Positions 1 to 37,162 are shown, counted from the stretch's first letter. The stretch is 37,162 bases of DNA from Acidiferrobacteraceae bacterium (GCA_003228915.1 QIGL01000013.1:1-37162), one strand, 5' to 3'. Notes: generated by a model from the letters alone, not told the origin. Program-made: numbers and translations.

Positions 1-282
1 TCAGATGACCACTGCTCAATTGTTGGTTGGTATGCTGTAATTATAGCCAGATAATCTCTTTTAGGCGAGCAAACAACATGAATCGCCCGGCTATTTTCAG
101 TATTCAGCACTAAGCAACTTTCACCTCTTGCATCTTCTGGATATTCTTCAATAATTTCGTCATTAAATATTGCTTTTTTTATTTCATCAGCGCTAATCAT
201 TCTTTCCGGGTGTAACATTTTCTTGATTGCATGGGAAAAAAAGTATTTTCTTTTTTGCCGAAGAAATAATTTTCTGTTTCAT
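1..282 (-). pseudogene. DUF4258-family protein, frameshifted and cut by window edge
   Basis: Reading the minus strand, the frame containing FSHAIKKMLHPERMIS, an acidic EIIEEYPEDARGES stretch, RAIHVV and a C-terminal YQPTIEQW segment follows the usual layout of DUF4258 proteins, small proteins often found beside toxin-antitoxin genes. The only start with a good ribosome site (AAAGGAAA just upstream, ATG at 282) is in another frame. That frame reads MKQKIISSAKKKILFF and then ends after 29 codons. Removing one base from the T7 tract (plus-strand a-run 236-242) would join the two into MKQKIISSAKKKILFSHAIKK. The DUF4258 frame itself has no start codon before the Met at 218. The gene runs off the left edge without a stop. 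It could be a true frameshift mutation, a slippage site or a sequencing error. The family call is from recall of the motif pattern. Confidence 0.6.
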
Positions 283-317
283 GCTTTTGTTTCCTTTTTT
301 ATTGTAGCGCTGCCCTG

Positions 318-473
318 TTACCTTTTTAATTCTTCCTGAGTCAAACCAGCATTTTCTCTTGCCTGGCGCAGCATGGTACCGAGCTTGAAATCTAAGTATC
401 CAGTCTCATAATTTTTTGCAAAAACTTTATCTTTGGTCTTTCTATTTTTTACGTATTTCTTTAAATCTCTCAT
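318..473 (-). pseudogene. Truncated XRE-type antitoxin (copy A)
   Basis: A 51-codon frame starting MRDLKKYVKNRKTKDK and ending GLTQEELKR. It matches the N-terminal half of HigA/XRE antitoxins that follow RelE-like toxins: a leader helix, then the first helix of the HTH (MLRQARENAGLTQEE). The rest of the HTH and the C-terminal helices are missing. The start has an AAAGG site just upstream. The bases upstream of the ATG are also homologous to the end of the toxin gene at 1167 (GYILIGKGYE compared with DYILRGNRHE), so this is the leftover of a complete toxin-antitoxin pair. It probably makes no working DNA-binding protein. Confidence 0.65.
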
Positions 474-501
474 AGCCTTTACCTATCAGGATGTAACCCT
501 T
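329..501. repeat. Direct repeat copy A (antitoxin fragment)
   Basis: This 173-bp segment aligns without gaps to 1030-1202 at a constant offset of 701 bases. By eye about 85% of positions match. It covers the last toxin codons and the N-terminal antitoxin coding region. The left border is a few bases past the GLTQEE codons and the right border is next to the stop of the HigA gene at 509. Confidence 0.8.
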
Positions 502-508
502 TTTTTTG

Positions 509-826
509 TTAAGCCATTTTCTTCATCTGGTGAAAATCTTGAATCGTCTTTAATTCAACACTTTCTGTATTCTGAGCCTTATAGAGATCACATCTCATTT
601 GCAGGTTAAGCCAGAAATCTGCGGACACACCAAAGAATCTGGCAAGGCGCAACGCTGTACTCGGCGTCACGCCACGCTTTTGGTTCACAAGCTCATTCAC
701 CCGCTGGTAAGGAACATGAATTGCGGTGGCCAATTCACGCTGCGTGATTTGCATGGGGTTTAAAAATTCTTCCACAAGCATTTCACCGGGATGGGTTGGC
801 GCTCTTTTAGTTGGTATGCGAATCAT
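509..826 (-). CDS. higA: HigA/VapI-family antitoxin (toxin partner lost)
   Basis: Predicted 105-residue HTH antitoxin of the HigA family. In this family the antitoxin binds the HigB mRNA interferase and represses the shared promoter. Visible are the family opening (PTHPGEMLVEEFL, about residues 11-23), the HTH (ITQRELATAIHVPYQRVNELVNQ), the TPSTALRLARFFG helix and the DFWLNLQ motif (residues 71-77). Length and motifs are typical of the intact family. The ATG follows a GAGGTG site that lies in the end of the lost toxin gene. HigB normally lies just upstream, but only 15 codons of it remain (835-882), so this antitoxin is an orphan. It may still act as a repressor or neutralise related toxins. 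It is unrelated in detail to the antitoxin fragments on either side. Confidence 0.88.
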   Translation of the reverse strand: MIRIPTKRAPTHPGEMLVEEFLNPMQITQRELATAIHVPYQRVNELVNQKRGVTPSTALRLARFFGVSADFWLNLQMRCDLYKAQNTESVELKTIQDFHQMKKMA

Positions 827-834
827 TATGCACC

Positions 835-882
835 TCAGTGATAATCGGTTATCTCTACTTTCTCCGGGCCGGACTTAGCCCA
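835..882 (-). pseudogene. higB: HigB toxin C-terminal remnant
   Basis: In the frame directly upstream of higA the last 15 codons read WAKSGPEKVEITDYH followed by TGA. This is the characteristic C-terminus of HigB toxins partnered with this HigA family, which typically end in a -VEIVDYH type sequence. A TAG (883-885) precedes the Trp codon, and beyond it the sequence belongs to the end of the next antitoxin pseudogene. The rest of the toxin has been deleted. The residue pattern is seen directly; the assignment to HigB rests on knowledge of the family and on synteny. Confidence 0.65.
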
Positions 883-904
883 CTAAAAACAGAAATGAGC
901 CTGC

Positions 905-1174
905 CTAGTTTATCGAGAGCTTTAATGTTTTGCCCAATGCCTCTGCCACTTTTTCAAGTGTAGACAATCGAATATCTTTGGCGTGGTTCTCTATTCTTGA
1001 TATAGCCGATTTTTTGGTTTTTAATTTTTATTCTTCCTGGGTTAAGCCAGCATTTTCTCTTGCCTGGCGCAGCATGATACCCAGCTTGAAATCTTCGTAC
1101 CCGGACTCATAATCTTTGGCAAAGACTTTATCTTTGGTCTTTCTATTTTTTACATATTTCTTCAAGTCACTCAT
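905..1174 (-). pseudogene. XRE antitoxin with in-frame stop (copy B)
   Basis: The frame begins MSDLKKYVKNRKTKDK, overlaps the last codons of the toxin gene upstream (ATGAGTGA overlap), and runs through MLRQARENAGLTQEE to a TAA at 1028-1030. The same frame then continues without interruption as [15 protein letters not shown] and [17 protein letters not shown] to a TAG at 905-907. This is the normal second half of a HigA-type HTH antitoxin. Compared with the usual QEELAEKL spacing about three codons are missing at the stop, so a small deletion probably created it. No Met, Val or Leu start precedes the second half at a sensible place. The result is an intact toxin with a broken antitoxin. Confidence 0.78.
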
Positions 1175-1202
1175 GTCGGTTACCTCTTAGGATATAATCC
1201 CT
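1030..1202. repeat. Direct repeat copy B (antitoxin fragment)
   Basis: Partner of 329-501, ungapped, about 85% identical by eye. Homology stops within a few bases of the premature TAA in this copy and within a few codons of the end of the reading frame in the other. The shared break point therefore sits at the same codon of the antitoxin (after GLTQEE). Confidence 0.8.
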
Positions 1203-1523
1203 CTTTCTGGCTTCAGCAATCGCAATTTCTTTCTTGGGAGTTTTCTGCGTTTTCTTTTGAAAAGCATGATTAAGAACCACCAAATTATTCTTTTCTATAA
1301 AACCAAATATGCGAAAAATATTACTGCCAGATTGAACTCGAATTTCCCAGAGATCATCTGTACCAGTCAGTTTTTTAAAAAATTTCACAGGGACAATTTC
1401 CAGGTCTTCGACAAGCCCCATCACCCACGTTACTTTCTGAGCTTGTTTCACAGATAGAGCGTCCAGAAATTCTTCAACTGGGCAGTCTCCCGAATCCGTT
1501 CGGTAAAATACTACTTCCCTCAT
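1167..1523 (-). CDS. higB: RelE/HigB-like (Gp49-type) toxin
   Basis: Complete 118-residue toxin of the phage-derived Gp49-like/HigB group (RelE superfamily), expected to cleave mRNA on the ribosome. Family features visible are the start MREVVFYRTDSGDCPVEEFLDAL, the KKLTGTDDLWEIRVQSG core (about residues 50-66), the FRIFGFIEKNNLVVLNHAFQKK strand-loop (71-91), and the basic C-terminal EIAIAEARKRDYILRG helix. The gene precedes its antitoxin and overlaps it by 8 bases, the usual order for this group. A palindromic operator and promoter lie just upstream (1532-1557). Oddly the antitoxin has an internal stop, so the toxin should be unprotected unless it is inactive, silenced, or neutralised by another antitoxin. 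No inactivating change is obvious in the toxin itself. Confidence 0.85.
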   Translation of the reverse strand: MREVVFYRTDSGDCPVEEFLDALSVKQAQKVTWVMGLVEDLEIVPVKFFKKLTGTDDLWEIRVQSGSNIFRIFGFIEKNNLVVLNHAFQKKTQKTPKKEIAIAEARKRDYILRGNRHE

Positions 1524-1531
1524 TCATGAAG

Positions 1532-1557
1532 GTTAACATATATGTGAACATTGTCAA
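1532..1557 (-). promoter_or_regulatory. Toxin-antitoxin promoter with palindromic operator
   Basis: On the minus strand a perfect TTGACA (1557-1552) is followed by an 18-bp near-palindrome, GTTCACATATATGTTAAC (1549-1532, 8 of 9 pairs). The toxin ATG is at 1523. A palindrome between the -35 and the start is the usual place for autoregulation by an HTH antitoxin. The -10 box is not clear, so the promoter assignment is tentative. Confidence 0.45.
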
Positions 1558-1681
1558 GATGGGCTCTTTGGCGAAAAAGCAGAAATGCCTGATAGCATTC
1601 AGGCTTTGGCCTTTTGAGAATGAGTATTATTTGTCACCGACCTCTTTCACTCTAGCTTTATGCTGGAGCAAACGTTCGCAC

Positions 1682-2965
1682 CTAGCCCGATATTTTTTCT
1701 AATTTCTCAATACAATTACCTGCCATACTTCCGAATTCTGCACCCTTAATAACCCTATTAGACTTGAAGTAAGTCAGTACGCGAGGATCATTAAAACGGC
1801 ACAAGGTTTGCGCCCAGAATATTTGGTGATAATTCTGTAGCCACAAATTACGCTCTGAAGACAGGTCCTTAACGACCTGTGCCTCAATTTCTTTAAGCAA
1901 GACAGGCACAAGCCTGTTCAAGGGTTCAGGGTATATAGAAGGGTCAATATAGCAGCACATATAAAAATTATAGAGGTCAAATGAAGGCCATAAATCCTGA
2001 TTAATATCTTTAGCAACATTGTAAAATTCCATGCGATTATTGTCTGACAATTTTCGGGCAACAAGCGCAAATGGATTGGTCCTTACTGGTTTTTTGGATA
2101 TATATATTGTTGGGCGACCTGTAACTTGATCAAAATCATGATAGAAGCGATAAGTTGATTTTTTATTACCATTAGCGTCAACCTCATGGATCACATATGA
2201 TGCCGCAACCCATGCCATGCCAGTGTAGGGATCAAGTCTTATGGCACTGGTCCAGTCTTCCATTTCGAGATTCTTCACAAATTTTCCCACCTTCCGGCTC
2301 TGGATGACAACTCCCTGTCCTGGTCCATTTCCATGGTCACCCTGATATCCCGTCCCAATCCATAGGTTGCTGTTGACATGTTCAAGCACGGTGATCGTAT
2401 TGCATGCATCCACAGACGTTTTAATAATCTTTTCATTTAAGCTGATAGCTTGTTTGGTCAAGCCCTTTGAATGCACTAACTTATAGCCGACAAGCTCGGA
2501 CTCTTTTCTTACTTCAACCCAACTACAATCCATTGGATTTTTTCTAATGGTTTCATATGCTGAACCATCAGAAGTTGATCTTGAAGTAGAATGATAGTAG
2601 TCAGGTAACTTGTCTTCACCTTTTTTACCAAAAATCTTAATGAACTCTTTCTTGCTTACTGCTTTTCCAGTTTCCTTATTCCTGTTGAGTAAAAAGTAAA
2701 TGTTATCTTCCTCATCTGATCTTATTTGGGGTATTACCCTGCTGATTAAACCAATATCAGATTTTGTAAAGAGTATTTGAACAATTATTGGATCTATATC
2801 TTCTTTTGAGTATTCAGAACCAAATATAGAAATGGTGGTTATAGATAGATAAGCAGCAGCTACGGAAAGAACACAGTTCCGCACTACTGTTAATAATTTA
2901 TTTGAGAAAGCCATTGTCAACATTATGTGTCTACGGATTCCGTTATTCTGAAAGATCTGTTTCAT
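1682..2965 (-). CDS. Hypothetical exported protein, possible propeller-like segment
   Basis: A 427-residue protein that I do not recognise. A hydrophobic stretch near residues 24-48 (VLSVAAAYLSITTISIFG) fits a signal peptide or membrane anchor. ATGs at residues 15 and 18 would place it closer to the N-terminus, and either could be the true start. The middle contains NSNLWIGTGYQGD (about residues 199-211), similar to the NLWIGT blades of regulator-type beta-propellers, followed by a TSAIRLDPYTGMAWVAAS segment that looks like a second blade. The C-terminal third is helical and rich in Trp and Tyr. It stands alone between the toxin-antitoxin patch and the gene cassettes. An 11-base sequence, TTGTCACCGAC, occurs on both flanks (1631-1641 and 2972-2982). 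Confidence 0.6.
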   Translation of the reverse strand: MKQIFQNNGIRRHIMLTMAFSNKLLTVVRNCVLSVAAAYLSITTISIFGSEYSKEDIDPIIVQILFTKSDIGLISRVIPQIRSDEEDNIYFLLNRNKETGKAVSKKEFIKIFGKKGEDKLPDYYHSTSRSTSDGSAYETIRKNPMDCSWVEVRKESELVGYKLVHSKGLTKQAISLNEKIIKTSVDACNTITVLEHVNSNLWIGTGYQGDHGNGPGQGVVIQSRKVGKFVKNLEMEDWTSAIRLDPYTGMAWVAASYVIHEVDANGNKKSTYRFYHDFDQVTGRPTIYISKKPVRTNPFALVARKLSDNNRMEFYNVAKDINQDLWPSFDLYNFYMCCYIDPSIYPEPLNRLVPVLLKEIEAQVVKDLSSERNLWLQNYHQIFWAQTLCRFNDPRVLTYFKSNRVIKGAEFGSMAGNCIEKLEKISG

Positions 2966-3096
2966 TCTCAGTTGTCACCGACTCCATCAATTTCCTTTGC
3001 GAATGATCGTAGGTGATTTTAACTGGGGAACCTGTGGTCTGTTCCCTGTTGTTTTTTCGTGTTGTTTTTGCCACCACACCATTTTAGTTGCTCTTG

Positions 3097-3600
3097 TTAT
3101 GACGAATATTGCTCCGCAAGTATTGGTGGCACAAACCCTAAAACATCTTGCGCTCCATCTGGCACCGTGATCCCCATAACTATCTGTAAATTCTCGAGCG
3201 ATTCCTCAGCATATGGAAAACCTCTACGCAACTCAGACCACATTTCTTGGCCTATGTAAGTAATCTCAGGGATAAATATCGCCCGCAATGAATGAAGCCA
3301 AACCATCATCGCTGCAGCAATTTGTTGTTGCCCGTCCTTTTGGAAGCCTGCTATGAGTTTTCGAAGATGCATTGCAGCCTTCGGAGCTTTCCCCGTTCGA
3401 TGGTATGTCTCGGACTCCAATATCCCAAGCGGCAAGGCACCTTGTTGTGTGAGATTAATCTTCATCACTGCAGCAAAGGCGACTAGGCTACCAATCGCAT
3501 CGTTCGGCAACCCCTTTAGGGAAGATACAAATCGTTCTATGTCCGTTCGCGCTTCGGCAATTGCTTTGTTTTGAACTTTTCTTTCTAGCCATTTAAGCAT
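3097..3600 (-). CDS. Hypothetical cassette-borne protein
   Basis: A 167-residue protein of unknown function starting MLKWLERKVQNKAIAE. The ATG at 3600 is chosen over a GTG at 3606 because GGAGAG lies 5 bases upstream of the ATG and would overlap the GTG. The sequence looks mostly helical, with no signal peptide, no membrane segment and no motif I recognise. A central basic stretch reads HRTGKAPKAAMHLRKL and the end is rich in hydrophobics (VLGFVPPIL). The start codon lies about 18 bases from the end of the attC site at 3619, exactly where a gene begins in an integron cassette. Its own downstream attC is not evident between 2990 and 3096. Confidence 0.6.
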   Translation of the reverse strand: MLKWLERKVQNKAIAEARTDIERFVSSLKGLPNDAIGSLVAFAAVMKINLTQQGALPLGILESETYHRTGKAPKAAMHLRKLIAGFQKDGQQQIAAAMMVWLHSLRAIFIPEITYIGQEMWSELRRGFPYAEESLENLQIVMGITVPDGAQDVLGFVPPILAEQYSS

Positions 3601-3618
3601 ATGCACTCTCCAGGAAAG

Positions 3619-3684
3619 TTATAACGACTAAGCTCACTTGCCGCTGTGCTTTTTGCGGCGGTAAAGTGGAGCGCATTGTTAGGC
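3619..3684 (-). other. attC-like integron recombination site
   Basis: In minus orientation this starts with GCCTAAC (R'' core, complement of 3678-3684), which contains the stop codon of the upstream gene, and ends with GTTATAA (R'-like core). Between them is a quasi-palindrome. GCT-CACTT (3632-3639) pairs with AAGTG-AGC (3664-3672) with one bulged G (3669), and GCCGC (3640-3644) pairs with GCGGC (3655-3659) around a short loop. Length (66 bp), extrahelical base, overlap with the stop codon and a gene start just after it all fit attC sites. The R' core departs from the GTTRRRY consensus at one or two positions. No integrase is present in the window. Confidence 0.7.
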
Positions 3685-4242
3685 TTTTTCATCATCAACC
3701 GCAATGCCACCAGTAGCAAGATGTAAATAATCTGACTCATGGAGGTTGTGTAATGAACTCAAATATTGCATTGTAATTCTAAATTTTTCTTTAGCTGATA
3801 AAGCCCATTCTCTATCTAATTTTTTGTACCAATCAGGTTGTTCTTGATGAGTTGGATCTACATCTTCAACTTTTGATCGTGTTTGATATGCCTTACTCAT
3901 TATTTTTTCAGGTTTCCCATGGGCCAACCTATCTCGAATTTTAAATAAATCATTAATAAATTGTAGAGGTTCCGTTCCCCAGCTAGCTTCTTTTTTAGCA
4001 ATAGAATGAAGGATTTCAATTTTATCTTTCCAGTTATTTCTTTCGATATTATCCCAATAATCCACTACTCTGAAGCCTATACTATTAAGATATGCTTCTA
4101 CAGAAAATGCCATAAATACTACAAAAGGTGTGATTTCTATTTTTGTGTCTTTTGGTGTTTTCTCAAGTAATGCGTACATACCCATTAAGGCGCTTACTAA
4201 TTTGCTTTGAGCAGTAAACTCAGTGTATCGGTAATATTTCAT
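3679..4242 (-). CDS. HEPN-like protein in a gene cassette
   Basis: A 187-residue, mainly helical protein. The segment FINDLFKIRDRLAHGKPE (about residues 95-112) contains R-x4-H, the HEPN-type RNase signature, preceded by a helix VVFMAFSVEAYLNSIGF typical of the HEPN/MAE_28990-like helical core. HEPN proteins are commonly toxins or phage-defence RNases, but some are non-catalytic partners. Catalysis here is an inference from the one motif. The TAA stop lies inside the attC core (3678-3684), which is usual for cassette genes, and GTTAGGC lies just upstream of the start (complement of 4255-4261). No antitoxin such as MNT is adjacent. Confidence 0.6.
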   Translation of the reverse strand: MKYYRYTEFTAQSKLVSALMGMYALLEKTPKDTKIEITPFVVFMAFSVEAYLNSIGFRVVDYWDNIERNNWKDKIEILHSIAKKEASWGTEPLQFINDLFKIRDRLAHGKPEKIMSKAYQTRSKVEDVDPTHQEQPDWYKKLDREWALSAKEKFRITMQYLSSLHNLHESDYLHLATGGIAVDDEKA

Positions 4243-4254
4243 TTTCTATTTCAA

Positions 4255-4310
4255 GCCTAACAGTATGTTATACAGAATTCTGTAAAATACCCTTAACTGG
4301 AGTATTAGGC
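4255..4310 (-). other. Possible degenerate attC or att core upstream of cassette
   Basis: In minus orientation this 56-bp stretch is bounded by GCCTAAT and GTTAGGC, the latter ending 12 bases before the ATG of the HEPN-like gene. The inner parts pair poorly (only the cores and a GTTA/TAAC pair), while a separate palindrome ACAGAATTCTGT lies in the middle and AGAATTCT recurs just outside. It may be a decayed attC, an attI-like end, or an operator. Confidence 0.28.
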
Positions 4311-4373
4311 AGAATTCTACCTAATTCGAAATACATAGCCATTACCAATATTTTTACATACGGTTATTATAAG

Positions 4374-4391
4374 GGCCGGGTTAATACGGCC
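4374..4391 (-). terminator. Weak hairpin downstream of pncC
   Basis: GGCCG (4374-4378) and CGGCC (4387-4391) form a 5-bp GC stem with an 8-base loop, about 70 bases beyond the pncC stop. The following minus-strand bases (CTTATAATAA) are AT-rich but lack a clean T-run, so termination is uncertain. Confidence 0.25.
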
Positions 4392-4457
4392 GGACGTTCT
4401 CGCTACCAAGCAGTCAATCGGCCTTTAAGCAATTTTACTACTCAGCACCTAAACAGT

Positions 4458-4943
4458 TTATTTCCCCAAAAACTCAACCAACCCAACAATCGCAGCTTCC
4501 ACTGTTTGCTGTCGCACCTCAAAACGATCACCGGTGAATTGATGCTTGGTATAAACAGTTTCTTTGCCCGAACCTGCCCAGGCGATCCAAACCGTGCCCA
4601 CCGGTTTTTCGTTGGAACCACCACCGGGGCCGGCGATGCCGGTGACGGCCAGGCTGACTTGGGTAATGGCGCCTTCCGCCATTTGCCGTGCTACTTGCAT
4701 ACTGACGGCGCCATAACGCGCCAGGGCATCGGTGCTGACGCCGAGCATTTCATTTTTTGATTGGTTGCTGTAAGTAACGAAGCCCCGCTCAAACCAGGTC
4801 GAGCTGCCGGGTAATTCTGTCAACGCCTGGGCAATGCCACCACCGGTGCAGGATTCAGCAGTGGCTAACTTAAGTTTTTTTTCGATCAGGACTGCGGCGA
4901 GTCGCGCAACATGGTCAGGCAAATTTTGACCATGACTCGCCAT
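4458..4943 (-). CDS. pncC: Nicotinamide-nucleotide amidohydrolase (CinA C-terminal domain)
   Basis: PncC deamidates nicotinamide mononucleotide to nicotinate mononucleotide and recycles NAD breakdown products in the cytoplasm. The 161-residue length is that of the stand-alone CinA C-terminal domain. Motifs visible are ATAESCTGG (27-35) with the conserved Ser, the FVTYSNQSKNEMLGV strand-helix, and VTGIAGPGGG with KPVGTVWIAWA after it. It is the second gene after the serine-hydrolase gene, with only 3 bases between them, so the two are probably co-transcribed. In many gammaproteobacteria pncC precedes recA; here it does not. The downstream side runs into the accessory patch. Confidence 0.92.
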   Translation of the reverse strand: MASHGQNLPDHVARLAAVLIEKKLKLATAESCTGGGIAQALTELPGSSTWFERGFVTYSNQSKNEMLGVSTDALARYGAVSMQVARQMAEGAITQVSLAVTGIAGPGGGSNEKPVGTVWIAWAGSGKETVYTKHQFTGDRFEVRQQTVEAAIVGLVEFLGK

Positions 4944-4946
4944 AAA

Positions 4947-6854
4947 TTATTGGCTGGTGCCCTGGCGACTGATGCTCGGTTGTAAATGGGGTTTTAAAGC
5001 AAACTCGCTCTGACCAATAGCCCGACCATTATCATAACTCGTCCAGACTGCGTCAAAACCCGAGAAGCGCAACACCTCTGTGCCGCCTACATTAACGATA
5101 CGTACCGTTTCACCCATGCCCCGCCCGAGACCAAGAATAATAGCTTCAGTATCGGAGATCGGTCGTATAGGCAAGCTGGCCCTTGTTTCAGGTAATACCG
5201 GCATTTTTAATCGGTACTGCATCACCAGGATGCCATCGTCATTTACCAGGCGGTTACCAGAAAACCGCATGTTGTTGTCCGTGCCCTGGACTTCCAGTGT
5301 GCCCAGTTTTGCCAGCCAGGATTCTGGTATTGCTTCTGGTATTACTCTTTCACCAAAAATTTGGTCACGCCCTTTAAAGCGCATCACGACAATACTCCTG
5401 CCATCCACGACAACCGGGTTAAGCGTGACATTGTCCAGATCAATGCCATAAAGATTCCGAATCGGGAACATGCCAAATAATTTAAAGACAATACTAAACT
5501 TGCCATCGGTCAGGGGCACCAGATCAAAATCCCAGCCACTGATTTTGGCCTTAAGACGGTCATCATCACGAGCAACATTTATCAGGCCTAACCAGGTTGC
5601 ATAACGACCCACAAATTTATCCAGCTGTTCATCAGATGGGTGTTCTGCCACGGGTGCTTTGGTTATTTTTGTCTTCAAGGGCTGGCGATAACCTGTTTTT
5701 GCTTCCAGTGCCAGCTTTAAAGCCGCTACGCCGACATCGGCCACGGTTGAACCACCACTACAGGAATTAGACAGCACGACTACGCCCAGTTTGTGTTCTG
5801 GCAAGCCAATAATCTGGCTAAAGAAACAAGGTGTACCACCACCGTGGGAAATAACCTTGTCTGTGCCATCAATGCCCTGCCTGACTAAAAACCAGCCAAG
5901 GCCAATATCAAATTTGAAATCAAGGGGTACATTTACATTTTGCCGGCGAATCATTTCCTGTACAGTTTCTGCTTTCAGTACTTGCTGCCCATCTCGTGAT
6001 TTACCATTAGCAAACACCATGGATAACAAACGACTCAGGTCTGTTACGTTACTGTACAACCCCCCTGCCGGGCGATCACGGAGTTGTCCGGGTTTGATTT
6101 CATCACTACCCGCATAACCACTGGCCAGGTAGGGCCGAAATACATTTTCTTCTATAAATCCTGTGTCAGTCATTCCTAAAGGTTTAATCATTACCTGGTC
6201 GACATAGTCTTCGTAACTTTGACCGCTGGCCTTCTCGATTGCATGGCCAAGCAGAGAAAGGGCTACGTTTGAATAGGAATAAATATAATTTGGCGGGTAG
6301 GCCATGTAGTCATCTTTCAGGAGATCGACCACTTTGGTGAAACGCTCATCCGAGTTCTCTGTCCACATACCCCGGAGAATATCCACAGGCAACCCTGAAT
6401 GATGGGTCATAATATTTCTGGGAGTGACGGCACCGACATTTTTAAATCGGTTGCGAATACTAAATTCGGGTAATACCTTGACCAAGGGTTGATCAATATT
6501 TATTTTGCCTTCTTCTGCCAACTTCATGGCGGCCGAATCTGTAAACAGTTTTGCGATAGAACCCACACGATAAACAGTATTTGCGGTAGCCGGAGTTTCT
6601 GATTTGACATTAGCCAGACCAAAACCCTGTTGCCAGACAATTTTCTGGTCGTCGACCAGGGCAATACTCACTGCCGGAATATCATTGTCATCCATTAACT
6701 TTTTTGTCAGCCAGGAGACGTATGTTTTGGTAAATTCGTAATCACCAGGTGTGGCTGTTTTTGGTCTATCCGGGGCCGTGGCACAGCCTGTCAAAACAAA
6801 AGCCAGGATGACTGACAACCAAAGTAATTTTTTATTTGTTGAAATAATTTTCAT
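4947..6854 (-). CDS. Serine hydrolase lipoprotein, beta-lactamase/PBP4* family
   Basis: A 635-residue envelope protein. The N-terminus (LSVILAFVLTGCATAP) is a lipoprotein signal with the lipobox Cys at 24. The class C beta-lactamase/D-aminopeptidase fold follows: SxxK as SIAK (99-102), YSN at 194-196, MTHHSGLP after the core, and HGGGTPC in place of the KTG/HxG box. About 240 extra C-terminal residues probably form a lipocalin-like or beta-barrel extension, as in related esterase/peptidase proteins. The substrate cannot be read from sequence: members cleave D-amino peptides, esters or lactams. It is followed closely by pncC and separated from the epimerase by a BIME-like repeat. Confidence 0.85.
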   Translation of the reverse strand: MKIISTNKKLLWLSVILAFVLTGCATAPDRPKTATPGDYEFTKTYVSWLTKKLMDDNDIPAVSIALVDDQKIVWQQGFGLANVKSETPATANTVYRVGSIAKLFTDSAAMKLAEEGKINIDQPLVKVLPEFSIRNRFKNVGAVTPRNIMTHHSGLPVDILRGMWTENSDERFTKVVDLLKDDYMAYPPNYIYSYSNVALSLLGHAIEKASGQSYEDYVDQVMIKPLGMTDTGFIEENVFRPYLASGYAGSDEIKPGQLRDRPAGGLYSNVTDLSRLLSMVFANGKSRDGQQVLKAETVQEMIRRQNVNVPLDFKFDIGLGWFLVRQGIDGTDKVISHGGGTPCFFSQIIGLPEHKLGVVVLSNSCSGGSTVADVGVAALKLALEAKTGYRQPLKTKITKAPVAEHPSDEQLDKFVGRYATWLGLINVARDDDRLKAKISGWDFDLVPLTDGKFSIVFKLFGMFPIRNLYGIDLDNVTLNPVVVDGRSIVVMRFKGRDQIFGERVIPEAIPESWLAKLGTLEVQGTDNNMRFSGNRLVNDDGILVMQYRLKMPVLPETRASLPIRPISDTEAIILGLGRGMGETVRIVNVGGTEVLRFSGFDAVWTSYDNGRAIGQSEFALKPHLQPSISRQGTSQ

Positions 6855-6931
6855 AAATACTCATTAACAATACATATAAAATTTAAAAATCTTGCGCTTG
6901 CAACTGCCAGGCATTTCTCTCATTTTACAAT

Positions 6932-7026
6932 CCCCTCTCCCTCAGGGAGAGGGTTAGGGTGAGGGAGTTAAGTAATAATTTGATTTTATATCCCCTCATC
7001 CCGGCCTTCTCCCGGAGGGAGAAGGA
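6932..7026. repeat. BIME-like pair of inverted REP palindromes
   Basis: Two GC-rich hairpins in opposite orientation: CCCTCTCCC-tca-GGGAGAGGG (6933-6953) followed by TTAGGGTGAGGG, an AT-rich spacer, then CCCCTCATCCCGG leading into CCTTCTCCC-gga-GGGAGAAGG (7005-7025). The tails of the two units are also complementary. This head-to-head arrangement in a short intergenic space is typical of REP/BIME elements mobilised by REP-associated tyrosine transposases. It may also act as a terminator or mRNA stabiliser between the epimerase and the hydrolase genes. Confidence 0.8.
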
Positions 7027-7047
7027 GATTAATGCATCGGCAGTAAT

Positions 7048-7959
7048 TTACTCTAATAACTTTTTCAGGCCATCTTCAATCGTTGTTGTTGGTGTTTTGC
7101 CAAAACAGGCTTCCAGTCGTGTAACAGCGGCACAGGAAAACTTTATGTCACCGGCGCGAGGTTTATCAAAAGATACTTCTAATTTTTTTCCACTAACGGA
7201 TTCTAATGCTGATTTCAGGTCAAGCAATGATGTTTGTTTGCCTGTGCCGACGTTCATAACAGAACCGGACATATCTGTGCGTGCCAGTGATTCAATTAAT
7301 AAATCTGCCAGGTCACCCACGTAAACAAAATCCCGCGTTTGCTTGCCATCGCCGAATATTGTCATCTCACGTTCGGACAATAAGCGGTCTGCCATAATAC
7401 TGATCACACCTGAATACGGTGACGAGGGATCCTGGCGTGGCCCGTAAATATTAAAAAAGCGAAATGAACTGGTGTTGAGTCCATACTGACGACTGTAATA
7501 ACCGAGATAATACTCCCCGCTTAACTTGTCAACGGCATAAGGTGTCAGTGGATTTAAGGCCGTCTCTTCTGTCACTGGCAGCACCTCGGTATCGCCATAA
7601 ATTGCTGCTGAGCAGGCATAAAGAAACCGTTTTACGCTCGAATTTCTACAGGCTTCGAGCAGGTTCAGGGTGCCATCAAAATTAGACTGGTGGGTACCGG
7701 CAGGATCATCAACACTGGCCTGGACAGATGCCACCGCGGCCAGATGAATCACCGCGTCAGCCTGCTCACAACATTTTGCCACCAGACCCTGGTCCCGGAT
7801 GTCACCTTCCTGGAAGCGAAGCAGCTCACTAGTGGGTAAATTTTCTATTTTGCCTGTCGACAGGTTATCAAGTACCTGGACCTGGTGGCCTTGCGCGATC
7901 AGCCGTTCGGCTACATGCGAGCCAATAAAGCCCGCGCCGCCTGTAATTAACACATGCAT
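7048..7959 (-). CDS. NAD-dependent nucleotide-sugar epimerase (WbpP/GalE-like)
   Basis: A 303-residue extended SDR enzyme. It shows the Rossmann loop GGAGFIGS (7-14), the adenine-binding DNLSTG (31-36), a catalytic Ser region ACSAAIYG (115-122) and the YAVDK catalytic pair (Tyr141/Lys145). RFFNIYGPRQ and the GDGKQTRDFVYVGDLA segment are typical of UDP-GlcNAc/UDP-Glc C4 epimerases, so conversion of UDP-GlcNAc to UDP-GalNAc is the best guess. It is divergent from the UDP-N-acetylhexosamine dehydrogenase at 8284, which suggests joint formation of an N-acetylhexosaminuronic acid donor. It might instead act on UDP-GlcA or UDP-GlcNAcA. The substrate call is inference. Confidence 0.85.
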   Translation of the reverse strand: MHVLITGGAGFIGSHVAERLIAQGHQVQVLDNLSTGKIENLPTSELLRFQEGDIRDQGLVAKCCEQADAVIHLAAVASVQASVDDPAGTHQSNFDGTLNLLEACRNSSVKRFLYACSAAIYGDTEVLPVTEETALNPLTPYAVDKLSGEYYLGYYSRQYGLNTSSFRFFNIYGPRQDPSSPYSGVISIMADRLLSEREMTIFGDGKQTRDFVYVGDLADLLIESLARTDMSGSVMNVGTGKQTSLLDLKSALESVSGKKLEVSFDKPRAGDIKFSCAAVTRLEACFGKTPTTTIEDGLKKLLE

Positions 7960-8283
7960 TTTATTTCCTTGCAGATAACTAGCTGAAGCACCCGAATATT
8001 ATTTTGTAACCCTGAAGTCCATTATAAACCAGATTGTGACGTGGTTCGTAGAAAAATTGCTCGAGACAGCTATAATCAATGAAATATAGCTAAATTGCAT
8101 GAAACCGAGTTCAACATACGCTCGGTTTCTTCTATTCTGGCTGTCATCAGTTAGAATTAGTACAAACTGGATTCGGAACAGGTTTATAGAAGATATTCAC
8201 CTAACTCATTGTATAATAAGAAACTATTGAGTTATAATCCCGTCTCATATATTAATCACACTTACATTACACTGGAGACAAAT
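7960..8283. other. Divergent intergenic region between epimerase and dehydrogenase
   Basis: No gene is seen in these 324 bases. The region must hold promoters in both directions. It contains a strong hairpin (8101-8129) and a possible sigma-70 type promoter for the rightward gene, with TATAAT at 8233-8238 and TTGTAT at 8209-8214. A second TATAAT lies at 8212-8217. A GGAG ribosome site at 8274-8277 sets the GTG start of the next gene. Confidence 0.5.
8101..8129. promoter_or_regulatory. Perfect 9-bp inverted repeat in divergent promoter region
   Basis: GAAACCGAG (8101-8109) and CTCGGTTTC (8121-8129) are perfect complements around an 11-base loop, followed by a T/C-rich stretch on the plus strand. 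It could be an operator for a dimeric regulator, an attenuator in the leader of the dehydrogenase gene, or a terminator of leftover upstream transcription. The lack of a clean T-run makes a terminator less likely. Confidence 0.5.
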
Positions 8284-9564
8284 GTGACAACAGTTGCTGT
8301 TATTGGCCTCGGCTATGTTGGTTTGCCCCTTGCCGTTGAATTTGGCAAGAAAATGAAAACCATTGGTTTTGATTTGAGTGAATCTAAAATTGAAAATTAT
8401 AAGAAGTTTATTGACCCAACAGGCGAGTGCAGCACTGAAGACCTGAAGGCGGCGAAACAACTGACTGTTTCTACAGACCCCACCGCCATCAGCGAGGCCG
8501 ATATGATTGTCATTGCCGTACCCACCCCTATCGATGCAGCCCACCAGCCAGATTTCAAGCCACTCATTGGCTCCAGCACCACGGTCGGTAAATATATGAA
8601 AAAGGGTTCAACCGTGATTTATGAGTCTACGGTTTACCCGGGAGCTACCGAAGAAGTTTGCATTCCAGTACTGGAAAAAAATTCCGGCCTGAAGTGGAAA
8701 AAAGATTTTAACGTTGGGTACTCGCCAGAACGCATTAACCCGGGTGACAAAAAACATACCCTGACCACTATTGTAAAAGTCGTGTCTGGCGATAGCCCTG
8801 AAATACTTGATCAAGTGTCCGATCTTTATGAAAGCATCATCACTGCCGGCGTTTACCGTGCCTCCAGCATCAAGACTGCAGAAGCTGCCAAGGTCATTGA
8901 GAATACTCAGCGTGATTTAAACATCGCGTTAATGAATGAGCTGTCACTCATTTTTAATAAAATCGGCATTGATACTGTTGAGGTACTGGAAGCCGCTGGA
9001 TCAAAATGGAATTTTCTTCCGTTCCGTCCAGGCCTTGTCGGTGGCCATTGTATTGGCGTTGACCCCTACTACCTGACACATAAGGCAGAAATGCTTGGCT
9101 ACCACCCTGATGTTATTATTGCCGGCAGGCGCATTAATGATGGCATGGGGAAATTTATTGCTGAGCAAACTATTAAACAAATGATTGAAACCGGTACCGC
9201 GATTAAAGAGTCAAAGGTAATCGTTCTGGGTCTTACCTTTAAAGAGGATTGCCCCGATTTAAGAAATTCCCGGGTTATTGATGTCATTAATGAACTGCAG
9301 GATTATGGTTCTGAAGTATATGTCCATGACCCGGTGCCCGAAGCTAAAGAGGCGCTGGAAGAATATGGAATAAAATTAATAGAATGGGATGATTTGCCGC
9401 AAGCCGATGCAATTGTTGCCGCCGTTTCTCACAAAGTATTCCTTGGGCAGCCTGCCAGTGTCTTTGCATCAAAAATTAAAAAGCATGGTTGCTTTATTGA
9501 TGTGAAATCAGCTTTTGATGCCAACGAAATAAAAGCGAATGGGTTAAGTGTCTGGCGGTTGTAA
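8284..9564 (+). CDS. UDP-N-acetylhexosamine 6-dehydrogenase (TviB/WbpO-like)
   Basis: A 426-residue NAD-dependent UDP-sugar dehydrogenase that oxidises C6 of a UDP-N-acetylhexosamine twice to give the uronic acid (for example UDP-GalNAcA or UDP-GlcNAcA). The GTG at 8284 is chosen because GGAG sits 6 bases upstream and translation then begins MTTVAVIGLGYVGLPLA; an upstream ATG would add an unconserved 25-residue tail. Seen are the GLGYVG loop (8-13), the STVYPGATEE segment, the YSPERINPGD segment, and GGHCIGVDPYYL with the catalytic Cys at 256. The length and YSPERINPGD resemble Vi-antigen TviB and WbpO rather than UDP-glucose dehydrogenase. It is the only polysaccharide gene on the plus strand on this side of the locus and is divergent from the epimerase. 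Confidence 0.92.
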   Translation: MTTVAVIGLGYVGLPLAVEFGKKMKTIGFDLSESKIENYKKFIDPTGECSTEDLKAAKQLTVSTDPTAISEADMIVIAVPTPIDAAHQPDFKPLIGSSTTVGKYMKKGSTVIYESTVYPGATEEVCIPVLEKNSGLKWKKDFNVGYSPERINPGDKKHTLTTIVKVVSGDSPEILDQVSDLYESIITAGVYRASSIKTAEAAKVIENTQRDLNIALMNELSLIFNKIGIDTVEVLEAAGSKWNFLPFRPGLVGGHCIGVDPYYLTHKAEMLGYHPDVIIAGRRINDGMGKFIAEQTIKQMIETGTAIKESKVIVLGLTFKEDCPDLRNSRVIDVINELQDYGSEVYVHDPVPEAKEALEEYGIKLIEWDDLPQADAIVAAVSHKVFLGQPASVFASKIKKHGCFIDVKSAFDANEIKANGLSVWRL

Positions 9565-9636
9565 AAACCAGGTAATTATTGTTGCGGGAAAAAGGCTTTA
9601 GTTTTTCTTTCGGGGTATAAGCAGGTTCTTAGCTCA

Positions 9637-10497
9637 TTAGGACTGGGGCGGGGGCGGGGTCGCGAACACAAAGTAAAGGGTATTTCCGCCTATCATTTCT
9701 TTTCCCTGCCATCGTCTGAAGACAATATTTCCACCAAGTTGGCTTACCATTCTGTCAAGATTATGAATATAAGATCCATCCCTGGCACGCACCATTGATT
9801 TACCCAGATCGCTGTTATCTTTTTCCGGAGAGGCGATGCCGGTAATTACCAGCATTGAAGCAGTATGTTGTAATAAATTTTTAACCAGTTCTTCCGCTTT
9901 GTCTTCTTCAAGGTAGATCACAGTACCTGCACATAAGATAACATCGTACATTTTATCGCTGAGAAAATTGGTAAGGTTTTCCATGTCGAGACATGTTAAT
10001 TGTATCTTTGACCCATTGGCCTGCAAGTATGATGCGCCCTTCTCTATCGCCTGTGCATCAATATCGATACCATCCAGTTTTTTCGCACTGACAAATACAT
10101 TATCTTCCAAATGCTTGAGCAAGTAACCCAGGGAAGACCCAACATCAAGCACAGATTTTATATCATTTTCATAATTTATTTTTAATTCTGTCAAAGCTGT
10201 TGTCATGTCAGAAAATAACAGCTTTCTGGATTCGTTAATATTATTTTCACCAAAGCGTTGCGAAATTTCGTAGGTATCTGCGTACCCGATGTGATTGGAC
10301 CATAAAAATTTATGGTACGCGTTAGCATCCTTTTCGGCCATATCACGGACAAGTTCCATTGACCAACCCGCCCGGTGATCGCCAGACAACCAGGATTGAC
10401 GACTAATAATTTTAGCTAACGATTTTCTTACGGCGAGCGGAATTACTTTTCTTATTAATTTTTTTGAAGACCGTACTATATTGTTTCGTAATGACAT
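9637..10497 (-). CDS. Class I SAM-dependent methyltransferase
   Basis: A 286-residue protein with the SAM-binding motif I SVLDVGSSLGYL (115-126), an acidic loop KLDGIDIDAQAIEKG after strand 2, and MYDVILCAGTVIYLEE as motif IV. The N-terminus is basic and resembles those of methyltransferases associated with glycans. It is the last gene of the minus-strand run, 28 bases after the ATP-grasp gene, and converges with the dehydrogenase gene. Its acceptor is unknown: a sugar hydroxyl, a carboxylate, or the product of the preceding ComA/ComB/ATP-grasp enzymes are all possible. Confidence 0.8.
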   Translation of the reverse strand: MSLRNNIVRSSKKLIRKVIPLAVRKSLAKIISRQSWLSGDHRAGWSMELVRDMAEKDANAYHKFLWSNHIGYADTYEISQRFGENNINESRKLLFSDMTTALTELKINYENDIKSVLDVGSSLGYLLKHLEDNVFVSAKKLDGIDIDAQAIEKGASYLQANGSKIQLTCLDMENLTNFLSDKMYDVILCAGTVIYLEEDKAEELVKNLLQHTASMLVITGIASPEKDNSDLGKSMVRARDGSYIHNLDRMVSQLGGNIVFRRWQGKEMIGGNTLYFVFATPPPPQS

Positions 10498-10525
10498 GAT
10501 TTTACCGGAATATTTTTAGGCAACA

Positions 10526-11752
10526 TTATTTTTCACTTGGCAGTTTTCTCAGGCCCAGTTTTTTTAATACCCAGTATAATATTTTCTTCTGGAAACTTAG
10601 CACTATCATAAGAAAAGGAACCGGGTCACGCCAGCTAAACCACGCACCTTCCTCGAGCCTGTTAAATGAAGAAAACCACTCTCCGAACTTAAGCGAACCT
10701 TCAGAGAAATAATGCAGGCTGGCAATGACATCGTAATCTTCAATTATCCAGCGTCGTCCTTCAATTGGCACGACAGGTCCATTATCACGCTGATTAGTTA
10801 GATCCATGTATTGACTGCGAATCACGTCAATGCCATTTTCCGCAACAAATATTCTGAATGCCTGGCCAACCCGGGGATTAATATCGAGAACTTTATATTT
10901 GCCATCCCTGGGGTCCAGCCGGTAACCAATATCGAGTATGCCGCTATAGTTTATATCTTTCATAAACTTTATTGTCAGGTCTGCGACATCCTGGTTCCAT
11001 TTATTTTCGCCCAGTGAAGCTGCACCCACATGGATCGGATATTGCCTTACCTTGTAACCCGTGAACGCACATAAACATTCTGAGTTAGCATCAAAGTATC
11101 CATTAAAAATAAAAACCTGGTCGTCGTCACCAGGAATATATTCTTGCAACATTAAATTAGGTTGCTTTGGATCTTCAAGTAACTTGTAATTTTCCAGTAA
11201 TTCTTCTTTATTGTTAACAATGACCATTTTCTTGCCGGTCCTGGCCTGTAACTTGTCTCCGTAGATGCCTTTCAGCATTAAAGGGAATTTGCCATCCTTG
11301 CAGTACTCCAGGACATCATCAAGATTACTGGGGAACAATGTGATTGCAGTGGGTACCTTATTCTCCTGGGCAATGGCATACATCCCTTCTTTGCTAATGA
11401 TGCGCTTTATGAGGTCGGCGTCATTTTCCGGGAATATAAAATACTCCCTGAGTTGTTCTGCATACTCGGCAATAAAAACGGCCATATTATCGGAAGTTTG
11501 AATTAATAATGCTTTTTTACCCAGTTCCTTGCCGATATTAAGTACAAATTCCAGGTACTCTAATGGTTTGGATTCATCAAATTTTTTAATGTGTTTTTTA
11601 TTGCAGTATTTGGACGTAAATCCCGGCGAGTAAGTATCTGCATCTACTGCAGAAATCGGCACACCGTAATAACCAAGGCTACGCATAATCGTAACCGCAC
11701 CAATTTTGCATGTGAGTATGACTACTGGCGTATCAGCATTATTTATTTTCAT
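10526..11752 (-). CDS. ATP-grasp carboxylate-amine ligase-like protein
   Basis: A 408-residue ATP-grasp enzyme. The N-terminal domain (VVILTCKIGAVTIMRSLGYYG, 10-30) is the pre-ATP-grasp Rossmann-like part. ATP-grasp features follow: FPLMLKGIYGDKL (156-168), LMLQEYIPGDDDQVF (200-214) and the metal-binding YKVLDINPRVGQAF (286-299). A C-terminal tail (FLMIVLSFQKKILYWVLKKLGL) may touch the membrane. Such enzymes activate a carboxylate as acyl phosphate and join it to an amine or thiol. Lying just after the ComA/ComB-like genes, it could couple their acid product to an amino sugar, or amidate a uronic acid. The substrate is inference; the fold is clear. Gaps to both neighbours are short (53 and 28 bases). 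Confidence 0.85.
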   Translation of the reverse strand: MKINNADTPVVILTCKIGAVTIMRSLGYYGVPISAVDADTYSPGFTSKYCNKKHIKKFDESKPLEYLEFVLNIGKELGKKALLIQTSDNMAVFIAEYAEQLREYFIFPENDADLIKRIISKEGMYAIAQENKVPTAITLFPSNLDDVLEYCKDGKFPLMLKGIYGDKLQARTGKKMVIVNNKEELLENYKLLEDPKQPNLMLQEYIPGDDDQVFIFNGYFDANSECLCAFTGYKVRQYPIHVGAASLGENKWNQDVADLTIKFMKDINYSGILDIGYRLDPRDGKYKVLDINPRVGQAFRIFVAENGIDVIRSQYMDLTNQRDNGPVVPIEGRRWIIEDYDVIASLHYFSEGSLKFGEWFSSFNRLEEGAWFSWRDPVPFLMIVLSFQKKILYWVLKKLGLRKLPSEK

Positions 11753-11805
11753 TAAATTTACTCTAGAATGTTTATACTTTTTTATATTACCCAGGCTTGC
11801 TTTAC

Positions 11806-12555
11806 TCAGGACACGACATTTCCGGCAACAATTTCCAGCTTGCCATCAATTAGTTGCGGAACCACATCAAGATCATCGAAGTGGTGTAACACAAACTCAA
11901 GGTCGTGCACCTGTCCGGATCGTTTTAGATAATCCGCACTTCTTCCTTCCCTGGCAGAATCAAGATTGGCGCCAGTCCAGCGTGCAATTAAGTCCCGCGT
12001 CCTGTTTGTCTCCACTTCATATCCTGCTTCAACCAGTTTCTCGGCAACCCAGGCACAGCCCATTTGATCCTCGCGTCGAAATTCTCCACGAGTACCAGCA
12101 CCAAGTACGGCAACTTTGTCATGACGACCGGCAATATATTTAGCCACTGCTGAAAAATTTCTGGCACAAGAAATATAAACTGCTTCCTTGCCAGTACCCA
12201 CTGAATTCATGAGCAGGCGTGTACCTGAAGATGAAAGCAGGATAATGGGTCGGGAAATATCGGTGAAATAGCCGGAGGGTACGGCTGTCAGCGCCATTGC
12301 CTGAACTGGACTATTTGTTAAATCAAACCCATAAGGGACGTTGCCACCCTGCTCGCCCATTAATAGCGGATCCTTGAGCGTTGCAGCCAGCACAAACGCA
12401 CCGTCAGTTGTTTGCGCCGGGTACACATCACGACCAAGACTAAGTGCGGTCGTAGCTGTGGTTGTTGCTCGTATTACATCTATTACGACAATGGCATACT
12501 CATCACGATAATGCTCGGCGCACGCCGGCAAATAATCTATTACAACGCTGGGCAT
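11806..12555 (-). CDS. comB: 2-phosphosulfolactate phosphatase-like (ComB family)
   Basis: ComB removes phosphate from 2-phospho-3-sulfolactate to give 3-sulfolactate in coenzyme M synthesis and in Bacillus spores. The 249 residues contain the expected blocks: VVIDVIRATTTATTAL (23-38), LMGEQGGN (65-72), GFDLTNSP (76-83), LLSSSGTRLL (106-115), and VLGAGTRGEFRREDQ (150-164) with a Cys-containing helix after it. All are close to the family pattern, so phosphatase function is likely, although the exact 2-phospho-acid is not proven. It lies 54 bases after the ComA-like gene and before an ATP-grasp gene. The third coenzyme M enzyme, ComC (sulfolactate dehydrogenase), is not present in the window, so the pathway probably stops at the hydroxy-acid. 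Confidence 0.88.
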   Translation of the reverse strand: MPSVVIDYLPACAEHYRDEYAIVVIDVIRATTTATTALSLGRDVYPAQTTDGAFVLAATLKDPLLMGEQGGNVPYGFDLTNSPVQAMALTAVPSGYFTDISRPIILLSSSGTRLLMNSVGTGKEAVYISCARNFSAVAKYIAGRHDKVAVLGAGTRGEFRREDQMGCAWVAEKLVEAGYEVETNRTRDLIARWTGANLDSAREGRSADYLKRSGQVHDLEFVLHHFDDLDVVPQLIDGKLEIVAGNVVS

Positions 12556-12609
12556 TTATTTTTCCTCAAGGAAATCTATTTTTATTTTATCAGCTGAAAA
12601 ATTTTGAGA

Positions 12610-13419
12610 TTATCCGCGCGGCCGCAAGCTTTCGTGCCTGAACGCATCTGAATGCAATCCCCGCCGGTAAATTTCTACACGTAACAATTCTTCCATTCTG
12701 ACATTACACAAATGAACTTCCTGGCCGAAATGATTTAGCATGGCAAACTGGCTGGGTTTGGTGGGTGCCTCAAAAATGAGCGCGTCGAAACCCAGCGCCT
12801 TCACAAACTGGTCAGCACCCTTGGTATCGAATGTTCCATCGATAGAAAAAAGACCAACATCCTGGGCGCTTTCTCTTGCCTCTACAACGATCTGTTTGGC
12901 GCCCAAATCGAGCCATTCCTTACCCTGGTCAATTAATTCGGCAACCACTTCATCGGTAAATGCGCCGCTATGTTTCTCGCCAATCTCAAACTGAACCTCC
13001 AAACCGCGCTCATTGGCCATGCGCATCACTTCTTTTGGCTTTTCCTTGAGCGGAATAAAACCTTCACCCGCTTCGAATCGTGTGATGCCCAGATCAGCAA
13101 CCAAATCCAGAAATTCTGGTAATTTTCCGAAGTTACAAGCCACCTCAAAAGTCCCGCCGCCCGTGACAGTTGGAATATTTAGCCTGTTTGCTGCATCAAT
13201 TTTTTGCCTGGTAGCGTTCTCATTCGCCACTTGCCAGCAAGCCATTGATATTTTCAAAATCGAAATCAGGTGCGCGCTCTGCTCAAGATGACTGATAAGT
13301 GTTGCCGGATCATAACCCGGGTCAAATGGCGAGGTTCTGCCTGGCATATCAGGTACACCGATTGACCTGAGGTAATCCCAGGTATGATGTTTATAGGTAT
13401 TTATATTATTATTTTTCAT
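12610..13419 (-). CDS. comA: Phosphosulfolactate synthase-like protein (ComA family, divergent)
   Basis: ComA adds sulfite to phosphoenolpyruvate to make 2-phospho-3-sulfolactate. This 269-residue TIM-barrel protein keeps the C-terminal family blocks: GAKQIVVEARESAQDVGLF (173-191), LIFEAPTKPSQFAML (214-228) and VHLCNV...LLRVEIYRRGLHSDAF (235-260). The N-terminal half is divergent. Where I recall bacterial and archaeal ComA having KFGWGTS, this protein has KISMACWQ (56-63). PGGTLFE is GGGTFEV (87-93), and the RTNKPRETG-like start is PGRTSPFDPG. These lie in or near the active site, so the substrate may have changed; plant HSA32 is another divergent relative of unknown activity. The gene starts a four-gene unit with ComB-like, ATP-grasp and methyltransferase genes, after a 336-base gap that could carry its own promoter. 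Confidence 0.8.
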   Translation of the reverse strand: MKNNNINTYKHHTWDYLRSIGVPDMPGRTSPFDPGYDPATLISHLEQSAHLISILKISMACWQVANENATRQKIDAANRLNIPTVTGGGTFEVACNFGKLPEFLDLVADLGITRFEAGEGFIPLKEKPKEVMRMANERGLEVQFEIGEKHSGAFTDEVVAELIDQGKEWLDLGAKQIVVEARESAQDVGLFSIDGTFDTKGADQFVKALGFDALIFEAPTKPSQFAMLNHFGQEVHLCNVRMEELLRVEIYRRGLHSDAFRHESLRPRG

Positions 13420-13470
13420 TTAATTTTCTCAAAATTATCAGTATTTTCTGCTGATCCAGACAGAATCCGC

Positions 13471-13486
13471 AGCGTCAGAACTGCCA
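13471..13486 (-). promoter_or_regulatory. Weak sigma-54 type promoter for comA-like unit
   Basis: On the minus strand TGGCAGTTCTGACGCT has GG and GC exactly 10 bases apart, as in -24/-12 promoters, with a good TGGCA half but a poor -12 half. It lies about 50 bases before the comA-like ATG. Tentative; chance occurrence is possible. Confidence 0.3.
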
Positions 13487-13606
13487 AAATCTTGTATGCC
13501 CGGGAACCACTGGCCAGCCCTGCAGTTTAGTCTCTACACTTGTTATTCTCTTTTCTGGCCCGATAACGCCAAAGACTAACGAAAATAAGCCATTCTCGCC
13601 AGTACC

Positions 13607-13636
13607 GGCGCCAGATTCAGAATCTGATCTAGCGCC
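13607..13636. repeat. Nested palindrome in comA upstream region
   Basis: CAGATTC (13612-13618) and GAATCTG (13620-13626) flank a single A. They are enclosed by GGCGC (13607-13611) and GCGCC (13632-13636), with five unpaired bases on one side. It can form a long hairpin or serve as a dimer binding site. It is not followed by a T-run in either direction. Confidence 0.5.
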
Positions 13637-13755
13637 TGATTCTTTACATGCAAAGATATTATCAGCATACACTGATTATCACCCATTCTGACTTACGTGG
13701 GACTTACATATAGAGGGCTCATATATCATTGGCCACAATTATGCCGAATAGCGCA

Positions 13756-14898
13756 CTAATTGCCCGCCAATTGGAGATACGTTGCCTCGAGTTGTTTAAT
13801 AATATGGTTAATTTCAAACTTTTCCTGGGCAGTTTTTCTTGCCTGGACCTGTATTTCCAGTCGTTTTTCCTGATTCTGATACAGATCCAGAACCGCTGCC
13901 GCAATCTCATCAGGCCTGCCAGGTGCGACCAGTATTCCATTGATGTTATTTTCCAATACCTCAATATTGCCACCCACCGCCGTTGCGACCACAACCTTGC
14001 CCATGGCAATAGATTCAAGCATGGTATTGGACATGCCTTCTGAGTCCGAACACAGTACTGAAATATCAAACGCTGAAAGTGCCGGAATAACATTTTTTAA
14101 TTTTCCGGTGAGCACGAACTTGTCTTTTAATTTATATTTTTCGAGCAGGTGATCAATATTTTTTTTTGTTTCATCGTAACCTTCACCGACTACCATAAAT
14201 CTGGCGCCTGGAATTTTAACCGAGATAATCTTCGCCGCCTCAATAAAAACATCATGGCGTTTTTCCGGTCTTAATGCCGCCAATATCCCGATTACAAATT
14301 CATCTTCTTTGATATTATATTTTTTACGGAGCGATGCCCCCTGTCTTTCCTGCCCTGTGTATTTCCTGTTGCTTATTCCATTATGTATGGTAATTATTTT
14401 ATCTGGATTAAGGCCTTCTTTTTTAATTGATTTTTTTCTTACCTGTTCGCTTACTGCGATAACCTTTTTTGTAACGACATTCATAAATCTATACAGCCAC
14501 CAGTGATGTTCTTGATGCCAGTAACCCATGTCTCTTCTGGTCGTGACCAGCATATGTTTCTTAAATGGAATCCATGATACGAGACTCGCCATCAGGTTCG
14601 GATTAAACATGTAAGACTGCAAGATATCGGTATTATTTTCCCTGATTAGCCGACGTATTTGTAACATTGTCTTGATTGTCATTTTTAAATTCATAAGATT
14701 TTCAAGTTCAAATACTTTTGTTTGAACAGGCAATGATTCAATCTCCGGAAATTTCGTACCTGCGAACCTGAGACATATAACGCAGACATTAAATCGTTGA
14801 TAATCAATATTATTCAAGATACTGATTAGATGTGTTTGTGCCCCCGCCCAGCCTATGAAGTCAATAAGATAAGTAATTGTTATTTTTTTATCTGCCAT
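13756..14898 (-). CDS. Family 4 glycosyltransferase
   Basis: A 380-residue GT-B enzyme. The N-terminal domain starts TYLIDFIGWAGAQTHLISIL, the usual G-G-A-rich opening for GT4. The C-terminal domain has IGILAALRPEKRHDVFIEA, ARFMVVGEGYDE, VLTGKL and the SDSEGMSNTMLESIAMGK donor-binding stretch with the E-x7-E pattern. It transfers a sugar from a nucleotide donor to a lipid-linked chain on the inner face of the membrane, retaining the anomeric configuration. It is followed downstream by the 336-base gap before the comA-like gene. Donor and acceptor cannot be predicted. Confidence 0.88.
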   Translation of the reverse strand: MADKKITITYLIDFIGWAGAQTHLISILNNIDYQRFNVCVICLRFAGTKFPEIESLPVQTKVFELENLMNLKMTIKTMLQIRRLIRENNTDILQSYMFNPNLMASLVSWIPFKKHMLVTTRRDMGYWHQEHHWWLYRFMNVVTKKVIAVSEQVRKKSIKKEGLNPDKIITIHNGISNRKYTGQERQGASLRKKYNIKEDEFVIGILAALRPEKRHDVFIEAAKIISVKIPGARFMVVGEGYDETKKNIDHLLEKYKLKDKFVLTGKLKNVIPALSAFDISVLCSDSEGMSNTMLESIAMGKVVVATAVGGNIEVLENNINGILVAPGRPDEIAAAVLDLYQNQEKRLEIQVQARKTAQEKFEINHIIKQLEATYLQLAGN

Positions 14899-14915
14899 GG
14901 CTGCTGGTCCAAGAT

Positions 14916-15665
14916 CTATATTTTTCCTTTAACCCAGTACCAGGCATATCCCATAACCTCATGCATTGACTCAGTGGTTTTTGTTAAGGCGCTTATTTGC
15001 GGTAATAGTGCTTCCGGTAAGTATGTTTCTACATATCTACTGTTTACCGGGTAAGGACAAGGGTTAACCCCAGCCTTCTTAAAAGAAGCTCTGGCCCTGC
15101 GCATATGTATTGCTGAAGTGACCAACAAAGAAGTGGTAATTTCATTTTCCTTTATAATTACAGATACAGCTTCCGAGCTTTCGTATGTATTTTTTGATCT
15201 GGTATCGAGATAAATTCGATTTTTATTGATCCCGTTCTGGATTGCGAGATAGTTCATTAAATCTGCTTCCCGGATTTCTCCCCCATAGCCGCCAGAAAAA
15301 ATAATTTTTGTTTTCGGGTGTTCTTTTGCCAGCTTAATCCCTAATAGCGCCCGCCTGTAACTATCTTCCTTGAGACGCCACACCTCATCTTCAGCATCCG
15401 GATCTCCATAAATCCCGCCGGCCAAAACTATGATTGCTCCCTGATTTTCAGTTTTACAGTTATTTTCATCCATTCTGATTTCAATAATATCAACCAGTAT
15501 GTTTGCGCCCAGTGGTGTGGCTAGTATCAGATAAACAGCCAGGACACTGGCAACGGATATCAACTGGTTGACACTTTTGTAATTCTTCCAAAGCACGATT
15601 GCAGCAACGATAATTCCCCATGCAAACAACGCAGGTGGCTCTAGTGCAATACTTATCCAGCCCAT
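14916..15665 (-). CDS. YdcF/ElyC-type DUF218 membrane protein
   Basis: A 249-residue protein with two N-terminal membrane segments (about residues 10-27 and 35-53) and a periplasmic or cytoplasmic DUF218 domain. The domain has AIIVLAGGIYGD (about 77-88), IIFSGGYGGEIREAD (114-128), the RSKNTYESSEAV segment and LLVTSAIHMRRARASFKKAGV, all characteristic of SanA/ElyC/YdcF proteins. Family members affect envelope integrity and the handling of undecaprenyl-linked intermediates, but the chemistry is not established. In an EPS locus a role in lipid carrier recycling or chain handling is plausible. Gaps to both neighbours are 16-17 bases, so it is part of the operon. Confidence 0.82.
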   Translation of the reverse strand: MGWISIALEPPALFAWGIIVAAIVLWKNYKSVNQLISVASVLAVYLILATPLGANILVDIIEIRMDENNCKTENQGAIIVLAGGIYGDPDAEDEVWRLKEDSYRRALLGIKLAKEHPKTKIIFSGGYGGEIREADLMNYLAIQNGINKNRIYLDTRSKNTYESSEAVSVIIKENEITTSLLVTSAIHMRRARASFKKAGVNPCPYPVNSRYVETYLPEALLPQISALTKTTESMHEVMGYAWYWVKGKI

Positions 15666-15681
15666 TGTAAAATAACAGTAG

Positions 15682-16893
15682 TCAGTCTGACTTCGCAGTG
15701 AGGTCTACTAAATAATCACTTACCGGACCACTTCCCCAATTGCTAGCGAATATGATTTTGGTTCCTGCACGGTTTGTAACGGCTTGTTGTTCAGCAAAAT
15801 ACCCGCCTGTTTTACGAGTACTTCTATGATGGGCTACACGCCTTACTTCATTAGAACCATCAAGCTTTACCCAGAAAACTTCGTAGTCGTGATTGGGGTA
15901 TTTGCGATCTCCGCCCTGGGTTGAAATTAATGCCCAACCAGGGTTATCAAGATTCCTGCATGACACATGGGGAGTTGATCTCCAGCCAATCCTTACGAGT
16001 ATTTTTATTTCACCAGTCTTGAGATTAGCAATATTAATATTTCTATTACTGTCTATCTCATAGTCAGCACCATCAAAAACGAGGTATTCCGAACCATCTT
16101 TGCCCAGGCACAAGTCCCCGTGTCCGAATGACCCTTTCGGAAGATCACGCAAATATTTCATATTGATATCATAAATACGCGAACGGTATTTACCCATTGC
16201 TACCACATAATTTCCGCCGGGCGATACACTTACCCAGTCTGCGACCACTTTACCCGGTACGTCATCCATATCGCTGATTTTATTGTTTAGTATATCGTAT
16301 ACAAATAGTTTATTCCTGCTGTCAATGGTACCAACGAGCGCATAATACCGGCCCGCCTTATCTATGTTTCCTTCAAGCTTGCCTCTAACTCTTTTGTAAT
16401 TACTGAAATCTCTAAGTAATTTTCTTGAATTAGACTTCACGTCGTAAACAAACATACCTCTTCCCTTGGCTCTCTTGCTTATACGACCCAGGTAATAAAA
16501 TTTGTTCGGGTCTGTCGGGTGCCATTGTATTTCTGGTTCCCTGCTCCATAAAATAAGCTGCTGAATAGGCTCCCATTTGACTGCATCATAGAGCCATTTA
16601 CTGCCATTACTGGCGAACATAACGGCTAATGTCTCATTAGCATTAAACGGGTTGGCCTTGGAATAATAATGACGAACTCGGCTGGCTTTGGGAACCTGTG
16701 ATGGTGCAGTAATTCGTGTGATGTTAGTCTTAAAAACCGGGTCCACATACGACTCGTGCAGTGCCGGGCGTGGTATTTTTGGCACCGAAAGTAATGCATG
16801 ACCTTTTTTTAAATTGGAATAATTTTCAGCCGCGTTAATCGCCGAAACTTGCAAAATAGGAATAATAAAAATAATAACGTATTTTAATTTCAT
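15682..16893 (-). CDS. Exported beta-propeller protein, oligogalacturonate-lyase-like
   Basis: A 403-residue protein with a signal peptide (MKLKYVIIFIIPILQVSAINA, cleavage near residue 21). The body has repeated WD40/TolB-like strands. The segment RVRHYYSKANPFNANETLAVM, an internal GSFGHGDLCLGKDG, TPHVSCRNLDNPGWALIS and FAEQQAVTNRAGTKIIFASNWG resemble the seven-bladed oligogalacturonate lyase fold (PL22), whose metal site uses His residues. Its catalytic residues were not confirmed. Since the locus makes a uronic acid donor, an exported lyase-like protein could trim or bind the polymer. It has no PEP-CTERM or LPXTG-like tail. It could equally be a non-catalytic binding propeller. Confidence 0.6.
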   Translation of the reverse strand: MKLKYVIIFIIPILQVSAINAAENYSNLKKGHALLSVPKIPRPALHESYVDPVFKTNITRITAPSQVPKASRVRHYYSKANPFNANETLAVMFASNGSKWLYDAVKWEPIQQLILWSREPEIQWHPTDPNKFYYLGRISKRAKGRGMFVYDVKSNSRKLLRDFSNYKRVRGKLEGNIDKAGRYYALVGTIDSRNKLFVYDILNNKISDMDDVPGKVVADWVSVSPGGNYVVAMGKYRSRIYDINMKYLRDLPKGSFGHGDLCLGKDGSEYLVFDGADYEIDSNRNINIANLKTGEIKILVRIGWRSTPHVSCRNLDNPGWALISTQGGDRKYPNHDYEVFWVKLDGSNEVRRVAHHRSTRKTGGYFAEQQAVTNRAGTKIIFASNWGSGPVSDYLVDLTAKSD

Positions 16894-16920
16894 GATTGCA
16901 GATACTCCAAATAGAAATAT

Positions 16921-18048
16921 TTATTGTAGGTAATCCAGGTATACCTTTGCATCACCTTCTACCCATTGTTTTCTTGAAAATAGTGTCTCCACTCTTTCCC
17001 TGGCATTTTTACCGAAATCCCTGAATTTTTCATTCTCCAGAATATCTCGCATGCGTTGCGTTAAATCTTCAACATTCGCTGCCTCAAATAAATAACCGGT
17101 TTTTCCTTCATCAACAACTTCCGGGCAACCACCAATTCTTGGCGCTATCACCGCTTTGCCTGCGGCCATAGCCTCCCTGGCAGCAAGCGGAAATGATTCA
17201 CGTGTCGATGAAAGTACAAACGCGTCAAATAATGCCAGGTGCTCGGAAACATTTCGCTGCAGGCCCGTAAATATAACCGTATCCGAAAGCTTTAGCTCTT
17301 CTGAAAGCGCTTGCACTTCGGACATTAACGGCCCATCTCCCACAATTAATAACCTGGCATTTGGTTCTGTCTTGATTAACCTGGAAAATGCCCTGAGTAA
17401 ATATTGATGACCTTTTTCCTCTGATAACCTGGCCACTATGCCCAGTATTTTATGCGTTTTCTTATCCAGGCCATACTTTTGCAGTAGCTCATCACTGGCT
17501 TCCATAGGCAAAAATTTGTCGGTATCTATGCCGCTGTGTATGACGCAACTCTTTTGTTCGCCAAGACCGCTGGCCATGAGCCTATTTCGCTCATAATGTG
17601 ACTCAAAAATTACGTAATCGGTACACTTGTTCAGGATGTATCCACCATATTTAAAATGTGCCGGATTATGGATATTATGGATGGTGGTAATTATTGGTAG
17701 CCGCTTGCCGGTTGCTTTTACCTTGTAAAAAAATGGGAGCATACGCAGGCTAAAATAGCTGGCAATTGTAGAACGAACAGATTGTGGGGCCAGTATTTCA
17801 ATGCCCTCCTGTTTGATAAATTTTCTTAGGGCCAAACCTACCCGGATCATTCCCGGTAATCCTTTAAAATGAAAATCCAGGTCTACAAATATCCCGCCTT
17901 TTGATTTTAGCTCATCAAGCAATACACCCTGGGTAGATGCTACGTAAACTTTGTGGCCCTGTTTGGTCAAATCCTCCGATAGTGCCAGCATGTCGGATTG
18001 CACACCGCCAACACCAAATGGTTCTGTCAATAAATATAGAAGCTTCAT
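16921..18048 (-). CDS. Family 4 glycosyltransferase
   Basis: A 375-residue GT-B enzyme. It begins MKLLYLLTEPFGVGGVQSDML, with a GGVQ acceptor-side loop. It continues with ITTIHNIHNPAHF, a donor domain ILGIVARLSEEKGHQYLLRAF, ARLLIVGDGPL, VIFTGLQ, and the SSTRESFPLAAREAMAAGK motif with the conserved Glu pair. It is the third-last gene before the intergenic gap, 27 bases upstream of the propeller gene and 17 bases after a deacetylase gene. It should add one sugar of the repeat unit on the cytoplasmic side. Confidence 0.88.
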   Translation of the reverse strand: MKLLYLLTEPFGVGGVQSDMLALSEDLTKQGHKVYVASTQGVLLDELKSKGGIFVDLDFHFKGLPGMIRVGLALRKFIKQEGIEILAPQSVRSTIASYFSLRMLPFFYKVKATGKRLPIITTIHNIHNPAHFKYGGYILNKCTDYVIFESHYERNRLMASGLGEQKSCVIHSGIDTDKFLPMEASDELLQKYGLDKKTHKILGIVARLSEEKGHQYLLRAFSRLIKTEPNARLLIVGDGPLMSEVQALSEELKLSDTVIFTGLQRNVSEHLALFDAFVLSSTRESFPLAAREAMAAGKAVIAPRIGGCPEVVDEGKTGYLFEAANVEDLTQRMRDILENEKFRDFGKNARERVETLFSRKQWVEGDAKVYLDYLQ

Positions 18049-18065
18049 TCTAATTATACTCTAAA

Positions 18066-18914
18066 CTACTTGTTATTATGTCTGGCGGCCCTGGCAAAAT
18101 TTCGTTGGCGACGCCAATGCAATAGCTGATGGATTATATCAAATGCGCCTGATAATTTGGCTTTTATATCAGCGGGCCCATCTTTCTGGGTAATTTCAAC
18201 ACGTTTTAATAATAAATAATCAATGCCTGGTCTGTTTTTTCCTGGTGCCACAGTGACCGCGGCCTGGTAACCCGCCTCTTTGACAAAGTTCATCTCCCTT
18301 ACGCCAAAATCACCGGATGGATAGCAAAAATATTTTACCGGGTAGACTATTTTTTCTTCAATAATCTTTTTGCTCTCGGTTATTTCATCTTTCGATTTGG
18401 TTGAGTCTAATAATGACAAGTACGGATGGCTCAAGGTATGAGATCCTATTGTTATGTTTGGCATGGCGTGCAGTTCTTTTACTTCATCCCATGTCAGGTG
18501 TAGCCTGCCTTTTTCGTCTTTATATCTTGGATGCTGTTTCACCTGGTCACAAAACTGGCTCGTGATAAATATGGTTGCAGGCACATTATATTTCTTGAGT
18601 ATTGGCGCTGCATAAATCAGGTTATCCAGATAACCGTCGTCAAAAGTCACGATTACAGTTCTCTTTTTAATTACACCTGATTTTAACTCTGTTATTGCAT
18701 TGTCAAGGCTGATTATACGGTAATGCCCTGACAAATATTTTATTTGTTCTGTAAATCTTTCTGGTTCGACGGTGAGCTGATCATATTTATCATTTGTGCA
18801 TACCCGGTGATACATCAATATGCGTATACCGGGTCTCAGGATCTCCATTATTCTGGCAAACGGTAACATAGATCTTGTGATACTCGACCTGAGTATCTTT
18901 TTCAGGTTAATCAA
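18066..18914 (-). CDS. NodB-type polysaccharide deacetylase
   Basis: A 282-residue NodB-fold enzyme: IRILMYHRV (about 31-39), VIVTFDDGYLDNLIYAAP (motif 1 with Asp-Asp), TIGSHTLSHPYLS (motif 2, H-x3-H metal site) and KYFCYPSGDFGVREM (motif 3). It should remove N-acetyl groups from hexosamines of the polymer or a precursor. The start is a TTG at 18914 that overlaps the stop of the upstream glycosyltransferase by 8 bases and has AAAGGTG at good spacing. Translation coupling is likely. A basic N-terminus without a clear signal peptide suggests a cytoplasmic or membrane-associated location. Confidence 0.88.
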   Translation of the reverse strand: MINLKKILRSSITRSMLPFARIMEILRPGIRILMYHRVCTNDKYDQLTVEPERFTEQIKYLSGHYRIISLDNAITELKSGVIKKRTVIVTFDDGYLDNLIYAAPILKKYNVPATIFITSQFCDQVKQHPRYKDEKGRLHLTWDEVKELHAMPNITIGSHTLSHPYLSLLDSTKSKDEITESKKIIEEKIVYPVKYFCYPSGDFGVREMNFVKEAGYQAAVTVAPGKNRPGIDYLLLKRVEITQKDGPADIKAKLSGAFDIIHQLLHWRRQRNFARAARHNNK

Positions 18915-20019
18915 TTAACGCACCTTTACTCATCAACGTTTGCTTGTAAATCTGCTCATACTTTCTGGATACAGTTTCTGCACTATAATGCTGGCGGACC
19001 ATTTCTTTGGCAGCTGCACCAAGGCGCTGCCTCAGTGAATTATCGGTTATGGCATTAACCAGGTTTTCTGCTAGTGCTGAGCCATCACCCACATCAACCA
19101 ATAAACCGTTTTCATTGTGCGTGATGACATCCGGGATGCCACCAACCCGCGTGGCAATAACGGTTTTTCCCATGGCCATTGCTTCCAGGAGCGCCATTGG
19201 CAAGCCTTCCCATTTTGAGGGCATGACAAATATATCTATTGCCGCAAGGATTGCTGGTATATCCTGGCGTTGACCCATTAATGTAATTGCATCAAGGAGG
19301 CCTTGTTTTTTAATATTTTTTTCAATGTCCGCTCTCAATTCTCCTTCGCCAACAAAATAGAAATGAAAATCTGAACACTTGTCTTTGATGGCCTTAATTA
19401 CCGGGATCAGATCCTGGTGCCCCTTTGCTGGATGCAATCTGCCAATAACAACCAGGTTAACAGTATCAGGTTCTGTTGCCAGGTTAATTGGTGAGACATC
19501 CTCAAACCGTCGCAAATCGATACCATTTGCAACAACCTTGATATGTTTAGCGGATATGCCGTCATCCTGGATCAAAACCTTGGCGACTTCATCAGAACAG
19601 GCAATGATATTCGTGGATATTTTTGCCAACACCCTGTCTATGAGCCTGTGAATTTTTGTTTTCCAGGTATTCGTACTGTGAACGGTATTTACTATGCACG
19701 GTACTCTCGCAAGAAAAGCGGCAAGACGCCCCCAACTATCTGCGGTAAAAAGATGTGTATGCACGACGTCTGCATTATTCCGGCGCAGCCATTTTCGCAG
19801 ACGAAATATCAGGCCAATATCCAGTTTATGCTTGCGCTTAAAAATAATAACAGGCACATCCATATTTTCTAATTCAGCAACAAGTTCGCCACCCGCTACC
19901 AGACAAACAACTGTAAATTTGAATTCATGTGACCTGTTTTTCAGCACGTCAACAAGCAGGCGTTCGGCGCCATCGGGAGGCAAACGATCAATAATGTGGA
20001 CCACATGGGGTCGCGTCAT
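18907..20019 (-). CDS. Family 4 glycosyltransferase
   Basis: A 370-residue GT-B enzyme: HVVHIIDRLPPDGAERLLVDVL opening, DVVHTHLFTADSWGR, CIVNTVHSTNTW, then the donor domain LVVIGRLHPAKGHQDL, FHFYFVGEGELR, ITLMGQRQDI and MPSKWEGLPMALLEAMAMGK with the E-x7-E signature. It resembles the GT4 enzymes of PEP-CTERM-type EPS loci. It overlaps the Wzy-like gene by 4 bases (ATGA) and the deacetylase by 8 bases, so it is within a tightly coupled operon. Confidence 0.9.
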   Translation of the reverse strand: MTRPHVVHIIDRLPPDGAERLLVDVLKNRSHEFKFTVVCLVAGGELVAELENMDVPVIIFKRKHKLDIGLIFRLRKWLRRNNADVVHTHLFTADSWGRLAAFLARVPCIVNTVHSTNTWKTKIHRLIDRVLAKISTNIIACSDEVAKVLIQDDGISAKHIKVVANGIDLRRFEDVSPINLATEPDTVNLVVIGRLHPAKGHQDLIPVIKAIKDKCSDFHFYFVGEGELRADIEKNIKKQGLLDAITLMGQRQDIPAILAAIDIFVMPSKWEGLPMALLEAMAMGKTVIATRVGGIPDVITHNENGLLVDVGDGSALAENLVNAITDNSLRQRLGAAAKEMVRQHYSAETVSRKYEQIYKQTLMSKGALID

Positions 20020-21494
20020 TGCGAGAGTTCCTTTTCAAGCGTTAATTTTTCCAGTTCCATCATTAAGTGTGTAATGACGGCAAAATAAATCCATATATAA
20101 CCACTAACGTCGATGCCAATCATTCTTGATCCAAACATGTTAATGACCGTCATACCCCCCGCTGTCGCCGCACCACCCAGGCCCACTGCCCGGGCAAATT
20201 TCTCCGGGTGTTTGCGATAAATTTTTGCACTTTGTAAATAGAGTTTCAGGATAATTATCAGAAAAGCAATGAGCGCAGGAATACCCATTTGCGAACTAAT
20301 CCAGAAATACATGTTATGAGTATCGCCTTCCCTGACATACTCATCTGTATAATCATTTTTCAGTCTTCTGAAATTTTTAAACCCTTTACCAAATACCGGG
20401 CTTTCCAGGGTCATTACGTAAGCTGCTTTCCATAAAATTAGACGAGCTTCTGAGCTCGCATCCAGTTTTTCTTCTTCTACCCGCCCTTCCTGCGTTTGCC
20501 CCATGCGATCAAGTAATGACGACGGTATTAATTGTGGTAATGTAATAACTACTGCGAGGCCCATGGCGATACCAATGACAAGAAACCATTTGCCACGCAC
20601 ATAACCAGTTACAAAAGCCGCCAGGCCAAATCCCAAATAAGCACCGCGAGAAAACGTTGACAGCAATACCTTAACTGTTACAGCAAAATACGGGATAAGC
20701 ACCCAGGTTGGCCACCTTCTATAATAAAGTAAAAAGATAGCAAGGAATGGGCCTATGTTGTATACAATAAAGGCGCCGAAATCGTTTGGCTGCAATTGCG
20801 GACCCAGCACTCTTGATTTTTCTATTGAGGCATAACCCATTTTCTCTATCATTTCTTCGGCACCTAACAGAATGCTAATTGTTGTTCCCAGCATTAAATA
20901 AACAACAACCCGCCTGGCCATTTGCCCATCGCGAATTAAATTTAAAAATAAAAAGAATACAAAGAATTGATCAAGCCAACCTTTATACTGGGGCAAAACA
21001 TCGTCAAGCAAATATCCCAGACCACCCGGGCTCATTATCAATGTCACAACTGAAAAGGAACTTAATATTGCCCAAATAAACACAAGTTTCGTATTTGGCA
21101 TTTTAGCAAACATCGGACGCTCCTCTTTGCGTGAAATGACAAACAAGGAAATGATGAGCATCATAATGAGCATATTTGTTCCATTAATGCCTGGTATAAT
21201 TGGAACGACTATTTGCTTGCTCAGCGGCATATATAAAATGAAAGCTGCCAACAAGCGCTCTGGATCAGTTAGACTTTTTTTGAATATTAGCAAGCCATAT
21301 GTCCCGGCCACTCCATACAAGACAAATTTTGGTAAATGAATACCCATGCCAAGTATCAAGCCCAATAAAATTCCTGGAACAGCCAGAAACAAAATCGTTG
21401 ACTTCAGTTGCTTCCCTGTCCAGTAAAATTCTGGACGGGATGTTTCTTTCTTGTCTTTTTGATTACCTGGTTGCGATTCGTCTATAGAGTTCAT
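20016..21494 (-). CDS. O-antigen ligase/polymerase-like membrane protein (Wzy/WaaL superfamily)
   Basis: A 492-residue protein with about ten or more hydrophobic helices. The family region near the end includes SSEARLILWKAAYVM, PVFGKGFKNFRRL, and THNMYFWISSQMGIPALIAF, the large loop and following helix typical of Wzy_C/O-antigen ligase proteins. It should polymerise or transfer lipid-linked repeat units on the periplasmic side. The ATG at 21494 (MNSIDESQP) is chosen; a TTG 18 bases upstream would also be in frame. With this start it overlaps the end of the preceding deacetylase gene by 32 bases, and it overlaps the following GT4 by ATGA. Confidence 0.88.
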   Translation of the reverse strand: MNSIDESQPGNQKDKKETSRPEFYWTGKQLKSTILFLAVPGILLGLILGMGIHLPKFVLYGVAGTYGLLIFKKSLTDPERLLAAFILYMPLSKQIVVPIIPGINGTNMLIMMLIISLFVISRKEERPMFAKMPNTKLVFIWAILSSFSVVTLIMSPGGLGYLLDDVLPQYKGWLDQFFVFFLFLNLIRDGQMARRVVVYLMLGTTISILLGAEEMIEKMGYASIEKSRVLGPQLQPNDFGAFIVYNIGPFLAIFLLYYRRWPTWVLIPYFAVTVKVLLSTFSRGAYLGFGLAAFVTGYVRGKWFLVIGIAMGLAVVITLPQLIPSSLLDRMGQTQEGRVEEEKLDASSEARLILWKAAYVMTLESPVFGKGFKNFRRLKNDYTDEYVREGDTHNMYFWISSQMGIPALIAFLIIILKLYLQSAKIYRKHPEKFARAVGLGGAATAGGMTVINMFGSRMIGIDVSGYIWIYFAVITHLMMELEKLTLEKELSQ

Positions 21495-22254
21495 GATATA
21501 TTCTATTTCCAACCATTAGTTTTAATAACGTCTTCAGCTTATTTATTATTTTTTGTTTATAAATTTCAATTGAGTTTCCTTGTGCCAATAAAAGAAATTT
21601 ATTTCTGCTAGTTAATCCTTTCAGTGCCAGCCTCGGGATAATTTTTCTATTATCTCCTTTAATTCCTGTTCCAATATCTGAAGTAAAGAACATTTTGTAA
21701 CCAACTTTCACTCCATTGGTAATATCTCTCGCTTGATAACGACCACCAGGGAAGGAAATCGAGGTGACATTGTTACCAACATTTTTCTCAATAATGTTTT
21801 TCGATAATTGTAATTCTGTAAATGCTGATTCTGCATTCAGATCCGATATAAATTTATGGGTCTGCCCATGGGACTGGATGCTCATACCTGTTTCATGCAT
21901 TTCTTTAAGCTGTGACCAGTTACAAAATTCCTTTTTTTTATCTATTAAATCACTAGTAATAAAAAATATTGCGCTCATGTTTCTTTTTTTTAGTTCTGGA
22001 TATGCATGATAATAAAAGCTGTTATGGCCATCATCAAATGTGAGTAATACGCTGTTATTTTTAAATTTATCACTGGTAGCTTTGTAAACTTCATCTGGCG
22101 ATAATACTTTAATATTATTATCATTTAGTATATCCAGTTGGGCGCAGAATTCTGACGTTGATATTGCATACGGACGATCCTCCTGATCGATTAACGACAG
22201 TTCTTCCTCGTCAGCATAAAGTGCATGGTACATAAGCGTGGAGAAGCGTTTCAT
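21463..22254 (-). CDS. NodB-type polysaccharide deacetylase
   Basis: A 263-residue NodB-fold protein: FSTLMYHALY at the start, SVLLTFDDGHNSFYYHAYP (motif 1), MSIQSHGQTHKFIS (motif 2, H-x3-H), VTSISFPGGRYQARDI (motif 3). The start at 22254 (MKRFST) is chosen over an ATG 12 bases upstream because it overlaps the previous stop as ATGA and has GGGAG about 5 bases upstream. The C-terminal basic helix (YKQKIINKLKTLLKLM) may contact the membrane. It probably deacetylates a sugar of the polymer. It is the second of three clear NodB enzymes in the operon. Confidence 0.87.
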   Translation of the reverse strand: MKRFSTLMYHALYADEEELSLIDQEDRPYAISTSEFCAQLDILNDNNIKVLSPDEVYKATSDKFKNNSVLLTFDDGHNSFYYHAYPELKKRNMSAIFFITSDLIDKKKEFCNWSQLKEMHETGMSIQSHGQTHKFISDLNAESAFTELQLSKNIIEKNVGNNVTSISFPGGRYQARDITNGVKVGYKMFFTSDIGTGIKGDNRKIIPRLALKGLTSRNKFLLLAQGNSIEIYKQKIINKLKTLLKLMVGNRIYHELYRRIATR

Positions 22255-23378
22255 GCTTTCTCCCATTTTACTTGTACCTTGTTAAACAAAAACTGTTTTA
22301 ATGCGATAACAGCAGAACTGTTTAACTGCATAAAAACAACTATGAAGCTTACAATTTTATTATTTCTGATTGCAGTTGAATACATGCCCGCCAGGCCCAG
22401 AAAATAAAATATACTTTGTAATATTACAAGCCACAGGTAAAACGAGCCCGATGACATGAGTGAACCGTAAAATGCTGTCACCATTGTATAAGGCACAATT
22501 AACCTGAAGACTTTATGTGATATGAATTGGAAAAATATCGGGTTTTTCCAGGGCGAGAAAAGCCATGGGTTCCACGAAAATGATTGGTAATTTCCTGTTA
22601 ATGTCCTGATTTTTCTAATTTTTTCACCAGCAATATCTTCTTGTGAAATATCATATAACTTTGCATTAGTTTCCAGCACGATTCGTTTGCCAGTCGCAAG
22701 TATCTGCATTGGTACTTCAAAATCGTCTAACAAGGTTTCTTTTCTTAATGGGATATAATCTTGTTTTCGAATTGCATACAGTGCACCCGTCACGCCTGAA
22801 GTGGCGTAAACCTTACTTTCAGATTTCCTGATCCATTTTTCGTATCGCCAATACAGGCCTACATTCTTACCAATGCCTGAATCCGATACCTTATGATTAA
22901 GTTCGCCACTGACTGCACCTATCCCCGGCTGCATTAAGCGAGCAACAAGATATTTTACGGCCAGTACGTCAACCTCTTGCCGAACATCGGTGAACACAAT
23001 TACTTCAGAACTTACATTTTCAACAGCCACATTCAATGCAGTAGGTTTTCCTTGTCGCTCGGGATAAGTAATACATTTCACTTGTGGGATTTTAGCAAGA
23101 AATTCATTTGTATCGTCAGTCGAACCATCAGATACAAACATCATGCTTAACTTGTCCTTGGGGTAATCAAGCGCATTAATATTATTAATCTTTTTTTCAG
23201 CGTGGCCTCTTTCATTATAGACGGGGATAACAATGGTAACGGCAGGCCATTCCTGTTGTATATGGATGTCCAGGTGTAATTCATTTCTGGTTTTTGCCAA
23301 CAACCATATAATTAGCGGGTAACCAGCATAGGTATAGACAATGAAACTGGCCGATATCCAAAATATTGATTCTGTCAT
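22251..23378 (-). CDS. Family 2 membrane glycosyltransferase
   Basis: A 375-residue GT-A enzyme. An N-terminal membrane segment (SIFWISASFIVYTYAGYPLIIW) is followed by the GT2 core: VTIVIPVYNERGHAEKKI, MMFVSDGSTDDTNEF, VIVFTDVRQEVD (DxD-like region), TLLDDFEVPMQIL and the KIRKIRTLTGNYQSF region equivalent to the QxxRW loop. Two or three C-terminal membrane helices follow. This layout is that of processive or polyprenyl-linked GT2 enzymes. The ATG at 23378 is preferred over an upstream TTG at 23414, leaving a 4-base gap after the previous gene. It may start or extend the repeat unit. Confidence 0.87.
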   Translation of the reverse strand: MTESIFWISASFIVYTYAGYPLIIWLLAKTRNELHLDIHIQQEWPAVTIVIPVYNERGHAEKKINNINALDYPKDKLSMMFVSDGSTDDTNEFLAKIPQVKCITYPERQGKPTALNVAVENVSSEVIVFTDVRQEVDVLAVKYLVARLMQPGIGAVSGELNHKVSDSGIGKNVGLYWRYEKWIRKSESKVYATSGVTGALYAIRKQDYIPLRKETLLDDFEVPMQILATGKRIVLETNAKLYDISQEDIAGEKIRKIRTLTGNYQSFSWNPWLFSPWKNPIFFQFISHKVFRLIVPYTMVTAFYGSLMSSGSFYLWLVILQSIFYFLGLAGMYSTAIRNNKIVSFIVVFMQLNSSAVIALKQFLFNKVQVKWEKA

Positions 23379-23382
23379 TATA

Positions 23383-24357
23383 TTATCCAGTGGCTCTTGA
23401 CAAGAGCCAGACAAAGTCTTCTATGTTGTCAGCGCCTGTGGGTATTCTTTTTATTTCCATCAGGTTTGTCTGCCGGTAATTAATACCTTCATTGGTTGTG
23501 AAGGCGAGCTCAAAACCATACTTGTCCAGCACACGAATGCTATTGTCATTATAATCTTCTGTAGAACCATTGGGGTAAGCAAAATATTTAGGCATTATGC
23601 CTGTTTCTTCTGCTATCCGATCCCGACAATATTTTATTTCATGTTCTAATTGTTGAGTATCAATACTCGACATGATCGGGTGTGTATGCGTATGTCCGCC
23701 GTAGGTGATCAGGTTTGATGAATCACGCACTTCCTGCCAGCTTAACATTTGCCGTTCCAATTCTGGCTGGTCAGTTACGCCAAGGTTTTCATAAAAAAGC
23801 TTTAATAATTCCAGTCTATGTTTATTTGATTGTTTTTTTAAGTGGTTTTTTGCCCTGGTCACTATGTTTTTTTTATCTTCTTTTGTGGTTAACTTTAATT
23901 TTTCATCTTTTTCCCATGGTAAATATACCTCGGTTTTACTGGATTGATAAACTGCCCAAAAAACCTGTTCTGTCCATATGAGTCCGCCTTCGTCTGGTGG
24001 CTGGGTCGCCAGGAAAACAATCGCAGGTATCGATAACGCTTCCAGGACTGGGTATGCCTGCTCGTAACAACACCTGTAACCATCATCAAAGGTGACTAGT
24101 ACATAAGGTTTACTGCTACGCGGTTGATTAACTGCCCATTGGAATTTACCAGGCGCTATCGCATTACAATTATTTTTTATCCAAAGCATTTGTGCTCTGA
24201 AATTTTCCATATCCTGGCTCGGGAAAAGCGAATCCTTGTCACCCACGCGATGGTACATGAGCACAACCACGCCAGGCCTCCTGAAATAGCAGCCAACAAT
24301 ATTCCAGAAAAACCTGTTGGCCCAAATCTTTTTTACCAGTTTTTTGAGAATTCCCAT
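23383..24357 (-). CDS. NodB-type polysaccharide deacetylase, long form
   Basis: A 324-residue NodB-fold protein: GVVVLMYHRVGDKD near residue 30, YVLVTFDDGYRCCYEQAYP (motif 1), then an insertion of about 70 residues rich in Lys/Glu (TKEDKKNIVTRAKNHLKKQ), ITYGGHTHTHPIMSS (motif 2) and PKYFAYPNGSTEDYNDN (motif 3). The insertion between motifs 1 and 2 is seen in EPS-locus deacetylases of the PEP-CTERM type. No signal peptide is seen. It follows the flippase gene with only 3 bases between them and precedes the GT2 gene by 4 bases. Confidence 0.87.
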   Translation of the reverse strand: MGILKKLVKKIWANRFFWNIVGCYFRRPGVVVLMYHRVGDKDSLFPSQDMENFRAQMLWIKNNCNAIAPGKFQWAVNQPRSSKPYVLVTFDDGYRCCYEQAYPVLEALSIPAIVFLATQPPDEGGLIWTEQVFWAVYQSSKTEVYLPWEKDEKLKLTTKEDKKNIVTRAKNHLKKQSNKHRLELLKLFYENLGVTDQPELERQMLSWQEVRDSSNLITYGGHTHTHPIMSSIDTQQLEHEIKYCRDRIAEETGIMPKYFAYPNGSTEDYNDNSIRVLDKYGFELAFTTNEGINYRQTNLMEIKRIPTGADNIEDFVWLLSRATG

Positions 24358-24360
24358 TAA

Positions 24361-25845
24361 CTAGCGATTCCTGATTTTGTAGAAGTAATCTTTTGTTATA
24401 TTCCTGATCTGTGCATCAATAGCAAATACAGAAATTGCGTATATTATCCCACCCAGGACCATCTGTAATAAAAGTGTAAGCAATGGACTGCTGGTAACAA
24501 TTTGCGTTATTGCTGCATACATCAAGAACGCTGAAAACCCAAATTTAAAAATCGGGATCCATGGTATTTCGATGTTCAATATTTTTGAAGAAACCATTTT
24601 ATTAGCCGTTGCCAATAGCACATAACTAATGAGGGTTGCGATGGCAGCACCAGTGATCCCATATTCTGGAATCAGTACGACATTAAGAGCCACGTTGACT
24701 GCTGCAGTTACCATGGTAATCAGCATTAATATTTTCCCTTTTTTATGGATATAGAGGCCAGCACTAAAAAAAGCCACACTGCCATTGATTACCATTCCTG
24801 TTATTACATAAGGGATAATGACCGCACCACTGCTGTACTTTTCTGAAGCAAGTAGTGTTAAAAGGCCGGGGCCTACAACCGATAGACCGGCTATAACCGG
24901 AAAGCCTACCAATATATAAAAAAATAATGATTTTTCTACAAACGCCCGTGTTGCTGCCTCGCCTTTTTCATTCCACATACGAATATAGATGGGTGGCAAC
25001 GCCTGATATAAGGACATAATTACGATAATCCTGACGTAATCACATAAACTGTAAGCTGCCGCGTATACACCTAGCTGTGATGCGCCCAGATAGACCTGTA
25101 TTAAATAGCGGTCGCCAATATTTAGTAGCGTCCATGCCAGTTCATAACCCACAAGCGGAATGCCAAAAATTAGCATTTTCTTTAGCAGTGCCGGGCTGAA
25201 TTCCTTTATTGATAATTTAACATTTTTTAAAACCAAAACCGAAAGCGTAATTACTGCAGCCAATTCAACAACAATAGTTGCTGAATAAAGGCCAATTAAA
25301 TCTCTTGAGATAAAATACAGGGTAATTACTACCCCGGTAAGTATTGAGTACTTTCTAATGACACGATATGTGACAAGTTTCTTGCTTAGCTGGCGCGCTC
25401 TGAAAATATTGGCAAATGCGCTTTCCATTATTCTTATAATTACCAGAATTGCAGTTATGGTGAAAAGTGCCTTTAGCCTTGGATCATTCCACCAGGAATC
25501 TGGTGAGACATAAACAATGAACAACCATATCAGGGTTGCAATTGTACCTATTCCTAACATGCCATAAACTACGGTCGCGTAGAACTTTTTCAGGTCTATG
25601 CCATCTTTTCCTGATTCCGCATCAGAATAAAAACGAACAATTGGGTTTTGTAATCCGAGTTTTCCCACAGCAACCAGGAAAGTTAAAGTGACTGCAACCA
25701 GGCTTAATAGTCCATACTCATCAGTTGATAATAAGCGGGTAAAAATCGGGAATGAAATAAATCCGGCGCCTGTAACAAGAATACTCCCTAAAGAGTAATT
25801 CTTTATATGCATAAATAATTTGTTAAGCCCGCTTCCTTCTTTCAT
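24361..25845 (-). CDS. Polysaccharide flippase (Wzx/MATE-like, RfbX family)
   Basis: A 494-residue protein with about 14 hydrophobic helices. The start (MKEGSGLNKLFMHIKNYSLGSILVTGAG) and the FPIFTRLLSTDEYGLLSLV segment match the RfbX/polysaccharide transport family that flips lipid-linked repeat units across the inner membrane. The segment LNIGDRYLIQVYLGASQLGVYAAAYSL is the typical second-half repeat. Its partner is probably the Wzy-like protein at 20016. It starts the tightly packed operon that runs down to the comA gap. Confidence 0.9.
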   Translation of the reverse strand: MKEGSGLNKLFMHIKNYSLGSILVTGAGFISFPIFTRLLSTDEYGLLSLVAVTLTFLVAVGKLGLQNPIVRFYSDAESGKDGIDLKKFYATVVYGMLGIGTIATLIWLFIVYVSPDSWWNDPRLKALFTITAILVIIRIMESAFANIFRARQLSKKLVTYRVIRKYSILTGVVITLYFISRDLIGLYSATIVVELAAVITLSVLVLKNVKLSIKEFSPALLKKMLIFGIPLVGYELAWTLLNIGDRYLIQVYLGASQLGVYAAAYSLCDYVRIIVIMSLYQALPPIYIRMWNEKGEAATRAFVEKSLFFYILVGFPVIAGLSVVGPGLLTLLASEKYSSGAVIIPYVITGMVINGSVAFFSAGLYIHKKGKILMLITMVTAAVNVALNVVLIPEYGITGAAIATLISYVLLATANKMVSSKILNIEIPWIPIFKFGFSAFLMYAAITQIVTSSPLLTLLLQMVLGGIIYAISVFAIDAQIRNITKDYFYKIRNR

Positions 25846-25928
25846 AAAAGGTCGCTCCTGATTAATTTACTATGCATATTTTGGAATAATGATGGCGCTG
25901 ATATTTTATTGTTATCTAAGAATTATAA

Positions 25929-26867
25929 CTAATTATTTTTCTTGAATGCGTGGTAGAAGTCCTTCGTGCTACTAAATTCTATACCCTCTCCTTTGCACCA
26001 ATTAAGGACATTTTGCATATCGTCAATAAAGCCTGACACTTCGTTCAGTGTTTGCGGATACGGCGAAGCCTTTGGGATAACTTCCATTGAATGGAACATC
26101 ATATTGATGACAATAACATGATTATCCCTATATTTATTGAGATGATAACGGACGACTTTTTTCATTTTTCCTATGGAGGAAAACCAGGGCCGGAACCATT
26201 GCGGCCCACGCAGAAATCTTTTTTTTACCGTCACCGGTATTTCAAGCAGGCCCTTGCTGGTCTGAGAGTCCGCTTCGATCAGCTTCCCGCTGGCAGGAAA
26301 ATAGGGTTGTTCCGGTGCCCTGCGGTAGTCTACCTGTCCGTTAGGCTCCTCCCATAATATGTGGGGCGTTACACTTGTGTCGACCAGGTATCCCAGTTTT
26401 TGCAATGATTCAATAGTGTTAGCGCAAGCTCCAAACCTGCCTGCCCGAAAACTGGCGGGTTGATACCCAAAGTTATCAACAAATAACTTTGTTAAATTTT
26501 CCAGTTTTTTATATTCTACCTCAGGCGCATAACTGCATTGAAAATCCGGGCTATCAATCCCGGCATAATCATGAAATTTTTTTTCTGGCTCAATAAAGGC
26601 TGCATGCAAATGCGTTCCAAATTCATGGTTACCATTTAAATTCCTCAGGGATTGAACGCTTTCCTGATCCTCCATTACTTCAACAGTCAATAAATAGGTT
26701 GGTATCACGCCAATACTTTCAAAGGCAGGCTGCAGACGTTCAGGGAGACCTTTATTGATTGAGTCGAACGTGAGTGGTAAGGACCTGGCCCAGTCCGGGC
26801 CATGATCACATTCCGTGTCTATTGTAACTATTAGATAAACCTTGCTGCATTTAGATTTATAATTCAT
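25929..26867 (-). CDS. Atypical polysaccharide-deacetylase-like protein
   Basis: A 312-residue protein of the NodB/WalW-like superfamily. Motif 1 is TIDTECDHGPDW instead of TFDDG, and motif 2 is FGTHLHAAFIEPE with an H-x-H spacing instead of H-x3-H. FRAGRFGACANTIESLQKLGY follows and MMFHSMEV forms a late motif. These differences leave metal-binding residues but alter the pattern, so catalysis is uncertain. Similar proteins occur in EPS loci. It has its own upstream region with duplicated sites (26881-26956) and may start a transcript for the genes below. Confidence 0.72.
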   Translation of the reverse strand: MNYKSKCSKVYLIVTIDTECDHGPDWARSLPLTFDSINKGLPERLQPAFESIGVIPTYLLTVEVMEDQESVQSLRNLNGNHEFGTHLHAAFIEPEKKFHDYAGIDSPDFQCSYAPEVEYKKLENLTKLFVDNFGYQPASFRAGRFGACANTIESLQKLGYLVDTSVTPHILWEEPNGQVDYRRAPEQPYFPASGKLIEADSQTSKGLLEIPVTVKKRFLRGPQWFRPWFSSIGKMKKVVRYHLNKYRDNHVIVINMMFHSMEVIPKASPYPQTLNEVSGFIDDMQNVLNWCKGEGIEFSSTKDFYHAFKKNN

Positions 26868-26880
26868 GGGGTTGACATCT

Positions 26881-26956
26881 AATATTCAAATAAATTCTTT
26901 CGTTTGGTTATCGCTTACCGCCAAACACATCAATATTCAACTGAAGTCTTTCGTTT
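26881..26956. promoter_or_regulatory. Twin 25-bp direct repeats with inner hairpin upstream of deacetylase-like gene
   Basis: AATATTCAA-N6-TCTTTCGTTT occurs at 26881-26905 and again at 26932-26956, 51 bases apart, nearly five helical turns. Between them GTTTGG (26902-26907) and CCAAAC (26921-26926) form a small stem whose minus strand reads GGCGGTAAGCGA, close to the ops/RfaH element (GGCGGTAGCGT) with one extra A. The layout suggests two binding sites for one regulator before the start at 26867. Confidence 0.5.
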
Positions 26957-26988
26957 TAGTGCACGAATTATAATTTATTGTTGTGCTA

Positions 26989-28092
26989 TTATCTGCCGAC
27001 TGATTTGGCTTTCTTCGGGGCCATTGATTGTTTTTCCAACCCGAGCTTCCTTGATATCTCGTCAAGCGCCCTGCTGATTATTGCCAATTCTTTTGCGGCA
27101 TTATTTGTTGCAGGTAAATACTTCTCCAGTTTAATCAGCCTTTCATTGAGTGCGTTTAATGCTTTTGTATTTTTTTCTATCGTGAGTTGCATTCCTGCGC
27201 TTAAAACTGGTGATTGCGATACGTCTTCGACATTAACTTTATTCTTGTCTGCAACCTTCCTGCTTTTTTCCTTGCGCTCTGAGTAAGGAACCCACTGCAG
27301 CTCCTCAACAGCTATTTTGATCGTATCTACATTAACCTTTTCAAGATCATCGGCATATGCACATGTAAGGGCTGTATCACACAGGCTATTAACCAGACGA
27401 GGAACGCCCCCGGTAAACCTGTGAATCGCAGAATAAACATCGCTGGAAAATATTTTTTTGTTCTTTGCGCCCGCCACTTTCATACGGTGATCGATATAGT
27501 GCTCTGTTTCAGACTCTGTCAGCGAACTAATATGGAATCGTAACCTCACACGCTGCAACAGCTGCTCAAGCTCAGGCGATTCGATTACATGATTTAATTC
27601 TGGCTGACCAAGTAATATGATATGCAATATCTTTTCTTTATTGGTCTCCAGGCAGGACAACATCCTGACTTCTTCCAGAACTCTCGGGCTCAAATTTTGA
27701 GCATCGTCAATCAACAAAACAATTTGTTTACCGGCGGCATAATTTTCGATTAAAAAAGTATTAAGCATATCCATAAGCTCAACTTTTTTAGCGCGAAAAG
27801 GATTTAAGCCGAATTCAACAAGTACTGCCTGCAGGAATTCAACTTCATCCAGCTGAGTTTGAAATATTTTAGCAACAACGACATTGCTTGTTAGCTCAGT
27901 CAAAAACTTTTTAAGTAAAATTGTTTTGCCAGCACCAACGCCGCCAGTAATGACAACAAAACCCTCGCTGTTCCAGGTGCTATAATCCATATATGCCATG
28001 GCGCGGGTATGGGCATGGCTCATGTACAGATAATCCGAATCAGGTGTTAGCTGAAATGGCTGTTCCTTCAATTTGAAAAATTCAAGATACAT
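26989..28092 (-). CDS. ExeA-like AAA ATPase of EPS/PEP-CTERM locus
   Basis: A 367-residue cytoplasmic ATPase. The MYLEFFKLKEQPFQLTPD opening is characteristic of the PEP-CTERM-locus putative secretion ATPases (TIGR03015) and of ExeA. Walker A is GGVGAGKT (50-57), Walker B IVLLIDDAQ (124-132), and GGVPRLVNSLCD is the sensor-2 region. The C-terminal ~90 residues form a Lys-rich linker and a helical segment (KNTKALNALNERLIKLEK) likely to be a coiled coil. It overlaps the preceding barrel gene as TAATG, so translation is coupled. It probably energises assembly or secretion of the polymer rather than synthesis itself. Confidence 0.9.
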   Translation of the reverse strand: MYLEFFKLKEQPFQLTPDSDYLYMSHAHTRAMAYMDYSTWNSEGFVVITGGVGAGKTILLKKFLTELTSNVVVAKIFQTQLDEVEFLQAVLVEFGLNPFRAKKVELMDMLNTFLIENYAAGKQIVLLIDDAQNLSPRVLEEVRMLSCLETNKEKILHIILLGQPELNHVIESPELEQLLQRVRLRFHISSLTESETEHYIDHRMKVAGAKNKKIFSSDVYSAIHRFTGGVPRLVNSLCDTALTCAYADDLEKVNVDTIKIAVEELQWVPYSERKEKSRKVADKNKVNVEDVSQSPVLSAGMQLTIEKNTKALNALNERLIKLEKYLPATNNAAKELAIISRALDEISRKLGLEKQSMAPKKAKSVGR

Positions 28093-29432
28093 TACTGTGC
28101 AAACCCGTTGGCAGCAAAACCGTTGTTGATAATTCCTTTGTTGTACTCAATTGTAATCATATAAACATTTTCAGTAAAACTATTTCTATCTACTGTACTC
28201 TGGCGAACGTTTCTGGTGTATTGAAATCTCAAACTAGTATTTAATGATACAAAATTCTGTAGCCATACCCGGGGAGAGGCATCATTATCAATTCGGTCTG
28301 TACCCACATACTCAGTTTGAGCAAATCTCAAGTCCATTGCTCCAATTAGAGCTGGTGAGAAATTATGACTCATACGGAACGTCCCTCGATTGATCGTCCT
28401 GTCGTTAAAGACCAGACCTGGGGTCACTTCTTTGTATTTATATTCTGATCTTGCCAAGGTAAGTATCTGGCTACCAAATACATTGTTTCTGTTATATCCA
28501 AAGCGCAGTGTCTGCAGGTATAGTATTGCGCCAGGCGCGACGTCCCCGACTTGATTGCCCCGGCCTAACTGAGCATTTCCCAAAAAATACTGACCCGCAT
28601 CCGAAAACTGACTTATGAATGATAAATCTACAGCATTTGAGCTATTGATTTGTCTAGTCATTGTAATTCTGCCCAGTGGACCACTCGTATCCTTAAAACC
28701 CTCTCTTTTTAAAACCGAATATCCGAGACCAATAGAGAGGTTCCCCGTAGGATTTGCCCTGTCAATTTGTAGAATATAATTAAAAACCCGCGAATCTATT
28801 AATCGCTTATTATCATAATTAATATCCCATACCTCTAAGTTAGCCGAATAAGCCCTGTTAGGCGAGCTTTTATGGATAAATCTTATTGTGGAGAGATACT
28901 GCGTACTGTTTGTTGGCAGTACTTCATAGGTATTCCTGATATACCTGGTGCCTACTTCAATGCTATTTGTCGCAGGTGTACCTAAAATTATATCCGGCCC
29001 TGTAGCAAAGACATTGGTATTTTGGGTATTGTTTGGCGTATCATTTTGACTTGAGATAATCAGGGTCTGTCGGAAAACATTCTGAACTGTATAATTAAGC
29101 CTGCCAGGCAGTACGCGCCATAATAGATTTCCCGCTCCCTGAAAATACCCACGATCCTGAAAGACTGCATTCTCAACGTAATCATCATATTGGCCCCTCA
29201 AAGAGACATTGGCATCAAAATTCGGATTAAATTCAACCAGGTCATATTGACCCCGAAGCCGAAAAATCGTGTCAGACTGTGTATTACTAGGCCTGCGACC
29301 AATATTATCGCTCTGTATGATGTCGCCACCGACCAGGTATCCGTACTCAACGGCATTAGCTACTTGTGGGGTCTGCAACAGGCTAAACACTACGGCAGTA
29401 GCAACCGCTGAGCGCCGGGGACTTATCGACAT
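28092..29432 (-). CDS. Outer-membrane beta-barrel protein of EPS export core
   Basis: A 446-residue protein with a signal peptide (MSISPRRSAVATAVVFSLLQTPQVANA, cleavage near residue 27). The mature part is almost entirely alternating amphipathic strands: FDANVSLRGQYDDYV, GNLSIGLGYSVLKREG, SLRFQYTRNVRQS and YMITIEYNKGI near the end. This is the pattern of the PEP-CTERM-system barrel family (TIGR03016), thought to be the outer-membrane part of EPS export. It lies between the kinase-like and ATPase genes, as in those loci. The protein ends GFAANGFAQ, without a PEP-CTERM tail. Confidence 0.82.
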   Translation of the reverse strand: MSISPRRSAVATAVVFSLLQTPQVANAVEYGYLVGGDIIQSDNIGRRPSNTQSDTIFRLRGQYDLVEFNPNFDANVSLRGQYDDYVENAVFQDRGYFQGAGNLLWRVLPGRLNYTVQNVFRQTLIISSQNDTPNNTQNTNVFATGPDIILGTPATNSIEVGTRYIRNTYEVLPTNSTQYLSTIRFIHKSSPNRAYSANLEVWDINYDNKRLIDSRVFNYILQIDRANPTGNLSIGLGYSVLKREGFKDTSGPLGRITMTRQINSSNAVDLSFISQFSDAGQYFLGNAQLGRGNQVGDVAPGAILYLQTLRFGYNRNNVFGSQILTLARSEYKYKEVTPGLVFNDRTINRGTFRMSHNFSPALIGAMDLRFAQTEYVGTDRIDNDASPRVWLQNFVSLNTSLRFQYTRNVRQSTVDRNSFTENVYMITIEYNKGIINNGFAANGFAQ

Positions 29433-29440
29433 TTTTTTCT

Positions 29441-30373
29441 TTACATTATTGTAGGTTGATTGACCTTCTTTTTGAAGAAATCCGACAACCTTGGGATAAG
29501 TGTTTTCCAGTTAAGCTTTGGAATAACCGGCTCATTATTAAAAACAACACCAATTAATTTTGCTGCATCCAAAGACTTAATTGCTTCCCTGACCTGGCTC
29601 TGCGAGTACTTGCCATAAGGCACAACCAGCAATATATAATCACATAACTCCGAGAGAATGTGGGTATCGGCGGATTCCAGTATTGGTGGCGAATCAAGTA
29701 CAATGTAACGATCGGGATAACGTTCAGCCATGCCGTTAAGCATTCTTTTTGTCTTGACCGACGTAAAATACTCGGTAGACGTTTCACGTTTTTCACCAGC
29801 GGGTACGATGCGCAAGCGTTTGATACCGGTAGAGTGAATAATATCACCCACATCTACCTCAACTGATTCCAGGTAATCAGTTAACCCAAGTTGACTACCA
29901 TTTGGTAAAAGTTTACTTAACCCGGGTGATTTTAAATTACAGTCAATGAGTAATGAAGTTTTGCTCTCATCAAAAGAAAAAGCTGCTGCCAGATTTACTG
30001 ACACGAAACTACTTCCGCTCCGGGAAGTAGGTGAAGTCACCATAATTGTTCGATTGGCACCCTTGCTTTTGTGAAGAATTTTAGTTCTAAGCTCTCTGAA
30101 GCTATTGGCGATTTTGCCATTATCCATATCCGAATGAATAATTCTTCGTAACGCCAGCTCGTTATCGCCCAGAAAGTCAGCGTCATCCATCAAAGCAATT
30201 TCTCGGGTTTTGCTCTCGCGCAACTCGAGATCGGAACTGCGTCTGGTATTGGAAATTTCTGAAGATGCTGCTGTTACAGGCACGACTTCTTCATCAACAA
30301 CATTGTTGACAACAGTTAATTGATTTTTCCTGTCAGTACGGGCTTTTTCCAGCGCTTTTTCAAGTTTGCTCAT
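29441..30373 (-). CDS. EPS tyrosine-kinase-like protein with degenerate Walker A
   Basis: A 310-residue protein of the CpsD/EpsG family (XrtA-type tyrosine autokinase group). The MSKLEKALEKA start, SFRELRTKIL (91-100), Walker B-like YIVLDSPPILESAD (223-236) and LLVVPYGKYSQSQVREAI support this. The normal ATP-binding loop P-G-E-G-K-S is replaced by S-R-S-G-S-S (117-122), with Ser at the Lys position (121). The second motif is LLIDCNLKSP (141-150), with Asn where DxD is usual. There is no C-terminal Tyr cluster. I infer loss of kinase activity with a kept structural role with the chain-length protein, whose gene ends two bases upstream. A sequencing error cannot explain all the changes. Confidence 0.85.
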   Translation of the reverse strand: MSKLEKALEKARTDRKNQLTVVNNVVDEEVVPVTAASSEISNTRRSSDLELRESKTREIALMDDADFLGDNELALRRIIHSDMDNGKIANSFRELRTKILHKSKGANRTIMVTSPTSRSGSSFVSVNLAAAFSFDESKTSLLIDCNLKSPGLSKLLPNGSQLGLTDYLESVEVDVGDIIHSTGIKRLRIVPAGEKRETSTEYFTSVKTKRMLNGMAERYPDRYIVLDSPPILESADTHILSELCDYILLVVPYGKYSQSQVREAIKSLDAAKLIGVVFNNEPVIPKLNWKTLIPRLSDFFKKKVNQPTIM

Positions 30374-30374
30374 A

Positions 30375-31928
30375 TCAAATCACCGCGGCCAACTTGAGCG
30401 CAGAGATTGCGATATAAATAACACCTGTCACTGAAATAGTCAGCACTATATACCTCAGGTTAACCAGTACGGTGGCAGTCTCAGCTGGTGTTGACATATG
30501 CGGTATATGGGCAATAACCGGAATATTATTTTTTTCAGTAATGGAACTGCTAATACGAATCCTGGGATCGATTTGTTGAAATCCATAAAGAACGCCAAGC
30601 GGTAACGCAAAGCCAAATATTATGCCGCCAATCACGAAATGAATAAATCGCAACCCATTGGGGCGCAATGGGATCACTGCAGGTTCCTGGGTTTTAATCA
30701 CAGTTTCCTGTCTGTCACGATTAAGATTCATGGATACCCGGGCATTTTCCCGGCGACGTAACAAGTCCTGGTAGATATCCCGGTTGACCTGGTAGTCCCG
30801 TGTTAACTCAGCCATGGTGGCTTCGCCACCCTGTATTCGTTTTGAACGGTCAAGTTCATTTGCCATGCGAGCCTTTCTCTCGTTAAGCCTTGTTCTTAGT
30901 GTTTCTACTTCAGTTTTAGTCTCGGAAATGCCGGCTCTCAGTTTTTCGTAAAGGGGGCTGGAGCTGATACCCTCGTCAACATAGGTTTCTCCGCCTGCTT
31001 TCGCCTGGGCCTTTGCTTTAAGACGCCTGCCTTTTTCAGACACAATGGTACTCCTGAGTTGTGATATTTGCTCTTTAACACGAACAATATCGGGGTAAGT
31101 CTCGTGGTAATTTAATCGTAATGTATCGAGCTTGCTATTAAGGTCGGCCATCCTGGATCGTATTTGTCCTTCGCGCGAAAGGCTTATCGTGATATCCGCC
31201 TCACCAGAAAGTTGTTTTTCCAGTGAGATCAGTTTTATTTTTGCTTCCTGGTAGTCGAGGCTTGTTTTCTGAATAGATTCTCTTAGTTCGGTTATTCTGG
31301 CGCCTACCTGGGCTTCATCACCGGGACGAGCATCAGGATTTTCACTTCGATATATTTTTATTTTCGTTTCAACATCAATTAACTTTGCGTGATACTCGCC
31401 CACCTGCTTGTTAATGAACTCAAATGCTGCGCGACTTTCTTCTTCTTTTGATATGACGCTATCATTAATAAAGAGCTCGCCGTATTTTTTAGTTACTTTG
31501 TAAGCCCTTACCGCATCAATATCGGTGTACTCAATTCTTACCAGGTTACGGCCAGCGCCCACGATCCGGGTTCTTTTCATGACGCGTTCACTCATTTTTT
31601 CAATATCGAGATCAGAGGGGTTGCTCTCTAACCAGCCACCTGTATCAAGAATTTTGAGAAGTGTTCTTCGGCTAAACAAAATTTGGGAGGCCAGTTTTTT
31701 ATAAGCAGTCACATCAGTTGCGACGGCACGACCCGCCAATAACGGGTCAATAATATTCTTTTCATCGACAATAATGGTGGTCTTGGCAGTATAATTTTTT
31801 GGCCATACCGTACCGATTACCAGCAAGGAAAGACTCACTATCACGAAAGTAGCCACAATGGCTTTTCTGTAGATGAATGCCTCGCTTAGAAACAATCGTA
31901 TAACTTGTTCAAAAGGTATACTAACCAC
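30375..31928 (-). CDS. Polysaccharide chain-length determinant (Wzz/GNVR)
   Basis: A 517-residue inner-membrane co-polymerase. The first membrane segment is IVATFVIVSLSLLVIGTVWP (about 23-43). The periplasmic Wzz domain begins with YTAKTTIIVDEKNIIDPLLAG, then long coiled coil from about 180 to 380 (many Glu/Arg/Leu), with the GNVR region MAELTRDYQVNRDIYQDLLRR. VIPLRPNGLRFIHFVIGGIIFGFALPLGVLYG forms the second membrane segment, and a third hydrophobic stretch lies at the end. This layout is that of the XrtA-system chain-length family. It should control chain length with the kinase-like partner and connect to Wza. Confidence 0.9.
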   Translation of the reverse strand: MVSIPFEQVIRLFLSEAFIYRKAIVATFVIVSLSLLVIGTVWPKNYTAKTTIIVDEKNIIDPLLAGRAVATDVTAYKKLASQILFSRRTLLKILDTGGWLESNPSDLDIEKMSERVMKRTRIVGAGRNLVRIEYTDIDAVRAYKVTKKYGELFINDSVISKEEESRAAFEFINKQVGEYHAKLIDVETKIKIYRSENPDARPGDEAQVGARITELRESIQKTSLDYQEAKIKLISLEKQLSGEADITISLSREGQIRSRMADLNSKLDTLRLNYHETYPDIVRVKEQISQLRSTIVSEKGRRLKAKAQAKAGGETYVDEGISSSPLYEKLRAGISETKTEVETLRTRLNERKARMANELDRSKRIQGGEATMAELTRDYQVNRDIYQDLLRRRENARVSMNLNRDRQETVIKTQEPAVIPLRPNGLRFIHFVIGGIIFGFALPLGVLYGFQQIDPRIRISSSITEKNNIPVIAHIPHMSTPAETATVLVNLRYIVLTISVTGVIYIAISALKLAAVI

Positions 31929-31993
31929 GATTAAATTTATTCCTATATTGTCTTATTAGTTAATTATTAAAATTAATTAAACTAAAAAATTTA

Positions 31994-32677
31994 TTAAAAC
32001 AGTCGTTCCGGTACAGTCAATACATCTCCAGGCACCAATACTATATTAGTCTCCAGTGCACCCTCATTAAGAATGTCATCCAGATCCACTTTGATGGCCA
32101 GAACTTTGCCATTTACTTTTCTGTATACCTTTGACCTGCCGGCAGCAGCAAAATCATTTACACCCCCTGCCTGTAGCAAGGCATCAAGCACCGTCATTCC
32201 TTGCCGGTAAGGCATCGAGGACGGCGTCCGAACTGCACCTGTAACCCTGATCCTTGTCAGATATTCATGGCTCTTTAACTGGGTAAGAATCACTGCCACT
32301 TTTGGACTACGGATATAATTCTTTAATTTTTTTTCTATATTTGCTGCAACTACCATGGGCGGCAACCCGCCAGCCCGAACATCACCAATGAGCGGCAATG
32401 ACACTTTGCCATCAGGTCGCACGGGTACGGTTACAGTCAACTCTGGATTCCGCCAGACACTCACCTGGATAACGTCATCAACGCCAATCAGGTACTGTTT
32501 CTGACTAAAAGTAATATTCGGCTGATTTTGCTGCTTTTGTGCCACTGACTTTCCACCAGCCGTTGCTTCTGCAAGGCCTTCTTCAGGCGTAGACGCACAA
32601 GCGCCGAGGGTGGCCGTTAACAGAAGTATCGCTACCTTAAGGGTTATTCTACTATAAATATTCTGGTTAATATTCAT
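31994..32677 (-). CDS. Wza-type polysaccharide export lipoprotein
   Basis: A 227-residue protein with a lipoprotein signal LLLTATLGACAST, lipidated Cys near residue 28. The polysaccharide export domain follows (YLIGVDDVIQVSVWRNPELTV, VRPDGKVSLPLIGDVRAGG, VAVILTQLKSHE). One SLBB-type domain comes next (IRVTGAVRTPSSMPYRQGM, LDALLQAGGVNDFA) and the end is NIVLVPGDVLTVPERLF. It is shorter than enterobacterial Wza and lacks its C-terminal helix, as is usual for PEP-CTERM-type EPS loci, where the separate barrel forms the outer-membrane pore. It is the first gene of the export operon. Confidence 0.9.
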   Translation of the reverse strand: MNINQNIYSRITLKVAILLLTATLGACASTPEEGLAEATAGGKSVAQKQQNQPNITFSQKQYLIGVDDVIQVSVWRNPELTVTVPVRPDGKVSLPLIGDVRAGGLPPMVVAANIEKKLKNYIRSPKVAVILTQLKSHEYLTRIRVTGAVRTPSSMPYRQGMTVLDALLQAGGVNDFAAAGRSKVYRKVNGKVLAIKVDLDDILNEGALETNIVLVPGDVLTVPERLF

Positions 32678-33245
32678 TATACTTGTCTTTTTTTACAATT
32701 TAATTACAAATTTACAATTCAGGAAGCAGTAACCCAGGCGTGTTAGCCTGTAATTTACGTGCACCCCTCCCAAGCTTTAAATCAATTATTACCATTTAAG
32801 CCAATTTTGCGGTTCTAGCACCCATTTTGGTCATCTTCTATCAATATTTAAGCCACAACCACGTAATATGCACAAATTGTACCTGATTTATACTTACATA
32901 CAGCTTACATGACCCCTCCCCAGAGGAAATAGTGGCACGCAAAACCCATGGAGCAGATTGAATGCATCCAATAACGTGCCGGGCATGATTATCCTCCTTT
33001 TTTCGATAAAAATATCTGTTTTTTTTGCAGTAATTTACTGCAAAATAACACTGTTCATAGTTACAGATCATCAAGAAGCATACATTTTCCGGGTCATATT
33101 CAAGTTGGCCCCTGAATTTAAGCCATTTAAGCACGGGATTTACCAAGAAAAACGGCCCATATTGTTGCGTAACATCATGGGACTGGAGTTTGTTCATAAA
33201 AACGCCTATAAACTATCTACATATTATTTCTTTGAAAACATATCC
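32678..33245. other. Divergent intergenic region between wza-like and J-domain genes
   Basis: 568 bases with no supported gene. A minus-strand frame of 118 codons and an N-terminal extension of the rightward frame look non-coding. It contains a candidate sigma-54 promoter for the export operon (32869-32884, minus), a small CAGGC/GCCTG hairpin (32735-32750), and a lone TGGCACG half-site on the plus strand at 32933-32939 without a matching -12 element. Confidence 0.5.
32869..32884 (-). promoter_or_regulatory. Candidate sigma-54 promoter for EPS export operon
   Basis: On the minus strand AGGTACAATTTGTGCA has GG and GC exactly 10 bases apart and matches TGGCAC-N5-TTGCW at most other positions. 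Transcription would begin near 32858, giving a leader of about 180 bases before the Wza-type gene. RpoN control is established for PEP-CTERM/EPS genes in floc-forming bacteria, so it is plausible here. No PrsK/PrsR genes are in the window. Confidence 0.42.
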
Positions 33246-34181
33246 ATGAGCAGCCCTGGCACATCATCCCGTCACTATCGGACATTGAATATTGACGCCC
33301 CTTGCACGTGGGATCAGTTAAAGCAGCAATACAGGAAACTGGCTAATACCTGGCACCCCGATCGTCTCCAGGATAACCCGGGGAAACTCTCGATTGCTGA
33401 AAATAAACTTAAAGAAATCAACCTGGCCTATGCATTTTTTTCTACCTACTACAAGAAACATGGTTCTTTACCAACCCTGGAAAAAAGAGTTCCGGAACCA
33501 ATAGAAGTCATTATCGAATCTGAGACAAGCAAAGATACTGTCACTGACAATTTTTCTAACAATTTTGAAGCGCCATTAGATCCTGCGGGTAGTGAAAAAA
33601 GTAATAGTACTGGTCGTCGAGTTATCACACTCTTCTTATTGGTTGTGACTGCTGTTATTGGCTGGAATTATATTAATCAAACAGATACTTTGCAGGAAGC
33701 TGACCCTTTATGGGAAAAATTGCCGCCCGAGCAGTACAGTGAACTCACTGGCGACATTAATAAGTCAGGTAATAATGTAGAAAAAAATATAACTATTCCT
33801 CAGTCTACAAAAGATCAAAAATATTTTTCTTACGGTTCTACGCTAGGTCAAGTCCACGACGCCCAGGGTACGCCAACCCGCACAGAGGGAGAGACCTGGT
33901 ATTACGGGAAGTCAAAAGTACGCTTTACTGACGGCAGGGTTGTCAGCTGGGAAATTTCACTTGACGACCCACTATTTGTACTTGCAGATACGCTCAACAT
34001 AAATCGTTCCAGTTTTTTTGTAATCGGATCAACCAAGGAACTGGTGCTGCGTATCCAGGGTAAGCCCACCCAAAAATCAAATGATACCTGGGATTACGGC
34101 TTATCAAGAATTTATTTTTTCGATGGCCAGGTTGTGAACTGGTATAATTCACCAATGGATCCGCTGAAAGCACGAAAATAA
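33246..34181 (+). CDS. Membrane-anchored J-domain protein with duplicated C-terminal module
   Basis: A 311-residue protein. The start at 33246 (MSSPGTSSRHYRTL) is chosen because the J-domain begins right after; an upstream extension of 96 codons is not conserved-looking. The J-domain (8-70) has the HPD triad at 37-39, so it should stimulate an Hsp70. A single membrane helix (126-143) separates it from a periplasmic part with two related modules (about 197-242 and 261-306). Both have a pattern of G-S-T, Q-G-x-P-T, T-W-x-Y-G-x-S, F-x-D-G-x-V-V-x-W and D-P-L. The pattern recalls BamE/SmpA folds, but this is inference. Position inside the EPS locus suggests a role in envelope assembly. Confidence 0.75.
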   Translation: MSSPGTSSRHYRTLNIDAPCTWDQLKQQYRKLANTWHPDRLQDNPGKLSIAENKLKEINLAYAFFSTYYKKHGSLPTLEKRVPEPIEVIIESETSKDTVTDNFSNNFEAPLDPAGSEKSNSTGRRVITLFLLVVTAVIGWNYINQTDTLQEADPLWEKLPPEQYSELTGDINKSGNNVEKNITIPQSTKDQKYFSYGSTLGQVHDAQGTPTRTEGETWYYGKSKVRFTDGRVVSWEISLDDPLFVLADTLNINRSSFFVIGSTKELVLRIQGKPTQKSNDTWDYGLSRIYFFDGQVVNWYNSPMDPLKARK

Positions 34182-34206
34182 GAAGTTAAGATAACAGTAT
34201 GAGTAT

Positions 34207-35619
34207 CTAGCGCGCGCCCTGCCCAAATAGCACAACCTGTGCAGTGTTGAACATAATAATAATATCAAGAAACAAGGTATGGTTTTTTACATAATAAAGA
34301 TCATATTGTAGTTTCTCTTTGGCATCTTCAACAGAAGCACCGTATGGATACCTTACTTGCGCCCACCCGGTAATTCCTGGTTTAACGCTATGCCTCGTGG
34401 AGTAATAGGGAATTTCTTTTGCCAGTTGTTTTACGAAAAAAGGGCGCTCTGGTCTGGGCCCGACAAAACTCATATCACCAACCAGCACGTTAAAAATTTG
34501 TGGTAACTCGTCAACGCGTATGAGCCTGATAATTTTACCCACTCTTGTAACACGATCATCATTTTTCTTTGCCCATTGCGGCTTGCCTTCTTTCTCGGCA
34601 TCGACCCGCATGCTCCTGAATTTCAAAACATCAAAAGGTTTGCCACACTCACCGACCCTGGCTTGTTTGTAAAAAAGCGGGCCCCGACTTTCAAGCTTTA
34701 TCATCACCACAGCAAGCAGTATTATCGGCAAGGTAAGAAACAGGATCAACAAGCTTGCAGTAATGTCAAATGTCCGTTTGACCGTATTTCTTATATTGCC
34801 GCGATCAAATCCTTCAGAAAAAATTATCCAGCTCGGGTTAAGTGATTCAAGCTGCAACCTGCCTGTTTCCCGCTCGAAAAAAGTTGATAAATCGATTACC
34901 TTGATTCCTTCCATCCGGCACTCGAGCAATTCTCCCATGGGCAAGGTTCCGCCTCGTCGCTGCCTGACACCAACAACAATTTCATCGACGCGATTTTTTT
35001 GTGCAATAGAAAGCAAAGGCAAACGTTTGTCCAGGAGTAAATTAGCCTTTATGCTCGTGTGGGCACCATCCAGGGGCACATATCCAACCAAATGAAATCT
35101 GTGCTCGGCAGTTTTTTCTCCCAGCAACATCCCGAGTTTGGCCGGTCGACTCCCTGCTCCCAGGACCAGCACGCGCCTTTTTATTGCCTCTGAATCAATC
35201 AGGGATAAAAAAATGAACCTGACAATGGCAGTGGCCACGAAGGCAATCATGAAAGACAACGCTAATGCACCACGACCCAGTAATAAACTTGGAAAGGCAT
35301 AAAAAATAAAGGTCATGGAGATAAAACCAATGACAAAACTCGCCATAAAACGCGAGTAATATCCCCAGTCTCCCTCTCTTATCTCGCGGGCATACATACC
35401 CAACGTTGCCATAATGACAACCAGTACAAATGAAATTGTTATTGCCCGTGGTAACAATGGGCCAATGTGTGCTTTTACAGCCTGTTCGCTACTACCGGCA
35501 GCGTCCAGGAAACGAACGTATGAACCAGCATAAACGGACGAGAAAAATATGATGATTTCAATACCTGCCAGTATCAGCAAGGGGGTCGGGACATAGTGTT
35601 TGAAAATTCGAACCATCAT
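34207..35619 (-). CDS. Initiating sugar transferase, PEP-CTERM EPS type (EpsB/WbaP-like)
   Basis: A 470-residue polyprenyl-phosphate sugar-1-phosphate transferase. Four to five N-terminal membrane helices are followed by a CoA-binding-like Rossmann domain (RRVLVLGAGSRPAKLGMLLG). A further membrane segment (FDITASLLILFLTLPIILLAVV) and the bacterial sugar transferase domain come next: YKQARVGECGKPFDVLKFRSMRVDA, RVTRVGKIIRLIRVDELPQ, DMSFVGPRPERPFFV, KPGITGWAQVRY. It links the first sugar phosphate to undecaprenyl phosphate to start the repeat unit. The layout matches the TIGR03013 family. It lies convergent with the J-domain gene, 25 bases apart. Confidence 0.92.
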   Translation of the reverse strand: MMVRIFKHYVPTPLLILAGIEIIIFFSSVYAGSYVRFLDAAGSSEQAVKAHIGPLLPRAITISFVLVVIMATLGMYAREIREGDWGYYSRFMASFVIGFISMTFIFYAFPSLLLGRGALALSFMIAFVATAIVRFIFLSLIDSEAIKRRVLVLGAGSRPAKLGMLLGEKTAEHRFHLVGYVPLDGAHTSIKANLLLDKRLPLLSIAQKNRVDEIVVGVRQRRGGTLPMGELLECRMEGIKVIDLSTFFERETGRLQLESLNPSWIIFSEGFDRGNIRNTVKRTFDITASLLILFLTLPIILLAVVMIKLESRGPLFYKQARVGECGKPFDVLKFRSMRVDAEKEGKPQWAKKNDDRVTRVGKIIRLIRVDELPQIFNVLVGDMSFVGPRPERPFFVKQLAKEIPYYSTRHSVKPGITGWAQVRYPYGASVEDAKEKLQYDLYYVKNHTLFLDIIIMFNTAQVVLFGQGAR

Positions 35620-35809
35620 GATGACGTTGCTCTACTCTTATTTTTTTAATTAATTCTCAGGCTTAAGTATACACCTGCTCGCAGCAAGTACGCCCAACAT
35701 CAACAAACCCGACCTCCACATGTAAGCACCGAAGCACAGTGTGCGAACAAGTGTGGCCACTTAAACTATATCAAAAACTGCCGGTCTTCTTAATAATTGT
35801 GTCGAATTC

Positions 35810-35825
35810 TGGCATGGCTTTTGCA
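35810..35825 (+). promoter_or_regulatory. Sigma-54 promoter upstream of Sel1-repeat gene
   Basis: TGGCATGGCTTTTGCA matches the -24/-12 consensus TGGCAC-N5-TTGCW at all but one position, with GG (35811-35812) and GC (35823-35824) exactly 10 bases apart. Transcription would start near 35836, about 33 bases before the ATG at 35869, with an AGGTG ribosome site between. This is the best promoter in the window and implies RpoN and an enhancer-binding activator. Confidence 0.75.
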
Positions 35826-35868
35826 ACTTCCATGTGTAATTCGTAACAAAACATTGCCAGGTGTCGTT

Positions 35869-36663
35869 ATGAGAAATCTTAAGTTTAAAGCTAACACAAA
35901 TCAGTGTACCCAGGCGCAGTCTCCGGTCTTACCGCGGTATACCATGCTATATTTTCTATTTATAACAGTGGCTTATGTGATTATATGGCCAATTAGTGCC
36001 TTTGCTCAAGCCCAAAATACAAATGAAATTCTGATCCAGAAATCCAGCTTTGCCACCGTTAATAAAGATATTACAAAACTGGGTGCCTTAGAGAAATTCT
36101 ACCTGGATGGGCGATCAGCCTACAACAAGGGAGACACGGAAACAGCCTCTATTATTTGGCGCAATATAGCTGAACTAGGCCATGCCAATGCCCAGTATGA
36201 ACTGGCATCGCTAATGCTTAATGACAGTATTGTAGAAAAAGATATCAAAGCTGCGCTACAGTTTTTCAGAAAAGCGGCCAACCAGGGCCACAGCAAGGCC
36301 CAGTACAATATGGGTGTCGCCTTTGCCAAAGGAATCGGCGTCAAACAAGACACCGGGGAAGCGGTGGTATGGTGGCGCACCTCAGCACTGAATGGGAATA
36401 CTGATGCCCAGTTTAATCTTGGCCTCATGTATTCTAATGGTTACGGGGTTTCCAAAGACATGGTGGTCGCTGCACGCTGGTGGCGACAGGCAGCCACACA
36501 AGGTGATGCGGCGGCACAATTTAATTTAGGCATGCTCTATGCCAGTGGCGAGGGCGTCGGCCAAAGCTGGAAAACGGCCATCAATTTATGGAAGCGATCT
36601 GCCGAACAGGGTTTTACCCATGCAGTGCGGGCGCTGGAAGTGTTGGCGAAAAATAAAAACTAG
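35869..36663 (+). CDS. Exported Sel1-repeat (TPR-like) protein
   Basis: A 264-residue protein. The start at 35869 (MRNLKFKANT) has AGGTG upstream and lies after the sigma-54 promoter. A hydrophobic signal segment (MLYFLFITVAYVIIWPISAFAQAQ, about 26-49) suggests export to the periplasm or membrane anchoring. Four Sel1-like repeats follow, each about 36 residues: ELGHANAQYELASLML, NQGHSKAQYNMGVAFAKGIG, LNGNTDAQFNLGLMYSNGYG, TQGDAAAQFNLGMLYASGEG. Such solenoids bind other proteins and often assist polysaccharide (AlgK-like) or secretion assembly. In this place it may help the EPS export machine. Confidence 0.85.
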   Translation: MRNLKFKANTNQCTQAQSPVLPRYTMLYFLFITVAYVIIWPISAFAQAQNTNEILIQKSSFATVNKDITKLGALEKFYLDGRSAYNKGDTETASIIWRNIAELGHANAQYELASLMLNDSIVEKDIKAALQFFRKAANQGHSKAQYNMGVAFAKGIGVKQDTGEAVVWWRTSALNGNTDAQFNLGLMYSNGYGVSKDMVVAARWWRQAATQGDAAAQFNLGMLYASGEGVGQSWKTAINLWKRSAEQGFTHAVRALEVLAKNKN

Positions 36664-36781
36664 CCAGTTTTATGTGCAATCCTGATTAAACTATATAGTT
36701 GTAAACTCCGCTCGCAATTTTCAAAAAAAAGCCTATCATGATAACCAGGTAATGTCCTGATATCGAAGGAGTGCCAAGAAG

Positions 36782-37006
36782 TTGCTGCCAGGTCTTTTTA
36801 TTTATTTTAAAGGTTGTATGACCGAAGCTGGCTGGCTGCAGGTTGATGAAAATTTGCGGCTGGTTCCGGGTATTGTTGCGCCCTGGCAAAGCCCGGTAAC
36901 CCGTCAAATTGTACTAATTTACTACAACCCCGCCCGGATCCAGGCCTCAGAGGTGATCAAAAGCGTTCGGAATTTTGGTTATGATGCTTGTGTAATTGAT
37001 TTGTAG
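36782..37006 (+). CDS. Small HMA-like protein without CxxC
   Basis: The segment LRLVPGIV...RQIVLIYYNPARIQASEVIKSV...GYDACVID resembles a heavy-metal-associated (ferredoxin-like) domain: strand, YNPARI loop, helix ASEVIKSV, and the terminal GYDA turn. The metal-binding CxxC expected in the first loop is absent (APWQSP), so metal binding is doubtful. Two starts are possible: TTG at 36782, 10 bases after AAGGAG (74 residues), and ATG at 36818 with a weaker site (62 residues). It is 118 bases after the Sel1 gene. It could be a degenerate P-type ATPase domain fragment. Confidence 0.45.
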   Translation: MLPGLFIYFKGCMTEAGWLQVDENLRLVPGIVAPWQSPVTRQIVLIYYNPARIQASEVIKSVRNFGYDACVIDL

Positions 37007-37045
37007 AGGCCTTCTTAACAATTATAAGAAAGCTCTGATCAATTG

Positions 37046-37162
37046 TCATCTCGACCGCAGTGGACGACTCTATGGCAAGGATTGTTCCAGACAATCCTAT
37101 TGCATTCCCGCCCACTGTAGAACCCCTTCGGGTTTCATTCAGCATTTCCTCGCTTCGCTCAG
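37046..37162. repeat. Intergenic palindromic repeat at window end
   Basis: The stretch contains GTCATCTCGACCGCAGTGGA, then AGGATTGT-tccag-ACAATCCT (37078-37098, perfect 8-bp stem), CCCACTGT pairing back to the CGCAGTGG arm, AACCC-cttc-GGGTT, and a terminal CCTCGCTTCGCTCAG. GTCATCTCGACCGnAGnGGA and CTCGCTTCGCTC-type sequences recur as short dispersed repeats in many bacterial genomes. It is probably part of a longer element continuing past the edge. No coding potential is evident. Confidence 0.5.

Follow-up and report, generated by a model that had tools for sequence, protein, structure and literature searches.

A ComA-ComB-ATP-grasp unit recurs in exopolysaccharide loci of several bacterial phyla and may attach sulfolactate to the polymer

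Known uses of ComA and ComB

The enzymes ComA and ComB are known from the biosynthesis of coenzyme M and from the sulfolactate of spores. The coenzyme M enzymes of M. jannaschii belong to the same families as the pair described here, with the same fold, the same conserved polar residues, and the sequential action that we predict for our pair. However, the two sets are 28-34% identical, ours falls in a separate clade with seven fixed changes, its own genome lacks the ComC family, and the gene that comes next encodes an ATP-grasp enzyme, within loci for exopolysaccharide (EPS) synthesis. The YitD/YitC system of Bacillus subtilis spores is a two-enzyme ComA plus ComB route with 3-sulfolactate as its end product, as proposed here. 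No ligase is known from that system, whereas the present pair is fixed to an ATP-grasp enzyme and to polysaccharide genes.

Bacterial polysaccharides with N-malyl or N-lactyl amino sugars are known, and these likewise bear a 2-hydroxyacid as an amide on an amino sugar. The acyl group that we propose differs in being a sulfonate-bearing acid, predicted to be joined by an ATP-grasp enzyme. Anionic sulfur is likewise placed on sugar polymers in EPS sulfated by PAPS-dependent sulfotransferases and in glycans carrying SQD1-made sulfoquinovose, but in the proposed product the C-S bond would lie in the acyl group and derive from sulfite and PEP, with neither O-sulfation nor a sulfosugar. The full-text literature that we searched for sulfolactate or phosphosulfolactate together with exopolysaccharide or glycosyltransferase clusters, outside of which most subscription journals lie, describes no such system. 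This agrees with an earlier reading of this DNA, made from the sequence alone (hereafter the sequence-only reading), to which no described polymer of this type was known.

The four-gene row and its surroundings

The window, i.e., the whole stretch of 37,162 nt that was analyzed, has at the end of an EPS locus the four minus-strand open reading frames reported by the sequence-only reading, and the matches to PF02679 and PF04029 bear out its naming of two of them as ComA-like and ComB-like (Table 1). The gene order is ComA-like, ComB-like, ATP-grasp, methyltransferase, with intergenic gaps of 28, 53, and 54 nt. Between genus-mates, the dN/dS values of ComB (0.012), ATP-grasp (0.016), and ComA (0.036) are the lowest in the locus (0.038-0.19 in eight other tested genes), and hence these three are functional genes under strong constraint. 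The G+C content is 0.47-0.49 in ComA and ComB (window 11806-13419) and about 0.34-0.45 in the ATP-grasp, the methyltransferase, and most of the remaining genes of the locus. The search for RNA elements found none, and the promoter scan gave no signal above that of shuffles.

The surroundings are an XrtA/PEP-CTERM-type EPS locus. The chain-length protein (TIGR03007, 323.8 bits for a cut-off of 278.9) and the sugar transferase (TIGR03013, 563.6 bits for a cut-off of 393.4) exceed the family thresholds, and matches to TIGR03015 and TIGR03018 fall slightly under theirs. The exosortase EpsH (PF09721) was not found among the scanned proteins of the window and is present in a relative, L036. PgaB-like deacetylases and a PgaC-like glycosyltransferase occur within this Wzx/Wzy-type XrtA locus (window 18066-24357), and most of these genes are retained in L004/L006. 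A further protein is probably a divergent deacetylase. Its homologues match PF01522 weakly in three cases out of seven (best E 0.0017), its HxH and FRxGR motifs align in register with those of the other deacetylases, and the homologues lie directly upstream of ComA in several relatives.

Table 1. Features of the window, in order of position.
Feature	Position	Strand	Evidence and remarks
NAD-dependent sugar epimerase, GalE/TviC-like	7048..7959	-	TIGR01179 198 bits, NF011728 180 bits, both below cut-offs
TviB-like UDP-GlcNAc 6-dehydrogenase (uronic acid of a HexNAc)	8209..9564	+	NF011729 499 bits, below cut-off 592
Class I SAM methyltransferase, accessory	9637..10497	-	286 aa; PF13649, E=3e-11 (Pfam)
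ATP-grasp ligase	10526..11752	-	408 aa; PF02786, E=8e-7, CPSase-type (Pfam); predicted sulfolactate carboxylate activation and amine joining
ComB-like (2-phosphosulfolactate phosphatase family)	11806..12555	-	249 aa; PF04029, 117 bits, cut-off 26.4, E=7e-34 (Pfam); predicted sulfolactate release
ComA-like (phosphosulfolactate synthase family)	12610..13419	-	269 aa; PF02679, 154 bits, cut-off 25.2, E=5e-45 (Pfam); predicted sulfite addition to PEP
Protein with signal-like N-terminus, possibly a beta-propeller from the look of its sequence	15682-16893		no family match; conserved in the genus
Three PF01522 polysaccharide deacetylases (18066-18914, 21463-22266, 23383-24357), two glycosyltransferases, Wzy	18066..24357	-	
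Wzx, XrtA-type ATPase, porin-like protein, tyrosine kinase, chain-length protein, Wza, initiating sugar transferase	24361..35619	-	
Probable divergent NodB-type polysaccharide deacetylase, fourth in locus	25929..26867	-	motifs, weak PF01522 homologue matches
DnaJ-domain ORF, unrelated to EPS genes	32958-34181	+	

Recurrence of the unit and conservation of its enzymes

When 84,980 species genomes were scanned with the window's ComA protein, nine loci came up, all nine with ComB and the same ATP-grasp enzyme close by. One of them (L003) is of the same genus as the window and is labelled Acidiferrobacteraceae. The other eight come from a Chromatiales MAG, a gammaproteobacterium, a Desulfobacteraceae MAG, a deltaproteobacterial MAG (L007), three Nitrospira-type genomes, and Zixibacteria. 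To avoid circularity, the ATP-grasp profile was also used alone as the query on samples of three other phyla. This search recovered cassette loci that were already known and four new strong ones (G500, G990, G1026, and G1027, 530-701 bits), in each of which ComA and ComB directly adjoin the ATP-grasp gene. A weaker match in G760 (424 bits, 41% identity), with no ComA nearby and with inositol-type genes and a sulfatase as neighbors, was set aside as an outgroup.

ComA, ComB, and the ATP-grasp enzyme are thus a conserved unit, hereafter the cassette, found in 13 loci besides the window, in Gammaproteobacteria, Desulfobacteraceae, the deltaproteobacterial MAG, Nitrospirota, and Zixibacteria. At least four bacterial phyla carry the trio in polysaccharide gene clusters, nearly all of the 13 other loci being clearly of this kind, and the linkage that the sequence-only reading proposed to look for across EPS loci proved to be strict in several phyla. 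The proteins are 50-70% identical across phyla, and their pairwise identities correlate (r 0.80-0.92, or 0.52-0.68 once near copies are removed). In a Pseudomonadota sample of 398, the ATP-grasp profile matched the window's genome only, and cassette ComA occurs in 2 of the 57 genomes of the window's order, both from one genus. The unit is therefore rare and scattered, a distribution expected of horizontal transfer. None of the 18 plasmid ComA records (all below 60% identity) is a cassette ComA; of the two that we inspected, one is the CoM locus of Xanthobacter and the other a ComA-ComB pair from Legionella. A plasmid of Legionella lytica (L087:5820-8732) encodes a protein of 970 aa that ends in a ComA domain at its C-terminus, and ComB comes next.

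The methyltransferase does not belong to this core. Besides the window's genus, its homologues were found only at L007, where the homologue is fused to PGA_cap, and at L036, i.e., in 3 of 13 lineages. All four genes do stand in a row in the window, as the sequence-only reading had it, but the fourth is no fixed member of the unit, and its suggested role in capping the product found no specific support.

In a tree of 58 ComA-family proteins, all 13 cassette ComAs form one clade (support 100/100) on a long stem branch. A Desulfobacterota group, several members of which lie beside ComB, is placed nearest to it, though the support is weak. The cassette ComA scores 155.2 bits against the NCBIfam equivalog TIGR03849, below the cut-off of 280, and its predicted model is a TIM barrel that matches M. 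jannaschii ComA best in the PDB (1qwg, E 6.8e-16), with B. subtilis 1u83 as the third match. Sixteen polar positions that M. jannaschii ComA has in common with the canonical group are identical in the cassette enzyme (in Mj numbering D20, K43, E79, E103, E133, K137, E168, R170, E171, E205, K209, Q212, N227, E237, R240, and D246); Xanthobacter Xaut_5052 has 15 of them, D246 being E. Active-site roles were assigned from conservation and from K137, the proposed general acid, which corresponds to K149 in the window. Every cassette ComA carries K21P, D40S, T48C, T76G, S105G, D157W, and R244H, at positions that are invariant in the canonical group. We read this as an enzyme that has probably kept PEP chemistry with a tuned substrate pocket. 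Since the conserved polar residues are kept, yet seven changes are fixed, we go only as far as calling sulfite its likely substrate.

The wider family is diverse. Another clade of ComA paralogues (L039, L042, L057, L059, L064-L073) has lost K137, R170, K209, Q212, N227, D246, and others, and probably has a different activity. One genome of the Desulfobacterota sample (G856, L074-L077) has seven ComA-family genes, several in tandem, and L063:1450-2925 encodes a ComA-ComB fusion protein of 491 aa.

ComB scores 88.8 bits against TIGR00298, under the NCBIfam equivalog cut-off of 175. It retains the invariant motif D, R, E, NSP, N, D, D and shares D26, R29, E68, N81, S82, N133, D163, and D218 with canonical ComBs, N110S being the single change within the conserved motif. 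The predicted model of the ATP-grasp enzyme (pLDDT 78) matches the CPSase-like 2pn1, PurK, biotin carboxylase, and L-amino acid ligases. It has an ATP-grasp fold with seven invariant residues, K121, K161, E204, D274, D290, N292, and R294, which in this family bind ATP and Mg. It is plausible as an acyl-phosphate-forming ligase.

Several loci have further genes. A LarA-type 2-hydroxyacid racemase joins the cassette in 7 of the 13 loci (Nitrospira, Desulfobacteraceae, and Zixibacteria), the run in L011 being broken by an assembly gap; the window and its genome have no LarA. Sulfolactate is the sulfonate analogue of malate. The nearest solved relative of these racemases is the malate racemase Mar2/LarAH6, and they keep both catalytic histidines and the residues that bind NPN (equivalents of LarA R75, H108, H174, K184, and H200, invariant in the alignment; roles from PMC11770544), but the C-terminal substrate domain has diverged and the score is 192 for an NCBIfam cut-off of 500. 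The substrates of LarA enzymes are 2-hydroxyacids (PMC7583248, PMC11770544), and sulfolactate is unmentioned in the LarA literature searched. Three unrelated enzyme families thus indicate the same kind of small acid. L007 and L036 lack LarA and carry a B12-binding radical SAM enzyme in its place at the cassette, possibly for an alternative modification of the acid. These two enzymes (L007:10798-12183 and L036:11060-12439) are 62% identical to each other. Nine loci contain a second ATP-grasp enzyme, of peptide type and akin to the synthetases of cyanophycin and N-acetylglutaminylglutamine. DegT aminotransferases near the cassette in L005 and L034, and FemAB and deacetylase-like proteins near ComA in relatives, none of them universal, suggest amino sugars as acceptors; the window has no aminotransferase.

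Proposed chemistry, alternatives, and implications

We propose that ComA would add sulfite to PEP to give phosphosulfolactate, from which ComB would remove the phosphate to yield (R)-sulfolactate. The ATP-grasp enzyme would convert the carboxylate of sulfolactate to an acyl phosphate and from there to an amide, the amine being that of a building block of the EPS (an amino sugar in the likeliest case, possibly an amino acid linker), leaving a polymer that carries sulfonate groups. In Nitrospira, Desulfobacteraceae, and Zixibacteria, the LarA-type racemase may invert sulfolactate first and the cyanophycin-synthetase-like enzyme may extend it. We infer the nucleophile, the ligase substrate, and the acceptor of this route. 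That the acid is sulfolactate seems probable to us, and that it ends in the polymer or a polymer precursor rather likely. We rate the complete proposal, in which 3-sulfolactate is produced by the cassette and incorporated into EPS through an amide linkage made by the ATP-grasp enzyme, as about evenly balanced, and the placement of the linkage as an N-acyl group on an amino sugar as tentative. The broader picture, of a horizontally shared and scattered pathway to sulfonated polysaccharides with sulfolactate made from sulfite and PEP, optional racemization by a nickel-pincer LarA, and N-acyl installation by an ATP-grasp enzyme, falls somewhat short of even. The substrates of an ATP-grasp enzyme cannot be read from its sequence, which counts against our best explanation. 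The sulfolactate decoration put forward by the sequence-only reading was right in outline as to gene identity, linkage, and EPS context, and its acid and amine linkage stand as predictions.

It is unlikely, in our judgment, that the cassette ComA and ComB add a different nucleophile to PEP, giving another 3-substituted lactate whose attachment to the polymer would be as proposed for sulfolactate. The clade-specific ComA substitutions, the great length of the stem branch, and the ComB change would fit such a shift, but all other catalytic-type residues are kept, and both ComB and a malate-racemase-like LarA suit a dianionic three-carbon 2-hydroxyacid. Alternatively, sulfolactate might be esterified or serve as a glycosyl acceptor, as malate does for BshA, while the ATP-grasp enzyme acts on another compound. 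Several GT4 enzymes of the locus do show a likeness to BshA, with scores of 117-139 bits where the cut-off is 273.7, and a further GT4 adjoins the cassette in relatives. However, this likeness is generic to GT4, with similar scores against other GT4 models, and the ATP-grasp gene follows ComA and ComB more faithfully than any glycosyltransferase does, which makes this use of sulfolactate decidedly unlikely.

The sequence-only reading had offered amidation of a uronic acid by the ATP-grasp enzyme as its own alternative; ComA and ComB would then serve a separate need. The TviB-like dehydrogenase, which would make that uronic acid, lies next to the cassette in the window and in L003, as does the TviC/GalE-like epimerase, but the two are not beside it in most other loci, where ComA, ComB, and ATP-grasp stay together, and sulfolactate has no amine to donate; so weakened, amidation appears very unlikely. 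A free sulfonate, as an osmolyte or a cofactor like coenzyme M, with an incidental placement among EPS genes, would agree with the known roles of ComA and ComB, but the EPS context recurs in several phyla. Moreover, the claim that ComC is lacking holds genome-wide, with no match to the Ldh_2 family (PF02615) in a genome that is 95.9% complete and has a single ComA, and we rejected the coenzyme M pathway for this genome on that account. No genes of the ComDE or XcbC-E routes were seen within the window. We hold a free product to be extremely improbable. As to the sulfite of the favored sulfolactate route, an assimilatory PAPS reductase was not found in the genome, a weak PF01507 match being a TilS-like ORF. 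Acidiferrobacteraceae include sulfur oxidizers and, as this is the family of the genus-mate, dissimilatory sulfite is a possible source.

Acyl decoration of EPS is already known, and the acid itself would be new if confirmed. A vague annotation becomes a three-enzyme pathway open to in vitro testing, which, if the proposal is true, would also give a genetic handle for sulfonated biopolymers and a candidate natural role for an uncharacterized LarA branch. It would add a third use of ComA and ComB, beyond coenzyme M and spores, and a third way, after sulfotransferases and sulfoquinovose, of placing anionic sulfur on glycans. At least four phyla would then make polysaccharides whose stable sulfonate groups come straight from sulfite. 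In biofilms this would be a sink of organosulfur that has not been described, and it would supply substrate to sulfolactate-degrading bacteria.
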